The position numbers and the translations under genes were made by a program. A DNA stretch of 64,000 bases from assembly GCF_040529335.1 (NCBI RefSeq), contig NZ_CP159534.1, positions 7,874,001 through 7,938,000 on the forward strand. The letters are read 5' to 3'. Of the stretch, positions 1-64,000 are shown piece after piece (within the stretch, counting starts at the first letter, position 1; every line of letters starts with the position of its first letter). The notes beneath the pieces were generated by a model. The model did no database searches and was not told where the DNA came from. It worked only from the letters and a program-made list of their open reading frames with translations. The stretch comes from Streptomyces sp. HUAS MG91. GTDB lineage: Bacteria > Actinomycetota > Actinomycetes > Streptomycetales > Streptomycetaceae.

Positions 1-582
1 CTCGCGCATCCGCCCGAGTTCCTGCATCGGGAAGTCGGTGTGGTCCGGCGGCAGCATCGAGCGGTGGGCGACGGCGACCGTGTCCTCCCAGTTGTCGCCC
101 TCATAGCCAGTGACGTACAGAGTCGTGCGTGCCGTCGTCGGGATGATGACGTCGCGGACCAGGTCGCACGTCCCGGACTCGATGATCTCGTTCAGTGCCT
201 CGATGGCGTACTGCCGCGCGATCGGACGCCACCGGCGCAGAGCCTTCGGGGTGAAGAACGGGACCTCGAGGCGTCGCCGCTCGGTGTGCAGCGGCGGGTC
301 CGACTCGCCCAGGTCCAGACGGTAGGCGTTCGGCGGGATGAGCTGTCCGCGGCCACCGTTGCCGGTGCCCTCGATGTCGTTGAACGACGTGAACGTCTCC
401 CAGTCCTGGCCGATCTGGTTGACGGCGTCCCACGACCCGACGACCCAGTAGCCGCCGTGGTGCTCGGTCCAGGCGATGGGCTGCGGACCGGCGTGCAGAT
501 CAGCCGCCATCCGCACCCAGTTGTGGCGGTAGTGCTCCGACAAATGGTCGAAGTCCATTGTCGGCCGTGTGGTGATCGTCAT
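1..582 (-). CDS. Cytochrome P450, N-terminal part (cut by window edge)
   Basis: The reverse strand from the ATG at 582 reads without a stop to base 1 (194 codons). The product has the N-terminal pattern of bacterial soluble P450s: a WxxxxHHGGYWVV segment, then DPPLHTERRRLEVPFFTPKAL, the B-to-C helix region in which His and Arg contact the haem propionates. The I-helix, ExxR and haem-Cys motifs lie outside the window. P450s insert oxygen into a substrate using electrons from a ferredoxin and its reductase; a ferredoxin reductase gene lies at the head of the same-strand gene group. No ferredoxin gene is visible here and it may lie beyond base 1. Family certain, substrate unknown. Confidence 0.9.
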   Translation of the reverse strand, partial: MTITTRPTMDFDHLSEHYRHNWVRMAADLHAGPQPIAWTEHHGGYWVVGSWDAVNQIGQDWETFTSFNDIEGTGNGGRGQLIPPNAYRLDLGESDPPLHTERRRLEVPFFTPKALRRWRPIARQYAIEALNEIIESGTCDLVRDVIIPTTARTTLYVTGYEGDNWEDTVAVAHRSMLPPDHTDFPMQELGRMRE

Positions 583-743
583 GGGCTCGCTTCTCCACTC
601 TGCGCCAAGGCCGTCGCACCCCGCGGCAGCCGTGCGCCTTGATCGTTGTGAGAGGTGGTGCCGGTTGATAAACGGGTTTGGGCTCGGAACAGAGGGCCTG
701 GCTACGTGCCGGGTGCTGGGTTTCCGAGGCCGCCCGATGGCCT

Positions 744-1808
744 TCAGCGGTCGTCGAGAGGAACCGCTTCCAGAGCCGCGACAACGTAGGACAGTTCCAT
801 CACGTGCTCGGCGGTCTTCCAGTAGAAGTCCAGCGGACCGGGGTCGGGCGACATGAACGACGCGGGGGCCCAGGAACCGTCGCTCTCCTGGCGCCGCACG
901 AACCATTCCCCCATGCGCACGACCCAGGGCCGCAGTGCCGGGTCCGCGTCCACCGTGTAGGCGGCAGCGGCGCCCCACCCGAACTTGCAGACCTGCACCG
1001 ACGTGGCGTCGTCGAACTGAAGATCACCGCCGCCGGTGGTGATGTCGAGGTAGCGGCGCGCGCGGTTCCACGCCGTCTCGTCGCCGGTCTGCTGGTGGTA
1101 CCCGGCCAGGAACGCGGCCGCGATGCCCGGTTGGAAGTACGGCTGTTGAGGTCGGCCGAAGTCGAGTACGCGGGAGAAGGACTGTGCGGGCGGGAACTCC
1201 GTCACGAGCTTGCCGTGGCGACGGCTGCTGTAGAAGCGGTCGGGCAGTTCGGTCTGGTCGTCGTAGGTGGCGATGAGCCACCTCGCGACGCCGTCGGCCA
1301 CCTCGCGGTCTCCGCTCACCAGTGCGGAGATGCCCAGTTGCGAGGTCATCAGTGTGTCCTGGACCGGATCGTCGACGGGGGCGCGTGACTCGTACACACC
1401 GCCGGTGACGGGGTCGGTGTGCCTGGCCATCGCGCTCATCACGCTCTTCGCCGTGTCATACCGGCCGAGCAGCCAGGCGGCGATGGCGACCGGCGACAGG
1501 TGGTAAACGGGGCTGTGTCCCGGCGGGGCGTCGAAGCGTCCGGGCCGGAAGGAGCCGTCGTCGTCCAGGGCCGTACGCTCGATCCAGCCCATCATCCGGG
1601 CCGCGACATCGGGCGCCCCTCCTACCACCAGAGCCCACGGAGCCCGCCACCAGGCGTTGGCCAGATCGCTGCCGGCAGGGGTGCCGTCCTCACCCACCTG
1701 TGCGGTCAGCCACGCGACACCGCGGTCGCGCGACGTACGGAATCGCTGGAGCCGCTCGGCGTTGCATGTCGTCGGCCACGCGCCGGCCTGCTGTGTCCCG
1801 GCGCTCAC
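744..1808 (-). CDS. Alpha/alpha-toroid protein (terpene-cyclase/epimerase-like fold), function unknown
   Basis: 354 residues with a GTG start at 1808 that overlaps the stop of the preceding hydrolase gene, so it is probably translationally coupled. The sequence is a run of helical repeats rich in Trp and Gly (GVAWLTAQVGEDGTP, GMGEWFVRRQESDGSW-like elements), as seen in (alpha/alpha)6 barrels and prenyltransferase/squalene-cyclase-like toroids. The DXDD motif of class II cyclases is not evident, so I do not call it a cyclase. It sits last in the reductase-HtaA-hydrolase group and 161 bases before the P450, suggesting a shared pathway. It could bind or remodel the same lipophilic or sugar substrate; this is inference. 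Confidence 0.75.
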   Translation of the reverse strand: MSAGTQQAGAWPTTCNAERLQRFRTSRDRGVAWLTAQVGEDGTPAGSDLANAWWRAPWALVVGGAPDVAARMMGWIERTALDDDGSFRPGRFDAPPGHSPVYHLSPVAIAAWLLGRYDTAKSVMSAMARHTDPVTGGVYESRAPVDDPVQDTLMTSQLGISALVSGDREVADGVARWLIATYDDQTELPDRFYSSRRHGKLVTEFPPAQSFSRVLDFGRPQQPYFQPGIAAAFLAGYHQQTGDETAWNRARRYLDITTGGGDLQFDDATSVQVCKFGWGAAAAYTVDADPALRPWVVRMGEWFVRRQESDGSWAPASFMSPDPGPLDFYWKTAEHVMELSYVVAALEAVPLDDR

Positions 1809-3085
1809 GCGTCCGCTCCGCGGTTGTCCGCGACGACCTGGTCGAGGATCGGCTTGATGGCGGCATTGAACCGCACCGGGTCGTCGGACATCGCGAAGTG
1901 GCTCAGCTGGGGGAGTACGGCGAAGCGTGCACCCGGAATGTGCTCGGCGATCTCCTGGGGGCCGCCCGGCGCCCCGTTGACCGGGTCGAACTCGCCGACC
2001 ACCGCATAGAGCGGCGTCCGGGCCGTGTCGATCAAGTGCCCGTCGATCCGCAGGTCGTGCTCGCCGGAGTAGTAGAGGTTGTCGCCCTTGTACACGCCGG
2101 GGCCGTTACTGGCGTAGATCCACTCGTTCTCGCGGCGCAGGGGCTCCGGCGCCAGGGGCGACGTCGACTCATACATCAGGGAAGCGAAGTACTCGCGCGA
2201 TATACGCGGGTCGTTGAAGGGGCTGTTGTCGAAGGACGCCATGATGTCGTTGTGGTAGGTGCCGTTCATCGCGACGGCCCCGCCGAACTCCTCGCCGTGG
2301 TGGGCGAGGATGTCGGCTGCGAGCTGCCCTCCCACCGAGACCCCCAGTAGGAGGGGCTTGTCCAGGCTCAGGGCCCGCTTGAACGCGACGACCCACTTCA
2401 TGATGAGCTCGCGGCCCGGCTCGTAGGGCTCCTCCCACCAGCGGGCACCGAAGGTCGGCGGCAGGGAGCGACCGTGGAACGGCAGGTCGTAGGCGATCAT
2501 CCGGTACGACTTCTGCAGTTCGGGATCGGCGAGGACGCTGCGCCACTGGCGCGAGTCGGCACCGGCCGTGTGCTGCAGCAGCAGCGGCACACCCTGCCCG
2601 GCCTCCTCGTAGTACACGCGGTACCGCACACCCTCGACCTCGAAGCGTACGTAGCGTCCGACGGCGACGTCGGACGCGGCGAACGGGTCCTCCCGCAGCT
2701 CGACTTCAGCGGCCGGAGTGCCCTGCACGCGGCGCAGCACGCGCACCAGTCGGCGCACGGCACGTCCGTATGGTGCCTGCTGGGTGAAGAGGTCGGCTTC
2801 CACGCGCAGCGTGTCGTCGCCGCCGGCGCTCAGGGCGAACGTGGTCGCCGGGTCGCCCGCGAGGAGCTTCGACCAGCCTTCGTCGGTGCCGGCGATGAGC
2901 ACCTGCGCTTCGGTGTCGGTCGCCGGGGCGAACGCGGTGACGTTCCCGTCGACGATGGTGATGTCGTCGGCGGTGTCGCCGCGACGTAGCCGCACAGTGG
3001 CGGTCCAGCCGCGCACCAGATAGGTCAGCTCGGGATCGGTCCTGAGGGCGGTCAGCACCTTGTCGTGCTGGAAAGTGGAGGTCAT
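1805..3085 (-). CDS. Alpha/beta hydrolase with N-terminal SCP2-like domain
   Basis: 426 residues from the ATG at 3085, chosen because a purine-rich ribosome site (AAGGAGC) precedes it and codon use degrades upstream. Residues about 1-115 resemble a small sterol-carrier-like lipid-binding domain. Residues about 150-420 form an alpha/beta hydrolase with nucleophile Ser about 250 in GVSVGG, Asp about 367 in GEFDP and His about 396 in QLSHF, so the triad looks complete. Start and stop overlap both neighbours by 4 bases (HtaA gene upstream, toroid gene downstream), indicating coupled translation. It probably hydrolyses an ester, lactone or C-C bond in a hydrophobic substrate of the P450 system; the substrate cannot be read from sequence. 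Confidence 0.85.
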   Translation of the reverse strand: MTSTFQHDKVLTALRTDPELTYLVRGWTATVRLRRGDTADDITIVDGNVTAFAPATDTEAQVLIAGTDEGWSKLLAGDPATTFALSAGGDDTLRVEADLFTQQAPYGRAVRRLVRVLRRVQGTPAAEVELREDPFAASDVAVGRYVRFEVEGVRYRVYYEEAGQGVPLLLQHTAGADSRQWRSVLADPELQKSYRMIAYDLPFHGRSLPPTFGARWWEEPYEPGRELIMKWVVAFKRALSLDKPLLLGVSVGGQLAADILAHHGEEFGGAVAMNGTYHNDIMASFDNSPFNDPRISREYFASLMYESTSPLAPEPLRRENEWIYASNGPGVYKGDNLYYSGEHDLRIDGHLIDTARTPLYAVVGEFDPVNGAPGGPQEIAEHIPGARFAVLPQLSHFAMSDDPVRFNAAIKPILDQVVADNRGADA

Positions 3086-3687
3086 CGGTTGCTCCTTGTC
3101 GATGGGGCCGTAGTGGGCCGGACGCCGGCGGACGGTGGTGGTGGCTCGGAGGAGAGGCGGACAGGTGTCGGAAGGTCGAGGACGAGATCGTCGAACGGTT
3201 CCCGCTGCGGGTAGACGCCGCCGAACATGTCGGATCCGGAGTCGGTGAGCCGGACCTCGGTACCGCGCCACCGGCCGGCCTCGGCGGCGGTCACGGTGAG
3301 CCGCGCCAGCGGCAGATACCCCGGCCCGTCGGCACCGGCCACCGAGAGCACTCCGTTGCCGGAGGCGTCGAAGGTGAGGACCGGGTCGGCGAGACGCACG
3401 AACAGCAGTCCGTGATGTCCGCTGAAGCGGACGTCGCCGCGGAAACGCGCCGTCACCGTGGTGCCTTTGTCCTCGACGCTGTCGAGGACGAACCGGAACC
3501 GGCCGTGCCCGCCGTCCTGGGAGGGCACAGCATCGGCTCCGTCGGTAGCGGAGCAGCGGCCGTCCGCCATCGTCGCGATGTAGCGAAGAAAGCTGCTCTT
3601 GACGCTCCACAGCAGTCCCGTAGTCGAGCCGCTCACGCTTGAGCTCCCGGTCCCGTGTTGTGCCGCGGACCCGGTCGGTTTCGTCAT
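3082..3687 (-). CDS. HtaA-domain protein, apparently cytoplasmic
   Basis: 201 residues from the ATG at 3687, which overlaps the reductase stop by 4 bases. From about residue 20 the sequence follows the HtaA family (GLLWSVKSSFLRYIA, later FRFVLDSVED, then ARFRGDVRFSGHHGLLFVRLADP), a domain known from haem-binding surface proteins of actinobacteria. Those proteins normally carry a signal peptide and a C-terminal membrane anchor. This one shows neither: the N-terminus is polar, Gly/Ser-rich, and the C-terminus is Pro/Ser/Arg-rich. It is coupled to a P450 redox operon, so it may act inside the cell, possibly as a haem or ligand binder or as a fold reused for another job. Family call firm, role open. 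Confidence 0.8.
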   Translation of the reverse strand: MTKPTGSAAQHGTGSSSVSGSTTGLLWSVKSSFLRYIATMADGRCSATDGADAVPSQDGGHGRFRFVLDSVEDKGTTVTARFRGDVRFSGHHGLLFVRLADPVLTFDASGNGVLSVAGADGPGYLPLARLTVTAAEAGRWRGTEVRLTDSGSDMFGGVYPQREPFDDLVLDLPTPVRLSSEPPPPSAGVRPTTAPSTRSNR

Positions 3688-4982
3688 GCCGGTGCTCCCT
3701 CGTCGGCCGAACGCACCTCGCGGCGCAGGGTCTTCAGCGGAGTCGCCGGATCGGCCGCTCCTGAGGCGTCGATGGTGAGCCCGGCGTTGAGCGCCGCTCG
3801 TACCGCCATGAAGTCGGCCGGCCTGTTCACGCACTCGGCGGCGACCAGAGTGTCACCGCGGTAGTACAATGCCGAGAACTTCTCCTCCTCGGCCGACCCG
3901 CGCACCACCGTGCGGTCGTGGCCGTCGGGGAGTCCGGCCACCTGCAGCTTCAACGTGCCCTGGTCGGACCAGAACCACGGCACGGCACGGTAGGTGTCCC
4001 TACCGCCCAGCAACGTGGCTGCTGCGACCCTCGCCTGTTCGATCGCGGTGCTGACCGACTCGAAGCGCACCTGAGCCGGACCTCGTGCGCCGATGGGCGT
4101 GGGGCACCGCACGCAGTCCCCCGCCGCCACGGTGAAGCCGTCGGAGGTAAGGCAACGTTCGTCGACGACGACGCCGTCGTCGACCGTCAGTCCCATGGCC
4201 TCGGCCACCTCGGTCCTGGGCGCCGCGCCGACGCCGACGACGACCAGATCGGCGGCGAGGACCTGGCCGTCATCGAGCTCGACGGCATGGACCGCTCCGG
4301 CCCCGTCGCCGATGAACCGGGTCGGGCGGGACGCGAGGTGCACCTCCACGTCGCGCCTACGGTGCGCGGCAAGGAACAGGTCGCTCGTCAGCGGACCGAC
4401 GGCGCGTGCCATCAGCCGGTCGTCGGCGAGCACCACTGCTACGTCGCGTCCCAGCAGTCGCGCACTCGCGGCCACCTCCAACCCGATGAAGCCTCCGCCG
4501 ACCACCACCACTCGCTCCGCGTCCCGAAGCCGCTTGCCGAGATGCGCCGCGTCGTCCAGGGAGCGCAAGGCCAGAACGCCGGCCAACTCGGCACCCGGCA
4601 AGGGCAGTCGGCGAGGCCTGGCGCCGACGGTCAATGCCAGACGGTCGAACGCGAAGCCCTGCTCCGTGTCGGTCCACGCGATGCCCGAGCCGTCCGGGCC
4701 GCGATCGATCCGCACTACGCGGTGGCCGAGAGCGAGCGTGATCGCCTGGTCCTCGTAGAACGACGTGGTGCGGAAGTGCAGTGACTCAGCTGTGAAGCCT
4801 TCCTGTAGCGCCTTCTTGGAGAGCGGGGGCCGCTGGTAAGGCGGGTGGTTCTCGGCTCCAAGGAGGGTCACCTGACCGTCGAAGCCTCGCTCGCGCAAGG
4901 TGGCTGCCAACTGCACGCCTGCCTGCGAGGCACCGACGACCAGGATCCCCGCAGAGGTCGGGACAGGGCTCACTGTGTGCAC
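3684..4982 (-). CDS. Ferredoxin reductase, FAD/NAD(P)H-dependent (P450 redox partner type)
   Basis: 432 residues, similar in length to putidaredoxin/rhodocoxin reductases. Visible motifs are the FAD dinucleotide fold ILVVGASQAG near residue 13, the HPPYQRPPLSK segment of this family, the NAD(P)H fold VVVVGGGFIGLEVA near 158, and the second FAD motif FTVAAGDC near 285. It passes electrons from NAD(P)H to a ferredoxin and on to an oxygenase such as the P450 at the left end of the window. It is the first gene of the coupled group (4-base overlap with the HtaA gene), and transcription presumably starts in the 435-base gap before the divergent TetR gene. Confidence 0.9.
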   Translation of the reverse strand: MHTVSPVPTSAGILVVGASQAGVQLAATLRERGFDGQVTLLGAENHPPYQRPPLSKKALQEGFTAESLHFRTTSFYEDQAITLALGHRVVRIDRGPDGSGIAWTDTEQGFAFDRLALTVGARPRRLPLPGAELAGVLALRSLDDAAHLGKRLRDAERVVVVGGGFIGLEVAASARLLGRDVAVVLADDRLMARAVGPLTSDLFLAAHRRRDVEVHLASRPTRFIGDGAGAVHAVELDDGQVLAADLVVVGVGAAPRTEVAEAMGLTVDDGVVVDERCLTSDGFTVAAGDCVRCPTPIGARGPAQVRFESVSTAIEQARVAAATLLGGRDTYRAVPWFWSDQGTLKLQVAGLPDGHDRTVVRGSAEEEKFSALYYRGDTLVAAECVNRPADFMAVRAALNAGLTIDASGAADPATPLKTLRREVRSADEGAPA

Positions 4983-5417
4983 TCTCGGGTGGATTCGAAT
5001 GTGCTCATGCGGGTGTCTCCGTCCTGTTCAGGGGCGAATCGCTGGTGCGGTGCGCGTCGTGTATGCGGTCGATGGATCGGCGCTGCCGATCGGATCGAGT
5101 CATCGAATGCCTGCGTCGCCCGGGTCGTGTGACCCGATCGTTCGGGGCGCGACGGCGGGCAGATGCCTGCGGTCGGTGTTGCGAATTTGTGCGGGAGGGG
5201 GGATCGATCGCCGGACGTGTGACCACGGGCATTGCGACGCCCCTCTTGCTGTCAGTCATGCGCATCAAGTCAGTGAGCGCGCTCACGCTAACGTCGAGGT
5301 TGTGCCTTGACAAGAGGTCTGGCACGCAGTCATCAAGAGGCTTGAAGTGCGCGTGACACAATGGCTGTGGGCCGCCTCGGCGGTGGTGATCCTGGAACTC
5401 ACGAGGGAAGGCAGGGC
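4983..5417. other. Divergent intergenic region, no convincing gene
   Basis: About 435 bases between the reductase operon and the TetR gene. A 118-codon open frame on the minus strand (5005-5361) has Arg-rich, low-information composition and no family look, so I do not call it. The region should hold divergent promoters. It contains the perfect palindrome listed at 5273-5286 and a TTGACA-like hexamer at 5307-5312. Confidence 0.6.
5273..5286. promoter_or_regulatory. Perfect 14-bp palindrome, candidate TetR operator
   Basis: GTGAGCGCGCTCAC is its own reverse complement. It sits about 130 bases before the likely start of the divergent TetR gene, with a TTGACA-like hexamer 20 bases downstream. 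A palindrome of this size between a TetR gene and a divergent operon is the usual arrangement for autoregulation and control of the operon. This is a prediction from position and symmetry only. Confidence 0.5.
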
Positions 5418-6011
5418 GTGAACCGTCTCTCGATGCGCGAACGTCAACGGCTCGAAGTCCGTGCCGAACTACAGCGCACCGCGGTGGAGTTGTTCGTGGC
5501 GCAGGGCTTCGACAACGTCTCCATCAACGACATCGTCGACCGCGTGGGCGTCGTGCAGCGGACGTTCTACCGTCACTTCGCGTCCAAGGAAGACGCGGTC
5601 ATCAGCCTGTTCGACGATGTCGCGCCCATCGTGCACGAGCACGTCCGCAACCATCCCGCCGGCGACCCTCCGTGGCGGGTGCTGATGGAGGCCCTGGCCG
5701 CGACCGAGCGGGAACGGGCCCGGGTGGACGCCGCCGTCGTGAGGATGATTTATGAGACCCCCCGCCTCTCGTCCGCCTACTTCGAACGGGAGCGGTACTG
5801 GGTGCGGCGCGTGGCGGCGATACTCGCCGAACGGCTCGACGTGGACCCGGTGAAGGACCCCCGGCCGATGCTGTGGGCCACGATTGCCTTCGCCATCACG
5901 GACCAAGCGAGCTTCGAGAACGTGATGGTGGACCCACAGCCCCACCTCCTGGACCACCTCGAAGAGCGCTTCCGGCAGGCTGCGGAACTCTTCACCGGAC
6001 GCTTGCCCTGA
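5418..6011 (+). CDS. TetR-family transcriptional regulator
   Basis: About 197 residues from the GTG at 5418, preferred over the ATG at 5361 because the purine-rich AGGGAAGGCAGGG lies just upstream and the TetR domain begins soon after. The N-terminal helix-turn-helix is clear (ELFVAQGFDNVSINDIVDRVGV followed by TFYRHFASKEDAV, about residues 20-60). The C-terminal ligand domain is variable, as expected. It lies divergent to the ferredoxin-reductase/HtaA/hydrolase operon and is its most likely local regulator, acting at the palindrome 5273-5286. The inducing ligand is unknown but is probably the P450 pathway substrate. Confidence 0.88.
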   Translation: MNRLSMRERQRLEVRAELQRTAVELFVAQGFDNVSINDIVDRVGVVQRTFYRHFASKEDAVISLFDDVAPIVHEHVRNHPAGDPPWRVLMEALAATERERARVDAAVVRMIYETPRLSSAYFERERYWVRRVAAILAERLDVDPVKDPRPMLWATIAFAITDQASFENVMVDPQPHLLDHLEERFRQAAELFTGRLP

Positions 6012-6036
6012 CCCCGGCCCGCCTGGGCGGTCGCGG

Positions 6037-6624
6037 TCAACCCGGCTGCACGATCCGGCGGGCGGCTTCGACCAGGGCAGTGCGGTGGGCCTCCAGGACG
6101 GCGGGATCGCCGGGGTCCTCGTCCAGCACCATGCGGGAAATGTGTGGCGCGGCGAAGTACCAGCAGACCAGTCCGGTCAGGGCGAGCACCACGCTGCGGG
6201 CGTCCAGCGATGTGTCGGCGCGGCCTTGTTCCTGTGCGGTGCGCACCGCCTGCGCCTTGGAGCTGTAGTACCTGGAGCGCGCTTCCTGTCCGGGCATGTC
6301 GGCGATGCCGGAATGGAACTCCTCGGCCATCATCAGCCGGATCATTTCCGGGTGCGTGACGTGATAGTCGAAGAGGTTCCCGACGTACTCGGCGACGCTC
6401 TCAGGATCGATCGACACCGTCTCCACGAGCTGCTTCAGCCTGTCTGCGAGTACGGCGGCGAAGAGCCGCTCCTTGCTGCCGAAGTACCGGTAGATCAGGG
6501 CTTTATTGGCCTGCGCGCGTTCCGCGATGCGTTCGACGCGGGCTCCGCCGATGCCGACGGCCGAGAACTCGGCGACCGCGGCGTCGAAGATGCGGGCGCG
6601 GGTGGCGTCGGCGTCGTAGGGCAT
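6037..6624 (-). CDS. TetR-family transcriptional regulator
   Basis: 195 residues from the ATG at 6624 (MPYDADATRARIF). The longer frame to 6753 adds about 43 residues that do not resemble the family. The helix-turn-helix AEFSAVGIGGARVERIAERAQANKALIYRYFGSKERLF occupies about residues 15-50; the C-terminal part has the conserved VTHPEMIRLMMAEEFH pattern of the TetR_C group seen in AcrR-like repressors. It is convergent with the TetR gene at 5418-6011. Related half-sites lie immediately upstream at 6636-6647 and 6685-6696, suggesting self-control. It may also control the divergent lipoprotein gene at 6877. Confidence 0.88.
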   Translation of the reverse strand: MPYDADATRARIFDAAVAEFSAVGIGGARVERIAERAQANKALIYRYFGSKERLFAAVLADRLKQLVETVSIDPESVAEYVGNLFDYHVTHPEMIRLMMAEEFHSGIADMPGQEARSRYYSSKAQAVRTAQEQGRADTSLDARSVVLALTGLVCWYFAAPHISRMVLDEDPGDPAVLEAHRTALVEAARRIVQPG

Positions 6625-6633
6625 GTCATCAAT

Positions 6634-6700
6634 GTAACGCTTCGGTTGACACTGTCGTCGCACGGGGCGCAACATGGCCGATGTAACCGAACCGTTGCAA
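6634..6700. promoter_or_regulatory. Pair of related TetR-type half-sites
   Basis: AACGCTTCGGTT at 6636-6647 and, on the other strand, AACGGTTCGGTT at 6685-6696 differ at one base; both are flanked by ATGTAAC on the left and GTTG on the right in the plus-strand view. They lie 12-75 bases upstream of the TetR start at 6624, where an autoregulatory operator would be expected. Evidence is repetition and position only. Confidence 0.45.
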
Positions 6701-6876
6701 GCGGTCGGTGTCATGGTCGGTGCCCCGACTCCGTCGGGTGTCCCGTGCGTCATGCGTTCTGTTGACGCTGTTCAGGCCATCGCCCGCAGGGTGTTCGTAG
6801 GCTCCGAGCTCGCAGCCGAACCAGTCCCCTAATCCGTCATGAGCATGACCATCGCATGATGCGTGAAAGGTGTTGC

Positions 6877-7962
6877 ATGCCAAGGGAATTGAGAGCCACC
6901 ACAGGAAGAGTCGGGCGGTTGCGGTTGCGCGGATCGGGCGATCGGGCCCGGAGCGCCGCGCCTCTCGCATTCGCCGGCACGCTACTGCTGCTTGTCACCG
7001 CTCTCTCCGGATGCGGCCAGGAAAAGGCTGGCGACGCCGGCTCGACCGGAGCACAGCAGGACGGCACCACCGTCGCGCGGAAATTCCTGACCGTGAACGA
7101 CACCCCCGGCGCGGGGCTTGAGGGGCCGTGCTTCGACCGCTCGAATCGCTACCTTTTCGTCACCGAAGGTAACCGGGTGGTGCGCATCGAGGTGGCGACC
7201 AAGAAGGTCTCGACCTTCTACACGGCGGAGAAGGGCATGGTACTCAACGACTGCGCGATCCATGCCGACGGCCGCCTCTTCGTCGGGGACCTCGGTGTCG
7301 GCGGGGCGGGCAGGATCCTCGCCATCGCGGCCGACGGCTCCAGTGCGCGGCCGGTTCTGACGAGCTTTCACGGCAAGCACATCCACCCGAACGGCATGGA
7401 ATTCGACCGTGACGGCAACCTCTACTGGAACGACTTCAAGGGCAACGCCGTCGACAAGAGTGGCAGCGTCATGCGCACCACGGCCGACCTGACGTCGACG
7501 AAGAAGATCGTCGACGGTCTGGCCTGGCCGAACGGCATCAGCCTGACACCCGACGGTACACGCCTGTGGGTCTCCGAAATGCTGGAGAACCGCCTGCTCC
7601 AAATCGATCTCACGCCCGACGGAACCGCGGTGCAGACTCTCGGCGCGATCGGTGGGGGTGTTCGTGTCGTCACCAGGTTCTCCGGTGGCCTCGGTCCGGA
7701 CTCGTTGAAGGTCGACGCCGATGGCAACGTGTACCAGGCGCTCTGTGGCACCGGCCGGGTGAGGATCATCGACAGCGCCGGAAACCGCGTGAAGGACGTC
7801 GTCGTCCCGGGCCTGCGTGAGGGCCGGGCACTCGATCGTCAGGGTGTCGTCATCATGCCGGGAACTCGACGCGCGTTCATGGTGGGCTCCGGGACGGACG
7901 GGGCCACGGTCCAGGAATTCAAGGCACTGGACACGGACCGATGGCGGTTCTCGCACCTCTGA
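6877..7962 (+). CDS. SMP-30/gluconolactonase-like beta-propeller lipoprotein
   Basis: About 361 residues from the ATG at 6877, chosen because GAAAGG lies 8 bases upstream; a start at 6856 is possible but less well placed. The signal peptide has a basic N-terminus, a hydrophobic core (PLAFAGTLLLLVTA) and the lipobox LSGC, so the protein should be a secreted lipoprotein. The body is a repeat of propeller blades with the SMP-30 signatures HPNGMEFDRDGNLYWND and WPNGISLTPDGTRLWVSE, family positions of Asn/Asp metal ligands. Members hydrolyse lactones or similar esters, or only bind ligands. It is followed 96 bases later by an SDR gene on the same strand; the substrate is unknown. Confidence 0.82.
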   Translation: MPRELRATTGRVGRLRLRGSGDRARSAAPLAFAGTLLLLVTALSGCGQEKAGDAGSTGAQQDGTTVARKFLTVNDTPGAGLEGPCFDRSNRYLFVTEGNRVVRIEVATKKVSTFYTAEKGMVLNDCAIHADGRLFVGDLGVGGAGRILAIAADGSSARPVLTSFHGKHIHPNGMEFDRDGNLYWNDFKGNAVDKSGSVMRTTADLTSTKKIVDGLAWPNGISLTPDGTRLWVSEMLENRLLQIDLTPDGTAVQTLGAIGGGVRVVTRFSGGLGPDSLKVDADGNVYQALCGTGRVRIIDSAGNRVKDVVVPGLREGRALDRQGVVIMPGTRRAFMVGSGTDGATVQEFKALDTDRWRFSHL

Positions 7963-8058
7963 CCGGACGGGAATTGCCACGACGCAGGGGCTCGTCTCCG
8001 TGAACTTCCTGCGGAGCCGCAGGAACCAAGAACGAACACCGCAAGAGGAGTGCCATTC

Positions 8059-8823
8059 ATGACTGACCGACTGCTTGAAGGGAAGGTCGCTCTGGTGACC
8101 GGATCGGCGGCAGGGATCGGACGCGCGTCAGTCCTGGCGTTCGCCCGGGAGGGCGCGAAGGTCGTTGCCGCCGATGTCGACGAGATCGGCGGCAACCGCA
8201 CTGTCGACCTCGTGCGGGAAGCCGGCGGGGAGGCGGTCTTCCGCCGCTGTGACATCAGCGATCCTGATGACGTGGCGGAACTGATCGACACGGCCGTACA
8301 AACCTTTGGCGGGCTGCACTGTGCTCACAACAACGCGGGTGTCGGGCAGCCTCAGAAGGGGTTCAGCGACCTGGAACCAGACGCATGGGAGCGGACCCTG
8401 CGCGTGAACCTCACCGGTACGTGGAACTGCATGCGGGCGGAACTCGACCACATGAAACGCCACGGCGGCGGGGCCATCGTGGCGACATCTTCTGTTGCGT
8501 CCCTGCTGGGCCAGCAAGGGTCATCGGCGTACGCCGCGTCGAAGTCGGGAGTGAACTCCCTGGTGCGCACGGCCGCGGGCGAGTACGCCAGTGCCGGTGT
8601 CCGGGTCAACGCGATCCTGCCCGGCCCCATCGCCACGGATCTCGTCAGGAAGTCGATCGAGGAAAATCCAGCCTTGGAGGAGCGAATGAACCGTTCCATT
8701 CCCATGGGGCGTCTCGGGCAGCCGGAGGAGGTGGCGGAGGCCGCTGTCTGGCTGTGCTCGGATCGCAGTTCCTTCATCACCGGCGCCCTCGTGCCGGTTG
8801 ACGGGGGCAAGACACTCTTCTGA
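8059..8823 (+). CDS. SDR-family oxidoreductase
   Basis: 254 residues from the ATG at 8059, with AGGAG 8 bases upstream; the in-frame GTG at 8050 overlaps that ribosome site and is rejected. It is a classical short-chain dehydrogenase: cofactor motif TGSAAGIG near residue 12, NNAGV, and the catalytic Ser...Tyr-x-x-x-Lys set in TSSVAS and YAASKSG. AADVDE at the end of beta-2 suggests NAD rather than NADP preference. It oxidises an alcohol or reduces a ketone; the substrate is not readable. It follows the lipoprotein gene and ends at a strong hairpin (8843-8877). Confidence 0.88.
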   Translation: MTDRLLEGKVALVTGSAAGIGRASVLAFAREGAKVVAADVDEIGGNRTVDLVREAGGEAVFRRCDISDPDDVAELIDTAVQTFGGLHCAHNNAGVGQPQKGFSDLEPDAWERTLRVNLTGTWNCMRAELDHMKRHGGGAIVATSSVASLLGQQGSSAYAASKSGVNSLVRTAAGEYASAGVRVNAILPGPIATDLVRKSIEENPALEERMNRSIPMGRLGQPEEVAEAAVWLCSDRSSFITGALVPVDGGKTLF

Positions 8824-8842
8824 CAGGCACCTTGCTCAGAAA

Positions 8843-8877
8843 GCCGGGCATGTGCGGCCACGTCGCACATGCCCGGC
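8843..8877. terminator. Bidirectional hairpin terminator between convergent SDR genes
   Basis: Two perfectly complementary 14-base arms (8843-8856 and 8864-8877) surround a 7-base loop, in the 60-base gap between convergent genes. There is no strong U-tract, as is common in streptomycetes. Confidence 0.8.
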
Positions 8878-8886
8878 AGATGGTGG

Positions 8887-9651
8887 TCAGACCGCCGACC
8901 AGCCGTTGTCCACGGGCAGGATGACGCCGTTGATGTTGCTGGCGGCATCGGAGGCGAGGAAGGCGATGGCGTTGGCCTGCTCCTCGGCTGCGGCGACGCG
9001 TCCGATGTTGTGCATGTAGGAACCGAGCACGGCCGGGCCGTGTGCCCCTTCCTGGGTGTCCACCTGCAGGCTGGTCCCGGTGCCGCCCGGTGCGATGCCG
9101 TTGGTACGGATGCCCTTGTCTCGGTACATCACGGCCAGGGACTTGATCAGTCCGGCGACACCGTGCTTGGACACCGTGTAAGCCGCACCGGCCGCGCTGC
9201 CCCGCAGGGACGCCTCGGACGCGGTGAAGACGATCGAGCCGTGGCCCTGGTCCAGCATGTGGGGGAGTGCCGCACGGGTCAGTTGGAACGGCGCGGTGAG
9301 GTTGATGCGCAGCACGCGCTCCCACTCGGCGTCGTCAGTGTCGGCCGCGGCCGACATCCGGTCCATGATGCCGGCGTTGTTCACCAGTACGTCGAGGCCT
9401 CCGAGGGTGTCGGTCGCGGTGGAGACGACCTCCTCGACTACCTCGGGCCGGCTCAGGTCGCCCACCACGGCTACAGCCGTGCCGCCCTGCTTCTCTATGA
9501 GGCCCACCGTCTCCTTGGCGCTCTCCGCGTTCAGATCGGCGACCAGGATCTTCGCGCCCTCCGCCGCGAACCGCAGCGCGGTGGCGCGGCCGATGCCGGC
9601 GCCGGCACCGGTGATGACGACGGTCTTGTCGGAGAGGCCTGTGGTGGTCAT
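8887..9651 (-). CDS. SDR-family oxidoreductase
   Basis: 254 residues from the ATG at 9651 (MTTTGLSDK), preceded on its strand by AAGGGAGCAC; the longer frame to 9738 adds an Arg/Ser-rich stretch unlike the family. Motifs are TGAGAGIG (cofactor), NNAG, and a catalytic Ser/Tyr/Lys set in TASEAS and YTVSKHG; VADLN after beta-2 points to NAD. It is convergent with the SDR at 8059-8823 and is followed upstream by another SDR-like gene on the same strand. Substrate unknown. Confidence 0.87.
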   Translation of the reverse strand: MTTTGLSDKTVVITGAGAGIGRATALRFAAEGAKILVADLNAESAKETVGLIEKQGGTAVAVVGDLSRPEVVEEVVSTATDTLGGLDVLVNNAGIMDRMSAAADTDDAEWERVLRINLTAPFQLTRAALPHMLDQGHGSIVFTASEASLRGSAAGAAYTVSKHGVAGLIKSLAVMYRDKGIRTNGIAPGGTGTSLQVDTQEGAHGPAVLGSYMHNIGRVAAAEEQANAIAFLASDAASNINGVILPVDNGWSAV

Positions 9652-9839
9652 GACGTGCTCCCTTGCGTGTGCTGACCCGGATCGCGCTCGACTGGATCCG
9701 GTGTGTTCACGGTAACTCTTTTTGGCACTGACTGCCATAGTGGCTTTCGGCGCCTAAAAGGGTGAGCGATTCCGGCGCGCGACGGTGCGACGGTGTTGTA
9801 CGACACACATCAGGAGGAGGTCGCCACCTACCTGGCTCC

Positions 9840-10553
9840 CTAGCCGAGAGACACGCCGGTGTGCTGCTCCAAGGCGTCGATGAGGCGTGTCTGGAATCCT
9901 TCGTCCTGGCATGCCGAACGGGGTGCCTGCGGCTGCTGGTGGTACCAGTAGCCGCCGGTGGACGGCGTCACGTCGCGGTGGGTGGCGAGCCACGTCTGGG
10001 TCCGGTGTCCGGCGGTCAGGTCGTCCGGTGCACCGGCTCCGCCCATGCGGGTGGGGACCCATCCGGGGTCGACCGCGTGGCTCGATGTTCCGTCCCAGCG
10101 GGTGGCGAGGGCCAGCGCGAGCGCGGTGACCCACAGTTTGGTGTCGTCGTAGGAGGCACGTCCTGTGGTGAGTCCGCGCAGGTCGGTGGAGCCGGTGCGG
10201 TGCATGGAACTGCTGAGGTAGACGAGTGTGGCCGGCTTGTCCATCAGGGCGGTGAGCAGGTACGGCGCGACCGTATTGACGGTGACCGCGTCGGGGGAAC
10301 CCATGACTCCCGCGTTGTGGATGACGGCGTCGAACCGGCCGAACTCGCCTGTCTGCCCGGCCACACCCTGGATCTCGTCGAGATCGGAGAGGTCTCCGGT
10401 GACGATGCCCTTCCACCGGGCCGTGGTGTCCGCGGCGGTGAGCCGGTCCGGACGGCGGGCGTGGATGACCACGTCGTGCCCGTCGTCGGCCAGCGCGTCG
10501 GCCGTGTCGCGCCCGAGGCCGGTGGACGCGCCGGTGACGAGGATCAGTGCCAT
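9840..10553 (-). CDS. SDR-like (Rossmann) oxidoreductase
   Basis: 237 residues. Cofactor motif VTGASTGLG at residues 6-14, HARRPDR after beta-2 (an Arg pair typical of NADP users), IHNAG, and the YDDTK catalytic pair. The C-terminal part DPGWVPTRMGG and TGGYWYHQQPQAP matches SDRs of the retinol-dehydrogenase-like type common in actinobacteria. It lies 81 bases downstream of the XdhC pseudogene on the same strand. An in-frame start further upstream is not supported. Confidence 0.85.
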   Translation of the reverse strand: MALILVTGASTGLGRDTADALADDGHDVVIHARRPDRLTAADTTARWKGIVTGDLSDLDEIQGVAGQTGEFGRFDAVIHNAGVMGSPDAVTVNTVAPYLLTALMDKPATLVYLSSSMHRTGSTDLRGLTTGRASYDDTKLWVTALALALATRWDGTSSHAVDPGWVPTRMGGAGAPDDLTAGHRTQTWLATHRDVTPSTGGYWYHQQPQAPRSACQDEGFQTRLIDALEQHTGVSLG

Positions 10554-10634
10554 GTCGGTCGGCTCCTGTGTGTGGGGGAGGGGTGGGGCGCGTTGTCGAC
10601 CGTACGTCGTCGGGGTGGCCTGAAAGGTGTGTGC

Positions 10635-11190
10635 TCAAGCGGCCGGGACCGGTGTCGGCCGGTGTGGCGTCCGGTGGATCGGGCCGTCGGTGGAGGCCAG
10701 GTGGCGTCCCGTGCCCCCGTGGGCTTGGGCGATGATCTCCGCGGTGATGGAGATCGCCGTCTCCTCGGGCGTACGGGCGCCCAGGTCGAGTCCGATGGGC
10801 GAGCGCAACAGCTCCAACTGTGCCGCGGACACGCCCACTTCGCGCAGGAGGCGCTGTCGCTCCGCGTGAGTCCTGCGCGAACCCATCGCTCCGACGTAAC
10901 CGACGGGCAGCCCGAGTGCCAGCCGCAGCAGCGGGATGTCGAACTTCGTGTCGTGCGTGAGGACGCACACAGCCGTTCGTGCGTCCACCTCGGTGCGTTC
11001 CAGGTAGCGGTGGGGCCAGTCGGCCACCACCTCGTCCGCGTACGGGAAGCGCGCGGACGTGGCGAAGACCGGGCGGGCGTCGCACACCGTGACCCGTTAG
11101 CCGAGGAACCGGCCCGCCTGGCTCAGCGCGGCGGCGAAATCGACCGCGCCGAAGATGAGCAGGCGCGACGGGGAAGCGGGCACATGGACG
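10635..11190 (-). pseudogene. XdhC/CoxI-family protein, C-terminal half, interrupted by a nonsense codon
   Basis: The open part (GTG 11087 to 10635, 150 codons) is the C-terminal Rossmann domain of XdhC, the factor that serves molybdenum hydroxylases (VTVCDARPVFAT, VLTHDTKFDIPLL, GYVGAMGSRRTHAER). Reading upstream in the same frame gives the missing family sequence (RLLIFGAVDFAAALSQAGRFLG) joined through a TAA at 11097-11099 where relatives have Tyr (TAC): a one-base nonsense change. The frame dies at a TGA about 40 codons further, and the N-terminal domain is absent. It is therefore a decayed gene, unless the short GTG-started piece is still used. No molybdenum hydroxylase genes are nearby. 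Confidence 0.8.
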
Positions 11191-11507
11191 AGGACGGACA
11201 GTTCTCGGGGCCCGCCACCGGGCGGGCGTCAGAGCAAAGCCTCGGCCGTGATGGGGAGCTGGCGGATGCAGAAGGAGTGCCGCTCCTTCCCGTCGGGCCC
11301 GGCGAATGGCCTCGGCCTCACTCTGTGGCGGTCATGCGGGCAGTCTGGCACCACGGGCAACGCTCGCGGCAGGGAGACTTTCCTCCCCCCTTTGCAACCC
11401 CTTTACCGTGATCCGCTACGTGCTGCCGCCTGTCGCTGCTCCGTCGGGCGGGGCCTGCCCAGGGCGCGGCGACGCGCTGGGCGGGTCGCCGTGCCCTGCC
11501 GGCCGGG
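11191..11507. other. Degenerate intergenic stretch upstream of the XdhC remnant
   Basis: I find no supportable gene here; open frames in both directions are short or low in information. The stretch contains a copy of the MmyB-associated motif (11368-11387), suggesting it once was the promoter and N-terminal part of a redox operon that has decayed. Confidence 0.5.
11368..11387. promoter_or_regulatory. MmyB-associated motif, site E (orphan)
   Basis: GGCAGGGAGACTTTCCTCCC closely matches the motif found upstream of the regulator and oxidoreductase genes at 30.6, 36.2, 37.8 and 37.9 kb. Here it lies upstream, on the minus strand, of the XdhC remnant rather than of an intact gene. See the motif findings. 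Confidence 0.4.
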
Positions 11508-11921
11508 TCAGTTGGCGGTGGCCGAATGCGCGGTGGCGTACTGCTCGTCGGTGACCGGCTCCAGCCAGGTGGTGCCGTCGCCCTGGCCGTCGCCGACGAC
11601 AATGGCGATGTGGGACATGAACGTGGCGTCGGTGGCCCCGTGCCAGTGTTCCTCGCCCGCGGGGCACTTGACGACGTTGCCGGCGCTGACGCGGACGACA
11701 TTGCCGTCACGGGTGCCGACGAGGCCGACGCCTTCGTTGATGTAGAGGGTCTGGCCGTTGGCGTGGGAGTGCCAGTTGGTGCGGGCGCCCGGGGTGAAGC
11801 GGACCAGGCCCACGGCGAGGCGGGCCGGTTCGGTGGGGGCTTCGAGTAGGTTGAGGTAGACGTCGCCGGTGAAGCGGTCGGCCGGGGTCTTGACGGTGGG
11901 GGTCGATGCGGCGAATTCCAT
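11508..11921 (-). CDS. Small cupin-domain protein
   Basis: 137 residues from the ATG at 11921. It is a single conserved beta-barrel with metal-binding cupin motif 1 (TNWHSHANGQTLYINEGVG, His/His/Glu/Gln type) and motif 2 (CPAGEEHWHGATDATFMSHIAI). The layout matches small cupins annotated as carboxymuconolactone-decarboxylase-associated or mandelonitrile-lyase-like proteins. It lies 32 bases downstream of the carboxymuconolactone-decarboxylase-like gene, a pairing very common in bacteria. Probable role: metal-dependent redox or isomerisation chemistry on a small molecule; the exact reaction is unknown. Confidence 0.85.
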   Translation of the reverse strand: MEFAASTPTVKTPADRFTGDVYLNLLEAPTEPARLAVGLVRFTPGARTNWHSHANGQTLYINEGVGLVGTRDGNVVRVSAGNVVKCPAGEEHWHGATDATFMSHIAIVVGDGQGDGTTWLEPVTDEQYATAHSATAN

Positions 11922-11953
11922 GGATGCTCCTGAGTAGGTGTGGGGGGTGGGGG

Positions 11954-12277
11954 TCAGGCGGCGTCGCGTTCGTCGGCGATCTTCTTGAGCCGGGTGATCG
12001 CGGTCATCGCGTTGGGCCAGCCCGCGTAGAAGCCCAGGTGCGTGATCGCCTCGGACAGTTCCTCGACGCTGAGTCCGTTGTCCAGGGCGACACCCAGGTG
12101 GTACGGGAGCTGCTCGCTGCGGTACAGGGCGGCGAGCACACTCACCGTGACCAGGCTGCGGTCGCGCGGTGACAGACCGGGCCGCTCCCACACGTCACCG
12201 AACAGCACGTTGTCGGTGAGCTCGACGAGCTTCGGCGCGATCTCGGCGAGTTCCTGCGGTGCGGACGGCTTCGGCAT
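11954..12277 (-). CDS. Carboxymuconolactone decarboxylase/AhpD-like protein
   Basis: 107 residues from the ATG at 12277 (MPKPSAPQE); an upstream GTG/ATG extension adds 14 residues with no family match. Family signatures are FGDVWERPGLSPRDRSLVTVSVLAALYRSEQLPYHLGVALDNGLS and GFYAGWPNAMTAI. The paired Cys-x-x-Cys of the AhpD peroxidase branch is absent, so this belongs to the decarboxylase-like branch. It heads the two-gene unit with the cupin and is divergent from the MmyB-type regulator gene at 12499, which probably controls it. Confidence 0.87.
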   Translation of the reverse strand: MPKPSAPQELAEIAPKLVELTDNVLFGDVWERPGLSPRDRSLVTVSVLAALYRSEQLPYHLGVALDNGLSVEELSEAITHLGFYAGWPNAMTAITRLKKIADERDAA

Positions 12278-12485
12278 GACGGCTCCAGAATGCAAAGAGA
12301 ACGTATCGGCACAGGTCACTCTGTGGCCTGGCCTGTCGGGCGGCAGCCGCTGCGGCCGTGGTCCGGGATGGCGTCGGGATGGACCCAGCTTCTGCCGATA
12401 TCCAGGAAACTGCTGGTCAAAGGGGTGGGGAAGGGCCTGGTGTTACAGGTACTGGCAGGACCCCCCACAGATACGCCGTCCGATC

Positions 12486-12491
12486 TAGCCT
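12486..12491 (+). promoter_or_regulatory. -10 hexamer for a leaderless regulator transcript
   Basis: TAGCCT lies 7 bases before the GTG start at 12499, with no ribosome-binding sequence between. This is the spacing expected when transcription begins at the start codon. Confidence 0.5.
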
Positions 12492-12498
12492 GGAATGC

Positions 12499-13365
12499 GT
12501 GAGCACTGAGAGCGACATCCGCGAGTTCCTGGCCTCCCGCCGAGCCAGGATCACCCCGCAGCAGGCTGGCCTGCCCGCCTACGGCGGCAACCGCCGCGTT
12601 CCGGGTCTGCGCCGCGAAGAAGTCGCCCTGCTCGCCGGAGTCAGCATCGACTACTACGTCCGTCTGGAGCGCGGCCGTCTCGCCGGCGCCTCGGACGAAG
12701 TCCTCGACTCGGTCGCGAACGCCCTCCAGCTCGACGACGCCGAGCGCGCCCACCTCTACGATCTGGCCCGTGCCGCCGCGAAGCGGCCCGCCCGCCGTAC
12801 GAAGCGTGTCCGCGGGCCGCTGCCGGACAGCGTCCTGCGCGTACTGCACTCCATGACGGACTCCCCGGCCTTCATCCGCAACGGCCGCCTCGACATCCTC
12901 GCCGTCAACGACCTCGGCCGTGCCCTCTACAGCCCGCTCTACGCGGAAGAGGGCCGGCATCCGGTGAACATCGCCCGTTTCCAGTTCCTCGACCCCACCG
13001 GGCGCGACTTTTTCCCGAACTGGGAGGAGTCCGTGAACACCACCGTGTCCCTGTTGCGCACCGAGGCTGGGCGCGCCCCGGGCGACACCGAGCTGACCGG
13101 CCTGATCGGTGAGCTGGTCACCCGAAACGACGAGTTCCGTACCGCGTGGGCCAAGCACAACGTGCGGCTGCACCACACCGGCCGCAAGGGCTTCCGGCAC
13201 CCCGTCATCGGCGAGATCACCCTCGACTTCGACGCGATGGAACTACCGGCCCAGCCCGGCCTGACCCTCACCGCCTACAGCGCCCCGCCGCACACCCCCG
13301 ACCACGACAAGCTCCAGCTCCTCGCGGCCTGGGCAGCGACTGAGGGAGTGACTGCCCGGCAGTAG
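12499..13365 (+). CDS. XRE-family regulator with MmyB-like ligand domain
   Basis: 288 residues from the GTG at 12499, preceded by a -10 hexamer rather than a ribosome site. The N-terminal helix-turn-helix (PGLRREEVALLAGVSIDYYVRLERGRL) spans about residues 25-80. It is followed by the MmyB-type ligand domain with its typical phrases (ILAVNDLGRALY, RFQFLDPTGRDFFPNWEE, TGLIGELVTRNDEFRTAWAKHNVRLHHTGRKGFRHPVIGEITLDFDAMELP). Such regulators usually sit divergent to one or two redox genes and control them. Here the divergent genes are the carboxymuconolactone-decarboxylase-like and cupin pair. Convergent with the IclR gene. Confidence 0.9.
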   Translation: MSTESDIREFLASRRARITPQQAGLPAYGGNRRVPGLRREEVALLAGVSIDYYVRLERGRLAGASDEVLDSVANALQLDDAERAHLYDLARAAAKRPARRTKRVRGPLPDSVLRVLHSMTDSPAFIRNGRLDILAVNDLGRALYSPLYAEEGRHPVNIARFQFLDPTGRDFFPNWEESVNTTVSLLRTEAGRAPGDTELTGLIGELVTRNDEFRTAWAKHNVRLHHTGRKGFRHPVIGEITLDFDAMELPAQPGLTLTAYSAPPHTPDHDKLQLLAAWAATEGVTARQ

Positions 13366-13409
13366 CAGCTTCTGGATGAGGGCTGGCCCGGCGGTGCTAC
13401 CGGTACGTC

Positions 13410-14186
13410 TCAGTGCTCCTGCTTCTCCAGCAGGCGTTCCGAGATGGTCGCCGCGGCCTGTTTGACGGCGAGCACGGCGTGCTCCACCTCGACGTCGCGC
13501 CGCTCGTTCTCGTCCCAGGCGACGCCCACGCTGCCCAGGGACGTCTTCTGGTCGGTGAGGATGGGGGCCGCGACGCTATAGACGCCGGGGTTGAAATCGC
13601 CGAACGACAAGGAGTAGCCGGCCTTCTTCATTTCGCCGAGGGTTGCGCGGAAGGTGCTCCAGTCGCTGCCCAGGCCCGCGTTCTCGATCTCGCTGCGCTG
13701 GCGCGCGTAGATGGCCTTCAGGCGGTGGTGTGGGAGATGGGCCAGGATGACCTTCGATACCGCCCCCTGGAACAACGGGCGCCGCTGCCCGCGGCTGAAC
13801 CGGTTCTCGGGGCTCTGCGGGGCGCGGGCCTCGCCGACGCACAGGACCGCATCGCGAAAGGCGGTGCACAGCAGGGCCGAGTGTCCGATCCGGTCCACCA
13901 GGTCCTCGAGAACGCCGTGGCTGGCCAGCAGCAGCGGGTCCGTCGTGCGGATCTGCAGGTCCATCTCGATGATCCGCGGACCGAGGGTGTAGTGGCCGTT
14001 GCGCACGGAGTCGAGCAGCCCGGCCTCGTGCAGCGTCTTGATGTAGCGGTATCCCGTCGACCGGGAGGTCTCGAGGGCCTCAAGGATCTCGGCTGTGGAC
14101 CATACCGGCCGTGATTCGCTGAACAGATCCAAGATGTTAAGCATCTTGGCCAGGCTCGCGCTGCCCTGAGTCGATGTCGCGGTCAT
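13410..14186 (-). CDS. IclR-family transcriptional regulator of the adjacent catabolic genes
   Basis: 258 residues from the ATG at 14186; the frame upstream to 14378 is not family-like and would span the operator. The N-terminal winged helix (LAKMLNILDLFSESRPVWSTAEILEALETSRSTGYRYIKTLHEAGLL) is followed by the IclR effector domain (YTLGPRIIEMDLQIR, FRDAVLCVGEARAP, FQGAVSKVILAHLP, SFGDFNPGVYSVAAPI, LGSVGVAWDENE). A near-perfect 21-bp palindrome lies 10 bases upstream of its start, and very similar sites stand at the other promoters of the 14-30 kb block, so this protein is the likely regulator of all of them and of itself. Confidence 0.92.
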   Translation of the reverse strand: MTATSTQGSASLAKMLNILDLFSESRPVWSTAEILEALETSRSTGYRYIKTLHEAGLLDSVRNGHYTLGPRIIEMDLQIRTTDPLLLASHGVLEDLVDRIGHSALLCTAFRDAVLCVGEARAPQSPENRFSRGQRRPLFQGAVSKVILAHLPHHRLKAIYARQRSEIENAGLGSDWSTFRATLGEMKKAGYSLSFGDFNPGVYSVAAPILTDQKTSLGSVGVAWDENERRDVEVEHAVLAVKQAAATISERLLEKQEH

Positions 14187-14195
14187 GACGGGACG

Positions 14196-14216
14196 ATATC
14201 CCGCAATGTGGGATAT
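14196..14216. promoter_or_regulatory. IclR operator, site 1
   Basis: The palindrome has core TCCCGCAATGTGGGAT with ATA/TAT ends; 9 of 10 base pairs around the centre are symmetric. It lies just upstream of the IclR start codon, the position of an autoregulatory operator. Near-identical copies occur at 20006-20026, 20058-20077 and 24463-24483. Confidence 0.75.
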
Positions 14217-14427
14217 TGCCAATGGCGGGCTGTGGGTGCTGCCCCTGACGGTAGTCCGTCCCGCGCTCGCGGGGCTGGTGATTCGGCAGATGGCGACAGT
14301 AGTGCCCCGCGCAGCCCGAATCCACCGGCGTGCGGCGATCAAGGGTTCGGGCCCGGGTGCCGTTTCTCCTGCCACCACCCGGGCCCCGAGGTATCGGGCC
14401 TGAATCTGCCGGGCCGCGATCAGCAGG

Positions 14428-15912
14428 TCACACCCGCGGGACCGCCATGTACTTGTATTCCAGGAACTCGTCGATGCCCACGCGTCCGCCTTCGCGGCCG
14501 AGGCCGGATGCCTTGATGCCGCCGAACGGTGCGGCGGGGTTGGACACGATGCCGGTGTTCAGGCCGACCATGCCGACCTCAAGGGCCTCGCTCACGCGGA
14601 AACCGCGGTCCACGTCCTGGGTGAACACATAGCCCGCGAGACCCCACGGGGTGTCGTTGGCCAGGCGGACACCCTCGTCCTCCGTGTCGAACGGAACGAC
14701 GGGGGCCACCGGGCCGAAGATCTCCTCGGTCATCAGGTTCGCCTCGGCGGACACGTCGGCCAGGACGGTGGGTGCGTAGAAGTAGCCGGGGCGGTCCGGC
14801 CGGTTTCCGCCGCAGACGACCTTCGCGCCCTTGCCGACGGCGTCGTCGACGAGGTCCTGGACCTTCCGCAGCGCCTTTTCCTCCACGAGCGGGCCGACGT
14901 CCGTGCCCGGCTCCACGCCGTCGCCGACCGACAGCGCGCCGAGCCGGGCGGCGAGACGGCGGGCGAACTCGTCGGCGACAGGCCGCTGGACGAAGATCCG
15001 GTTCGCGGCCGTGCAGGCCTCGCCCATGTTGCGCATCTTGGCGGCGACCGCGCCCTCGACGGCGCGGTCGAGGTCGGCGTCCTCGAAGACGAGCAAGGGG
15101 GCGTTGCCGCCGAGCTCCATCGAGGAGCGCATGACGTGCTGGGAGGCCTGCTCCAGGAGGCGGACGCCCACCGCGGTCGAACCCGTGAAGCTGATCTTGC
15201 GGGCGATGCCGCTCGACATCCACGGGGAGACCACCGAGGACGGCTCGGTGGTGCACACGACGTTGAGGACGCCGGCGGGCAGCCCGGCCTCGACGAGGAT
15301 GTCCACGAGCGCCAGGGAGGACAGCGGGGTGAGGTTGGCGGGCTTGAACACGATCGTGCAGCCGGCCGCGATGGCCGGCCCGATCTTGCGGGTGCCCATG
15401 GCGAGCGGGAAGTTCCACGGGGTGACGAGGACACAGGGACCGACGGGCTCGCGCGAGACGAGGATGCGGTTCTTGCCGTCGCCGGTGTTCGTGAGGTCGC
15501 CACCAATACGGACGGCCTCTTCGGCGAACCAGCGAAAGAACTCGGCGGCGTAGGCGACTTCGCCCTTGGCCTCGGCCAGCGGCTTGCCCATCTCCGAGGT
15601 CATGATGAGGGCGAGTTCGTCCTGCCGCGCCATGAGGAGGTCGTAGGCGCGGCGCAGGATCTCGCTGCGCTCGCGGGGACTGGTCCTGGCCCACTCCTTC
15701 TGCGTGCGGCCCGCGGTCTCGATAGCGCGCCGGGCGTCCTCGGGGCCGCCGTCGGCGACCGTGGCGATGACTTCCTCGGTGGCCGGGTTGACGACGTCGA
15801 AGTGGGCGCCGGACGCGGCCTCGCCCCACTTGCCGTCGATGAAGATGCCGGTGCTGACCTTGGCGATGACCTCGCGGGCCTGCTGTGGGGTACGGGGGGT
15901 GCTGGTGCTCAT
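14428..15912 (-). CDS. Aldehyde dehydrogenase, succinate-semialdehyde dehydrogenase-like
   Basis: 494 residues, full length for the family. The NAD(P) site is in VLVTPWNFPLAMGTRKIGPAIAAGCTIVFKPA and FTGSTAVG, the general base Glu in MELGGNAP and the catalytic Cys in MGEACTAANR; the C-terminal EEIFGPV and PFGGIKASGLGREGG segments are standard. The GabD-like features (ASQHVMRSSMELGGN, GLNTGIVSNPAAPFGG) favour a semialdehyde substrate. It oxidises an aldehyde to the acid. Its start overlaps the stop of the FAD/Fe-S dehydrogenase gene by 4 bases, so it is the last gene of a coupled operon. Confidence 0.9.
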   Translation of the reverse strand: MSTSTPRTPQQAREVIAKVSTGIFIDGKWGEAASGAHFDVVNPATEEVIATVADGGPEDARRAIETAGRTQKEWARTSPRERSEILRRAYDLLMARQDELALIMTSEMGKPLAEAKGEVAYAAEFFRWFAEEAVRIGGDLTNTGDGKNRILVSREPVGPCVLVTPWNFPLAMGTRKIGPAIAAGCTIVFKPANLTPLSSLALVDILVEAGLPAGVLNVVCTTEPSSVVSPWMSSGIARKISFTGSTAVGVRLLEQASQHVMRSSMELGGNAPLLVFEDADLDRAVEGAVAAKMRNMGEACTAANRIFVQRPVADEFARRLAARLGALSVGDGVEPGTDVGPLVEEKALRKVQDLVDDAVGKGAKVVCGGNRPDRPGYFYAPTVLADVSAEANLMTEEIFGPVAPVVPFDTEDEGVRLANDTPWGLAGYVFTQDVDRGFRVSEALEVGMVGLNTGIVSNPAAPFGGIKASGLGREGGRVGIDEFLEYKYMAVPRV

Positions 15913-18900
15913 GAGAGTTCTTCTGTTCCCTTGGTGTGTCGGTCGTTGGTGGTGGTCGTCGTCCGGCGCCGGTCGAGGAGTTGGGCCAGGTGCAGGCCGG
16001 GCCGCCTTGGGTCGAGCTGGTCCACTTGTCTGGCGCAGGAGAAGCCGTCGGTGAGCACCGCGGCGTCGTGGTCGGTGGCCCGCAGCGCGGGGGCCAGCGC
16101 GTTCTCGGCGACCTGCATGCTCACGTCGTGGTGCTGGGCCTCGAAGCCGAAGTTTCCCGCCACGCCACAGCAGCCGCTGGCGTCGACGACCTCGCGTACC
16201 CCGGCCGCCTCCAGCACCGTCCGCTGGGCGGCGGCCCCGAAGACCGAGTACTCGTGGCAGTGCGTCTGGAGCACAGCTTGCTCCGGAAGCGGCCGTGCCG
16301 GGGACGGTTCCCAGCCCGCGGCCACTCGGTCAGCGAGGTGTGTCGCGAAGCTGCGTACGCGTGCGGCGACGCGCTTGGCCTGTTCCGTGTGGACCAGTTC
16401 GGGCAAATCCTTGCGGAGCGCGGCCGCGCAGCTCGGCTCGACGACGACGATCGGCCGGTCGGTTCCGTCGTCGAGTGCTTCGGCCGCCTTGGACAACAGT
16501 CGCTTTGCGGTGCCGAGTTGGCCCGTCGAGATCCACGTCAGGCCGCAGCAGGCGTCGGCGGAGCAGCCGACGGTCTCGCCGGCGTCCGTGAGGACCCGGG
16601 CGGCCGCACCGGCCACCTCGGGGCGGAAGCCGCGCGTGAACGTGTCCACGAACAGGACCACGGAGTCCTGGTCCGCGCTGCCGCCCGCGGCCCGGACACC
16701 GGCGTCGGCGACCTCGCGCCGCCACTCCCGCGCACCAGCGAACCGCGGCAGTGCACGCTTCGTCGTGAGCCCGCCCAGTGCGGCCGCGACCTTGCCGAGA
16801 GGGGTTGCCAGGACCGCGTTGACGACGGGGGACAGTCGGCTCGTCAGCTTGAGCCAGCGCGGGAGCCAGCCGAGCGAGAAGTGCGCGAGCGGACGGAGTC
16901 GGCCGCGGTAGTAGTGGTCGAAGAACTCCGACTTGTACGTGGCCATGTCGACACCGGCGGGGCAGTCCGTCGAGCAGGCCTTGCACGCCAGGCACAGGTC
17001 GAGTGCCTCCCGGACCTCCTCGGAGCGCCAGCCCTCCTCGACCGTGCGTGCGCCACGGACCATGTCCTGCAGCACGCGGGCCCGGCCGCGAGTCGAGTCC
17101 TTCTCGTCCCGGGTGGCGCGGTAGCTGGGGCACATCACCCCGCCGCTGTCCGCACGGCACCGGCCCACGCCGATGCAGCCCTGAGTGGCGTGGACCCACG
17201 GGTCCGTCCCGGCGGAGGCCGCCGGACGCAGATCGAAGCTCGTACGCCATTCGCGGTCGGGCACTCCCGCGAGCGCGAGGTTGGCGTCCAGCGGGTCGGG
17301 ATCCGTCATGGAGCCCGGGTTCAGGATGCCCGCCGGGTCCCACAGACGGCGGGACTCGGCGAACGCGGCCATCACCTCGGGCGAGTACATGAGCGGCAGC
17401 AACTCGGATCGGGCGCGGCCGTCGCCGTGCTCGCCGGACAGCGATCCGCCGTGCCGGACGACGAGTTCGGCGGCCCGCCGGGTGAACTTCCGGAAGACCG
17501 CGCGGCCTTCTTCGCTGCGCAGGTCGTAGGTGATGCGGATGTGCATGCAGCCGGCGCCGAAGTGCCCGTACATGACGCCGGTGAGTTCGTGCTCGGTCAG
17601 CAGGTCTCGGAGGTCGGCCAGGTAGTCCGCGAGCTGTTCGGGCGCGACCGCCGAATCCTCCCAGCCCGGCCACGACTCGCCGCCCGACGCCAGCCGCGAG
17701 GACAGGCCGGCTCCGTCTTCGCGCACGCGCCAGAGCGAGGCGCGTTCCGACGGGTCCGCGGCGGGACGGCCCTGAACGAGCCGCCCGTTCTCCTCGAGGC
17801 GGGCGAGCAGTCGCTCCGCCTGCGCCTGCACGGACGCGGGGTCGTCGCCGTCGAGGTCCACGAAGAGCCACGCACGTCCCTCGGGCAGGCCCAGGACGGA
17901 GTCGGGGCCGCGACGGTGCCGCATCGTGGCGACGATGGCCTCGTCGGTGCCCTCGACGGCAGCGGGGGAGAACTCGAGGATGGTGGGGATGTCGCGGGCG
18001 GCGTCGACGACGTCCTCGTAGCCGAGGCAGACGAGCAGTGCGCTCGCCGGTTTCGGTACGAGCTTCATGCGCGCGCCCACGACGACGGCCCACGTTCCTT
18101 CGGAGCCGACGACGGCGCGGGCGACGTTGAACTTCTTCTCCGGCAGGAGGTTTTCGAGGTGGTAGCCGGAGACCTGCCGGGGAATGCGGCCGAGTTCGAG
18201 GCGGAGGGCGCTCAAGTGCTTCTGCGCGAGCCGGGCCAGTGAGGTGGTGAGGTCCTCGGCGCGGGCGACGGAGAAGGCGTCGGCGGGATCTGTGGCCCGC
18301 AGGCCGGTCCCGGTCGCGGTCAGCCGGGCGCCGTCGGACGTGACGAGGTCGATCTCCGCCACGTGGTCGGAAGTGCGGCCGTAGCGGACGGAGTGGTTGC
18401 CGCAGGCGTCGTTGCCGATGGCGCCGCCGACGGTGGCACGGTTCTTGGACGAGGGGTCGGGCGCGAACGTGCGGCGGCCGTCGGTGGCCCGTTCCACCTC
18501 GCGCGACAGCGTCGCCAGGACGACGCCGGGCTCGACGTCGACCGTCCCCGCGGCCTCGTCGATGTGCAGGAGGCGATCCATGTGCCGTGAGAAGTCCAGG
18601 ACGAGACCGGGGCCAACGGCGTTGCCCGCCATGGACGTTCCGCCGCCGCGGGCGATAACCGCGGTGCCGCTCGCCCGGCACGCGGCGACGGCGGCCACGA
18701 CGTCGTCGACGGTGCGCGGGAACGCGACCGCGAGCGGTGCGACGCGGTAGTTGGAGGCGTCATAGGCATACTCGGAGCGCCGCCGCGCAGAGGCATCGGC
18801 TTCCACCCCGGCCTCCGCGAGCTCGTGGAGCAGGGCCGCCGTCGCCGCACTGACCTCCTCGACGACGGGACCGTCATCGGTGGCCGCCCGCTTGCCATCG

Positions 18901-18971
18901 GCGGTGGTGCCATGGTGCGGCGGTTCGGGGGCGTGCGGCACCGGGCGGCCGGCGGAATCGGTCATGGGCAT
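15909..18971 (-). CDS. Fused FAD-linked and Fe-S 2-hydroxyacid dehydrogenase (D-lactate/D-2-hydroxyglutarate type)
   Basis: 1020 residues from the ATG at 18971, with AAGAG just upstream; the open frame extends to 19298 but that part overlaps the upstream gene and is not family-like. Residues about 65-300 are an FAD-binding PCMH domain (VIARGGGTSMAGNAVG; NRATVGGAIGNDACGNHSVRYG), followed by an FAD-oxidase C-terminal domain (GHFGAGCMHIRI, SGEHGDGRARSELLP). Near 620-730 come two Fe-S Cys clusters (CIGVGRCRADSGGVMCPSYR; CLACKACSTDCPAG), and the C-terminus has CCG domains (CCGLTW, SGCCGVAGNFGFE). It oxidises a D-2-hydroxyacid and feeds electrons to the quinone pool or another carrier. Middle gene of the bicupin-to-ALDH operon. 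Confidence 0.9.
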   Translation of the reverse strand: MPMTDSAGRPVPHAPEPPHHGTTADGKRAATDDGPVVEEVSAATAALLHELAEAGVEADASARRRSEYAYDASNYRVAPLAVAFPRTVDDVVAAVAACRASGTAVIARGGGTSMAGNAVGPGLVLDFSRHMDRLLHIDEAAGTVDVEPGVVLATLSREVERATDGRRTFAPDPSSKNRATVGGAIGNDACGNHSVRYGRTSDHVAEIDLVTSDGARLTATGTGLRATDPADAFSVARAEDLTTSLARLAQKHLSALRLELGRIPRQVSGYHLENLLPEKKFNVARAVVGSEGTWAVVVGARMKLVPKPASALLVCLGYEDVVDAARDIPTILEFSPAAVEGTDEAIVATMRHRRGPDSVLGLPEGRAWLFVDLDGDDPASVQAQAERLLARLEENGRLVQGRPAADPSERASLWRVREDGAGLSSRLASGGESWPGWEDSAVAPEQLADYLADLRDLLTEHELTGVMYGHFGAGCMHIRITYDLRSEEGRAVFRKFTRRAAELVVRHGGSLSGEHGDGRARSELLPLMYSPEVMAAFAESRRLWDPAGILNPGSMTDPDPLDANLALAGVPDREWRTSFDLRPAASAGTDPWVHATQGCIGVGRCRADSGGVMCPSYRATRDEKDSTRGRARVLQDMVRGARTVEEGWRSEEVREALDLCLACKACSTDCPAGVDMATYKSEFFDHYYRGRLRPLAHFSLGWLPRWLKLTSRLSPVVNAVLATPLGKVAAALGGLTTKRALPRFAGAREWRREVADAGVRAAGGSADQDSVVLFVDTFTRGFRPEVAGAAARVLTDAGETVGCSADACCGLTWISTGQLGTAKRLLSKAAEALDDGTDRPIVVVEPSCAAALRKDLPELVHTEQAKRVAARVRSFATHLADRVAAGWEPSPARPLPEQAVLQTHCHEYSVFGAAAQRTVLEAAGVREVVDASGCCGVAGNFGFEAQHHDVSMQVAENALAPALRATDHDAAVLTDGFSCARQVDQLDPRRPGLHLAQLLDRRRTTTTTNDRHTKGTEELS

Positions 18972-19051
18972 GAGCTCTTTCTCAGAAGGTCGGGGCAGGA
19001 GCCGGTGCCGCGGCACGGGACAACGCGCGCCCCGTGCCGCCCGGCGTCGAC

Positions 19052-19888
19052 TCAGAACGTGTGCAGCACCGCGCGAAAGAACTCGGTCGGCGCCACGGCC
19101 TCGACGGGTGCGGGGCCCTCGTTCGCCAGGAACTCGTACCCGGTCTCGGGACCGTACTTCTCGCCGCCCGCGGTCACCTCGCCGTTGATCTGGAACAGGA
19201 TCTCGATGGAGGGGAATTGGCCCGCCTGGTACACCGCTCCGGGCTCCAGACGTAGGAACCCGAGCCGCAGGTCGCGCTCCGTGAAGCGGCCCAGCCACTT
19301 CTCCGAGACACCCGCGTCGGCCTGCTGCCAGTCGTAGGCCTGCGGGTCCATCGCGATGACATCGGTGTAGCGCGGAGCCGCGAACTCGAGCTTGCGGCCC
19401 ATGGCACGCTCGAAGATGGCCTGCGAGCCGTCCTCGGACTGCGGCACACCGTTCGCGTCCGTGTAGTGGTAGAGGCCCTTCTTGAACTCACCGGTCTTGT
19501 TGAGCTCGGCGTTCACCTCCTCGCGCTTCGCGACGCTCAGGTAGCCCTGACCGCTCGCGCCGCCGCACTGCAGGACCATGGTGCGCAGCCCCGCGGGGCG
19601 TTCCTGCGGGCCGTAGTGGACGCTCTCGGGGAAGTACCCGACCCACCCTTCCTCCAGGACGTCCGTCTCCGTGTACGGGAGCCGACCCTCGATGACGTAG
19701 CGGATCTGGTCGAAGTTGTGGCGGTGGCGCGGGGTGCGCCAGCCGCCGTCGCCGGTGTGGCCCATGTTCAGGTCGTAGTTGTTGGGCGAGCCGTCCTCAC
19801 CGAACAGCAGGTGCTTCTGGTCGAGGACTCCCTCGCGCATCGTCCCGACCCGCTCGCTGCCGGTGTCGGCTGCCTTGCTGACGCGCAT
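19052..19888 (-). CDS. Two-domain cupin (bicupin) protein
   Basis: 278 residues, start ATG at 19888. The N-terminal cupin shows GGWRTPRHRHNFDQIRYVIEGRLPYTE with metal-type His residues. The C-terminal cupin (LRLEPGAVYQAGQFPSIEILFQINGEV) has lost most of the metal ligands. Bicupins of this kind include dioxygenases for gentisate-like acids and isomerases for sugar acids; I cannot choose between them. It is first in a minus-strand operon with the 2-hydroxyacid dehydrogenase and aldehyde dehydrogenase, and its promoter region carries two IclR-type sites shared with the divergent SDR operon. Confidence 0.8.
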   Translation of the reverse strand: MRVSKAADTGSERVGTMREGVLDQKHLLFGEDGSPNNYDLNMGHTGDGGWRTPRHRHNFDQIRYVIEGRLPYTETDVLEEGWVGYFPESVHYGPQERPAGLRTMVLQCGGASGQGYLSVAKREEVNAELNKTGEFKKGLYHYTDANGVPQSEDGSQAIFERAMGRKLEFAAPRYTDVIAMDPQAYDWQQADAGVSEKWLGRFTERDLRLGFLRLEPGAVYQAGQFPSIEILFQINGEVTAGGEKYGPETGYEFLANEGPAPVEAVAPTEFFRAVLHTF

Positions 19889-20005
19889 CTCTGCTTCTCC
19901 AAAGGGTCGATGTCATCCCGCCCGCGGCGAACGCCGGAGGGCTGGTGCGTCCGGTCTGCATGCAGGCTTTCTGCCGCTGCGCAGAGCCGGTAACTGCCAT
20001 TGACG

Positions 20006-20026
20006 ATATCCCATAATGCGGGATAC
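20006..20026. promoter_or_regulatory. IclR operator, site 2
   Basis: The core TCCCATAATGCGGGAT with ATA on the left and AC on the right is the same palindrome as at 14196-14216. It lies 118 bases upstream of the bicupin start and between two divergent operons. Confidence 0.72.
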
Positions 20027-20057
20027 CTTTCAAGTGCCAGCAGGATTCTTGTGACAG

Positions 20058-20077
20058 AATCCCACAGTGCGGGATTT
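20058..20077. promoter_or_regulatory. IclR operator, site 3
   Basis: AATCCCACAGTGCGGGATTT is a second copy of the same palindrome, 52 bases (about five helical turns) from site 2. It is placed to control the plus-strand operon that begins with the SDR gene at 20197. Confidence 0.72.
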
Positions 20078-20196
20078 ACATGCTCCTGAATTTCGGGGGT
20101 GGACCAGGTGAGACGCGAGTGCGGGCGGCCGGGACGGCGCCCTCGTCCACCACTGCCGCACACCCATCACGAAGCGCGACGCGACGAGGATCGGTC

Positions 20197-21021
20197 ATGA
20201 CGACAACACCCCTGACTCACACCCCACACGACTCCGGCGTGCCGGCGTCGGCAAGGGACTTCAGCGTGGACGGGCGGGTGGTCCTGATCACCGGCGCCGC
20301 TCAGGGCATCGGCCGTGAGCTGGCCCGCCAGTTCGCGGCGGCCGGAGCCCTCGCCGTGGTGGCCGACCTCGACCTTGCGAAGGCGGAGGCGGTCGTCAAG
20401 GAGATTCACGACGCGGGCGGGGTCGGCCTGGCTGTGCAGGTGGACGTGGCCGACGAGGCCTCCGCAGTCGCGATGGTCGACACCGTCATCGAGAAGTGGG
20501 GCCGCGTCGACGTCCTGATCAACAACGCGTCGATCTTCGCGACCATCGAGAAGGGGCCGTTCGACCAGATCCCCCTGGCGCAGTGGGAAAAGGTTCTTAA
20601 GGTCAATGTGACCGGAACCTACCTGTGTGTGAAGGCCGTTGCCGCGCACATGCGCAGGGCCGGCTTCGGCCGCATCGTCAACATCTCCTCCGACTCGGTG
20701 ACCCGAGGCACCGTCAACTACCTGCACTACGTCACCTCCAAGGCGGCGGTGATCGGCATGACCAACTCCCTGGCGCGCGAGCTGGGCGGCCACGGGATCA
20801 CCGTGAACTGCGTACGCCCGGGCATGGTCGCCACGGAGGTCGAACGCACCGTCAACCCCACCGTCGAGGTCCGTGAGCGCGCCGCGTCGCAGCAGTGCAT
20901 CCCGCGCGGGATGGTCCCCACCGACCTGGTCGGCGTCATGTTCTTCCTGGCCGCACCGGCGTCCGCGTTCATCACCGGCCAGACGATCGCCTGCGACGGC
21001 GGCTACACGCACAGCAGTTGA
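20197..21021 (+). CDS. SDR-family oxidoreductase
   Basis: 274 residues from the ATG at 20197, with CGACGAGGA 6 bases upstream; the frame from 20080 would run through operator site 3 and lacks family similarity. Cofactor motif TGAAQGIG, VADLDLAK after beta-2 (NAD type), NNASI, and catalytic Ser with YVTSK. It is first gene of a plus-strand operon with an aldehyde dehydrogenase, an HpcH/HpaI aldolase and a ketopantoate-reductase-like gene. Likely step: oxidation of a hydroxyl in the compound handled by this regulon. Confidence 0.88.
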   Translation: MTTTPLTHTPHDSGVPASARDFSVDGRVVLITGAAQGIGRELARQFAAAGALAVVADLDLAKAEAVVKEIHDAGGVGLAVQVDVADEASAVAMVDTVIEKWGRVDVLINNASIFATIEKGPFDQIPLAQWEKVLKVNVTGTYLCVKAVAAHMRRAGFGRIVNISSDSVTRGTVNYLHYVTSKAAVIGMTNSLARELGGHGITVNCVRPGMVATEVERTVNPTVEVRERAASQQCIPRGMVPTDLVGVMFFLAAPASAFITGQTIACDGGYTHSS

Positions 21022-21104
21022 AGCGCCCGGCGTTGAACCGCCCGGCGTTGAACCCTCCGGCCCACCCGACCCGCCACACACCGTCCGAGGAGACGCAGCC
21101 GCTC

Positions 21105-22556
21105 ATGAGGCAGTACCCGCACCTGTACATCGACGGTCGCTGGACCGAGCCGATGCAGCCTTACGAACAGGAACTCACCGACCCCACCCGCGAAGAGCCC
21201 TTCGCCCGGGTGACTCTCGGCACGGCCGCGGACGTGGACCGCGCGGTGGCCGCGGCCCGACGTGCCTTCGAGACCTACTCCACCACCTCGGTGGACGAGC
21301 GGGTCGCGTTGATCGACCGCATCATCGACGTCTACGAGTCGCACATCGACGAGTTCTCCGAGCTGATCGCGCGCGAGGTCGGCATCCCCGTCGCGAACCG
21401 CGCTCAGGTCACGGGCCCGGCCGAGCACATGAGGGTGGCCCGCGACCTCGTGCGTGCGTACGCCTTCGAGTCACGGATCGGCGGCGCCATCGTCCGCCGC
21501 GAGCCGATCGGTGTCTGCGCGCTGATCTCGCCGTGGAACTGGCCGGTCCAGACGGGCGTCATCAAGGTCATCTACGCTCTGGCCGCCGGATGCACCGTGG
21601 TCGCCAAGCCCAGCGTCAACTCCGCCGCCAGCGGCGCGCTGCTGGCGCAGGTGCTGCACGAGGCCGAGGTGCCGGCGGGCGTCTTCAATCTGGTCAACGG
21701 CGCCGGCCGCGACGTGGGCGACGCGCTCTCACGCCACCCGGACGTGGACCTGATCTCCTTCACCGGGTCCACCGGCGCGGGCAAGGTGGTGGGCGCCGCC
21801 GCCGCGGACACCGTGAAGCGCGTCTGCCTCGAACTGGGCGGCAAGTCGGCCAACATTGTGCTGCCCGACGCCGACCTCGAACGGGCCGCACGCTGGAACA
21901 TCCAACGCTGCTTCTTCAACGCCGGACAGTCCTGCCACGCCCCGAGCCGCATGCTGGTGCACGAGAGCCAGGTCGACCAGGTGGCCGCCTTCCTGGCCGA
22001 CGAGGCGGCCCGCTACCGCCTCGGCGACCCGCTGGAGCAGTCGACGACCATGGGGCCGGTCGTCAGCGCCGCCCAGTACAAGTCGATCCGCGAGCACATC
22101 CAGAGCGGAATCGACGAGGGCGCCCACCTCGTCACCGGCGGCCTCGACCGCCCCGAGGGCCTCGACCGGGGCTTCTTCGTGCGGCCCACGGTGTTCACCG
22201 GCGTCACACCGGACATGCGCATCGCCCGCGAGGAGATCTTCGGCCCCGTCCTGGCCGTCCTGCCCTACCGCGACGAGGACGAGGCCCTGCGCATCGCGAA
22301 CGACTCGCCCTACGGGCTCGGCGGCTACGTCTTCGGCCGCGACCCGAAGAACGCCCGGCGCTTCGTCAACGGGCTGCGCGCCGGACGCGTCAGCTATAAC
22401 GGCGCGGCCACCGACTCGTACACCCCCATGGGCGGCTACAAGCAGTCCGGCATCGGCCGCTCGATGGGCACGTTCGGCCTCGACGAGTACCTCGAAGTCA
22501 AGTCCGTCTACGGGTTCGAGGACGAGGCGCAGGCGCTGCCCCCGCTGACCGGTTGA
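21105..22556 (+). CDS. Aldehyde dehydrogenase (NAD-dependent)
   Basis: 483 residues from the ATG at 21105 (MRQYPHLYIDGRW), with GAGGAG 12 bases upstream; the longer frame lacks family sequence. Signatures: ISPWNWPVQTGVIKVIYALAAGCTVVAKPS, FTGSTGAGKVV, general base Glu in LELGGKSANIVL, catalytic Cys in NAGQSCHAPSRML, EEIFGPVLAVLPY and GGYKQSGIGRSMG. It is second in the SDR-led operon. The 83-base gap before it holds two tandem copies of CGCCCGGCGTTGAAC, probably a trivial duplication. Confidence 0.9.
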   Translation: MRQYPHLYIDGRWTEPMQPYEQELTDPTREEPFARVTLGTAADVDRAVAAARRAFETYSTTSVDERVALIDRIIDVYESHIDEFSELIAREVGIPVANRAQVTGPAEHMRVARDLVRAYAFESRIGGAIVRREPIGVCALISPWNWPVQTGVIKVIYALAAGCTVVAKPSVNSAASGALLAQVLHEAEVPAGVFNLVNGAGRDVGDALSRHPDVDLISFTGSTGAGKVVGAAAADTVKRVCLELGGKSANIVLPDADLERAARWNIQRCFFNAGQSCHAPSRMLVHESQVDQVAAFLADEAARYRLGDPLEQSTTMGPVVSAAQYKSIREHIQSGIDEGAHLVTGGLDRPEGLDRGFFVRPTVFTGVTPDMRIAREEIFGPVLAVLPYRDEDEALRIANDSPYGLGGYVFGRDPKNARRFVNGLRAGRVSYNGAATDSYTPMGGYKQSGIGRSMGTFGLDEYLEVKSVYGFEDEAQALPPLTG

Positions 22557-22605
22557 GACACACCGAGCCGTGAGAAACCCCGAGTCGGACAGGAGCCGCC
22601 ACACC

Positions 22606-23406
22606 ATGAACAACGAACCCGAATCCGCCCCCCTGCTGCGCAACCCCGCCAAGGAGAAGCTGTCCCGCGGCGAACCGGTGTACTCGATGACCATCCGCCT
22701 GGCGCGGACCGTCGACATCGCCTCCATCGCCCACACGGCAGGCTTCGACTCCGTCTACATCGACATGGAGCACAGCACTTTCCCCCTGGAAGCCGCCGGC
22801 CAGATCTGCATGGCCTGCAACCACTTGGGGATCACCCCCCTCATCCGGGTGCCCGGCCCAGACCCGTTCTTCATGGCCAAGGTCATGGACGCCGGTGCCA
22901 TGGGGATCGTCGTGCCCGGAGTGCAGTCCGCGGACGAGGCGCGCGCCGCGGTGCGCGCTGTCAAGCACGCCCCCCTGGGCGAGCGCTCTCTCTCGGCTGC
23001 CGCCGCACCCCAGCTCAACTATCGATCCCTGCCTGCCGATCGGACGATCCGCGAGCTCGATGCCGCCTCGATGGTGGTCACGCAGATCGAGTCCCGGTCC
23101 GGCCTGGAGGCGGCGGATGCCATCGCCGCGGTGGAGGGCGTGGACATCCTCTTCGTGGGCGCGAGCGACCTCAGCGTCGAGCTGGGCGTGCCGGGCCAGG
23201 TGGACCACCCCGAGGTGCACAAGGCGTTCCTGCACGTCATTGATGCCTGCCGTACCCACGGCAAGGCCGTGGGCATCGGGGGCCTCGGCGGTCGTCCGGA
23301 CCTGGTGCGCCAGTACCTGGAACTCGGCGCCGGCTACGTCTCCACCGGCAACGACATCTCCTTCCTCAGCGCCGCAGCCGCGCAGAAGCGTCAGCAGTTC
23401 AACTGA
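22606..23406 (+). CDS. HpcH/HpaI-family class II aldolase
   Basis: 266 residues from the ATG at 22606 with AGGAG 10 bases upstream. Family signatures: active-site Arg in YSMTIRLA, FDSVYIDMEHSTFPLE, the VPGVQSADEARAAV segment, metal ligands Glu and Asp in TQIESRSGLEAAD and FVGASDLSVELG. Members cleave 4-hydroxy-2-keto acids to pyruvate and an aldehyde with a divalent metal. The neighbouring aldehyde dehydrogenases could oxidise the aldehyde so released. Third gene of the operon; exact substrate unknown. Confidence 0.9.
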   Translation: MNNEPESAPLLRNPAKEKLSRGEPVYSMTIRLARTVDIASIAHTAGFDSVYIDMEHSTFPLEAAGQICMACNHLGITPLIRVPGPDPFFMAKVMDAGAMGIVVPGVQSADEARAAVRAVKHAPLGERSLSAAAAPQLNYRSLPADRTIRELDAASMVVTQIESRSGLEAADAIAAVEGVDILFVGASDLSVELGVPGQVDHPEVHKAFLHVIDACRTHGKAVGIGGLGGRPDLVRQYLELGAGYVSTGNDISFLSAAAAQKRQQFN

Positions 23407-23434
23407 TCCACACGCGAGCGAACAGGAAACGCAC

Positions 23435-24433
23435 ATGAAGATCTGCGTGTACGGCGCCGGAGCCGTCGGTGGGCACATCGCTGGACGCCTCGCCGCCGCC
23501 GATACCGGTGCCAAGGCCGAGGTCTCGCTGATCGCCCGTGGGCGGCAGCTGGCCGCGATCCGCGAGCACGGACTGCGGGTGGAGACCAGCGACGGCGAGT
23601 TGGTCTCCCATCCGTTCGCCACCGACCGGCCCGGCGATCTGGAGCCGCAGGACATCGTCATCGTCGCGGTCAAGGCCCCGGCCCTGCCGGACATCGCCGA
23701 GCACGTCGCCTCCCTGCTACACCGGGACAGCCTGGTGCTGTTCGTCATGAACGGCATTCCCTGGTGGTACTTCCACGCGCACGGCGGCGAGCTGGACGGC
23801 ACCCGTCTGCCCCGGCTCGACCCCGGTGGGGCGCTGTGGGACTACGTCGGCCCAGAGCGCGCCGTGGGGGCGGTGGCGTACACCGCCTGCAGCGTGGTGG
23901 CACCCGGGGTGATCCGGGCCGCCAAGCCGCGAAACCGGCTGCTCATCGGCCGCCCCGACGGGCAGCCGGACGCACGGCTGGACTCCCTGGCGTCGCTGCT
24001 GGGCCCGAGCGGCCTGGAGGTCGGCGTCTCGCCGCGGATCCGTGACTCGATCTGGGCCAAGCTCCTGATGAACCTGGTCGGCGGCTCGCTGGCCGTCCTC
24101 AGCGCCTCGCCCATGAAGGACGTCCTCGACAAGCCGGCCGTGTCCGAGGTCGCCAAGGCGATGGCGGCCGAGGGCGCCGCCATCGCCCGCGCCTTCGGCT
24201 GCGATCCGGGCGACCCCGAGGCGGGCCTGGGCAATCTGGCGAAGTCGGGCCACCTCCAAAGCATTGCGCAGGACCTGCTGGCGGGCCGCCCCATGGAGGT
24301 CGATGCCATGTTCCGCGTCCCCCTCGATCTGGCCGCACGGATGCAGGTGCCGACCCCGAACCTCGACCTGGTGACGGATCTGGCGATCCAGCGGGCCCGT
24401 GCCGCGGGCCTCTATCACGACACCAGCAACTGA
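23435..24433 (+). CDS. Ketopantoate reductase-like (PanE/ApbA family) oxidoreductase
   Basis: 332 residues from the ATG at 23435 (AGGAAAC upstream). The N-terminal NADPH fold is clear (MKICVYGAGAVGGHIAGRLA) with the family phrase VKAPALPDIAEHV and NGIPWWYF. The C-terminal helical domain carries the catalytic Lys in IWAKLLMNLVGG and a Glu/Asp-containing helix near the end. Relatives in catabolic clusters reduce 2-keto acids rather than ketopantoate; since this gene follows a 2-keto-acid aldolase and precedes the transporter, such a role is plausible. Biosynthetic PanE is less likely given the context. Confidence 0.85.
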   Translation: MKICVYGAGAVGGHIAGRLAAADTGAKAEVSLIARGRQLAAIREHGLRVETSDGELVSHPFATDRPGDLEPQDIVIVAVKAPALPDIAEHVASLLHRDSLVLFVMNGIPWWYFHAHGGELDGTRLPRLDPGGALWDYVGPERAVGAVAYTACSVVAPGVIRAAKPRNRLLIGRPDGQPDARLDSLASLLGPSGLEVGVSPRIRDSIWAKLLMNLVGGSLAVLSASPMKDVLDKPAVSEVAKAMAAEGAAIARAFGCDPGDPEAGLGNLAKSGHLQSIAQDLLAGRPMEVDAMFRVPLDLAARMQVPTPNLDLVTDLAIQRARAAGLYHDTSN

Positions 24434-24754
24434 CAGCGCACACCGCTGCCAAACCATTGACCAAGTCCCACAATGCTGGATATCTTCAAGAAATCGCTGT
24501 GGGGAATCTGCGCCCCGTCGCTGTTGAACCGCTGACACAAGAGCCGACGTGTCACGGCAGAGCCGGCAATTCATTCAGACGGTCCGCCCGCAAGAAGGAG
24601 CGGTTCACCAACACACCGTCGTGTTCCCGCCGTTGCGCACGAACACCGAGCCGAAGGTAGTAAGACGCATGTCCGGACAATGTCGACCGAATCCGTGCGT
24701 AACTCGTCATCTCAACCCGGCTGACCACATCCCCCGCACGGGAGGTGCCCGCCG
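24434..24754. other. Intergenic region before the transporter gene
   Basis: 321 bases without a supportable gene. It contains operator site 4 near its left end. The distance from that site to the transporter start (about 270 bases) implies either a long leader or a promoter just right of the site. Confidence 0.6.
24463..24483. promoter_or_regulatory. IclR operator, site 4
   Basis: The core TCCCACAATGCTGGAT, followed by AT, matches the palindrome at 14196 with one broken pair. It stands between the ketopantoate-reductase-like gene and the transporter gene, suggesting that the transporter and following genes belong to the same regulon. Confidence 0.65.
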
Positions 24755-26194
24755 ATGAACACACATGTCAATGCGGGCCCGCGTCTCGACAACATTCCGG
24801 TGGGCAAGTTCCACCGACGCCTGGCGCTGCTGGTCAGCCTCGGGATGTTCTTCGACTCGTTCGACAACACACTCTCGGCCGGCGTTCTGGCCTCAATGCT
24901 GGACACCGGCTTCTCGACGCTGGAACTGAACTCGCTCTTCCTGTCGGTCACGTTCGCCGGCCTCGCGATCGGGGCGGCCTTCGCCGGCTGGCTCGGCGAC
25001 CGGGTCGGACGTGCCTACGCCTTCCAGTTCAGCCTGGCGCTCTTCGGGATCCTCGCCCTGGCCGCGGCCCTCGCCCCCTCGATGCAGGTGCTCATCGTCC
25101 TGCGCGGCCTGATGAGTATCGGCATGGGCGCCGAGTACGTCATCTGCTACGGCATGATCACCGAGTTCATCCCGCCCGGCCGCCGCGGCCGCTTCCTGGG
25201 CCTGCTCGGCATCTTCGCCGGGCTCGGTGTCTCGCTGTCCTCGCTCCTGGGCTGGGTGGTCATCCCGGTGTTCTCCTGGCGCGGGATGTTCGTCATCGGC
25301 GGCGTGGGCGCCCTGATCGCCTGGTGGATGCGCCGGGACATGCCGGAGTCCCCACAGTGGCTGGAGTCGCGCGGCCGGTACGAGGAGGCCGAGGCCGTCA
25401 TCCAGCGGATCGCACGGGACTCCGGCGTTTCCGAGGAGGCCGCGTCGGCTCCTGTCGACCAGCAGCCGGCCGGTGCCACGGACGAGAAGGCCGAGTGGGT
25501 GCCGATGACCGTGCTGTTCTCCCGCACGGTCATCCGGCGGACGCTGATGGCGCTGGTGCTGACCGTCACCTGCCTCTACGGTTCGTACGTCGTCACCGGC
25601 TGGATGCCCACCTTCTTCGTGGAGCAGGGGATGACCGTCTCGAAGTCCCTCGGTTTCAACGCCGCCATCATGTCCGGCTATGTCGCGGGACCGCTGCTGT
25701 GCATGTTCATCGTCGACCGCCTCGGGCGGCGCCGCAGCCTCATGATGTTCGGCGCGCTCTCGGCCGTCTTCGGCGGCATCTATCCGTTCATGACCGCGCC
25801 CGCGCTGGTCATCGCCGTCGGATTCATCCTGGTCGCGACGGTCGCCTCGTTCCTGACCCTGGGCCTCGGCACGGTCCCCGAGTTCTTCCCCACGGCCTTC
25901 CGCTTCCGTGGCGGCGGCCTGGCCCAGACCGTCGGCCGCGTCGGCCTGATCTTCTCTCCCTTCATCGTCCTGTGGCTGTTCAACAGCTACGGCGTCCTCG
26001 GAGTGATCCTGGCCGTCTCCGGCATGTACATCGTCGTGACCGTGCTCAACGCCGTGGCCGGTGTCGACACCTCTCGCGAGGCACTGGAGCAGATCGCCCC
26101 GGAGGGCGATACCACGGACGGGCCACCGGCCGACGACGCGCCGGACACGGCGCAGCCCACGTCGGGCGCGTCCCCCCGGTCGCTCTCGAGCTGA
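24755..26194 (+). CDS. MFS transporter, organic/aromatic-acid:proton symporter type
   Basis: 479 residues from the ATG at 24755, with GGAGG 9 bases upstream. Twelve hydrophobic segments can be counted. The MFS signature GWLGDRVGRAYAF lies in the loop after helix 2 and FIVDRLGRRRSLM in the matching loop of the second half; helix 1 begins with the FFDSFDNT pattern typical of acid/proton symporters. A 70-residue hydrophilic tail follows. It probably imports the compound degraded by the regulon. The gene lies downstream of IclR site 4 and 96 bases before the alcohol dehydrogenase gene. Confidence 0.88.
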   Translation: MNTHVNAGPRLDNIPVGKFHRRLALLVSLGMFFDSFDNTLSAGVLASMLDTGFSTLELNSLFLSVTFAGLAIGAAFAGWLGDRVGRAYAFQFSLALFGILALAAALAPSMQVLIVLRGLMSIGMGAEYVICYGMITEFIPPGRRGRFLGLLGIFAGLGVSLSSLLGWVVIPVFSWRGMFVIGGVGALIAWWMRRDMPESPQWLESRGRYEEAEAVIQRIARDSGVSEEAASAPVDQQPAGATDEKAEWVPMTVLFSRTVIRRTLMALVLTVTCLYGSYVVTGWMPTFFVEQGMTVSKSLGFNAAIMSGYVAGPLLCMFIVDRLGRRRSLMMFGALSAVFGGIYPFMTAPALVIAVGFILVATVASFLTLGLGTVPEFFPTAFRFRGGGLAQTVGRVGLIFSPFIVLWLFNSYGVLGVILAVSGMYIVVTVLNAVAGVDTSREALEQIAPEGDTTDGPPADDAPDTAQPTSGASPRSLSS

Positions 26195-26290
26195 ACTCCC
26201 TTGCCCCGGAAGTCCGTGGTGGGCTGCCGGGCGGCACGCGCGCCGCAGCCGGTGGCGCTGCCCATCTCCTGATGATTGAGGATCGTAGAC

Positions 26291-27319
26291 ATGCAAGCTG
26301 TTGTATTCCTGGGTGAGGACAAGATCGACCTCCGTGAGCTTCCCGATCCGGTGCCCGGACCGGACGAGGTCGTCATCCGTGTGAAGGCCTCCGGCATGTG
26401 CGGAAGTGACCTCAATCATCTGCACGGCCCGGCGCGCTCCGAGTCCGAGCAGGTCATCGAAGGACACGAGCCGTGTGGCGTCGTCGAGCTGGTCGGCGAC
26501 GCCGTGCGCCCCAGCGAGGCCAAGGTCGGCGACCGGGTCATGGTGCATCATTACGACGGGTGCCGTACCTGCCGGTACTGTCGCACCGGCTGGACCCAGT
26601 ACTGCCCGAACGCCCGCACGGTGTACGGCGGCCTGGACGGCGACGGTGCACATGCGGACTTCATGAAGGTCCCCGCGCACGCGCTGATCCGGCTGCCCGA
26701 CTCACTGTCGTTCAAGACCGGTGCGGCCATTTCCTGCGGCACCGGGACGGCCTTCGGAGCCATCAAGAGGGTGGGACTGTCCGCGGACGAGACCGTGGCG
26801 GTCTTCGGCCAGGGGCCCGTGGGGTTGAGCGCCACGATGCTGGCCAAGGCCTTCGGCGCCCGCGTCATCGCCATCGATGTCGAGCCCTCGCGCCTGGAGA
26901 TGGCCAAGAAGTTCGGCGCCGACCATGTCGTCAACGCACAGGAGCAGGACCCGGTGGCCGCCGTTCGTGAGCTGACCCGTGATGGCGAAGGAGCGGACAA
27001 GTCCATCGAGTGCAGTGCCAACGCCACGGTGCGCCGTCAGGCCGTCCAGGCACTGAGGCGCTGGGGAACCGCCTGCATGGTCGGCGTCTTCGGCACGATC
27101 GAGCTGGACAGCGAGGAACTCATCCAGTTGCAGAAGACCGTCGTCGGCTCGCTCACCTTCAGCAAGAACCAGCAGGAGGAGTGCGCCCTGTTCGTGGCCG
27201 AGCGCGGCCTGGACGTGGAGTCGCTGTTCACCGACGAGTTCCGTCTCGACGAAGCCGAGCGGGCCTACGAGCTGTTCGACCGACGCCAGATCGGCAAGGG
27301 CGTCTTCATTTTCGATTGA
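26291..27319 (+). CDS. Zinc-dependent alcohol dehydrogenase (MDR family)
   Basis: 342 residues from the ATG at 26291 with GAGGA 8 bases upstream. Catalytic zinc ligands are in SGMCGSDLNH and EGHEPCG; the four structural-zinc Cys are in GCRTCRYCRTGWTQYC; the NAD fold is VAVFGQGPVGLSA with an acidic residue at the end of beta-2 (IDVEPSRLE), favouring NAD. It oxidises an alcohol to an aldehyde or ketone. The aldehyde dehydrogenase gene follows 32 bases later, so the two may act in sequence. Confidence 0.9.
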   Translation: MQAVVFLGEDKIDLRELPDPVPGPDEVVIRVKASGMCGSDLNHLHGPARSESEQVIEGHEPCGVVELVGDAVRPSEAKVGDRVMVHHYDGCRTCRYCRTGWTQYCPNARTVYGGLDGDGAHADFMKVPAHALIRLPDSLSFKTGAAISCGTGTAFGAIKRVGLSADETVAVFGQGPVGLSATMLAKAFGARVIAIDVEPSRLEMAKKFGADHVVNAQEQDPVAAVRELTRDGEGADKSIECSANATVRRQAVQALRRWGTACMVGVFGTIELDSEELIQLQKTVVGSLTFSKNQQEECALFVAERGLDVESLFTDEFRLDEAERAYELFDRRQIGKGVFIFD

Positions 27320-27351
27320 GACGGCGTCACAGGCACAGTGAAAGGCAAGCA

Positions 27352-28851
27352 GTGAGCACATCCCAGCAGGACTCCGTCCTGTGCAAGCAGGCCAGTGACT
27401 TCCTCTCCCGCGACGTACAGCACCTCTTCATCGACGGCGAGTGCGTTCCGGCCGCGTCCGGTCGGACACTCACCACGGTCGACCCGTCGGCCGGTGAGAC
27501 CCTGACGCGGCTCGCGGCCGGCGATCAGCCGGACGTGGACCGCGCGGTCCACGCCGCGCGCGAGGCGTTCAAGGGCCAGTGGAGCACCTGGACCCCGTAC
27601 GAGCGTCAGGCGCTGCTGACGCGCGTCGCCCAGGTCCTCGACGAACGGTTCGAGGAACTGATCCAGATCGAGGCCATGGATATGGGCGCCCCCGTCTCGC
27701 GGCTGCGAGGCACCAAGCCCGCGCTGATGAAGATGGTGTCGTTCTTCGCCTCGCAGGCGGCGAACATCTCGGGTGAGACGCTGATGAACGGCATCCCCGG
27801 CAATGTCACCACGATGACGTTGAAGGCGCCGGTCGGTGTCATTGGCGGGATCATCCCCTGGAACGGCCCGCTCAACAGCCAGTTTTGGATCATCGGTGCC
27901 GTCCTGGCCAGCGGGTGCACCGCCGTGCTCAAGCCGTCCGAGGACGCCTCGCTGTCGGTGTTGCGGGTGGCCGAGATCCTGCACGAGGCCGGCGTGCCGG
28001 CGGGTGTCATCAACGTCGTCACCGGCCTGGGCAAGGAGGCCGGCCATGCGCTGGCGGCCCACCCCGGCGTCGATCGCATCGCCTTCACCGGTTCTACGGA
28101 GACCGGGCGCAGCATCATCCAGGCGTCCACCGTGAACATCAAGAAGCTGCAGCTCGAACTGGGTGGCAAGTCGGCGGACATCGTGTGCGCGGATGCGGAC
28201 CTCGACAAGGCGGTTCCGGGAGCGGCGATGGGGGTCTTCGCCAACTCCGGCCAGATCTGCTTCGCCGGCACCCGGGTGCTGGTACAGCGCTCCGTCGTCG
28301 ACGAGTTCACCGAGCGGCTGCTGGCGTTCGTCGACACCCTGCGCGTCGGGCACAGCTTGGACGGATCCGCCACGCTGGGCCCGGTCATCTCGCAGTCCCA
28401 GCTCGACAAGGTGTTGTCCTACATCGACATCGGCCGGGCGGAAGGAGCCCAACTGCTCTGCGGAGGTGGCCGGTTGGGCGGCGACCTCAAAAAGGGCTAT
28501 TTCGTGCAGCCGAGCGTCTTCGGCGGTGTGACCAACGATATGCGCATCGCCCGCGAGGAGATCTTCGGGCCGGTCCTGTCGATCGTGCCGTTCGACGACG
28601 TGGACGAGGCCATCGCCATCGCCAACGACAACGAATACGGCCTCGGGGGAGCGGTGTGGTCACAGAGTCTGTCCACCGCTATGCGCGTGGTCCACGGCGT
28701 TCACACCGGCACGATGTGGGTCAACTGCTATGGATACATCGATCCGCTGGTCGGCTTCGGCGGAACGAAGATGAGTGGCTACGGCTCCAAGGGGAGTGCG
28801 GCACACATGGACACGTACCTGTACACCAAGAGCGTGTACATGGAGCTGTGA
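27352..28851 (+). CDS. Aldehyde dehydrogenase (NAD-dependent)
   Basis: 499 residues from the GTG at 27352 with AAAGG about 7 bases upstream. Signatures: GIIPWNGPLNSQFWIIGAVLASGCTAVLKPSE, FTGSTETGRSI, Glu in LELGGKSADIV, catalytic Cys in NSGQICFAGTRV, EEIFGPVLSIV and FGGTKMSGYGSKG. This is the third aldehyde dehydrogenase in the block and differs enough from the other two to suggest a different aldehyde. It is co-directional with the alcohol dehydrogenase upstream and the metallo-beta-lactamase-fold gene 42 bases downstream. Confidence 0.9.
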   Translation: MSTSQQDSVLCKQASDFLSRDVQHLFIDGECVPAASGRTLTTVDPSAGETLTRLAAGDQPDVDRAVHAAREAFKGQWSTWTPYERQALLTRVAQVLDERFEELIQIEAMDMGAPVSRLRGTKPALMKMVSFFASQAANISGETLMNGIPGNVTTMTLKAPVGVIGGIIPWNGPLNSQFWIIGAVLASGCTAVLKPSEDASLSVLRVAEILHEAGVPAGVINVVTGLGKEAGHALAAHPGVDRIAFTGSTETGRSIIQASTVNIKKLQLELGGKSADIVCADADLDKAVPGAAMGVFANSGQICFAGTRVLVQRSVVDEFTERLLAFVDTLRVGHSLDGSATLGPVISQSQLDKVLSYIDIGRAEGAQLLCGGGRLGGDLKKGYFVQPSVFGGVTNDMRIAREEIFGPVLSIVPFDDVDEAIAIANDNEYGLGGAVWSQSLSTAMRVVHGVHTGTMWVNCYGYIDPLVGFGGTKMSGYGSKGSAAHMDTYLYTKSVYMEL

Positions 28852-28893
28852 CCGTGGATACCGCTGGAAGAAGGCAACGAAGGGCACACAGGC

Positions 28894-29705
28894 GTGAAGC
28901 TGGGTGACATCGAGATCCTGCCCGTGCACGACGGAGTGGGGCACGAGGTGGCTGCCAACATCCTGACCCGACCGGGTGTCGGCGATGCATGGGGTGTCAC
29001 CACGAGAAACTGGACGAGAACGGAGTCCTCGACTTCGATCTCGGAGGCTTTCTCGTCCGTACCGGCGACCGTGTCGTGCTGATCGACGCGGGCGCGGGAG
29101 ACGTCACGGATCTGTTGCTTCCCCACGGCGGCCGGTACTCGGGAGGCACCTTCCTGGACTCCCTTCGCAGCTATGGTCTGACGCCCGAGGACGTCACCGA
29201 TGTGTGCCTCACGCACCTGCACTGGGACCACGTCGGCTGGGCGTCGCACAAGGGCGAGGTCGTCTTCCCGAACGCCACCTACCGGCTGCACGAGACGGAG
29301 TGGGACCACTTCGTGGAGCGCGGTAACGCGAGTCCCGCCGTACTGACCAGCATGCTGCCCGTGAAGAACCGCATCGAGCCCTTCAGCGAGGACTTCACCG
29401 TCGCCCCCGGACTGGACTCGCTGCACACCCCGGGCCACACCCCCGGTTCCGTCTCGTACGTGGTCTCCCAGGGGAAGCGGCGCGCCATCATGCTCGGAGA
29501 CGTCGTGCACTCGGTGGTGGAGCTGGAGGAGCGCGACTGGGAAGCCCTCTACGACGTGGACCCCTCGGCCGCCTCGGCGGTCCGCAACTTGATCGCCGAC
29601 GAAGCCGCGGATACGGAGGACCTGGTGGTCGGCGCGCACTTCCCGGACCTGCGGTTCGGCCGCCTCGTCACCATCGACGGTGAGCGCAGGTTCCGGCCGG
29701 TGTGA
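28894..29705 (+). pseudogene. Metallo-beta-lactamase-fold hydrolase with a frameshift near residue 33
   Basis: The GTG at 28894 starts a good family N-terminus (VKLGDIEILPVHDGVGHEVAANILTRPGVGDAWG) in one frame. At about 28988 the family sequence continues in another frame (CHHEKLDENGVLDFDLGGFLV...), as though one base had been lost. The remaining 238 codons carry an intact metal site (LTHLHWDHVGW, HTPGHTPGS, LGDVVHS, GAHFPD). Either the gene is inactivated, the base is a sequencing error, or a shorter protein starts at the ATG 28989, which has no good ribosome site. Intact members hydrolyse lactones, thioesters or similar bonds, fitting the end of a catabolic operon. Confidence 0.78.
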
Positions 29706-29709
29706 GGGG

Positions 29710-30579
29710 TCAGCCGAGGGTCGAGGAGGCCGGCAGGTGCTGGTCGGCGGCCCAGGAGCCCAGAATGCGCAGCCGGTCGTGAGTCGGGGAGTCGGCCGGG
29801 GCGGTCCACACAGTCAGGTGCTGGTCGGGGTCCGTGTTCGCGGTGAGGGTGTCCCACTCCAGGACCAGCTCGCCCACGGCCGGGTGGTTCAGCGTCTTTG
29901 TGCCGATGGTGCGGGCGGCGACCCGGTGATCGCTCCACCACTGAGCGAATTGCTTGTCCCGCATGGAGAGCTCACCGACCAGTTCGATCAGGCGCGGGTC
30001 CTCGGGGTACTTCGCCGCCTCCATGCGCAACTGTGCCACGGCGATGCGCGCAGAGCCCTCCCAGTCGGCGTACAGGCTGCGCATGGCCGGGTCGACGAAA
30101 ATGATCCGCGGATAGTTGCGGTGCTTTTCCGGGATGCGGGAGAAGTCGGTGACCAGGGCGGCGGCCAGCGCGTTCCACGCGAGAATGTCCCCGCGACGGC
30201 CCTGCACAAGGGCGGGGACGGCGGTGAGGTCGTCGAGCACCCGCTGCAGCTGGGGCTGGACCTGCTGCCGTCCGCGTCGGCGGGCGCGGGGGGTGTTTTT
30301 GCCCGCGAGCTGCAGGAGGTAGCCCCGCTCGTCGTCGTCGAATTTGAGCACGCGGGCGAGGGTCTCAAGGACGGGCGTGGACGCCTGCATGCGGCCCTGT
30401 TCGACGCGAGTGTAGTAGTCGGTGCTGATGCTGGCGAGCTGGGCGACCTCCTCGCGGCGTAGCCCGGGCACGCGGCGGGGCCTGTCGGATTCCGGCAGGC
30501 CAACGGCGCTCGGGCTCAGCTCCGCGCGCCGCTTCTTGAGGAATTCTCCCAGCTCGTTGAGGGGGCTCGTGCTGGTCAT
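29710..30579 (-). CDS. XRE-family regulator with MmyB-like ligand domain
   Basis: 289 residues from the ATG at 30579 (MTSTSPLNELGEFLKKRR); the frame to 30702 runs through the promoter region. Helix-turn-helix PGLRREEVAQLASISTDYYTRVEQGRM, then the MmyB-type domain (ILAWNALAAAL, RIIFVDPAMRSLYADWEGSARIAVAQLRMEAAKYPED, ELSMRDKQFAQWWSDHRV, LNHPAVGELVLEWDTL). It is divergent from the operon that begins with a zinc alcohol dehydrogenase, which it probably controls through the motif at 30615-30633. Its stop lies 4 bases from the stop of the convergent hydrolase remnant. Confidence 0.9.
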   Translation of the reverse strand: MTSTSPLNELGEFLKKRRAELSPSAVGLPESDRPRRVPGLRREEVAQLASISTDYYTRVEQGRMQASTPVLETLARVLKFDDDERGYLLQLAGKNTPRARRRGRQQVQPQLQRVLDDLTAVPALVQGRRGDILAWNALAAALVTDFSRIPEKHRNYPRIIFVDPAMRSLYADWEGSARIAVAQLRMEAAKYPEDPRLIELVGELSMRDKQFAQWWSDHRVAARTIGTKTLNHPAVGELVLEWDTLTANTDPDQHLTVWTAPADSPTHDRLRILGSWAADQHLPASSTLG

Positions 30580-30614
30580 GGTTCCCAGCATGGCATGCAG
30601 AGGGCCTGCGGTGA

Positions 30615-30633
30615 GGGGGAGAGTTTTCTCCCT
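30615..30633. promoter_or_regulatory. MmyB-associated motif, site A
   Basis: GGGGGAGAGTTTTCTCCCT lies between the divergent regulator (start 30579) and alcohol dehydrogenase (start 30762). Its first 12 bases are identical to site B upstream of the related regulator at 36178. Internal symmetry GGGAGA/TCTCCC supports a dimeric binding site. Confidence 0.6.
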
Positions 30634-30761
30634 GGATAGATCGTCCCCGGAAGCTTTTCTCCGCTTTCCGCGCCCGTCTGCCCGTGTGATTCTCGAAAAC
30701 AAGAAGCCGCATGCCGTTCTCCGAAGGTTGCGGCACCTGGCACAGCGAAGGAAGCACCACC

Positions 30762-31778
30762 ATGCGCGGAGCAGTCATCTACGCCCCCGGCGACGTGCGC
30801 TTCGAGACGCTCGACGACCCGAAGATCGTTCACCCCACCGACGCGATCATCCGTACCGCCGTCACCTGTGTGTGCGGCTCAGACCTGTGGCCCTATCGCG
30901 GTGCGGAGCCCATCGGTGATCCGCATCCGATGGGGCACGAGTACGTCGGATTCGTCGAGGAGGTCGGTTCCGAGGTCACGGCCGTGAAGCCGGGCCAGTT
31001 CGTCGTCGGCTCGTTCGCGACCTCGGACAACACCTGTCCGAACTGCGTGAACGGCTTCCAGTCGAATTGTCTGCACCGCGAGTTCATGTCCACTTGCCAG
31101 GCCGACTACGTCCGTATCCCGAACGCGCAGGGCACCCTGGTCGCAGCCGACGGGGTGCCGGACGAGAAGTACTGGCCCGGTCTGCTGGCCGTGTCCGATG
31201 TGATGGGCACCGGCTGGTGGGCCGCCGACGCCGCCGAGGTGAAGCCCGGCTCCACCGCCGTCGTGGTCGGTGACGGTGCGGTCGGCCTGTGCGGCGTCAT
31301 CGCGGCCAAGGAGATGGGCGCGGAGCGGATCATCGCCATGTCGCGCCACGAGTCGCGCCAGAAGCTGGCCCGGGAGTTCGGCGCCACGGACATCGTCATC
31401 GAGCGTGGCGAGGAGGGCGTCGCCCGGATCAAGGAGCTGACCGGCGGCATCGGCGCGGACAGCGTCCTGGAGTGCGTCGGCACCGCCCAGTCCATGCAGC
31501 AGGCGCTGCACTCGGCGCGGCCCGGCGGCAACGTCGGCTTCGTCGGCGTCCCGCACGACGTCGCCGTCGACGGCCAGGAGCTGTTCTTCTCCCACGTGGG
31601 CCTGCGCGGCGGCCCCGCCCCCGTACGCCGCTACCTGCCGGACCTCATCGACCGTGTCCTGAGCGGCGCCATCGACCCGGGCAAGGTCTTCGACCTCACC
31701 CTCCCGCTCGACCAGGTCGCCGAGGGCTACAAGGCGATGGACGAGCGCCGCGCCATCAAGACCCTCCTCACTCCCTGA
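30762..31778 (+). CDS. Zinc-dependent alcohol dehydrogenase (MDR family)
   Basis: 338 residues from the ATG at 30762 with GAAGGAAG about 8 bases upstream. Zinc ligands: CVCGSDLWPY, MGHEYVG, and the structural site TCPNCVNGFQSNCLH. The nucleotide fold is VVVGDGAVGLCGVIAAKEMGAERIIAMSRHESR; the His-Glu-Ser-Arg after beta-2 suggests NADP. It heads a plus-strand run with an SDR-like protein, a lipoprotein, an MFS efflux protein and an SDR, and is divergent from an MmyB-type regulator. Likely a detoxifying alcohol/aldehyde reductase. Confidence 0.88.
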   Translation: MRGAVIYAPGDVRFETLDDPKIVHPTDAIIRTAVTCVCGSDLWPYRGAEPIGDPHPMGHEYVGFVEEVGSEVTAVKPGQFVVGSFATSDNTCPNCVNGFQSNCLHREFMSTCQADYVRIPNAQGTLVAADGVPDEKYWPGLLAVSDVMGTGWWAADAAEVKPGSTAVVVGDGAVGLCGVIAAKEMGAERIIAMSRHESRQKLAREFGATDIVIERGEEGVARIKELTGGIGADSVLECVGTAQSMQQALHSARPGGNVGFVGVPHDVAVDGQELFFSHVGLRGGPAPVRRYLPDLIDRVLSGAIDPGKVFDLTLPLDQVAEGYKAMDERRAIKTLLTP

Positions 31779-31843
31779 CCCACCACGCTGTTCCGGGGCC
31801 GGGCGCTGCCCGGCCCCGGCCATTCACTCGCGAAGGATGCACC

Positions 31844-32509
31844 GTGACCACGTTCGCTCTCGTCGGCGCAGGCCCCGGCCTGGGCCTCGCCACCGCCCGT
31901 CGCTTCGGCACCGCGGGACACAGCGTCGCGCTCCTCGCCCGCAACGTCGACCGCCTTGAGGAACTTGCGGCCGAACTGGGCCGCGACGGCATCGAAGCCC
32001 GCGGCTTTCCCGCCGACGTCCTGGACCCCGCCTCCCTCACCACGGCCCTTCGTGAAGCCGCCGACGTGCTCGGGCCGATCGAGATCCTCCAGTACAGCCC
32101 GGTGCCGCGCGCCGACTTCATGAAGCCCGTCCTCGACATCGGCACGGCCGACCTCGACGCTCCCCTGGCCTTCTCCGTCAAGGGGCCGGTCACCTGCGTC
32201 AACGCCGTCCTGCCCGGCATGCGCGAACTCGGCCGCGGCACCCTGCTGTTCGTCAACGGTGGCAGCGCGGTGCGCCCACATCCCGAGCGGGCCGGCACCT
32301 CCATCGCGTTCGCCGCCGAGAGCGCCTACGCGGCGATGCTTCACGGCGTACTCGCTACGGAGAACATCCACGCCACACAGCTGATCATCCCCGGGGCGAT
32401 CCGCCCCGATTCCGAGACGAGCAGCCCCTCTGTCCTCTCCGAGCGCCTGTACGCGCTGCACACCGAGCGGACCGGGTTCCGGCACTACGCCGAGCCCCTG
32501 TCCGACTGA
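31844..32509 (+). CDS. SDR-like Rossmann protein lacking the usual catalytic Lys
   Basis: 221 residues from the GTG at 31844 with AAGGA 6 bases upstream. The cofactor motif GAGPGLGLATARRFG is present. The region that should read Tyr-x-x-x-Lys reads AYAAMLHG, so the catalytic Lys is missing, and NNAG is replaced by LQYSPVP. It may bind nucleotide without classical dehydrogenase activity or use another mechanism. It follows the alcohol dehydrogenase by 65 bases in the same transcription unit. Confidence 0.8.
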   Translation: MTTFALVGAGPGLGLATARRFGTAGHSVALLARNVDRLEELAAELGRDGIEARGFPADVLDPASLTTALREAADVLGPIEILQYSPVPRADFMKPVLDIGTADLDAPLAFSVKGPVTCVNAVLPGMRELGRGTLLFVNGGSAVRPHPERAGTSIAFAAESAYAAMLHGVLATENIHATQLIIPGAIRPDSETSSPSVLSERLYALHTERTGFRHYAEPLSD

Positions 32510-32556
32510 CGTCCGTCGACTCCCGCTGACCTCCTGCCGACCCCCTGGAAGCCGTT

Positions 32557-33093
32557 ATGCCTTTCGCATCCCGCCGGATGCCGCTTCGCGCCGCCCCGGC
32601 CGCCGCCCTGTTGCTGGCCGTGACCGCGTGCTCGGCCGGCTCCGACGACACCGCGCAGGACTCCACCTCGTCCTCCGCGCCGTCCTCCGGGCGGGAGAAA
32701 TCACCGGCCTCCACCCCGTCCTCCGGCTCCGACAGGAACACTGCCATGAACATCCGGGTTACCCTCGACGGTCATCCCGTCAAGGCCAACCTCAACGACA
32801 GCCCGGCCGCCCGCGATCTTGCCGAACTGCTGCCCCTCACCATCGAGTTGAAGGACTTCCACGGCACGGAGCGGGTCGGTGATCCGCCGCGCAAGCTCGA
32901 CACCTCCGGCGCCCCGGAGCCCGTCGCGGCCAAGCCCGGCGACCTCGCCTACTACGCACCCTGGGGCAACCTCGCTCTCTTCTACCGCAACGGCCCCGCC
33001 GCCGACGCCGATCTCCTCATCCTCGGCCATATAGACGCCGACGCCGACCGGATCGCCGAGGCCGACCGCATCACTATCGAGGCATCCTCCTGA
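32557..33093 (+). CDS. Lipoprotein with cyclophilin-like domain
   Basis: 178 residues. The signal peptide (basic start, AAPAAALLLAVTAC lipobox) indicates a lipoprotein; a Ser/Thr/Pro linker follows to about residue 60. The C-terminal part from NIRVTLDGHPVKANLNDSPAARDLAELLPLTIELKDFHG to the end matches the cyclophilin-like fold (AYYAPWGNLALFYRN). Proteins of this type lack known isomerase activity and often accompany flavin or quinone reductases. The Met at 32745 inside the frame could start a cytoplasmic version without the signal. Confidence 0.78.
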   Translation: MPFASRRMPLRAAPAAALLLAVTACSAGSDDTAQDSTSSSAPSSGREKSPASTPSSGSDRNTAMNIRVTLDGHPVKANLNDSPAARDLAELLPLTIELKDFHGTERVGDPPRKLDTSGAPEPVAAKPGDLAYYAPWGNLALFYRNGPAADADLLILGHIDADADRIAEADRITIEASS

Positions 33094-33128
33094 CCTCGCC
33101 GACCTCTCGTACGGAAAGAAGTACACGC

Positions 33129-34382
33129 ATGTCTTCCGCAGCCGGGCCCGCCCCGGGCAAGCTGCCCTTCGTCGTCTGGGTGCTCGCCGCAGGCACGTTC
33201 CTGATGGGCACCACCGAATTCGTCATCGCCGGCATCCTGCCGGAGATGGCCACGAATCTCGGCGTCAGCGTCTCGCACGCCGGCCTGCTGATCACAGCCT
33301 TCGCCGTCGGCATGATCGTCGGTGGGCCGACCATGGCTCTGGCCACTCTGCGCCTGCCTCAGCGCCACACCCTCATCGGCGCACTGGCCGTCTTCGCGCT
33401 CGGCCATGTCGTGGCCGCGCTCAGCAGCTCTTTCACCGTCGTCCTCGTAGCGCGTGTGGTCACTGCCTTGGCGACCGGCGCGTTCTGGGCGGTCGGTTTC
33501 GTGATCGCGACGACCGCCGCGGGCCCCGGTAAGGCCACCCGCGCCGTCGGCGTCATGATGGGCGGGCTGACTCTGGCCAACGTCGTAGGCGTACCGATCG
33601 GCTCGTTCGTCGGCCAGTTCACCGGCTGGCGTGGCCCGTTCTGGGCGCTGGCGGTCCTCTCCGCGCTGGCTGCAGTTTTCGTCGGTCGGTTCATCCCCCA
33701 GGTCGAGGAGCGGGCCGAGGTGTCGGTGCGTTCCGAGGTCCGGGCGCTGCGGCAGGGACGGCTGTGGCTGGCTCTCACAGCCGCCGTGTTGATCATGGGC
33801 GGTGTCCTGGCGACCTACACGTACATCACGCCGCTGCTCACCGATCGGGCGGGCATCCCGCAGGGCGCCGTGCCGCTGGTCCTGATCGCCTTCGGTGTCG
33901 GCGCGCTCGGTGGCACTGCCATCGGCGGACGGCTCGGCGACCGTCGCCCGATGGCCACGACAATCACCGCGGCCGCAGCCACCGCTGTCACGCTGCTGGC
34001 GTTGATCCCTCTTTCGAGCAGCTCGGTGGCTGCCGTCGCCCTGGTCTTCCTGATGGCCCTCACCGGATTCACCATCAACCCGGTCGTCACCTCCCTCGCC
34101 GTCCGCTTCGCGGGCGACGCCCCCACTCTCACCTCCGCCCTTACGACCTCGGCGTACAACACCGGCATCGCGGCCGGATCGGCCATCGCAGGGCGGGCCC
34201 TGGACTCCTCCCTGGGCCTGACGGGCCCGGCCATGGTCGGCGCTGTCTCCGCCGCTCTCACCTTGCTCCCGCTCATCGCCCTCGCGCTCAGCGGCACGCA
34301 GCAGCCTGCACGGATCGTCGCGCAGCGAACGGACACCACCGCAGGTCACCAACCCGATACACCTGTGACGTCCCAGCACTGA
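33129..34382 (+). CDS. MFS efflux transporter (DHA1, AraJ/chloramphenicol-exporter type)
   Basis: 417 residues with 12 predicted membrane helices. The N-terminus FVVWVLAAGTFLMGTTEFVIAGILPEMATNLGVSVSHAG is the characteristic start of drug-exporter MFS proteins; motif GWRGPFWALAVLSA lies in helix 5-6 and GGRLGDRRPM in the central part. It is likely to expel a toxic compound or metabolite. It is fourth in the operon under the MmyB regulator at 29.7 kb and is followed by an SDR gene. Confidence 0.88.
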   Translation: MSSAAGPAPGKLPFVVWVLAAGTFLMGTTEFVIAGILPEMATNLGVSVSHAGLLITAFAVGMIVGGPTMALATLRLPQRHTLIGALAVFALGHVVAALSSSFTVVLVARVVTALATGAFWAVGFVIATTAAGPGKATRAVGVMMGGLTLANVVGVPIGSFVGQFTGWRGPFWALAVLSALAAVFVGRFIPQVEERAEVSVRSEVRALRQGRLWLALTAAVLIMGGVLATYTYITPLLTDRAGIPQGAVPLVLIAFGVGALGGTAIGGRLGDRRPMATTITAAAATAVTLLALIPLSSSSVAAVALVFLMALTGFTINPVVTSLAVRFAGDAPTLTSALTTSAYNTGIAAGSAIAGRALDSSLGLTGPAMVGAVSAALTLLPLIALALSGTQQPARIVAQRTDTTAGHQPDTPVTSQH

Positions 34383-34428
34383 CACCACGCCTCCTTCCCT
34401 CACGCAGCACGCGCCAGGAGAGAACCAG

Positions 34429-35196
34429 ATGAACCCCACCTATGACTTCACCGGACAGGTCGCATTCGTCACTGGCGCCAGTTCTGGCATGGGCCTGGCC
34501 GCCGCCCGCGCCTTCGCTGAATCCGGCGCCGCGGTCGGGCTCGCCGACGTCAACGACGCGGCGCTGAACGCCGCCGCGAAGCAGCTCACCGACGAGGGCC
34601 ACCGTGTCATTTCCCTCGTGTGCGATGTCAGCGACGAGGACCAGGTGGCTGCCGCGGTCGATCGCACCGTGGAGACCCTCGGTCGCCTCGACATGGCCTA
34701 CAACAACGCGGGGATCCAGATCCCGCCCACCGATGCCGCGGACGAGAGCATCGAGCAGTTCGAGAAGGTCCACACCATCAACCTGCGTGGCATCTGGGCG
34801 AGCATGAAGCACGAGCTGCGTCACATGCGTGCCCAGGGCAGCGGAGCCATCGTGAACTGCTCCTCCCTCGGAGGCCTCGTCGGTATCCCCGGCCGTGCCT
34901 CCTACCACTCCTCAAAGCACGGCGTGATCGGCCTGACCACCAGCGCCGCGCTCGAGTACGCCCCACGCGGCATCCGCATCAACGCCATCTGCCCCGGCAC
35001 CATCAACACTCCCATGGTCAGCGACATGATCGCCAAGGGGGAACTCGACCGCGCCGAGGCCGAGGCCAACCAGCCCATCAACCGCCTCGGCACCGCCGAG
35101 GAGATGGCCCAGGCGGTGCTGTGGCTGTGCAGCCCGGGGGCGAGCTTCGTCGTAGGCGTTGCGCTTCCGGTGGACGGGGGATACACCGCCCAGTAG
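34429..35196 (+). CDS. SDR-family oxidoreductase
   Basis: 255 residues from the ATG at 34429 with AGGAGA 7 bases upstream. Cofactor motif TGASSGMG, LADVN after beta-2, YNNAGIQ, and catalytic Ser with YHSSKHG; the C-terminus (NRLGTAEEMAQAVLWLCSPGASFVVGVALPVDGGYTAQ) is classical. Last gene of the operon starting at 30762, followed by a very strong hairpin terminator. Confidence 0.88.
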   Translation: MNPTYDFTGQVAFVTGASSGMGLAAARAFAESGAAVGLADVNDAALNAAAKQLTDEGHRVISLVCDVSDEDQVAAAVDRTVETLGRLDMAYNNAGIQIPPTDAADESIEQFEKVHTINLRGIWASMKHELRHMRAQGSGAIVNCSSLGGLVGIPGRASYHSSKHGVIGLTTSAALEYAPRGIRINAICPGTINTPMVSDMIAKGELDRAEAEANQPINRLGTAEEMAQAVLWLCSPGASFVVGVALPVDGGYTAQ

Positions 35197-35218
35197 GGCG
35201 CGCCGACCCGACACGCCC

Positions 35219-35263
35219 ATACCGTAGAGGGCCCTGACGTTGAGTCAGGGCCCTCTACGGTAT
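35219..35263. terminator. Long perfect hairpin terminator between convergent genes
   Basis: Two 20-base arms (35219-35238 and 35244-35263) are exactly complementary around a 5-base loop (GTTGA). It lies between the end of the SDR gene and the end of the convergent regulator gene and would stop transcription from both sides. Confidence 0.92.
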
Positions 35264-35293
35264 GGAGCGCTTTGACGTAGCCGACGGGCAGCG

Positions 35294-36178
35294 TCAAGGG
35301 CCGACGTCGCGCGGACTTGCGGTGGCAGCGTGGGTGGGGTCGGAAGCCCAGGTCGCGAGCAGGCGTAGGGCATCGTGCGACGGGCTGCCCGGTTCCGCGC
35401 TCCAGATGATCATCTGCAGGTTCGGGTCGGCCGCCCAGGTGACCGCGTTCCAGTCGAGATACAGGTCCCCGACGACAGGATGGCGCAGGTGCTTGGTGCC
35501 GGTGTCGCGGGTGGCGACATGGTGCGCGGTCCACCACTGGCGGAACTGGGCGTCGCGGTCGGAGAGTTCGTCCACGAGCCGGGTGAGCTGCGCGTCGTCC
35601 GGGCTGTTCGCGTTGTGCATGCGCATCTGGGCGATGGCGAGCCGGGTGACCTCCTCCCAGTCCGCGTAGAGCGTGCGCATGGTCGGGTCAGTGACGAGCA
35701 GCCTGACGAAGTAGCGGTGCTCCTCGGGGATCTCGCCAAAGTCGGTGATCAGAGCGGCGCCCATCACGTTCCAGGCGACGATCTCGGTACGCGGACCGAT
35801 GACGAATGCGGGGGCGAGGGCCAGGTCGTCGAGCATGCGCTGCAGCTGGGGCTGGACCGTGGGGTGCGACGGAGGCCGCGGCGGGCGATAGTCGTCCCTG
35901 GCTGCGAGCCCGTACATGTAGGCGCGCTGGTCGTCGTTCAGGCGCAGAGTTCGGGCCAGGGACGCCAGCACGGAGGGTGATGCCGGGATCCGTCCCTGTT
36001 CAAGGCGGGTGTAGTAGTCGGTGCTGATGGCGGCGAGCATGGCGACTTCTTCACGGCGCAGCCCCTTCACCCGGCGCTGGCTGCCGTCGTCGGGCAGTCC
36101 GACAGCCGTCAGCGTCAGCTCGGTGCGCCGAGCCTTGAGGAACGCTCCCAGGTCATCCCGTTGGGGATCGTGCTTCAT
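35294..36178 (-). CDS. XRE-family regulator with MmyB-like ligand domain
   Basis: 294 residues from the ATG at 36178. Helix-turn-helix KGLRREEVAMLAAISTDYYTRLEQGRI, then the MmyB-type domain (IVAWNVMGAALITDFGEIPEEHRYFVRLLVTDPTMRTLYADWEEV, ELSDRDAQFRQWWTAHHVATRDTGTKHLRHPVVGDLYLDWNAV). It is closely similar in layout to the regulator at 29710-30579. Upstream on the same strand lie a DUF2255 gene and a quinone-oxidoreductase-like gene. Site B of the shared motif lies 57-75 bases before its start, so autoregulation is likely. Confidence 0.9.
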   Translation of the reverse strand: MKHDPQRDDLGAFLKARRTELTLTAVGLPDDGSQRRVKGLRREEVAMLAAISTDYYTRLEQGRIPASPSVLASLARTLRLNDDQRAYMYGLAARDDYRPPRPPSHPTVQPQLQRMLDDLALAPAFVIGPRTEIVAWNVMGAALITDFGEIPEEHRYFVRLLVTDPTMRTLYADWEEVTRLAIAQMRMHNANSPDDAQLTRLVDELSDRDAQFRQWWTAHHVATRDTGTKHLRHPVVGDLYLDWNAVTWAADPNLQMIIWSAEPGSPSHDALRLLATWASDPTHAATASPRDVGP

Positions 36179-36234
36179 ACGTTCCAGTCTGCATCGGGCA
36201 CCGGGCTCGATCCTCTTGGGCGCCCGGATTGTGC

Positions 36235-36253
36235 GGGGGAGAGTTTCGTCCCT
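36235..36253. promoter_or_regulatory. MmyB-associated motif, site B
   Basis: GGGGGAGAGTTTCGTCCCT shares 12 of 12 leading bases and the trailing TCCCT with site A at 30615. It sits in the 140-base gap upstream of the regulator gene. Confidence 0.6.
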
Positions 36254-36318
36254 CCCTGGAGAGACCTCGTGCCATCAGGACTTTGAGACCGGGCGACCGG
36301 GCGTGTTCGGGATGGGGC

Positions 36319-36690
36319 TCAGCGCGGGACAAGCTTGAGCGTTGTGTCCCGCGAGGCCACCAGCGGGTCGACGTAGCGCGCCCCATAGCGGCTGTACTTC
36401 GTGCGGTAGGCGGCGTCGATCCGGTCGTTCACAACGCCGTCGGTGGCCGCCACCAAGGCGACGTCCTTGTCGACGCCCCCGGAGCGTACGTGGCCGGTGC
36501 CGCTGGCGACGGCCGCGCGATACCAGCCGCCGTCCTGGCCGCGGAAGGAACGGACGTAGAGATCGTCACCGTCCCGGACGACCCAGATCGGCACCGATGA
36601 GGGTGGCATACCGTCCACGCGCACCGGTTCCATCTGCAGTTCGTCGGCGCGCTCGATGCGGGCGAGCTCGTTATTGGTCCATGTCGCCAT
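36319..36690 (-). CDS. DUF2255-family protein
   Basis: 123 residues from the ATG at 36690 (MATWTNNELARIERADELQMEPV). The sequence follows the small DUF2255 family: VPIWVVRDGDDLYVRSFRGQDGGWYRAAVASGTGHVRSGG, then DAAYRTKYSRYG. The fold is probably a beta-barrel related to flavin-binding split barrels; no reaction is established. It lies 37 bases downstream of the quinone-oxidoreductase-like gene, an arrangement that recurs in actinobacteria and suggests a redox-stress role. Confidence 0.85.
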   Translation of the reverse strand: MATWTNNELARIERADELQMEPVRVDGMPPSSVPIWVVRDGDDLYVRSFRGQDGGWYRAAVASGTGHVRSGGVDKDVALVAATDGVVNDRIDAAYRTKYSRYGARYVDPLVASRDTTLKLVPR

Positions 36691-36727
36691 GCGACGGTTC
36701 CTTTCAGTAGTGGGAGTGACAGCACGC

Positions 36728-37663
36728 TCAGAAGGTGAGCACCACACGGCCGCGCAGGCCGCCCTCCTCAAGGAGACGGTGTGCTGCGGCGGCCTGCTCG
36801 GGGGGCAGGGGCCGGGCGACCCGGAGCGTGATCCCGCCCTCCTCCGCCAGCTGCCGCAGACGGTCGAGCTTCACGTGCTCGCGTGCGTAACTAGGAACGA
36901 AGGTGCGTTCGGTGACGATGCCGCGCTCGGTGGCGAGGTCGGCGCCGGGGGCCGAAGACACCACCCGGCCGCCGTCCCGCACCGCGCGGGTGACGGAGGC
37001 AGCGACCCCCGCGGTGTCGACGAGTCCGTCGACCCCGTCCGGCACCTGCGTGCGCACCAGATTCGCGAAGTCGTCTCCGCGCGGAACAACTACGTCGGCG
37101 CCCAACTCCTTGACCAGCTGCACGTCCGCGGGGGCCGCGTCGGCGATCACCCGGAACCCCTCCACCTTGGCCAGCTGCACGGCGTATCCACCGACGGCGC
37201 CGGCCGCACCGACGACTGCCACGGTGCCGTCCGCGGGAAGCTCCAGCAGGTCCAGGGCCATGCGCGCGGTCAACCCGTTCATCGGAAGCGTGGCGGCCTC
37301 GACGTCACTCGCCCCCTCAGGGGCGCGGACCACCGAATCGGCGGGAACCACCAGGTACTCGGCGTACGCCCCGTGCGTTCCGGAGGTAACGGCGATCGCG
37401 ATGGCTCGGTCTCCGACACTCAGATCGGTGATGGTGCCTTCGCCGATCTGGTCCACGGTGCCTGCCGCCTCCATGCCCGGAACGTACGGCGGTTCTGCGT
37501 CGTCGACGAAGGCGAGCCCTCTGCGCACCATGGTGTCGACCGGATTGACCGTCGCCGCGACGACCTTGATACGGATCTCGCCCGGACCGGCGTCGGGCAC
37601 TGGGAGGTCCAGAACCTGAAGCGATTCGGGTCCACCGAACTGGGTCACTGCGATGGCTTTCAT
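36728..37663 (-). CDS. NADP-dependent quinone oxidoreductase-like (zinc-free MDR)
   Basis: 311 residues, MKAIAVTQFGGPESLQVLDLPVPDAGPGEIRIKVVAATVNPVD at the N-terminus. Family signatures: YVPGMEAAGTVDQIG, LPMNGLTARMALDLLELPADGTVAVVGAAGAVGGYAVQLAKVEGF. There are no zinc Cys clusters, so it belongs to the quinone-reductase branch, which reduces quinones or enones with NADPH. First gene of a minus-strand pair with the DUF2255 gene. Motif site D lies 90 bases upstream, so it is probably under one of the MmyB regulators. Confidence 0.9.
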   Translation of the reverse strand: MKAIAVTQFGGPESLQVLDLPVPDAGPGEIRIKVVAATVNPVDTMVRRGLAFVDDAEPPYVPGMEAAGTVDQIGEGTITDLSVGDRAIAIAVTSGTHGAYAEYLVVPADSVVRAPEGASDVEAATLPMNGLTARMALDLLELPADGTVAVVGAAGAVGGYAVQLAKVEGFRVIADAAPADVQLVKELGADVVVPRGDDFANLVRTQVPDGVDGLVDTAGVAASVTRAVRDGGRVVSSAPGADLATERGIVTERTFVPSYAREHVKLDRLRQLAEEGGITLRVARPLPPEQAAAAHRLLEEGGLRGRVVLTF

Positions 37664-37752
37664 GGATGAGTCACTCCTCGGCGATATTCAGTGCAGATGA
37701 ACGTGCGCGATGCACTCCTGAAGTCTTCTCGCTCATGATCGGAAGGGAAAGA

Positions 37753-37769
37753 GGACGAAACCTTCCCCC
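37753..37769. promoter_or_regulatory. MmyB-associated motif, site D
   Basis: Read on the minus strand it is GGGGGAAGGTTTCGTCC, differing from site B at two bases over 17. It lies 90 bases upstream of the quinone-oxidoreductase-like gene. Confidence 0.55.
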
Positions 37770-37933
37770 TCGACCGGGTTGCGGTTGCGGCCCGGGGGCG
37801 TTCGATCGACGGAACGCCGCGCCGCTGACCGTTCCGGCCTTGCAACGGAAGACAAGCCGGGAAATGGGCGGGCGCGAATGCGGGCCTTTCGATGGAGGTG
37901 CAGGCTTTCCTGCGTGAGCGGAGCGGAACTGAG

Positions 37934-37961
37934 CTGGCAGGGAAGAATCTCTCCCTGCCAG
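37934..37961. promoter_or_regulatory. MmyB-associated motif, site C (long palindrome)
   Basis: Ten-base arms CTGGCAGGGA and TCCCTGCCAG surround an 8-base centre. Read on the minus strand, the inner part GGGAGAGATTCTTCCCTG aligns with sites A and B. It lies 69 bases upstream of the flavodoxin-like gene at 38030. Confidence 0.6.
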
Positions 37962-38029
37962 AACCGGATCGAATGGGGCAACGTTGTGGATGCAACCCCG
38001 AATACAAATTCTCAAGGAGTACCAGCAAA

Positions 38030-38629
38030 ATGTCTTCTTCGGTCCGCCCGCGTGTAGCCGTCGCCTTCCACTCCGGATACGGCCACACCGCCGTTCTCGC
38101 CGAGGCGGTCGTCCGAGGTGCGGCCTCGACCGGTGCCGACGTAGTGTCGATAGCGGTCGACGCCGTGAGCGACGAGCAGTGGGAACAGCTGGACGCTGCC
38201 GACGCGATCGTCTTCGGCGCACCCACGTACATGGGCACTGCCTCTGCCGCTTTCCATGCCTTCGCCGAAGAGAGCAGTAAGCGCTGGTACACGCAGACCT
38301 GGGCAGGAAAGCTCGCTGCGGGCTTCACCAACTCCGGCGCCAAGGCAGGTGACAAGTCCTCCACCCTCGACTACTTCGTCACCATGGCCGCCCAGCACGG
38401 CATGCACTGGGTGAGCCTCGGCGTACAGCCCGGCTGGAACACCACCACCGCGAGCGAGAACGACCTGAACCGGCTCGGCTACTTCGCAGGCGCCGCCGCT
38501 CAGACCCCGATCGACGCCGGTCCCGAGGCCGTGCACAAGGCGGACATCGCCACTGCCGAGCACCTGGGTGCACGGGTCGCCCGCGAAGCCGCCGTCTTTG
38601 TCGCGGGCCGCGCCGCCCTGGCCGCCTGA
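38030..38629 (+). CDS. Flavodoxin-fold NAD(P)H:quinone/FMN reductase (WrbA-like)
   Basis: 199 residues from the ATG at 38030, with AAGGAG 10 bases upstream. FMN-binding loops are visible: VAFHSGYGHTAVLAEAV at the N-terminus, FGAPTYMGTASAAFHAFAE in the middle and KAGDKSSTLDYFVTMAAQHGMHWVSLG further on, as in WrbA-type proteins. It probably performs two-electron reduction of quinones with FMN. It is divergent from the quinone-oxidoreductase-like gene and shares the MmyB-associated motif with it. Confidence 0.9.
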   Translation: MSSSVRPRVAVAFHSGYGHTAVLAEAVVRGAASTGADVVSIAVDAVSDEQWEQLDAADAIVFGAPTYMGTASAAFHAFAEESSKRWYTQTWAGKLAAGFTNSGAKAGDKSSTLDYFVTMAAQHGMHWVSLGVQPGWNTTTASENDLNRLGYFAGAAAQTPIDAGPEAVHKADIATAEHLGARVAREAAVFVAGRAALAA

Positions 38630-38736
38630 GACCGACCACGCGCCGCAGACACCGGCGACGTAAGAACAAGGAATCCACACAGCAAGGGCATGCCGGCGAT
38701 GACACCGCATGCCGAGAACGGAATGAGGTTGTACTC

Positions 38737-39075
38737 ATGGACATGAACGCGACGCTTCCCAGCGTGGGGCAGACCTGGCTGGCCGACCTCGGCCCGGACA
38801 CGCCGCTCGGCCACTTCACCGTGGAGATCACCTTCGACTCGGCGACCCAGGTCAGCTTCGAAGTGACCGGAGGCGCGATCAAGGGCCGCAAGCAAACCAT
38901 GGACTACACCGCCGCCAAGCTCCGCGACGGCCTGTTCGTAGTGCGCTGGACGGAGCCCGACGCCGGTGACCACGTGACCCACATCGAGGACTACACGGAG
39001 GGCACGTGCATGGCCAGCTCCGTCGTCGGCGGAAACTTCATCCAGCTCAATGGCTCCTGGACCCGCGTCCGCTGA
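38737..39075 (+). CDS. MoaF-like small beta-barrel protein
   Basis: 112 residues starting MDMNATLPSVGQTW. Most of the sequence (FTVEITFDSATQVSFEVTGGAIKGRKQTMDYTAAKLRDGLFVVRWTEPDAGDHVTHIEDYTEG) fits the calycin-like MoaF family, in which a small barrel binds a ligand; no catalytic motif is evident. It follows the flavodoxin-like gene by 107 bases on the same strand and precedes a hairpin and a TetR gene. Role unknown. Confidence 0.78.
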   Translation: MDMNATLPSVGQTWLADLGPDTPLGHFTVEITFDSATQVSFEVTGGAIKGRKQTMDYTAAKLRDGLFVVRWTEPDAGDHVTHIEDYTEGTCMASSVVGGNFIQLNGSWTRVR

Positions 39076-39104
39076 ACAAATCGCAGGCCGTCGTCCGATC
39101 CGCG

Positions 39105-39132
39105 GCGCAGCAGGCATGTGAGCCTGCTGCGC
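39105..39132. terminator. Hairpin terminator after the MoaF-like gene
   Basis: Eleven-base perfect arms (GCGCAGCAGGC and GCCTGCTGCGC) with a 6-base loop, 30 bases after the stop codon and before the TetR promoter. Confidence 0.75.
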
Positions 39133-39179
39133 GGCGGACCTGTTTCACCTGGCGAGTGAGGCGGACCACCGTTTCGCCA

Positions 39180-39202
39180 CCAAACCGATCCGTTCGGTTT
39201 GG
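39180..39202. promoter_or_regulatory. TetR operator overlapping its own promoter
   Basis: CCAAACCGA and TCGGTTTGG form perfect 9-base arms around a 5-base spacer. The site ends one base before the -10 hexamer TAGCCT at 39203-39208, and the TetR ATG is at 39216, 7 bases further. Bound repressor would block the promoter directly; the transcript is probably leaderless. Confidence 0.75.
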
Positions 39203-39215
39203 TAGCCTGGAGTGC

Positions 39216-39818
39216 ATGTCCCCTCGGAGCGTCACCGACGCCACCAGCGATCGCATCGTTTCCGCAGCGACCGCCGAGTTCGCTCGGTACGGCATCGCGG
39301 GCGCCCGAGTCGAGCGGATCGCCAAGGAGGCGCGGACCAGCAAGGAGCGGGTGTACGCGTACTTCCGGGGCAAGGAGGCGCTCTACCGCTTCGTGGCCGG
39401 CCGCGAGCTCGCGGCGATGGCTGAGGCCGTCCCGCTGGATCCCGCTGATCTTCCGGAGTATGCGGGCCGTATGCACGACCACGCCGTAGAGCACCCTGAA
39501 CGGCACCGTCTGATGCAATGGGGCCAATTGGAACTCGCGGTCGGCCAGGCGCCTGCCGACGACCCGGTACAGGAGTCCTTGCGACGTAAGCTTGAGCAGT
39601 TGCGCAAGGCGCAGGACGCCGGCCAACTCGATTCCTCGTGGGAGCCCGAGGACATTCTGGTGTTCGTCAGCCAACTCGCCCTGTCGTGGGCCGGGCAGAG
39701 AGATCTGATTCCCGCCGGTGAGGGGCGTGAAGCTTTTCTGGCGGCACGGCGAGCGGCCATTGTTGCCGCCGTCCAGCGGCTTTTCCCTGCTGTCGCCGAG
39801 GATGCGTCCGTTAAGTAG
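39216..39818 (+). CDS. TetR-family transcriptional regulator
   Basis: 200 residues from the ATG at 39216. Helix-turn-helix AEFARYGIAGARVERIAKEARTSKERVYAYFRGKEALYRF at about residues 17-56. The C-terminal domain (HDHAVEHPERHRLMQWGQLELA) belongs to the same type as the TetR at 6037-6624, and the two recognition helices are similar. The palindrome immediately upstream shows autoregulation. Its other targets are unknown; the nearest candidates are the flavodoxin-like and MoaF-like genes. Confidence 0.9.
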   Translation: MSPRSVTDATSDRIVSAATAEFARYGIAGARVERIAKEARTSKERVYAYFRGKEALYRFVAGRELAAMAEAVPLDPADLPEYAGRMHDHAVEHPERHRLMQWGQLELAVGQAPADDPVQESLRRKLEQLRKAQDAGQLDSSWEPEDILVFVSQLALSWAGQRDLIPAGEGREAFLAARRAAIVAAVQRLFPAVAEDASVK

Positions 39819-40140
39819 GACACGGATCGTGCGGCCATACGCCGTGGATACTCGATTCGGACTGGTCGCGCGCCCCTCGGGCTGTTCGTTTGCCGTCCAT
39901 GGATCACCGTCCTGCCGACCGAAACGTGCGACGCCGACGGCCCGAACCTCTTGTCAGGTGTCGGCGCCACAGGGGCAGCGCCAGGAGCGGGCCTGCTCCG
40001 TTTGCGGCGGATTCACTATCGGCCTCTCCGGTCGGCGAGTGACTGGTCTCGCGATTAGAGCACCCGCCGACGGGGGCACACCTCGCCGCCCACGGCCGTC
40101 CGTGCCGGTGTGGTGACGACGAGGGGAGTGCCCGGCCGGG
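39819..40140. other. Gene-poor stretch
   Basis: I see no supportable gene, hairpin or repeat in these 322 bases; the open frames are short and of unlikely composition. Confidence 0.5.
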
Positions 40141-40275
40141 TCAAAGAGCAGAGCTGGAGACGGCGACCCGGTGCAGCGCGGGTTCGCTCAGCTCCGCGAT
40201 CTGCGCCTCCTGAACCTGAACCCGTTCCCGGGCCGCGATCTCGCGTGCTTCCAACTCCTCGATCAACGAAGCCAT
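40141..40275 (-). CDS. Small coiled-coil ORF (44 residues), possibly a truncated gene
   Basis: From the ATG at 40275, with GGGAGGAGTAGGGGG just upstream on its strand, a 44-codon frame runs to TGA at 40141. The product starts MASLIEELEAREIAARERV and continues with Glu/Arg/Ala-rich heptads, typical of a short coiled coil, then ends in a non-helical tail (LHRVAVSSSAL). Longer proteins with this N-terminus exist in streptomycetes as far as I recall, so this may be the start of a gene cut short. Ribosome site and composition argue for translation; function unknown. Confidence 0.45.
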   Translation of the reverse strand: MASLIEELEAREIAARERVQVQEAQIAELSEPALHRVAVSSSAL

Positions 40276-40379
40276 CTGAGCCCCCTACTCCTCCCGCCAC
40301 GGTAGAGCGCACACCGCCCGCGCACCCAGAACAGCCGCGTCCCAGAACGGCGTGGGCAACGGACGTCACGGCTGTGGCG

Positions 40380-40823
40380 TCAGGATGGACGGGCCAGGTA
40401 GGCCGTCTTGACGCCGGCCTCAAACCCGCATGCCCGGTAGAACGCGTGCGTGGCGGGCCTACTCGACCCGGTCATCAGCATCGCCTTGTAGCAGCCGACG
40501 CCCCACGCAGCGCGGAGCGTGCCTTCCATGATCCGCTTGCCCAGACCCGTGCCACGCAGGGCCTCATCGACCACGACGTTCTCAATCACCGCGTACGACG
40601 ACGCCGACCGCGTGATGTTCGGGATCACGTTCAGGTACGTCGTGGCGACCACGACACCGTCCATCTCCAACACAAACAGGTGCAGACCAGTAGAACTCAA
40701 GATTCGCTCAAACACCGCCCGGTCAGCACCGTCAGACACCACAGGATCACCCGGCTGCAATTGCCGATAGAGACGCAAGACGGCCTCAAGGTCACCAGAC
40801 CTGGCCTCACGAAATGCGGTCAT
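40380..40823 (-). CDS. GNAT-family N-acetyltransferase
   Basis: 147 residues from the ATG at 40823 (MTAFREARSGDLEAVLRLYRQL). The acetyl-CoA site is in IENVVVDEALRGTGLGKRIMEGTLRAAW and the C-terminal THAFYRACGFEAG completes the GNAT pattern. Such proteins acetylate amines on small molecules or proteins; this one resembles the aminoglycoside-type/phosphinothricin-like small members only in general layout. The upstream extension of the frame to 41132 is rejected for lack of family similarity. Confidence 0.88.
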   Translation of the reverse strand: MTAFREARSGDLEAVLRLYRQLQPGDPVVSDGADRAVFERILSSTGLHLFVLEMDGVVVATTYLNVIPNITRSASSYAVIENVVVDEALRGTGLGKRIMEGTLRAAWGVGCYKAMLMTGSSRPATHAFYRACGFEAGVKTAYLARPS

Positions 40824-41194
40824 GAACGGCAGGCTACCGATGCAGTCGATACCACCTCCGCGAAGCCTCAAATTCGCAAGAGAGATGCGCCCCTCTCCCG
40901 ACCTTCCCTCAGCGCGAGCCACACCCATCGAGGAAGGAGGGGCCGCCCGATAGCCCGCGGAGTCCAGGCCGATCTCGACGGCCAGGTCCGGGACCGTCCT
41001 GGCCCCGCCCCCGGAAATCGTGCAGCAGACCCAAGGGATCCAGCAGGTCAGTTCGTTGACCGAATAGGAGCGACCCGCGCACGGGACGGAGCTCGACAGA
41101 CGTTGCCCAGAACCGCTGATGGGCGGAGCCAACCCGCCTACCAGCGTCGAACCTCTGGGTAGGGTCGCGGTACCCGAGCCGGAGAGATATCCGC
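40824..41194. other. Gene-poor stretch before cutA
   Basis: 371 bases in which I find no supportable gene. Frames here are continuations or shadows of the neighbouring genes. The right end should contain the cutA promoter. Confidence 0.5.
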
Positions 41195-41521
41195 ATGGAC
41201 CACGAGATCGTGATCGCGCAGACGACCAGTGATGACGAGGAGCAGGCGAAGGCCCTCGCCAGAGGCGCTGTTGAGAGCAAACTGGCGGCGGGCGTCCACA
41301 TCGATGCGCCCATCACCGCCTTCTACTGGTGGCAGGGGAAGGTCGAGGCGGCTCAGGAGTGGCGGATCTCCTACATGACGTCGTCGGATCGCCTCCCCGC
41401 GCTAGAGGCATGGCTGCACGAGAGGCACCCGTACGACGTCCCCCAGTGGGTAACGCTGCCTGTGACCGGAGGGTCGGAGGCGTACTTGTCCTGGGTCGTC
41501 GACGAGACACGGCCGCAGTAG
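41195..41521 (+). CDS. cutA: CutA-family divalent-ion tolerance protein
   Basis: 108 residues, normal length for CutA. Signatures: IVIAQTTSDDEEQAKALARGAVESKLAAGVHID at the N-terminus and APITAFYWWQGKVEAAQEWRISYMTSSDRLPALEAWLHERHPYDVPQWVTLPVTGGSEAYLSWV, including the YxxPE-like HPYDVPQ segment. CutA forms a trimeric ferredoxin-like barrel related to PII proteins; its role in metal tolerance is not settled. GGAGAG about 10 bases upstream supports the start. It stands alone between the acetyltransferase and the valyl-tRNA synthetase. Confidence 0.92.
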   Translation: MDHEIVIAQTTSDDEEQAKALARGAVESKLAAGVHIDAPITAFYWWQGKVEAAQEWRISYMTSSDRLPALEAWLHERHPYDVPQWVTLPVTGGSEAYLSWVVDETRPQ

Positions 41522-41573
41522 AGGGGGCCCACTACAGCGCCCCGCTCTCACCGAGCCTATGTACTTGGACGCT

Positions 41574-41777
41574 TCACAGCGTCGCGAACGCCAGCAGGTG
41601 GCTGGCCAGGTCATGCTCAGTGTCCGGGAGCCCGGCAGCGATTGCCTGGGCCCGCTGGCGGCCCATGGTGTTGGGCTTCAACTCCGCCGCTGCAGCGAAC
41701 TGGTGCGCGACGTAGGCCCCGCGGTCTACGTCGCCGCCGCGCAGAAGGGCGGACGCTAGGTATCCCAAAACGACCAC
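41574..41777 (-). pseudogene. C-terminal fragment of a regulator-like helical-repeat protein
   Basis: A 67-codon frame (VVLGYLASALLRGGDVDRGAYVAHQFAAAAELKPNTMGRQRAQAIAAGLPDTEHDLASHLLAFATL) that looks like the last repeats of the TPR-type regulators common in streptomycetes. It begins directly after an in-frame TAA, so it is a cut-off piece rather than a whole gene. The similarity is by eye only and the call is tentative; it shares its upstream end with the promoter of the divergent valS-like gene. Confidence 0.35.
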
Positions 41778-41778
41778 T

Positions 41779-41784
41779 TAGAAT
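41779..41784 (+). promoter_or_regulatory. -10 hexamer for a leaderless valyl-tRNA synthetase transcript
   Basis: TAGAAT lies 6 bases before the GTG at 41791, with no ribosome-binding sequence in between. Confidence 0.5.
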
Positions 41785-41790
41785 ACGGTC

Positions 41791-44421
41791 GTGACCGACA
41801 ACACTCAGCGCCTGGATCGCAGGCCAAACAGCGCCTCTGAATTGCCGACCCAGTACTCGCCGGCAGAAGTAGAGGGAGCGCTGTACGAGCGCTGGGTAGA
41901 GCGCGGATACTTCGAGGCCGATGCAAAGAGTGACAAACCTGCCTACACGATCGTCATCCCCCCGCCGAACGTCACGGGATCACTCCACTTGGGCCACGCG
42001 TTCGAGCACACGTTGATCGACGCACTCACCCGCCGCAAGCGCATGCAGGGCTTTGAGACCCTGTGGCAACCGGGGATGGACCATGCCGGCATCGCCACCC
42101 AGAACGTCGTCGAGCGTGAGCTCGCCAAGGAAGGAAAGTCCCGTCACGACCTTGGTCGCGAGGCGTTCGTCGAACGCGTGTGGGAGTGGAAGGCCGAATC
42201 CGGTGGGCAAATCGCCAGCCAGATGCGGCGCCTCGGCGAAGGCCTGGCGTGGAGCCGAGACCGCTTCACCATGGACGAGGGCCTGTCCCGTGCTGTGCAG
42301 ACCGTCTTCAAGAAGATGTTTGATGACGGACTGATCTACCGCGCTGAGCGCATCATCAACTGGTGCCCACGCTGCCTCACAGCGATCTCGGACATCGAGG
42401 TCGACTACCAAGACGACGACGGCGAACTTGTCTCCATGAAGTACGGGGACGGCGCAGACAGCATCATCGTCGCCACTACACGTGCGGAGACGATGCTCGG
42501 TGACACCGCCGTCGCTGTTCATCCCGACGACGAGCGGTACGCGCACCTGATCGGAAAGCGAATCAAGCTCCCGCTGACCGACCGGTCGATTCCTGTCGTC
42601 GCCGATACGCACGTCGACCCGGAGTTCGGCACTGGCGCTGTCAAGGTGACCCCCGCCCACGACCCGAACGACTTCGCTATCGGACAGCGCCATAACCTCC
42701 AGTCCATCGAGGTCCTCGACGAACGCGGCATCATCACCGTCCACGGCCCTTTCCAAGGTCTCGACCGCTTCGAGGCGCGCTCTTCCATCGTCGCCGCCTT
42801 GCGAGCCGAGAATCGGATCGTTGCGGAGAAGCGCCCCTACGCCCACTCAGTCGGACACTGCTCGCGTTGCAAGACAACGCTCGAACCGCGTCTGTCCCTG
42901 CAGTGGTGGGTGAAGGTCGAGACTCTCGCCAAAGCCGCGGGAGACGCGGTGCGCGACGGCCGGGTTGACATCCACCCGGCTGACATGGCGCAGCGGTACT
43001 TTGACTGGGTCGACAACCTCAACGACTGGTGCATCTCGCGCCAGCTGTGGTGGGGCCATCGCATCCCGGTTTGGCACGGTCCAAACGGCGAGCTGGTTTG
43101 CGTCGGCCCGGACGAGGAGCCGCCGTCTGGTGAGGGCTGGGCACAGGACTCAGACGTCCTCGACACGTGGTTCTCTTCAGGCCTGTGGCCGTTCTCGACG
43201 CTGGGCTGGCCGGAGCAGACCCCGGACCTGGAGAAGTTTTATCCCAACTCCGTTCTGGTCACTGGCTACGACCTGATGTTCTTCTGGGTCGCCCGGATGA
43301 TGATGTTCGGCCTGTATGCGATGGACGGGCAGCCGCCGTTTAGCACCATCGCGTTTCACGGGATGGTGCGCGACGAGTTCGGCAAGAAGATGTCGAAGTC
43401 GTTCGGGAATACGGTCAACCCCCTCGACTGGATGGATAAGTACGGCTCCGACGCCTTGCGCTTCACGCTCGCCAGGGGAGCCAACCCGGGCGTCGACGTT
43501 CCGATCGGCGAAGACTGGGTCCAGGCCTCCCGCAACTTCGCCAACAAGATCTGGAACGCAACCCGCTTCGCGGTCATGAACGGCGCCACGGTCGACGGTG
43601 AACTCCCACCCACCGAAAAACTGTCGACGACCGACCGATGGATCCTCTCGCGACTGAACAAGGTTGTGGCCGAGGCTGACGCATACTACGACGACTACCA
43701 GTTCGCCAAGCTCGCGGACACTCTGTATCACTTTGCTTGGGACGAAGTGTTCGACTGGTACGTCGAGCTGTCAAAAACCACGTTCTTCGACGGTGGTGAG
43801 CAAGCTGACGTCTCGGCCCGGGTCCTGGGTAAAGTGCTAGACGTCACCCTTCGACTGCTCCATCCCATCGTCCCGTTCGTCACCGAAACCCTGTGGACCA
43901 CACTGACGGGCGGAGAGACAATCGTCACCGCCAACTGGCCGAGGCATGCGGGAGTCCGTGACGATGCTGCCGAGAAGGAAATCGCGCTGGTCCAGCAGAT
44001 TGTCACCGAAGTCCGCCGTTTCCGCTCGGACCAGGGACTACAGCCGGGACAAAAAGTCCCGGCACGCCTAGAGTTTCACGACACTGGCCTCGCTTCGCAC
44101 GAGCCAGCCGTCCGCCAACTGCTCCGTCTCCAGCCGGAGGGCACAAGCTTTACCGCCATCGCTTCCCTGCCAGTCGCCGGCATCACTGTCTCGCTCGACC
44201 TATCGGGTGCTATCGACGTGGCAGCCGAACGCAAGCGCCTCGGAAAGGACTTGAGCACGGCCGAGAAGGAGAAGGCGCAGGCGGAGGGCAAGCTTGGCAA
44301 CGAGGCGTTTCTTGCGAAAGCTCCTGACAACGTGGTCGAAAAGATCCGTACCCGTCTGGCTAAAGCCGAAGAGGACATCGTCCGCATCCAGACGCAACTC
44401 GACAAGCTGCCGGTGCAGTAA
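41791..44421 (+). CDS. valS: Valyl-tRNA synthetase, full length
   Basis: 876 residues, the length expected for bacterial ValRS. It charges tRNA-Val with valine. Visible: HIGH-type motif HLGH at 66-69 ([13 protein letters not shown]), [12 protein letters not shown], the editing domain ([39 protein letters not shown]), KMSKS motif near 532 ([11 protein letters not shown]), and the C-terminal coiled-coil arm. Start GTG at 41791 with an apparent leaderless promoter. Its third positions look less GC-rich than neighbouring genes. Streptomycete core genomes carry a housekeeping valS in a conserved context unlike this one, so this may be a second copy, perhaps a resistance form; the window alone cannot prove that. 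Confidence 0.95.
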
Positions 44422-44470
44422 GCACTCCTAACGAAGTGATCTTCGAGGTGGTTGGATCACTCCGGGACTG

Positions 44471-44795
44471 ATGATCCGGGGGTGCGGGGTGGCTCGGCCG
44501 AAGCCGTGGGAAGTCGATGACGAGTTGTGGGCAGTAATCGAGCCACTTCTGCCCAGCCGACCGCGCCTACAAAGGCGGCGGCTCGTGGGTGACCACCGCA
44601 GTCCGGCGCCCACCAGGCGGATAGCTCTCGCCGACACAGCTCACCGTCAACCGCGCACTCGCTCAGGCCAGGGCGCCAGTCGAGCGCGGTGTGGTCCGGC
44701 TGAAGTCCTGGCGGATCTTCCGCAGATCCCGATGCAGCCCGAATCGAATGACGTCAATGGCCAAGGCCGTCCTCACGCTCGAGCGGCAACGCTGA
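44471..44795 (+). mobile_element. IS5-family transposase remnant (internal deletion)
   Basis: The first part reads VARPKPWEVDDELWAVIEPLLPSRPR, the N-terminus of IS5-type DDE transposases. After a break, another frame reads ALAQARAPVERGVVRLKSWRIFRRSRCSPNRMTSMAKAVLTLERQR and stops at 44793-44795, which is the C-terminal end of the same family. The catalytic middle is gone. Decayed element, not active. Confidence 0.8.
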
Positions 44796-44804
44796 AAACG
44801 CTCG

Positions 44805-45034
44805 ATGACCGGCCGCTGGCGGGTCATCTCCGACCACCATGTGGAGTACGGCATACAGCGGCTGTGCAAATTTTCGGTGTCTCCCGCTCCGACTTTTACC
44901 GCTGGCGTGCGGCCGAGCCTGCCCGGCTTGCTTGGTGCAACAACCGGCGCCGCCATTCCGTGCTCGGTCACGTCAGCCCGTTGGACTTCGAACGGCAAGG
45001 ATGCGGATCTAATAGCCTGAACCTGACTGTATAG
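44805..45034 (+). mobile_element. IS3-family transposase (orfB) remnant
   Basis: One frame gives VEYGIQRLCK, then the next gives FGVSRSDFYRWRAAEPARL and WCNNRRRHSVLGHVSPLDFER: the start of orfB joined directly to its end, with a frameshift and deletion of the DDE core. It directly abuts the IS5 remnant, marking this point as an insertion hot spot between the synthetase gene and the lanthipeptide cluster. Confidence 0.8.
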
Positions 45035-45125
45035 GAACGGATGTCTACGTAGCGGGCAAATCCCAGGGAAGGCGTTACACTCTGCCCCTCACCAAGATCA
45101 TTCTTGCTCGATTGTGCGAGTCCGA

Positions 45126-46223
45126 TTACCGGCCTCCTTCGGTCTGTCTGATCACGTACTCACTCGTCACCAGCGCCCCTGAAAGGCGGTCTAAGAGAGG
45201 GGCGGGAGTTTCTCCTGCTTCGAGCGCGCACGCATCCACGACGCCGCGACATTCCTGTTGCTGCTCGGCAGTGGCGTGTTCACGGAAGCCAGGATGTGCG
45301 AGGGCTTCGCGTGCGGCATACCCGTCCCCTGGCTCGCTCGCGCATAGGTATAGGTGCTCGGTGATCTGGCGTGCGGCGTGGCGGTTGTCGTGCACAAGGT
45401 CCAGAGCGGTCAGAGCGAGCCTTGTGCGGAAGACGGTTGTGCCGGGCCCGGATGCGAGGGTGACGCAGTTCTCGGCAAGGTCGAATTGGACCTGGCAGGT
45501 GAGGTCACCGACTTCCCGCCGGTGTAGTGCGGATAGGCAGGCGGTGACGGTTCGTTCCCACGCCTCTCCTGATTCGGTCGCGGACAGGAGATGTTCCGCG
45601 CGTGTGCTGTCGCCTTCGACGAGGGCAGTAAGGACGGCGACTTGGCGGCCGTCGAGCATGCGGTTGCCGATGCCGTGATGTGTGGCGAGGTGGGCGAGGG
45701 CTTCGTTCCAGCGGCCTTGGGTGGTGAGGGTGCGGGTGCCGTCGGCGAGTAGGACGCGCCACAGCCAGGCGTGGACCTCGTTGCGGTCGGCCGGGGTGGC
45801 GGTGAGGTGCGCGGGGATCATCACGTCGTCGAACTGGGTGGACGTGGTGGTGCGGACGGCGTCGTACAGGGCAGTCAGCCGGTGGCGTCCTTCGTCGGCG
45901 TGGCCAGACCGAATACGGAGCCGGGCGAGGTTGACGACGGGCTCCAGGGCGCGGATGGCGCTGGTCGCTGGCAGAGGACAGGCGAGCAGGTAGGCGGCCG
46001 CGTGCTGGTGGCACATCGCTGCGGCGATCTCGGGCAGGCCGAGGTCGGAGGCGAGGAGCGCGGCCTGGTTGAAGACGGCGGAGGCGCGGCCCGAGTTGGC
46101 CTCCTTCGCGGCGCTGTCGGCCAGCTCGGTGAGGGCGGTAACGCGTTCGGGCAGGGGCCGGCAGGCGGGCCGGTGCCGGGCGATGAGCGGGAAGCGGCGG
46201 GCTATCGGCCCCGTCGGGTCCAT
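45126..46223 (-). CDS. Helical-repeat protein at the end of the lanthipeptide gene group, function unknown
   Basis: 365 residues from the ATG at 46223. The sequence is almost entirely alpha-helical and Ala/Leu/Arg-rich, with repeat-like stretches (SGRASAVFNQAALLASDLGLPEIAAAMCHQHAAAYLLAC; NLARLRIRSGHADEGRHRLTALYDAV), similar in style to TPR proteins. No catalytic motif, signal peptide or membrane segment is visible. It lies 78 bases downstream of the FxLD methyltransferase gene on the same strand, so it is probably co-transcribed. Possible roles are a scaffold or regulator of peptide maturation; this is inference. Confidence 0.7.
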   Translation of the reverse strand: MDPTGPIARRFPLIARHRPACRPLPERVTALTELADSAAKEANSGRASAVFNQAALLASDLGLPEIAAAMCHQHAAAYLLACPLPATSAIRALEPVVNLARLRIRSGHADEGRHRLTALYDAVRTTTSTQFDDVMIPAHLTATPADRNEVHAWLWRVLLADGTRTLTTQGRWNEALAHLATHHGIGNRMLDGRQVAVLTALVEGDSTRAEHLLSATESGEAWERTVTACLSALHRREVGDLTCQVQFDLAENCVTLASGPGTTVFRTRLALTALDLVHDNRHAARQITEHLYLCASEPGDGYAAREALAHPGFREHATAEQQQECRGVVDACALEAGETPAPLLDRLSGALVTSEYVIRQTEGGR

Positions 46224-46301
46224 CAGGGTTCCTCCGTCGGTCGCAGACGTCAGGGACAGGCGCCCGCCCAGCCCGTGGCGCGATGAGCGGGCGCCGAACG
46301 A

Positions 46302-48377
46302 CTACTGCCAGTTGACGATGATCCGGTTGAGCGGTGTGGCGAGGGTGAAGCGGCCCGGGTGCTGCGGAGGCGTCGGGGCGTCGTGTGCCTGGATCTCGAA
46401 GGTTGCTTCGTGGCCGCGGTACTCGCGGTTCCAGGTGCGGATCAGGTCGGCGAGGGTGGTGGTCAGCTTGTCGCTGCCGGGGCCGTGGCCGATGACGCCG
46501 AACTCCCACAGCTTGCCGCCGTCTTCCGTCGTGCGCTCCAGCAAGCGGCGGGCGAGATAGGTGACGGCGCCGCCGTCGACGGCGGCCGTGGAGGACGGGT
46601 AGGGGTCCTCGGTCAGCAGTGTGCCCTTGGCGGCGGGCGGGAACAGCATGCGGATCAGGCCGGACGGCAAGGAGCAGGTGAGGTACAGCTCCATCCACTC
46701 GGGCGACTCCATGGCCCGCACCGTCATCCCGGTCCACTCCTCGACGCGCGGCTGCGCCAGGACATCCGCGAGCGCGTCGACGTCGACGGACACTCCGGAG
46801 GGAGCCTGCAGGCGAACGGTGCCGTCCGCGGTGAGCGGGATGACCCGGCGGTCGTCGTCGGCGATGCCGCGCCGCAGCGGCATGAAGGTGTTCATCGCCG
46901 AGTCCAGAGACTGCCATCGGCCATCACGCTGCTCGTAGGCGATGGACCGCGAGACGCTGCCCTTGAGGCGCTGGGGGGTGACGAGCCGACCGCCGGGGGC
47001 GAGCTGGTCGAGCCAGGCGTGCGGGATGCCGTGGGCGCCGACGGTGGCGATGATCCGGTCGTACGGAGCGCCTTCGGCGTGGCCGAGCGCCCCGTCGCGA
47101 GTGATCGTCTCCACGTTGGTGATCCCGGCGGCCGCAAGGTGGGCGCGGGCGCCTTCGACGAGATCGTCATCGACGTCGATGGTGGTGACGCGCCCCTCGG
47201 GGCCGACGAGGTGGGCGAGCAGGGCTGCGTTGTAGCCGGTTCCGGCGCCGAGTTCGAGGACTCGCTGCCCCGGCTGGACCTGAAGTTGGTCGAGCATACG
47301 GGCCACGACGCTGGGCTGCGACGCGCAGGAGATCGACGTGCCCTCGCTGTCGTACTTGATGTGCACCGTCGCGTTCTTGTAGGCGTCCTCGACCGACGCG
47401 TCAGGAACGAACAGGTGCCGGGGCACGGAGCGCAGAGCGTCTTCGGTCGCAGGGCTGAGTCCGTTTCCGGCGGCCTGGAGCTGGTCGACGAGCGCGTTGC
47501 GGAGCTGCTCGGCGTCGGCCGCGGAGGGGGTGATCGTGCCGGTGTTCACTGGGCCGACGCTATCGGCGTTCGGGTGTGTTCCGGCTGCTGACGCGGTGTT
47601 GTCACTCGATCCCATGACTGCCTCTCGTGCGATGAACGAAATAGCGTGCTGGTCGTCGCGGGACAGACCGGCACGGTTGGCGTGGAAGAGAAAGTGGTGC
47701 GCGATCACAGCCCGCAGACCGCGCGTCAGGCCCCCGGATGCGGCCAGCTCCCCGAGGCGCCGCCCTGCGTCCTCGAACGCGGTGGTCCAGCCGTCGCGGT
47801 TGGCGAGCGGGCCGTCGGGGCGTGCCAAGGAATGGGCGTCGACGGTCATCAACCGCAGCATGGCCGGGCGTTGCTGCTCCAGGGCGCGCGCTGGCAGAGC
47901 CGCAGTGGCTCGTTGCCGCAGATCGGCGACCTTCGCCCACACGTCGCCTTGCTCGAACCAGTCCAATCGGGCGCCACGCATCATCGCGCTGAGCAGGAGA
48001 ACCGCGGTCTCCCGGCGGCCCAGTCTGCCGCGGCCGGGCGGGTAGGCGAGGAGGTGATAGCTGTCCGCGTGAAAGAGGCCGTGGGCGGCATTCATCACCG
48101 CCGGGCCGCCAAAGGCCCAGGACTCCGGCTCGTAGCAGACCGGCGTCCACTCCTGCACGATGCGGTCGCCGACTAAGGCGGTGAGCGTGCGCTCGATCAG
48201 CGGTACGGGGCCGTCGGCGCGGTACCGCAGCGGCCAGGGCTGCTTGTTCATGAACCACCAGTCGGCGAGGTCGCCGGCCTCCTGGGCGGCACGCAGCGCG
48301 GGACCGATGCGCTCGCTGATGGCGTCGTGCCCCGCCGCACGGCTGGTGAAGGTGATGTTGTTCTGCTGCCATTCCAT
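46302..48377 (-). CDS. FxLD-system methyltransferase: thiopeptide-type domain fused to an isoaspartate-type O-methyltransferase
   Basis: 691 residues from the ATG at 48377; the frame to 48887 overlaps the LanC gene and is not family-like. Residues about 1-270 match the thiopeptide-type bacteriocin biosynthesis domain (WQQNNITF, WWFMNKQPWPLRYR, YEPESWAFGGPAVMNAAHGLFHADS). From about 300 it resembles protein-L-isoaspartate methyltransferases, with SAM motif VLELGAGTGYNAALLAHLV near 371 and ISCASQPSVVARMLDQL before it. Enzymes of this kind in lanthipeptide clusters are known to methylate an Asp and lead through succinimide to isoaspartate. The precursor here has Asp-Asp-Gly in its core, a fitting site. 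It lies 20 bases after the LanC gene. Confidence 0.88.
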   Translation of the reverse strand: MEWQQNNITFTSRAAGHDAISERIGPALRAAQEAGDLADWWFMNKQPWPLRYRADGPVPLIERTLTALVGDRIVQEWTPVCYEPESWAFGGPAVMNAAHGLFHADSYHLLAYPPGRGRLGRRETAVLLLSAMMRGARLDWFEQGDVWAKVADLRQRATAALPARALEQQRPAMLRLMTVDAHSLARPDGPLANRDGWTTAFEDAGRRLGELAASGGLTRGLRAVIAHHFLFHANRAGLSRDDQHAISFIAREAVMGSSDNTASAAGTHPNADSVGPVNTGTITPSAADAEQLRNALVDQLQAAGNGLSPATEDALRSVPRHLFVPDASVEDAYKNATVHIKYDSEGTSISCASQPSVVARMLDQLQVQPGQRVLELGAGTGYNAALLAHLVGPEGRVTTIDVDDDLVEGARAHLAAAGITNVETITRDGALGHAEGAPYDRIIATVGAHGIPHAWLDQLAPGGRLVTPQRLKGSVSRSIAYEQRDGRWQSLDSAMNTFMPLRRGIADDDRRVIPLTADGTVRLQAPSGVSVDVDALADVLAQPRVEEWTGMTVRAMESPEWMELYLTCSLPSGLIRMLFPPAAKGTLLTEDPYPSSTAAVDGGAVTYLARRLLERTTEDGGKLWEFGVIGHGPGSDKLTTTLADLIRTWNREYRGHEATFEIQAHDAPTPPQHPGRFTLATPLNRIIVNWQ

Positions 48378-48397
48378 GGGGTGACTCCTTCGGCCGG

Positions 48398-49603
48398 TCA
48401 GGAGGTGAGAACGCAGGCGTCCCATGCCGTGTGGGGCTGCTGTAGGCCGGACCAGACGGCAAGGGCGATGCCGGCGGCGCCGTCGAGGAAGCCGGGCTCG
48501 TCGGGCACGGTCACCGTGGCAACCAGATCTGGAATCACGGCCCGGAGTCGTTTCGCGGTCAGCGCTGGTGCGTCTGTGGCGGCGCGGGCGGCGATGTGGG
48601 CGAGTCCCGAGCGGCCGTGGCATAGGCCGGAATCGGTCAGTGGGGCGAGCTGCGCGGGGTCGGTGCAGGCGGCAAGGAGGGCGTGCTCGGCGGCGTCTTG
48701 CCGGGCGCGGTCGCCCAAGGCTAGTGCTGCGAGTTGTTGGGCACGGGCCAGGCCGGCAGTCCCGTAGCACCACGAGGGCCTGCGCATCGCAGAGGGCTGC
48801 GCGCGGCCCGCACGCAGTTCCTCTCGGGTGATCCAGTACGGCCAGAGGGTACCGCCGAGGCTTTCTTGTTCCCAGCGGTCGAGCCAAGCGAGAACAGCAC
48901 GAATCGCCTGGTGATGGTGGTCGGTGGTCAGGCCGCGCTGGGCGGCCAAGGCGAGGAGTGCGAGCGTGCCGCCGATGCCGTGTGCGACCCCGTTGTTGGC
49001 GTGACCGTCAGGGAATCGGTCGTCAGGCTTGCCCGACGGACCGGCTGGCGCCCACCATCCGGGCAGAGCGTCACCGTCGGCATGGAGCGTGTCGGTCAGG
49101 CGGGCACAGTAGTCGAGGACGGCCTGCGTCGCGACGCTGTCCGGCTGGTGGTGGATCAGGTAGGTGCCGTAGCCGGTCAGTCCGCGGATGGCGTCGAATT
49201 CGGCGAGAGCGGGGGGCGTTCCCTCGTCGAGGCGGCACTGTGCTCGGGCGATGCGGGCCAGCACGTCGGCGGTGATCTGCCGGTCGAGCAGGTCGCGGGT
49301 TCGCCGGTAGCTGGGCATGTGCGGGGCGGCTGTGGCGACGGCGTGGGCGAGGGCAGGCGCACCGTAGAAGGGGTGGCTGTCGCGGCCGCTGGTGACGGGA
49401 CCGTGAGTTGCTGCGGTGAGCCAGGCGTGTGCGTGTTGCCACGGACCTTCTTCGGCAACGGCCAGCTCGATGTGCAGCAGCGCGATGCCTGGAGGCCCGT
49501 ACGCCAGGTGCTGACGGTGCTGGGTGATGGTGAGGCGGGGCACGGTGGCGGGGTCGGCCAGCCGTTCGGCGACGGTGAGGACAAGGCCGGGTGGGCGGGT
49601 CAT
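48398..49603 (-). CDS. lanC: LanC-type lanthionine cyclase
   Basis: 401 residues from the ATG at 49603, which overlaps the LanB stop by 4 bases. LanC proteins are zinc enzymes that add Cys thiols to dehydrated Ser/Thr to form (methyl)lanthionine rings. The zinc ligands are visible: Cys near 278 in RPSWCYGTAG and Cys-His near 326 in SGLCHGRSG; the helical toroid repeats (GVAHGIGGTLALLALAA, FLDGAAGIALAVW) are typical. Coupled translation with LanB and position before the methyltransferase gene fix its role in maturing the precursor at 52737-52910. Confidence 0.93.
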   Translation of the reverse strand: MTRPPGLVLTVAERLADPATVPRLTITQHRQHLAYGPPGIALLHIELAVAEEGPWQHAHAWLTAATHGPVTSGRDSHPFYGAPALAHAVATAAPHMPSYRRTRDLLDRQITADVLARIARAQCRLDEGTPPALAEFDAIRGLTGYGTYLIHHQPDSVATQAVLDYCARLTDTLHADGDALPGWWAPAGPSGKPDDRFPDGHANNGVAHGIGGTLALLALAAQRGLTTDHHHQAIRAVLAWLDRWEQESLGGTLWPYWITREELRAGRAQPSAMRRPSWCYGTAGLARAQQLAALALGDRARQDAAEHALLAACTDPAQLAPLTDSGLCHGRSGLAHIAARAATDAPALTAKRLRAVIPDLVATVTVPDEPGFLDGAAGIALAVWSGLQQPHTAWDACVLTS

Positions 49604-52600
49604 CGGTTCCTCCGTGCCATCCAGGACAGGGCGGTCGCGCGAGCCAGGTACAGACATACGGCCTCCTCGTCGAAGTCGATGCCGATGTGCCGTACGAAGT
49701 GGGTGTGCAGCAGCGAGGCCAGGACGTCGTCGACGGCGATGCCGCGGGTGTGAGGCCCCGGCAGGTGAGGGCGGTAGGCGGCGAGCGCCGCGGTGCGGTC
49801 TGCCCATGCGTCGACCACCTCGCTTCCGCCTGGCGCCCGGCGCAGCGCGGTCCAGTCGTCGCTCGGATCGGCCAGCCGTACGCTCTCGCTGAACTGAGTG
49901 CGGGCCACTGGTGCCGGCGCGGTGGCTGGGACGTGGTCGATGATCCAGCGCATCCCGTCCCTCGTGTCGCCCAGAAACTGGGTCGCGATGGCCACCGTGT
50001 GCGCGACGGCCAGGATTCGGGCGGCCGGGCGGTTGGGCAGGGCGAGCTGGGCGAGCATGGCCCGCGAGTCCGCGCGGAACACGTCCTCCGCGGCCTGCCA
50101 TGCCAGGCCGGAGCCCCACCTGCCCATCTCCCGGTACGACGTGGGGAATCGGAAATCGGACAGGAGCCGTTCGGCCCGCAGCTCGTCCGCCCACCGGCTT
50201 ACCACGGCCGCCATGTCGCCGAACGCGGCAGAATCGGGCAGCGCGATCCGCAGCCGCAGGTGCGGGTCAGGATCACGGAAGCGGATGAACCACCACGGCG
50301 GCCCGCCCAGTTGTTCCAGCAGCCCGGGAAGATACTGGCCAAGGAGCACGTCCTGGCGGCGCAGATCCCCGTACAGAGTGGCGAGCAGCAGCGAGCCCGT
50401 GCCGGGGGGCTGTGCCTGTGCCGCAGAGAACAGTCGATCTCGAGTGGGCGTGGGCAGAGTAGGCCAGGACACCGGCCGGACCGCTTTGAGGGGAACAACG
50501 ACTTCATGCGCACGGCCATCGCACCACCCTGACGCGTCCTCGGGCGGCGCCTCAGTCACCACGGCCTGCCCGGCGCGCTGCAGATGACGGCGCAGCAAAC
50601 CACGGTGCACGGTGTCGTCCAGATCCAGGCGCAGATGCCGGTCGCCTTGAACGAGGTGAACGTGGCGGGGAAGACGCCGCCGCGACCGCCACTCGTCGAA
50701 CTTGTCTGCCTCTCCCGGAAAGTCCACGCCCGCCAGGCGCCATCGGGCGGCGGCGAGGATCGTGCGGCCATAGCGCAACCGCGGCAGGTAGGGCAGCGCG
50801 TTCGCCGCGCCCCAGTCGAAATCGGTGACCTGGGCGTACTGGGCGCGCGCCAGTTCGGACAGGAGACGGGCCAGGGGTGGCGTGTGCTGACGCAGGTTCA
50901 GGGCGTGCAGGGCAACCGCCTCGATGCGACGGCCCTGGGCGGGCGCGGCGAGGTACATGCGGCGGCCGTCGCAGGCCACGGCGAGGTCTGCCGGGGTGAG
51001 GACGTCGTCACTGCGCGGCCGGTGTTCGTCCAGGCTGATCACGGTCGGCAGGACGCGGGGGGTTCTGGTGACGTGAGCGCTCTGGACCCGCAGTGGGGGG
51101 AACGACAACTGCGCAGCGATCGTGTCCGGGTCTGCGGTAGGCAGCTCGCGCAGCTCGGCAGCCAGTGCCTCACGGTCGTCCGCGTCCAGGACGTTAAGGA
51201 ACCGGCCGCTGATGACGCCGGCGCCGCGTGACACGCTGAGCACTTCGACGCCGAAACGGCCCCCGGACAGGTCCTCGGTGGAGGCAGCGTGGATGCGCGC
51301 TGTGATCTCCAGGTGAGGCGGGTTGCGCGGACGGTCGGGCCCCAGATTCATCGCCGCGATCAGCTCGTCGGTCAGAGTCACTTCGTCATGGCCGTCGAGG
51401 ACGGCCGTCTGGGCGAGGCGCAGCAGGGTGTCATCGCGTACGGACAGACGACGGCGCTGAGTGTCCGCGTTGGTGCCCGGATACCCATCAGGGAATCCGA
51501 TGCCGCTGTCGGCGACGACGTCCAGCATCGGCACCATCGTGCCGATGCCGTAGCGCTCGTAGAACCGGCGCTGGTACGCCTTCCACTCGGCCGTTCCGTA
51601 CGGCAGCGGGCTCACCGTCGTGAGCACCGTGGCGGCCCGCTCCAACTCCTGCGCGACAGCGCGGGGCAGGACCAGGCTGGCGTCCAGCCGCAGGTCCAAG
51701 GCGAGCGGATGTTCCGTCAGCCCCGGTGCCGCCGCGCGCAGACTGGCAGCGGCGCGGTGGCGTCCGTACCGGCCCTCGCACTTCCGGACGGCCTCCTGTG
51801 CGGCACGTACCTCGCGGACCAGGTCACACGCGGCGGGAAGGCGGGCGGCATCCGCGGCATCGAGTTGGTGCAGCAGATGACCCAGGGCGTCGGACTGAGT
51901 GCTCGGGGCATGCAGACTGGTGAGCAGCACCCGGTGACGGAGAAGCCCTACGACCAGTTCGTTGACCGTGTCGGCTGCGACGCCCGGGAAGTCCGCCGCG
52001 AGTTTCCCAACGAGGGCGTCGAACCGGATCGGATCCTGTGCCGCATCCAGCACGCGGCACACGGGGGCGCTCAGCCCGATCGACGTCTCGACGGCACGCA
52101 TATCGCCCTGGCCGGGAGACCGGAACGGTACAACAAGCCGGTCCCCGCGGACGGAGACCGTGCTGTTAACCATCACGGGAAGCCGGTCGAGCAGCTCGGG
52201 GCACGATTCGAGCCGCTCCACAACGCGAGCCAGCCACGGTGCACTGGGCTGGACAACCGGCTTGTGCCCGGTACCCCATTCGGCGCGCGCGGACGGTCCG
52301 AACGGTGCCAGGGCCACACCGGCGAGCAGACCGAACGGAGTGGCCCGGTGCGCAGCCCGCAGGAGGTAGCGCAGCACGGACGCGGTCGCCTTACCGATGT
52401 CGCGTGCGGGCGGGTTCGGCGCGCCGAGCAACGTGTTGATGCGTTCGGCGAACGCGGGGCTGGCGTGCCCCAGCGCTTCCACCGTCTCTTGGTCGTTCCA
52501 GACCGTCCGCAACCACTGCAGGCGGGCGGCAGCCGCGCCGGGCGCCGGGTCGTCAAGATCGGGGCACGGCGGGAAGGGAAGTATGGGACGGGTGACGGCC

Positions 52601-52647
52601 CGCACGAGTGCGACGTCACCACAGCGGTAGGCAGCACGCGATGCCAT
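49600..52647 (-). CDS. lanB: LanB-type lanthipeptide dehydratase, full length
   Basis: 1015 residues from the ATG at 52647 (MASRAAYRCGDVALVRA), with GGAGGA 5 bases upstream. The first 650 or so residues match the glutamylation domain of class I dehydratases (RYLLRAAHRATPFGLLAGVALA, FYERYGIGTMVPMLDVV). The last 280 match the SpaB-type elimination domain (TGSLLLATLYGDLRRQDVLLGQYLPGLLEQL, PPWWFIRFRDPDPHLRLRIALPDS, FRFPTSYREMGRWG). The enzyme uses glutamyl-tRNA to activate Ser/Thr and then eliminates glutamate, giving Dha/Dhb. Both domains are in one chain. A strong hairpin separates it from the precursor gene; its stop overlaps the LanC start. Confidence 0.93.
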   Translation of the reverse strand: MASRAAYRCGDVALVRAVTRPILPFPPCPDLDDPAPGAAAARLQWLRTVWNDQETVEALGHASPAFAERINTLLGAPNPPARDIGKATASVLRYLLRAAHRATPFGLLAGVALAPFGPSARAEWGTGHKPVVQPSAPWLARVVERLESCPELLDRLPVMVNSTVSVRGDRLVVPFRSPGQGDMRAVETSIGLSAPVCRVLDAAQDPIRFDALVGKLAADFPGVAADTVNELVVGLLRHRVLLTSLHAPSTQSDALGHLLHQLDAADAARLPAACDLVREVRAAQEAVRKCEGRYGRHRAAASLRAAAPGLTEHPLALDLRLDASLVLPRAVAQELERAATVLTTVSPLPYGTAEWKAYQRRFYERYGIGTMVPMLDVVADSGIGFPDGYPGTNADTQRRRLSVRDDTLLRLAQTAVLDGHDEVTLTDELIAAMNLGPDRPRNPPHLEITARIHAASTEDLSGGRFGVEVLSVSRGAGVISGRFLNVLDADDREALAAELRELPTADPDTIAAQLSFPPLRVQSAHVTRTPRVLPTVISLDEHRPRSDDVLTPADLAVACDGRRMYLAAPAQGRRIEAVALHALNLRQHTPPLARLLSELARAQYAQVTDFDWGAANALPYLPRLRYGRTILAAARWRLAGVDFPGEADKFDEWRSRRRLPRHVHLVQGDRHLRLDLDDTVHRGLLRRHLQRAGQAVVTEAPPEDASGWCDGRAHEVVVPLKAVRPVSWPTLPTPTRDRLFSAAQAQPPGTGSLLLATLYGDLRRQDVLLGQYLPGLLEQLGGPPWWFIRFRDPDPHLRLRIALPDSAAFGDMAAVVSRWADELRAERLLSDFRFPTSYREMGRWGSGLAWQAAEDVFRADSRAMLAQLALPNRPAARILAVAHTVAIATQFLGDTRDGMRWIIDHVPATAPAPVARTQFSESVRLADPSDDWTALRRAPGGSEVVDAWADRTAALAAYRPHLPGPHTRGIAVDDVLASLLHTHFVRHIGIDFDEEAVCLYLARATALSWMARRNR

Positions 52648-52676
52648 GGATCGTCCTCCGAGGTCCAAGGTGGGCG

Positions 52677-52711
52677 GGTGGTGCCTCTGCGGCAGACGCA
52701 GGGGCACCACC
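52677..52711. terminator. Hairpin between precursor and dehydratase genes (attenuator candidate)
   Basis: Fifteen paired bases (52677-52691 with 52697-52711, one T-G wobble) enclose a 5-base loop, 26 bases after the precursor stop and 30 bases before the LanB start. In RiPP operons such a hairpin typically lets the precursor be made in excess of the enzymes. Confidence 0.75.
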
Positions 52712-52736
52712 GTGAGCGAAGTGCGCGAACGCAGGC

Positions 52737-52910
52737 TCAGGCGACGTTGGTGGTGCAGGCGCCGCAGGTCTCGCCGCATCCGTCGTCGGTCAGGTTGATC
52801 AGACCGGCGACGTCACCGACCTCCAGCAGCACAACGTCCAGGGCGAAGCCGTCACTGGCCGCCGCGGGCTTCTGGATCTTCGTGGTCCCGGCGTCATTTC
52901 GAGGTGCCAT
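52737..52910 (-). CDS. FxLD-family lanthipeptide precursor
   Basis: 57 residues from the ATG at 52910, chosen because GGAGAG lies 4 bases upstream; an ATG at 52922 would add MESE and overlap that ribosome site. The leader is charged and Ala-rich and contains FALD at 22-25, the defining motif of the FxLD precursors. The C-terminus is LTDDGCGETCGACTTNVA, with Cys at 45, 49 and 52 and Thr at 41, 48, 53 and 54 as candidates for dehydration and ring formation; it contains no Ser. Asp42-Asp43-Gly44 is a plausible isoaspartate site. It is first in the operon with LanB, LanC and the methyltransferase. Leader cleavage site and protease are not evident in the window. Confidence 0.9.
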   Translation of the reverse strand: MAPRNDAGTTKIQKPAAASDGFALDVVLLEVGDVAGLINLTDDGCGETCGACTTNVA

Positions 52911-53408
52911 TTCGCTCTCCATGTGATCGGGGTTGCGGATGGGAAGTGCGGGAATTCCGTGCCCGTTGCCGGTCAGCTACGACCGAGCACGCAGGCCCCG
53001 CACGGGTGCTGCTGCTTGTGACGGCAATTTGGGGTGCCGTCACATGCCTTCCGGAGCCGGGCCTATGGCCGACTGCCCGCCACCGGGTTGGTCCGCCCTG
53101 TACCGGGCGGACGATTGAGCGGGCCGGCCGCAAGCTCCCCCACAGAGCGCGGCCGGGGCGCGCCACGGCGCCGACTTCTCTCCGCTCCGTGCGCGTCTGC
53201 AGCACGGGGAGGGCTGCTGCGCACGCCTGAAAGGCAGAAGAGAAGACCCCAGTTCGGGAGTTATCTGCGCGCGGTCTCACGGTGCGCAGACGCTCGTGCT
53301 CCTGATTGGCACGGTCGGGGGAGAGTCCGGCGCGGAGGCAATGCCACTGAATTTGGGGGAGCCAGTAAGCCGTGCCCCCGCGCCGGGAGTCGAGGGAGGG
53401 AGCGCGCA
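52911..53408. other. Intergenic region upstream of the lanthipeptide operon
   Basis: 498 bases with no supportable gene; a 171-codon minus-strand frame (52894-53409) has Arg/Ala/Pro/Ser-rich shadow composition and is rejected. The cluster promoter must lie here. No dedicated regulator, exporter or protease gene is visible. Confidence 0.55.
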
Positions 53409-53792
53409 TCAGCCGTCGTCTCCCATCACGTCGAGGAGCGCGCTGATCGCGATGGCGAAGCGGCGTACGTACAGCAGTGCGCCATCGAGGTCGGGGCGTT
53501 CCTCGTGCAAGCCCTTCAGGCGGACGATCTCGTCCATCGGGTAGACGGGCGTCCGGTGCGGGGCGGAATAGATGAGCTGTCGAGCCGCGCTGCGGAATCG
53601 GTTGCCGATCACCAGGAGTTGGCCGGGGGTGAAGTGCTCGGCGGCGTCAAGCACGTCGTTTAAGGCGTCGTACACGGCATCGCTCAAGTCGTCCTCGGCC
53701 AGGGAGCGGGCGAGCGAGTTGATGATCCGGTGTAAGTCCGCCTCGCGGGTGGGCAGCGGCGCGCGGGCCGGCCAGGTGTCGGTGACGGTCAT
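53409..53792 (-). CDS. DUF6415-like small helical protein
   Basis: 127 residues from the ATG at 53792, overlapping the upstream ATP-binding protein gene by 4 bases. The sequence is helical (LPTREADLHRIINSLARSLAEDDLSDAVYDALNDVLDAAEHFTPGQLLVIGNRFRSAARQLI) and ends with YVRRFAIAISALLDVMG, resembling small streptomycete proteins associated with natural-product loci (DUF6415 type). No catalytic motif. Third gene of a coupled minus-strand trio. Confidence 0.65.
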   Translation of the reverse strand: MTVTDTWPARAPLPTREADLHRIINSLARSLAEDDLSDAVYDALNDVLDAAEHFTPGQLLVIGNRFRSAARQLIYSAPHRTPVYPMDEIVRLKGLHEERPDLDGALLYVRRFAIAISALLDVMGDDG

Positions 53793-54361
53793 GATGTGCT
53801 TCCTGGGGGGATTCGGAGAGTGCACCAGGTGGTGGCGCCGCCGTCGCTGGTGCCCCACTGGTCGGTCAGCAGGGCGACGAGGAACAAGCCGCGCCCGGAT
53901 TCGGAGTCCTCGGTGGGGGTCTGGAGCACGGCGGGTGTCTGCTTGCCGTCGGCTACCTCGATACAAAGGTCGTCACCCTGCAGGCGTATGCGCAGTACCG
54001 TGTCCCGGCCGCCGTGCTCGATGGCGTTCGTGACCAGTTCGGAGACGATCAGGACGGCGTCGTCGATGATGGCCGTGGGGACCTTCCAGTGGCGCAGGGA
54101 CGCGGCGGTGATGCGGCGAGAACGGCTGACGAAGCCCGGGTCGGATGCGAACGACACCTCGAATTTGCAGCGGGAGGGCGCTGCGGGAGATGCCACGGCT
54201 GGAGGAGCGGCGGGTGCGACGGCTGGTGCAGCAGCCTTGTGGACGGGCCTCTCCGGGTCGGTGGGCGAGAGAGCTGGCGGCACCAGACGGCGTTGTGTCA
54301 CCTCTCGCACATCGGTTTCCGCTGCATGATGCCGGCCCGAGCCGGTACGCGGCCGCCTCAT
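53789..54361 (-). CDS. ATP-binding protein of the anti-sigma/HATPase type
   Basis: 190 residues from the ATG at 54361 (MRRPRTGSGRH). An Ala/Pro-rich linker covers residues about 30-60. The rest is a GHKL ATPase fold like RsbW: N-box Glu...Asn in DDAVLIVSELVTNAIEHGG, G1 box EVADGKQTP and G2 box ESGRGLFLVALL. Such proteins in streptomycetes are thought to act as serine kinases on anti-sigma antagonists or as part of regulatory pairs. Start and stop overlap both neighbours by 4 bases, so the three genes are translated together. Confidence 0.88.
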   Translation of the reverse strand: MRRPRTGSGRHHAAETDVREVTQRRLVPPALSPTDPERPVHKAAAPAVAPAAPPAVASPAAPSRCKFEVSFASDPGFVSRSRRITAASLRHWKVPTAIIDDAVLIVSELVTNAIEHGGRDTVLRIRLQGDDLCIEVADGKQTPAVLQTPTEDSESGRGLFLVALLTDQWGTSDGGATTWCTLRIPPGSTS

Positions 54362-54867
54362 CGGTTCTCTCCGGTCTCCGCAGAAACGAGGGCAAGGAAC
54401 CCGCCACCGCCGTCGATGAAGGAGAGCTGCAGGGCGTACTCGTCGAGGTGCAGGGAGATCGCTGAGTAGGTCACTGCCACGACCCCGTTGACGAATCCGC
54501 CCCGGATCTGCTGCCGCGCGACGGACCAGCTCGGCCGTAACAGCGGGTCCGTCACACCGAGTCGGTCCGTGAAGACCTGCAGGCTGCTGCTCTGCCACCC
54601 CTGGGCTTCGGCGTAGGCGCGTGCCGCCTCACAGAATCGGGCGGGGGTGCTCCCGGACCGGGCAAGTACGTACAGGCACACACGCGGTGTGCGGCCACGC
54701 AGCTTTATCGCGTCAAGGCGCCGGTCGAGAACCTCGCGTCGCTCGTCCATCAGCCTCAGTAGGGGGTCAGCCTCAATGCGGGGCCGGTCCGGATTCCACT
54801 GAGCTTCGTGCTCGCGCTCGGTGTCCATCCAGTCCTGTCCCGATCGGGCAGAGATGCTCTGGCGCAT
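54358..54867 (-). CDS. Resolvase-like-fold protein, probably not an active recombinase
   Basis: 169 residues from the ATG at 54867; an internal Met at residue 14 is an alternative start. The central part (RVCLYVLARSGSTPARFCEAARAYAEAQGWQ, then FTDRLGVTDPLLRPSWSVARQQIRGGFVNGVVAVTYSAISLHLDEYALQLSFIDGGGGFLALVS) follows the serine-recombinase catalytic fold segment by segment, but the motifs are worn and the DNA-binding part is absent. It is first in a coupled operon with an ATP-binding protein and a DUF6415-like protein, so a regulatory use of the fold is more likely than recombination. Similarity judged by eye. Confidence 0.6.
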   Translation of the reverse strand: MRQSISARSGQDWMDTEREHEAQWNPDRPRIEADPLLRLMDERREVLDRRLDAIKLRGRTPRVCLYVLARSGSTPARFCEAARAYAEAQGWQSSSLQVFTDRLGVTDPLLRPSWSVARQQIRGGFVNGVVAVTYSAISLHLDEYALQLSFIDGGGGFLALVSAETGENR

Positions 54868-55143
54868 GACAGCCTCGGCTCGTAAATCAGCGGTGGGGTG
54901 CCGGCGCGGCCCGGCCCCGTGGAGCTCAGGGAAGACGCTCCCGGTAGGGGCCGGAACCGCACCACTTGATCAGGGGCAGAGGCCCCTAGGTGATCGGTCG
55001 ACAGAAATGGATCGGTCGACTCGCTCGCACAACAGGTAACCCCCGTCTCATTTCCAGGAGGTAGGGGTTCTCGCCCCGTTTCACGCAGCGGCAGTTAGGG
55101 GCTTTTGACCTCCTCTTTGCATGACGGTGAGTGCGCGTGTGCC

Positions 55144-55149
55144 TACAGT
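55144..55149 (+). promoter_or_regulatory. -10 hexamer for a leaderless regulator transcript
   Basis: TACAGT lies 6 bases before the ATG at 55156; TTGCAT at 55119-55124 could be a weak -35 element with 19-base spacing. Confidence 0.4.
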
Positions 55150-55155
55150 GCGGCC

Positions 55156-56433
55156 ATGGAGACCACGCGCAACGAGGCGCTTGAGGCGTGGATGAGCGAC
55201 CATGGGTACAGCTCCAACAGCCTGGCCAAGGAGGTGAATTCAGGTCTGGAGCGACTCACCGGCAAACTGGGGAAGTGTGACGGTCGCCAGGTCCGGGAAT
55301 GGCGAGCAGGGCGTGCCCGCTGGCCCAACGTGGCGACGCGGACGGTCCTGGAGGAACTCTCCGGGCGCACTGCCGTGGAATTAGGGTTCGTGCCACGGGG
55401 TCGGCCTTCGTCTACGGCCGCCCCACCGCAGGAGGATCCCATGTACCGCCGCACCCTCGTCGCCGGCACGGTCTCGGCCGCCGTGGCTGCCGCCGTCCCC
55501 GGCACCGCCTCCCCGCGCAGGATTGGGATGACGGACGTCACGCGCCTCCAGGACCTGTTCGCCGCGGTCGTCGCCAGCGACCACACACGCGGCGGGCAAC
55601 TCGACATCGAGCAGCGGGCCGTCCGCCTGGCCGATCGCGCGATGAACCTGCAGAACTCGGGCAGCGCCACCCAGCGCGTGCGCGGCAGCCTCTACGCCAC
55701 CGCCGCCAGTTTTCGTTCCTCGGCGATGTGGGCCGCAATTGACGGACGCCGCTTCCAGGACGCCATCGCCCACATGCGGGAGGCGCAGACGCTCGCCGAA
55801 CTCTCCGGCGATCAAGCCATCAAGTTCCGCATCTGGAGCCACGCGGGCAGCCTCTACCGTCACATGGGGCGATCAACCGACGCCCGCGCCGCCAACGACG
55901 TCGCACGCAACCTCAGCATCACGCGCCGCGACCCGATGTTCGCCTCCCTCGGCCTGGCCCGCCAGATGGCCATCCAGGGAGTCGCGCACGAACGCGGCGG
56001 CCTGCCGCGCACGTTCGACCATGCTCAGACCGCCATGGAGCGGGCCGACCAGGGGACCTTTCGCCCCCTCTGGCTAACGGCCTTCTACGACGATGCTGAA
56101 CTACACTCGCTCGCCCTCACCGCTTACCTCGCAGCCGGTATCTGGCCCACCGCCGAATTCCACGCTCACCAATGCCTGCGCGTTCTGCGACCGCACATGA
56201 AGCGTTCGCGGGCCATCGCCACCAGCCGACTCGCGCAGGCGCAGCTCGCCCAGGGTGACGTCGACACCGCCACCCACACCGCGATGAAGGTCCCGGCCGA
56301 CGCTGCTACCCAACACGCCCGGGTATCGCGCATGCTGCAAGAATTCACCGCCGCCCTGCGGGCCACCGCACCGGGCAGCGACAGCGTACGCACCTGGACC
56401 GAGCACACCGCCGCCTGGAGGGCCACAGCATGA
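55156..56433 (+). CDS. XRE-like regulator with helical-repeat C-terminus
   Basis: 425 residues from the ATG at 55156 (METTRNEALEAWMSDHGYSSNSLAKEVN). The first 75 residues form a helix-turn-helix of the type found in streptomycete regulators that end the domain with VREWRAGRARWPNVATRTVLEEL. A Pro/Ser linker and a hydrophobic segment (RRTLVAGTVSAAVAAAVPG) follow, then TPR-like repeats (IAHMREAQTLAELSGDQAIKFRIWSHAGSLYRHMGRSTDAR). It probably senses a ligand or partner through the repeats. It is divergent from the HATPase operon and overlaps the acetyltransferase start by 4 bases. Confidence 0.82.
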   Translation: METTRNEALEAWMSDHGYSSNSLAKEVNSGLERLTGKLGKCDGRQVREWRAGRARWPNVATRTVLEELSGRTAVELGFVPRGRPSSTAAPPQEDPMYRRTLVAGTVSAAVAAAVPGTASPRRIGMTDVTRLQDLFAAVVASDHTRGGQLDIEQRAVRLADRAMNLQNSGSATQRVRGSLYATAASFRSSAMWAAIDGRRFQDAIAHMREAQTLAELSGDQAIKFRIWSHAGSLYRHMGRSTDARAANDVARNLSITRRDPMFASLGLARQMAIQGVAHERGGLPRTFDHAQTAMERADQGTFRPLWLTAFYDDAELHSLALTAYLAAGIWPTAEFHAHQCLRVLRPHMKRSRAIATSRLAQAQLAQGDVDTATHTAMKVPADAATQHARVSRMLQEFTAALRATAPGSDSVRTWTEHTAAWRATA

Positions 56434-56969
56434 CCTCGGCACCCGCCATCGAACTCAGGTCATTCACCGAACTGGACGCCGCCCGCGGCGACCTGCTCGA
56501 CGTCTACGCCGAAGTCCGCGCACCTCTGCTGCATCTCGCGAACTACTCGATCACTGCCTTCGGGGAACGCATCGACAGGCACGGGGCCGAAGCCGGGTTC
56601 TTGGCCGTGCTCGCCTATGACGACGACCACCCGGTTGGGTACGCCTACGGCAACCGGATCGAGGACGGAGACCGCTATTGGCAGCGCACCGACCCGGCGC
56701 CGAGCGAGAAGTACACGCAGCACCCCGCCGTGGCACTCAAGGAGATCGGAGTCCGGCCGGGGTGGCGCGGCACGGGCATAGCGCGTCGGATCCACGACGC
56801 GCTGCTCGCCGAGCGTTCGGAACCGTATGTGACGCTCATGGTCAACGAGGCGGCCGGGGACGGGAAGGTGCACGCGCTGTACCGATCGTGGGGGTACGAG
56901 GACATCGGCTATAGCCAGCCCTCACCGGCGTCACCTCGCCTGACCGTGATGATCCGTCAGGCGCAATGA
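56430..56969 (+). CDS. GNAT-family N-acetyltransferase
   Basis: 179 residues, ATG overlapping the previous stop (ATGA). The acetyl-CoA site is in ALKEIGVRPGWRGTGIARRIHDALLAER and the final ALYRSWGYEDIGYSQP segment is typical. The pairing with an XRE regulator with helical repeats recurs in streptomycetes. Substrate unknown. Confidence 0.88.
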   Translation: MTSAPAIELRSFTELDAARGDLLDVYAEVRAPLLHLANYSITAFGERIDRHGAEAGFLAVLAYDDDHPVGYAYGNRIEDGDRYWQRTDPAPSEKYTQHPAVALKEIGVRPGWRGTGIARRIHDALLAERSEPYVTLMVNEAAGDGKVHALYRSWGYEDIGYSQPSPASPRLTVMIRQAQ

Positions 56970-57000
56970 CCCGTTGTGCCAGCCATCAGTTCTCCAGGAG

Positions 57001-57270
57001 TCAGGCCGTCGCGTTGGACGCGTCGTAGGCGGGCCTCCCTCGAGTTCGCCGAGGCGTCGGTTGTACCTGTCCGTCGTCGGGGGGCCGTTGTGGTCGGCTC
57101 AGTACTGGATCCTCTCGAGACGGGCGTTCGGGCGCCTCAAGGCGTGCGTGATCGTGGAGTGCTTGAGAACATGCGGGCCGACTCTCTCCTGCGGCAGTCC
57201 AGCCTTCTTGGCGACCGACCCGATGGCTCGGAGGGCGGCCGGTTCGTCTAGTCGGTTGCCGGTCCACGTG
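57001..57270 (-). pseudogene. Tyrosine-recombinase (integrase) C-terminal remnant
   Basis: On the minus strand one frame reads TWTGNRLDEPAALRAIGSVAKKAGLP, then GPHVLKHSTITHALRRPNARLERIQY, a TGA, and ADHNGPPTTDRYNRRLGELE; the end (PAYDASNATA) lies in another frame. This is the C-terminal catalytic region of phage-type integrases (His-x-x-x, His, Tyr order), broken by a stop where relatives have Trp and by a frameshift. It shows past integration of a mobile element; no attachment repeats were found. Confidence 0.65.
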
Positions 57271-57676
57271 CAGAAGTTAGAACCTCGGTGCGGCCCGCGA
57301 TGAGGGGCTGGATGACCTGCCAGACGAACAGCGGGACGGGCTTCGTGGCCCAGAAGTGCGGCCGTGACGCCGGTAGCGCACCTGTGCGTTTTCCCATCAC
57401 GGAGGCCCAGTTCAGGAGGTGTCTGGCCTCAGTGCCACCACCATGACGACGGCTCCGCCGATGAGTATCGGCAGGAGGATGATGATCTGGACTGGGCCGA
57501 AGCTGATCGTGGCCAGGTACGGCAACGGGTGACGGACCCCCATCGCAGTCGCGGCAACCGCAGAAGCTGACGGCCTCGCACTCGACGCTGGCGTTCTCGA
57601 CGCCCGAGCAGCGAAGCATCTGTCCGAAGTAGCTTGATCGGCAACGGAGATGGCTGCGGAGGAGGAGGGTTAGGAC
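57271..57676. other. Gene-poor stretch between the integrase remnant and the TrmO-like gene
   Basis: No supportable gene. The minus-strand frame 57248-58201 is mostly a shadow of the TrmO-like gene; its last 55 residues (WASVMGKRTGALPASRPHFWATKPV...) might be part of the decayed mobile element but match nothing I recognise. Confidence 0.45.
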
Positions 57677-58144
57677 ATGACGTTGGAGATCGAGCCGATC
57701 GGGGAAGTCGTCGAGGGCCGTACAGAGGTTGCAGACGACTACTGGGGCGGCATCGAGTCGGTGATCCAGCTGGACGAGAAGTTCCCCCTCGACGCCGTGC
57801 AGGGTCTCCCTGAGTTTTCGCACCTGATCGTTTTGTGGCATTTCGATCAGGCCTCGCCCGCGGACGTCGAGTACCACGCTCGATGCCCGCGCGGGAACGC
57901 TACCTGGCCGGCCACCGGCACCTTCGCCCACCGCAATCACCGCAGGCCCAACCAGCTTGCGCAGTCGTTTCCCCGGCTCCTGCAGGTCGACGGCCTTCGC
58001 CTTCGCGTCGCCGACCTGGACGCAGTTGTCGGAACGAAGATCTACGACCTCTCGCCGTACTTCGCCGAGATGGGTCCCCGCGGGCCAGTCCTTGAACCGA
58101 CTTGGCCCCGGGAAATGCTGGTCGACTACTGGTCCGAGAAGTAG
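57677..58144 (+). CDS. TrmO/YaeB-family tRNA methyltransferase-like protein
   Basis: 155 residues from the ATG at 57677 with GGAGGAGGG 8 bases upstream. TrmO proteins use SAM to methylate N6-threonylcarbamoyladenosine in tRNA. Family features are IEPIGEVVEGR at the start, GLPEFSHLIVLWHFDQAS, HRRPNQLAQSFPRLLQVDGLRLRVADLDAVVGTKIYDLSPY, and the terminal YWSEK. The usual RPNPIG-type loop is modified here (RPNQLAQ), so substrate use may differ. Confidence 0.85.
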   Translation: MTLEIEPIGEVVEGRTEVADDYWGGIESVIQLDEKFPLDAVQGLPEFSHLIVLWHFDQASPADVEYHARCPRGNATWPATGTFAHRNHRRPNQLAQSFPRLLQVDGLRLRVADLDAVVGTKIYDLSPYFAEMGPRGPVLEPTWPREMLVDYWSEK

Positions 58145-58253
58145 CCCGCGGCCCGTCTCGCGAGAGTGTTCAGCGTTCCTACGGGACCGACCAGGCTGCA
58201 AGCGAGGGCTGGTGCGACAGAATTGGGGGCGCTCTGCACAGGCAAGGCGTGGA

Positions 58254-59066
58254 TCAGATCCGCAGCAAGACGATTGCTCGCAGGTCCCAGTTGCTCAGCG
58301 GAGCGAAGGCCATGATCCGTACCCGGATTTCCTCGTCCTGGTGGTAGGGGAGCCTCAGTCGACGGACATCCCCATCGGGGTGCGCCAATGCCTCGTTCGC
58401 GGACCACAGCTCTCTGGCCTCTTCGTTCCCTGCCAGGATGTCGTCACGCAAACGGATCAGCTCTTGGCTGTCGGAGTGCATCGCGATGGCGAAACGAATC
58501 TGGGCGAGGAAGGGGGCGGCCCAGTCGGCGCGCCAGTTGACGAGCTGTTCTCGTGCCTCCGGGTAAAGGAAGGCGAACCGCATCAGGTTGCGCTCGTACG
58601 GAAGCCACGGGAACCAGTCTTCCTGCGGACGGTTGTGGGCGATGATGTCCCACGACAGGTTCGACAGGTAAGCAGGGTGAGGCAGCAGCGCATCCAGGAA
58701 TCCCTGGTGAATTGCTACTGCATCCTGGTCTGTGTGCTGCTGTGCAGCAGTAGGTGGTGTTCGCCCCAGCGCCAGGCGGTAAAGGATGACGCTTTCCGCC
58801 TCGTCGAGCCGTAGTGCCATAGCGAGCCGCTGGATGAACTGCTCGGAAACGGGGCGCGGGCGCGCGCTCTCAAGCTGGCGGTACCAGGAGCCGGCCACGC
58901 CCGTGAGTGAGGCCACTTCGTCCTGGGTGAGCCCTGGTCTCAAGCGGCGTCGAGACGTGTTGATTCCCGGGATACGTCTGGGCTCCAAACGCTCACGCCA
59001 GTGCTTAAGGAGTGGCCCCAGCTCAGGGGAGACGGGATGTTCGGAAGTGTGGTTCTTGCCACTCAC
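58254..59066 (-). CDS. XRE-family regulator with MmyB-like ligand domain
   Basis: 270 residues from the ATG at 59066. Helix-turn-helix RPGLTQDEVASLTGVAGSWYRQLESARPRPVSEQFIQRLAMALRLDEAE, followed by an MmyB-type domain (ILYRLALG; LSWDIIAHNRPQEDWFPWL; NLMRFAFLYPEAREQLVNWRADWAAPFLAQIRFAIAMHSDSQELIRLRDDILAGNEEARELW). The domain is more diverged than in the three other MmyB regulators of the window. Divergent from the ImmA/IrrE-like set at 59271, which it may control. Function otherwise unknown. Confidence 0.85.
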   Translation of the reverse strand: MSGKNHTSEHPVSPELGPLLKHWRERLEPRRIPGINTSRRRLRPGLTQDEVASLTGVAGSWYRQLESARPRPVSEQFIQRLAMALRLDEAESVILYRLALGRTPPTAAQQHTDQDAVAIHQGFLDALLPHPAYLSNLSWDIIAHNRPQEDWFPWLPYERNLMRFAFLYPEAREQLVNWRADWAAPFLAQIRFAIAMHSDSQELIRLRDDILAGNEEARELWSANEALAHPDGDVRRLRLPYHQDEEIRVRIMAFAPLSNWDLRAIVLLRI

Positions 59067-59270
59067 GCTGCTCCACTCGGCGACACTGGAACGCTACAAA
59101 CGGCCTGCATGTCCGATAATGTCAGTCACAACATGCATGCGGCACGTAAACACCCCGTAGTCGAGTCGCTTTCGCAGCCGGGGCTACTGCCGAAAGCGCC
59201 ACTGAAAGTAGCGGAAGTGGCTGTGCAGCCTTACTCCTGCAAACGCGGCACGAGTAAGAGGTGACTGGCT

Positions 59271-59891
59271 ATGTGGTGGCGTGCAAGCCAATCAGGCGGT
59301 GCGAACAATCTGCCTGTGGACGAGCAGGCGACGCGTAGCCGAGGGCTACGAACTGGGGCAGCCGGAGGTCGTGACCGGGGCCGCGATCTGGAGCGGCGGA
59401 TCCGCCAGCTTCTACGTTCGCTCGACGTGCGACCTCCCTTGAGCGTTCCGGACCTGTGTGCGGCACTCGGGCGGAACCGAGGCCGGCACATCGAGCTTCG
59501 GCCCTACCCAATGCGCACGCCCGGTCCCTTGGGCCTCTGGTTGGAGACGCAATGGGCCGACGTGATCATCTTTCAGCGAGAGACGACACTGCTCCACCAA
59601 GATCACATAGTGCTCCACGAAGTCGGGCACATCCTGGCTGACCACCGGGGGCTTGCTGTTGAGGCGGATCAGTGGAAGGGCATGCTCCCGGGACTCGGCG
59701 ATGGAGCCATCCGGCGGGTGCTCCAGCGGTGCACCTACGGCACACAGGAGGAGCGTGAGGCCGAGTTGGTGGCCACGATCATCGGCGAGTGGGCCTCCGT
59801 CCTTGATCGCGTGTCACCGGCGACCGCCACAGTTGATCCCGCAACGCGACGAGTGCTGTCGGCGCTGGATGACCACCAGGGGTGGATGTGA
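59271..59891 (+). CDS. ImmA/IrrE-like putative metallopeptidase
   Basis: 206 residues. A zinc-peptidase motif is clear: LHEVGHILADH near residue 117 (HExxH), with a further acidic helix EEREAELVATIIGEWASV. Proteins of this kind often accompany an XRE regulator and cleave it under stress, or act in toxin-antitoxin-like pairs. The first 40 residues are polar and may not all be translated. The stop (TGA at 59889-59891) overlaps the start of the membrane protein gene, so both are coupled. Confidence 0.82.
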   Translation: MWWRASQSGGANNLPVDEQATRSRGLRTGAAGGRDRGRDLERRIRQLLRSLDVRPPLSVPDLCAALGRNRGRHIELRPYPMRTPGPLGLWLETQWADVIIFQRETTLLHQDHIVLHEVGHILADHRGLAVEADQWKGMLPGLGDGAIRRVLQRCTYGTQEEREAELVATIIGEWASVLDRVSPATATVDPATRRVLSALDDHQGWM

Positions 59892-60994
59892 TGACGGCCG
59901 TTTTCCTTATCGGCCTGATCGCCGCCGTCGGGTGGAAGCTGTATCAGCTGGCGAAGGCGCCCCATGACAAACCTCTGAGGTCTGTCACCCTCTGCCTGGT
60001 CTCCGCTGCGCTGTCTTATCCGCTGGCCATGCCCGGCGGGGCCACGGGCTTCGACACTGTGGCCGGGCACGGTGCAGCAAAGCTGGCGCAGAACGTGCTG
60101 CTGCTCGCCGCGGTGTATTTCCTGATGTGCTTCTACCTCTATTCCGCCGCGGACGAGCAGTTGGGACGGAAGCGGGCACGACGCGAGGGGATTCTCGTGG
60201 CCGTTGTCGCAGTCGCCATCACGATCACCGTCGTCACGGTGCCGCACGAGGTGTTCGCCGGAAGCTTCGCGACCACGGACATGGCTGTGCCGCAGGCTGC
60301 CCTGTTCTACATCGTCACCGGCCTCTACCTGATGTACGCACTGGCGACTGCTGCCCTGTGGACTCGACGGTTCGCGCGCAAGTCGCCGAAGCCTCACTCC
60401 ACCGGCCTGTGGGCTGCAGGGACCGGCATGTTCGCGATGTCGCTCGCGTGCGCGATTCGCGCCGTCATCGTCACGGTCCGCTCGCAAGGCGGTGTGGTGT
60501 CGAACGGGTTCATGGCGGCGGTGGCGCTCTTGCTGGTCGTGGCCATCCTGCTCTTCGTCTTCGGTGTCACCTATCCCGGCGTTCGCACCCGGCTGGCGAG
60601 TTGTCGTCTTTGGTTCCAGCACCGCCAGGAGCACCGTCGGCTTGAACCTCTATGGGCGCTCATGGTCGAAGCTTTTCCGCACTCCGTACTGCCTGCGGAC
60701 TCATTGTCCGGCCGCGCTCGGCGACGGGCTGACGGGATCCACCGCCGATACCACCGACGGCTCGTCGAGTGCCGGGACGGGCTCGTACAGATCAGCCCGT
60801 ACCTTGCCACCGATCCAGCCGATACACCCGAGCAACTCGCACAGCGGTTGCGCGCCGCAGTCGACGCTCACCAGAACAATGTCGCCGCGCCGACCCCGGC
60901 GAGGTCGCCGATGGGCATCCCGCAGCAGCGCAGCCGCGAAGCCGACGTCCAAGAACTCCTCACCCTCGCCGACGCCCTGCGCGTCAGCAGCTGA
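59891..60994 (+). CDS. MAB_1171c-type polytopic membrane protein
   Basis: 367 residues from the ATG at 59891 (an in-frame GTG lies 3 codons upstream). The first 230 residues hold about seven hydrophobic helices (VFLIGLIAAVGWKLY, LAQNVLLLAAVYFLMCFYLY, ILVAVVAVAITITVVTV, ALFYIVTGLYLMYALATAALW, GLWAAGTGMFAMSLACAIRAVIV, FMAAVALLLVVAILLFVFGV). The rest is a cytoplasmic helical domain (RRLEPLWALMVEAFPHSVL, ADGIHRRYHRRLVECRDGLVQISPYL). This layout matches the MAB_1171c family of putative transporters that accompany ImmA/IrrE-like genes. Role unknown. Confidence 0.85.
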   Translation: MTAVFLIGLIAAVGWKLYQLAKAPHDKPLRSVTLCLVSAALSYPLAMPGGATGFDTVAGHGAAKLAQNVLLLAAVYFLMCFYLYSAADEQLGRKRARREGILVAVVAVAITITVVTVPHEVFAGSFATTDMAVPQAALFYIVTGLYLMYALATAALWTRRFARKSPKPHSTGLWAAGTGMFAMSLACAIRAVIVTVRSQGGVVSNGFMAAVALLLVVAILLFVFGVTYPGVRTRLASCRLWFQHRQEHRRLEPLWALMVEAFPHSVLPADSLSGRARRRADGIHRRYHRRLVECRDGLVQISPYLATDPADTPEQLAQRLRAAVDAHQNNVAAPTPARSPMGIPQQRSREADVQELLTLADALRVSS

Positions 60995-61027
60995 CCCCCA
61001 CCAGTGACGAGCGAAAGAGACCCCACC

Positions 61028-62212
61028 ATGCTGATCACCGCAGACCGCGTCCTGGCCGGTCCCGACGCCCACACGATCCACGACGGCGCCGTCCTTGTCC
61101 GCGACGGGCTTGTCGCCTGCGTCGGACCGCGCGAGGAAGTCCAGCGGTGCGCCAAGCCCGACGAGCCCTGGCTCGCCTACCCGGGCGCGACGGTGCTGCC
61201 GGGACTCATCGACGCCCACGTCCACCTGTGCTTTGACGCTGGCCAGGACCCGGTCGCCACCCTCCAGGGCCAAGACGACGACGCGCTGTTCCCCGATATG
61301 GCGGTGCACGCTGAGCAGCTCTTGAGCATCGGCGTCACCACCGCCCGCGACCTCGGTGACCGCAATGGCCTTGCGCTGCGTCTTGGCGAGCAGGTCGCCG
61401 CGGGTACGGCCGTCGGCCCTCGGATCATCTCGGCGGGCACCCCGGTCACGCCCCACGGAGGCCACTGCTGGTTCCTGGGTGGCGAGGTCTCCGGCGCGGA
61501 CGAGATCCGCAGCCTGTTCCGGCGCAACATCGCCGCTGGAGCCAAGGTCATCAAGGTCATGGAGACCGGCGGGGGCCTCACCAAGGGGGGCGCCAAGAGC
61601 TGGGAGTCGCAGTTCACGCCTGAGGAGCTGGGCGCCATCGTCGACGAGGCGCACCAGGCGGGCCTGCCAGTCGCTGCGCACGCCCACGGCACTGAGGGGA
61701 TTGTCGCCGCGGTCGAGGCCGGCGTCGACACCATCGAGCACTGCACCTGGATGACGCCCACCGGCTTCGAGGTACGGGAGGACGTGCTCGACCAGATCAT
61801 CGAGAAGGGCATCCACATCTGCCCGGCGGTGAGCCCGCACTGGCGGATGCTGCCCCAGATCTTCGGCGCCGAGCGTGCTGAGGCGATGTTCGGCGCCGTA
61901 CGGCGCATGGCTGAGGCGGGCGCGCGCCTGATCGCCGGTACCGACGCCGGCGTGCAGCGCGCTGGCTTCGACGGACTGCCCGCCAGCCTCGCCTTCTACG
62001 AGCACCTTGGCCTGCCCGCGAGCCGCATTCTCGCCATGGCCACTTCGGAGGCCGCCAATGCCCTCGGCCTCAGCGACGTGACCGGGCAGATCAGCACTGG
62101 CTACAGCGCCGACCTTCTTGTGGTGGACGGTGACCCGCTGGCCGATCTCGGCGCCCTGAAGAACGTCAAGGCCGTGATCGCGGCTGGGAAGCGCTACGAG
62201 CCCACGGCCTGA
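61028..62212 (+). CDS. Amidohydrolase (imidazolonepropionase-like)
   Basis: 394 residues from the ATG at 61028 (MLITADRVLAGPDAHTIHDG), with GAAAGAGA upstream; an in-frame GTG at 61004 adds 8 residues. Metal ligands of the amidohydrolase family are all visible: HxH in GLIDAHVHL, Lys in IKVMETGGG, His in VAAHAHG, His in TIEHCTW and Asp in IAGTDAG. It hydrolyses an amide or ester bond of a small molecule, possibly a cyclic amide or peptide. It follows the membrane protein gene by 33 bases, so the ImmA/IrrE-like, membrane and amidohydrolase genes form one unit. Confidence 0.9.
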   Translation: MLITADRVLAGPDAHTIHDGAVLVRDGLVACVGPREEVQRCAKPDEPWLAYPGATVLPGLIDAHVHLCFDAGQDPVATLQGQDDDALFPDMAVHAEQLLSIGVTTARDLGDRNGLALRLGEQVAAGTAVGPRIISAGTPVTPHGGHCWFLGGEVSGADEIRSLFRRNIAAGAKVIKVMETGGGLTKGGAKSWESQFTPEELGAIVDEAHQAGLPVAAHAHGTEGIVAAVEAGVDTIEHCTWMTPTGFEVREDVLDQIIEKGIHICPAVSPHWRMLPQIFGAERAEAMFGAVRRMAEAGARLIAGTDAGVQRAGFDGLPASLAFYEHLGLPASRILAMATSEAANALGLSDVTGQISTGYSADLLVVDGDPLADLGALKNVKAVIAAGKRYEPTA

Positions 62213-62234
62213 ACCAGGCGGTCACAGCTGGGAT

Positions 62235-63119
62235 TCAGTGCCCGGAGCCCTCGGCTCCGGGCACTTCCCTGTCCGCAAGTTCTTCGACCACCTGGTTCAC
62301 GAAGGCCAGGATGTCGTCGGACAGGCCTTCCGGGCCCAGACCACGCGCCTCGATCCGTCCGACGGTGCCCTTGCGCGCGGCGGCGAGCAGGCGGAGCCCT
62401 TCGACGACCTGGCGGGTGACCGTGTCGTCGGTCTGGAAGTACAGGGGAGAGACGCCGAACAGGTCGGCCATCCCCTCGCCGACGATGGGCGGCAGCACCG
62501 GGTCGGTCCCCGTGCGGAACCCTCGTACGTCGTCTTCGGAGACGACCTGTGCCCCCGCGTACTTGTTGACCGCCTCGGCGATCTCCGCATCCGACGGGGG
62601 AACCTGCGCTCCGGGGTAGGAGTGCTCCAGAAGGTAAGTGATTTTCTCGGCCACTGTGCGCGGTGCTTCCAGAGTCCCGGCCGGAGCTGGCGCTTCGTTT
62701 CCGAAGGACCGCTCCTGCGCGGCCAACAACTCCTCGACCGTCACCTTGTACGCGTCCGCCAGAGGACGGTGGAACTTCTCGCTGAGACGCCGCTTTCCTC
62801 GCTCGGCGTTGGCCACAGGTCCTGAACTCTTCGTGCCGATCAGGTCCTTGGTCTGGTACTGGCTGTACCCCGCGTCGCAACGCAGATCGGCGAGATCGGG
62901 CAGCGCGCCGGCGCCCCGCGGGAACAGGTCGTCCAGGGGCATCTCGAAGAACGTCGCCAGACCCGGCAGCTTCTCGCCGTCCGGGGTTGAGCTTCCCAAT
63001 TCCCAGCTCGCCACTGTGGAGGATCCGACGCTCACGGCTTCTGCAACGTCGCCCTGGGTGCGGTTGCGAGTCCGCCGTAGCGCGCGAAACCGTTCGCGGT
63101 CGAAGAGGCGGGGCGGCAT
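62235..63119 (-). CDS. XRE-family regulator with two helix-turn-helix regions
   Basis: 294 residues. The first helix-turn-helix (FRALRRTRNRTQGDVAEAVSVGSSTVASWELGSSTPDGEKLPGLATFFEM) is standard; a second follows near residues 78-130 (DLADLRCDAGYSQYQTKDLIGTKSSGPVANAERGKRRLSEKFHRPLADAYKVTVEELL). A third region (VAEKITYLLEHSYPGAQVPPSDAEIAEAVNKYAGAQVVSEDDVRGFRTGTDPVLPPIVGEGMADLFGVSPLYF) looks like the DNA-binding-type repeat seen in actinobacterial regulators such as EspR relatives. Target unknown. Convergent with the amidohydrolase gene and separated from it by a hairpin. Confidence 0.85.
   Translation of the reverse strand: MPPRLFDRERFRALRRTRNRTQGDVAEAVSVGSSTVASWELGSSTPDGEKLPGLATFFEMPLDDLFPRGAGALPDLADLRCDAGYSQYQTKDLIGTKSSGPVANAERGKRRLSEKFHRPLADAYKVTVEELLAAQERSFGNEAPAPAGTLEAPRTVAEKITYLLEHSYPGAQVPPSDAEIAEAVNKYAGAQVVSEDDVRGFRTGTDPVLPPIVGEGMADLFGVSPLYFQTDDTVTRQVVEGLRLLAAARKGTVGRIEARGLGPEGLSDDILAFVNQVVEELADREVPGAEGSGH
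62237..62265. terminator. Bidirectional hairpin terminator between convergent genes
   Basis: Thirteen-base perfect arms (62237-62249 and 62253-62265) with a 3-base loop. The hairpin starts at the stop codon of the minus-strand regulator and lies 25 bases after the amidohydrolase stop. Confidence 0.85.
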
Positions 63120-63642
63120 CTGGCGAGACTCTCCTGGGCTTGTTGTCGAAATCGAAAAAACTTCAGCTTGTTGATCGGATGCTTAAACCGATGTAGGTTC
63201 ATTTTCGCGAACCAATGAGTCCAACGTACACCGCGCGGGACTGTTCTGTCCGCGCCGTTGTGTGGCGCGTCAGGGCACGGTCCTCGGAGCGGTGCTTCGA
63301 GGGGCGTGGTTCCACGAGGCGTGGCTCTAAGCGGAAGATGTCGAGTCGGCGTCGAAGTGGATCAACGGCCGCTATCCGCTGGAGTGTTGGAAGGGCCATG
63401 CATATGTTGCTGGTCCCCGGCGAGACCGCTGGCGCTACGGGCGACGTCAAGGAGGAGATGAGGGCTTACTGCCAGCGCGAAGCGCGCTCCCGCAGGGGAA
63501 ATGAAACCGGCGCCCAGAAGTTAGCCGCTTCCGGACGCCGCGCCCGCCACCCGAAGGGGGCGGATCCATAACTGGAGCGGGTCGGCTGACCTTTTCGACG
63601 AGAACGGCCGTCCCACTCCACCTACGAGTGAGGAATTCTCGC
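63120..63642. other. Intergenic region, no supportable gene
   Basis: 523 bases. A 118-codon plus-strand frame (63215-63571) and an 83-codon minus-strand frame (63199-63450) have Arg/Ser-rich composition and no ribosome site or family look. The left end is AT-richer than the surroundings (63130-63215), which suits the promoter of the double-HTH regulator. Confidence 0.5.
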
Positions 63643-63987
63643 ATGCCCGAAACCGGGAACGGAAGGGCGTACGTCGCCCAGACGTCGGCGGCAGTCGGCC
63701 GGGAGCTCCGGCTTGCCATGCTCTTGGCGGACATGTTGCCCGTCGCCCGCACGATCCGCGTCTCGCAGCGTGAACCCGAGTGCACCTGGCCCAGCCCGTA
63801 CGCCCGTGCCTACGACGCCCGAGGCCGCCTGCTTCCCCTTAACCGAGCCCAGTGCCGGACGGCGGCGCGCTGGGTGATGAGGGCGCACCCCGAGGCGAAC
63901 TGGAACGAGGCGCACGATCTCGATCTGGCCACCGGCATCCTGCAAAGGGCCGGCGAGGCGTACAGGACCGTGGCGGGACGCCGCTGA
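63643..63987 (+). CDS. Small conserved-looking protein, function unknown
   Basis: 114 residues from the ATG at 63643, with GAGGAAT 7 bases upstream; an in-frame GTG at 63628 overlaps that ribosome site. The sequence (AYVAQTSAAVGRELRLAMLLADMLPVARTIRVSQREPECTWPSPYARAYDARGRLLPLNRAQCRTAARWVMRAHPEANWNEAHDLDLATGILQRAGEA) is compact, with a Trp-Pro-Ser-Pro-Tyr-Ala-Arg-Ala-Tyr-Asp motif and charged helices. I do not recognise the family. An ATG at 63989 may begin the next gene (MARI...), which runs off the window. Confidence 0.65.
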   Translation: MPETGNGRAYVAQTSAAVGRELRLAMLLADMLPVARTIRVSQREPECTWPSPYARAYDARGRLLPLNRAQCRTAARWVMRAHPEANWNEAHDLDLATGILQRAGEAYRTVAGRR

Positions 63988-64000
63988 CATGGCACGGATC

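Follow-up and report, generated by a model that had tools for sequence, protein, structure and literature searches.

A putative coi-type class I lanthipeptide cluster in Streptomyces with a second lyase domain fused to its methyltransferase and an associated TPR-fold gene

The main finding of this study is that a five-gene operon on the minus strand of the window—the 64-kb stretch of DNA that was analysed—is in all likelihood (probability roughly 0.88) a coi-type class I lanthipeptide cluster working by the mechanism proposed below. The genes run in the order lanA, lanB, lanC, methyltransferase fusion and fifth gene, with all five reading frames open and free of stops (Table 1), and the cluster is recognised by this gene order, its domains, its active-site residues and its conservation. 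It is assigned to the coi type because one gene joins the methyltransferase to an additional glutamyl lyase domain, an architecture that has been published (PMC9486935, PMC9011353). A sequence-only reading had already called an FxLD-type class I cluster, and this stands, since a TIGR04363 precursor, LanB, LanC and a TIGR04364 methyltransferase are all matched in one operon, with every named feature at its given position. That reading was incomplete in its gene content, leaving out the fifth gene, a member of the operon that lies within the very stretch it described. For the window itself there is little that is new, namely another member of an already known Streptomyces class I lanthipeptide group and a concrete prediction of rings and isoaspartate. 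No natural product of coi or olv had been reported from its host (PMC9486935), and the comparisons provide three handles on the function of these clusters: a core kept near letter for letter across many species, a TPR-fold gene that is apparently a dedicated partner, and the location of some cassettes within integrative elements.

Table 1. Genes of the cluster and its neighbours (positions in the window)
Feature	Position	Strand	Remarks
lanA	52737..52910	-	57 aa, ATG start; FxLD precursor, FALD leader motif, core ...LTDDGCGETCGACTTNVA
lanB	49600..52647	-	1015 aa; class I dehydratase of full length; its glutamyl lyase domain is canonical
lanC	48398..49603	-	401 aa; cyclase, overlaps lanB stop
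Methyltransferase fusion, CoiSA-like	46302..48377	-	691 aa; N-terminal lyase domain and C-terminal FxLD protein-aspartyl methyltransferase
Fifth gene, TPR-fold protein	45126..46223	-	365 aa; candidate CoiH homologue
HATPase_c_2 protein	53789..54598	-	PF13581, 57.9 bits; true start probably internal to ORF
NsdA-family TPR-like protein, divergent	55105..56433	+	NF053720, 240.5 bits; candidate regulator
GNAT acetyltransferase	56430..56969	+	PF13508/PF00583; adjoins NsdA-family gene

Among the matches listed, 87 to TIGR04364 lay above the cut-off and 84 regions were analysed; two of the remaining matches fall inside analysed regions, and the third, which is a second copy located at the opposite end of the G069 chromosome, did not enter the analysis. 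There is overlap or identity among some regions (L065/L066, L046/L094 and L061/L062), and seven recur under names. Counts for named loci refer to the best 80 of 173, which were found through the TPR protein. Genes were picked by a script from codon-position GC, a procedure that may miss genes.

Judged from sequence, LanA is a real precursor, and a chance reading frame is excluded because the same core type recurs in 64 distinct precursor DNAs with its key residues invariant despite synonymous codon variation. LanA matches the NCBIfam model TIGR04363, "FxLD family lanthipeptide" (44.3 bits, cut-off 30), and 67 loci (some taken twice), which represent these 64 DNAs, share its core type, T-x-D-[G/N]-C-x-x-[T/S]-C-G-A-C. 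T41, D43, C45, C49 and C52 are identical in 64/64, the residue after D43 being N in 46 and G in 18; TxDGC is a published motif (available text of PMC10787088). This core type is the commonest among those found, and of 70 distinct precursor strings, among them that of the window, nine carry the identical core TDDGCGETCGACTTNVA. Two residues past the last Cys there is a T or S in 69/70 distinct precursors, while A, V or N stands at the position just before it (+1) in 11/70. The check proposed earlier, conservation of the short frame beside lanB, was thus run, and the core proved strongly kept in many Streptomyces. It also holds that only methyllanthionine rings are possible, because the core is devoid of Ser, and that one Thr is spare.

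The claim that no exporter or protease lies nearby agrees with our scan of 50 window ORF entries (chosen ORFs, a few duplicated, hence a partial annotation), among which no ABC transporter or peptidase family was matched. Two MFS transporters are encoded in the window (24755-26194 and 33129-34382), at a distance from the cluster of over 10 kb, and a protease is also stated to be missing from the published coi and olv clusters. At the window copy, no tRNA was found in the 64 kb, there was no match to six element proteins, no integrase or mobility gene was found, and the longest direct repeat between the flanks was 14 bp, with no att repeat found. Together with transposase-like pieces beside the cluster (44440-45034, judged by eye) and the missing exporter and protease, this would fit a decayed cluster, the leftover of an integrative element whose product is no longer made. 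However, such decay is unlikely in view of the five open genes, the intact active-site residues examined in the enzymes and a core of the commonest type.

By comparison across loci, the fifth gene is an operon member that tracks the second lyase, and it is a candidate homologue of CoiH, described in PMC9486935 only as an unknown-function protein that coi has and olv lacks. Its product is conserved in family alignment A1; TPR models match some family members, not the window's own protein, whose AlphaFold2 model (mean pLDDT 94.4) is nearly all helix and gives a VIA-align list headed by TPR proteins. Of the LanB regions, 37/50 that have a second lyase carry the gene, against 0/8 of those that have none (p about 1e-4), two of these eight, L060 and L103, being cut contigs in which a second lyase could not show; after removal of L060, L103, L045 and repeats, the counts are 34/46 and 0/6 (p about 9e-4). 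Its absence from 13 of the 50 regions with a second lyase—in L045 the contig ends less than 300 bases from the lyase gene, and the other 12 extend at least 3 kb beyond it—could mean that it is an unrelated neighbour, outside the system. We regard this as improbable, however, because all 34 TPR-protein matches above 250 bits in 150 genomes sit at lanthipeptide loci, and because the second lyase precedes the TPR gene in both of the two gene orders found. In addition, it is the next probed gene past the lyase/methyltransferase genes in 79 of 80 named loci (best 80 of 173), where its presence is by construction, the TPR protein having served to locate these loci. The TPR gene is open to a direct deletion test.

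Full-length LanB and LanC, as first read, are borne out by PF04738 (665 bits) and PF14028 in the former and PF05147 (118.5 bits) in the latter. LanB carries equivalents of NisB R784/R786, R826 and H961 (alignment to NisB 4wd9 and MibB 5ehk; residue census), and LanC contains WCYG and CHG, which we take to be its zinc-ligand motifs. The FxLD methyltransferase was correctly named (TIGR04364, 439 bits, cut-off 320), but the second lyase domain of the same ORF (PF14028, Lant_dehydr_C/thiopep_ocin, 64.2 bits; TIGR03891, 146.7 bits) had been missed; PF01135 is matched too, and in the ORF as searched TIGR03891 lies at residues 175-424 and TIGR04364 at 459-860. From its residues, we read the fused domain (approximately residues 1-260 of the fusion protein) as a non-canonical, syn-type glutamyl lyase. 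K45, R51 and R53 are present, whereas the R826 column has an Ala and the H961 column, in a region that aligns poorly, has no His. In a census of the deduplicated lyase domains of the 84 regions (rows below 85 bits and identical rows dropped), R826 occurs in 45/46 LanB rows and H961 in 44/46, while Lys is found in 29/30 standalone and 18/19 fused second-lyase rows. His occupies the H961 column in 0/49 standalone and fused rows, a loss that rests on the alignment and on papers because this region aligns uncleanly in second lyases, with other His residues close by. One fused relative (L075) has an Arg at the R826 column. K45 is equivalent to K46, which is important in CoiSA, and the two Arg are weak evidence because the CoiSA R51A and R53A variants retained much activity; in coi, the second, non-canonical glutamyl lyase domain of CoiSA leads to D-allo-L-methyllanthionine (PMC9486935). 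It is very unlikely that the fused domain, related to thiopeptide pyridine synthases, serves docking or another chemistry while the LanB lyase does all eliminations—as its lack of the canonical Arg and, by alignment, His might suggest, and as a function other than elimination raised in the available text of Walker 2020 (PMC7268733) would allow—since the CoiSA domain, whose Lys and Arg residues it shares, gives three-fold dehydration with lyase-dead CoiB and no more than one dehydration occurs without it (PMC9486935).

By analogy with the published coi and olv work, from which every chemical step of the pathway is drawn, the enzymes of the cluster are expected to produce a peptide with three rings, unusual in its backbone and in the geometry of its rings. 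It is established for the LanB family that the N-terminal domain glutamylates with Glu-tRNA, and in the window this domain would act on core Thr residues. The lyase domain of LanB itself would carry out anti elimination of glutamate at T41 and T48 to give (Z)-Dhb, and the methyltransferase-fused domain syn elimination at T54 to give (E)-Dhb. LanC would then close rings T41-C45 (around D43), T48-C52 and a reversed C49-T54, the last as D-allo-L-methyllanthionine, leaving T53 as plain Thr. The spacing T41/C45/T48/C49 equals T43/C47/T50/C51 of CoiA1, whose published rings are T43-C47, T50-C55 and C51-T57 (PMC9486935). T54 rather than T53 is predicted to form ring C from the T/S conservation at +2, and T53 could close it instead. 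The methyltransferase would next esterify D43, within the first ring, and the ester would pass to an aspartimide opening mainly to isoaspartate. By PF01135 and TIGR04364, this enzyme fits the aspartimide/isoAsp-forming LanSA/PAMT family, relatives of which, according to the available text of PMC13001092, form an Asp ester that yields aspartimide and then isoAsp/Asp. The lasting methyl shift (+14 Da) foreseen by the sequence-only reading is therefore not expected, given this collapse of the ester in related enzymes. The TPR protein probably acts as a partner in the pathway that binds a peptide or an enzyme, and export and leader removal would fall to genes elsewhere.

The coi cluster of Streptomyces coelicolor A3(2) (CoiA1/B/C/SA/H; PMC9486935, PMC9011353) has the same gene order, as deduced from accession numbers, and likewise an extra protein of unknown function, the key residues of the fused lyase, the T-x-D-x-C and T-C core pattern and no protease. 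However, three precursors are reported in coi and one was found in the window, whose last ring region (T-C-G-A-C-T-T) is one residue shorter than that of CoiA1 (T50, C51, C55, T57), so that the geometry of ring C is extrapolated. The olv cluster of Streptomyces olivaceus NRRL B-3009 (OlvA/B/C/SA) shares LanB, LanC, an Asp-modifying methyltransferase and a conserved core Asp, but has neither a second lyase domain nor CoiH, and its product carries an extra lanthionine. In the SapT system (spt), the non-canonical lyase SptBb, with its conserved Lys, also gives D-allo-L-MeLan; however, LanB is split there, so SptBb does not come on top of a complete LanB. In the class I families I 1-4 of Walker 2020, in the available text (PMC7268733), the precursors are actinobacterial, their core Asp is fully conserved, and the PF01135 methyltransferase that accompanies them often has an extra elimination domain fused to it; the window cluster shows no difference in principle from what is described there and looks like a further member.

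Sister cassettes point to mobile elements. Of 11 sister records tested, eight have the cassette bracketed by direct repeats of 40-86 bp that correspond to the 3' half of a tRNA; these are exact over 43-47 bp in five and over 86 bp in one, and mismatched in L165 (43 bp with 2) and L135 (40 bp with 1). Four of these eight loci have relaxase, rep, spdB, XRE and integrase genes, three retain only a piece of one gene, and L165 has none. Their reading from sequence as actinomycete integrative elements (AICEs) carrying a coi-type cassette is well supported for the eight loci, and such residence may help explain the wide spread of the gene set. In the literature searched, which leaves out most subscription papers, we found no previous description of lanthipeptide clusters carried by elements of this kind, and the available text of PMC9513070, on AICEs, contains no word beginning "lant". 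The AICEs it describes resemble some sister cassettes in their tRNA direct repeats, relaxase, replication initiator, XRE and integrase, unlike the window copy, which has the cassette in common with them but no such repeats or genes as far as tested.

The earlier view that no dedicated regulator is present needs qualifying, as the window contains a candidate NsdA-family gene, of putative role, which lies upstream in 35 of 80 named loci (best 80 of 173). It was found in 8/8 elements examined, 69-71% identical, and away from clusters too. We speculate, with considerable doubt, that tRNA-integrating actinomycete elements regularly carry the coi-type cassette as cargo, that its near-invariant lanthipeptide serves for signalling and not as an antibiotic, and that the TPR-fold protein encoded in the same operon is the receptor or partner of this peptide inside the cell, much like Rap/NprR proteins, and acts together with the NsdA-family regulator on the element or on host development. 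HATPase_c_2 relatives are likewise recurrent neighbours (upstream in 43 of the same 80 named loci, the best of 173), and the GNAT gene occurs upstream in 35 of these and in 8/8 elements, 76-82% identical.

The cluster is a further member of the already published coi type, known from the S. coelicolor cluster CoiA1/B/C/SA/H, and the parts that might be new to a specialist are its linkage to integrative elements and its dedicated TPR gene. The sequence-only reading had described a precursor followed by LanB, LanC and an FxLD methyltransferase, an observation that is sound, while the mechanism attached to it is incomplete and has to be extended by a second lyase and by isoaspartate. In the family scan, the methyltransferase gene is a fusion that combines TIGR04364 (439 bits, cut-off 320) and PF01135 with a second PF14028/TIGR03891 domain.

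Features of the cluster, its surroundings and related loci (window coordinates unless stated otherwise)
Feature	Position	Strand	Family match or remark
lanA (precursor)	52910-52737	minus	TIGR04363, 44.3 bits (cut-off 30)
lanB (class I dehydratase)	52647-49600	minus	PF04738 + PF14028
lanC (cyclase)	49603-48398	minus	PF05147; start overlaps lanB stop
Fusion gene (second lyase + methyltransferase), 691 residues	48377-46302	minus	PF14028/TIGR03891 + TIGR04364 + PF01135
TPR gene (fifth operon gene), 365 residues	46223-45126	minus	
Transposase-like pieces	44440-45034	plus	
Second valyl-tRNA synthetase	41791-44421	plus	other copy at C1:2919771 (own contig)
MmyB-like regulators (four)	12358-13365, 29710-30702, 35294-36178, 58254-59066		MLTR_LBD
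Second class I cluster of this genome	C1:3279583-3285070		fetched as L034, L109
Orphan TPR gene copy	9380-10846 of locus L201		

The precursor is real, since the short frame is conserved beside LanB. TIGR04364 scored above its cut-off in 57 of the 150 genomes searched, this one included, and 84 regions were fetched around 87 such matches; LanB is present in 58 of these regions and was not found in 26. The methyltransferases over the cut-off in regions where no LanB was found (for example L076-L078, L080 and L105) perhaps serve other peptide classes. Precursors with the core pattern occur at 88 loci (these regions and 80 named loci, the best 80 of 173 found through the TPR protein, some being in both sets), corresponding to 70 distinct leader-plus-core strings. 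Those of the CGAC type, to which the window's precursor belongs, come from 67 loci and comprise 64 different DNA sequences, in all of which T41, D43, C45, G46, C49, G50, A51 and C52 are invariant; position 54 is Thr in 63 and Ser in one, and synonymous codons differ at several positions. The precursor of locus L082 has an 18-residue end identical to that of the window.

In the alignment, second lyases mostly differ from LanB at the R826 and H961 columns. NisB residue positions were taken from an alignment with NisB (4wd9) and MibB (5ehk), and the lyase domains of the 84 regions were then compared after weak and identical rows had been dropped. In LanB, Arg occupies the R826 column in 45/46 rows and His the H961 column in 44/46. 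At the Tyr776 column, standalone second lyases carry Lys in 29/30 rows (two rows being halves of one split gene); their R826 column shows Ala (28), Val (one) or a gap (one). The fused second lyases carry this Lys in 18/19 rows, and one of them (L075) has Arg at the R826 column. His is found at the H961 column in none of the 49 second lyases, a stretch that aligns poorly and contains other His residues. CoiSA is the same lyase/methyltransferase fusion, with K46, R51 and R53 in its lyase part (PMC9486935), where the window's fused domain has K45, R51 and R53, as read from the sequence. Full dehydration and correct cyclisation require this part of CoiSA, K46A leads to build-up of glutamylated peptide, and R51A and R53A retain much activity (PMC9486935). 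PMC9011353 presents the evidence on the Lys as well as the idea of two lyases, and gives three CoiA precursors. No native-host product of coi is known, and a protease is absent from the cluster (PMC9486935).

In coi, a D-allo-L-MeLan ring from Thr57 and Cys51 is attributed to the CoiSA lyase part, the remaining rings being Thr43-Cys47 and Thr50-Cys55 (PMC9486935). The window precursor shares with CoiA1 the spacing of T41, C45, T48 and C49, but has one residue fewer between its last two Cys. Among the 70 distinct precursors, the residue at +2 after the last Cys is Thr or Ser in 69, whereas that at +1 is so in only 59 (Ala, Val or Asn in 11). This conservation argues for C49-T54 as the predicted ring C, with T53 as the spare Thr. 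For the methyltransferase, the sequence-only reading had proposed a methyl shift as readout, which does not fit its relatives: in PMC13001092, PMC10787088 and PMC7268733, an Asp methyl ester converts to aspartimide and then to isoAsp/Asp. By analogy, a lasting +14 Da would not be the expected readout. D43 of the window lies within TDDGC and is followed by Gly (of the 64 CGAC-type DNAs, 46 encode Asn and 18 encode Gly after D43); a TxDGC motif is published in PMC10787088.

Some sister cassettes are found between tRNA-derived repeats. In 8 of 11 records searched, the tRNA 3' end recurs with unchanged orientation at a distance of 17-34 kb, the complete lan cassette lying between the two copies (L149, L143, L130, L124, L165, L135, L184 and L151, with L202-L209). 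The repeats are the 3' half of tRNA-Arg(CCT) or tRNA-Thr(CGT), beginning at the anticodon loop and ending where the tRNA ends; they are exact over 43-47 bp (five loci) or 86 bp (one), or 40-43 bp long with one or two mismatches (two). All eight contain between the repeats an NsdA-family gene and a GNAT gene (69-71% and 76-82% identical to the window's). Relaxase, rep, spdB, XRE and integrase are all kept in L149, L143, L130 and L184; a piece of one element gene is left in L124, L151 and L135, and none of those probed was found in L165. We read the bracketed loci as actinomycete integrative elements that carry the coi-type cassette as cargo, some of them being decayed. Across the fetched stretches of the best 80 of 173 named loci, relaxase matched in 27, integrase in 19, both in 15 and at least four of six element genes in 12, every match falling in the 68 fused-type loci and none in the other 12. 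In the same 80, the window's NsdA-family, GNAT and ATPase genes have upstream relatives in 35, 35 and 43, and 15 have a tRNA gene for Arg(CCT), Thr(CGT) or Lys(TTT) on the right side of the TPR gene. Among the 84 regions, relaxase matched in 2/21 of the fused type (both fetched again under the names L143 and L120) and in 0/29, 0/26 and 0/8 of the remaining classes; the standalone class gave one integrase match.

The window shares the cassette, but no tRNA, element gene or flank repeat longer than 14 bp was found in it, and its copy may therefore be a stranded cassette. Just beyond the TPR gene lie insertion-sequence transposase-like pieces in more than one frame, seen by eye and with no family match. 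The valyl-tRNA synthetase adjoining the cluster shares 79% identity with the other copy in the genome, and two such matches also occur in four of the 150 genomes (G011, G038, G169 and G178). The 64 kb window has four MmyB-like regulators.

The genome has one further LanB, near 3.28 Mb on the same contig, accompanied by a TIGR04364 gene and by a precursor that matches TIGR04363 more weakly. In that cluster neither a second lyase nor a TPR gene was found. Locus L201 has a broken, orphan TPR gene copy, around which no lanthipeptide genes were found. The precursor of the 3.28 Mb cluster ends in SSDGCGHTCASACASS and is without a clear FxLD motif.
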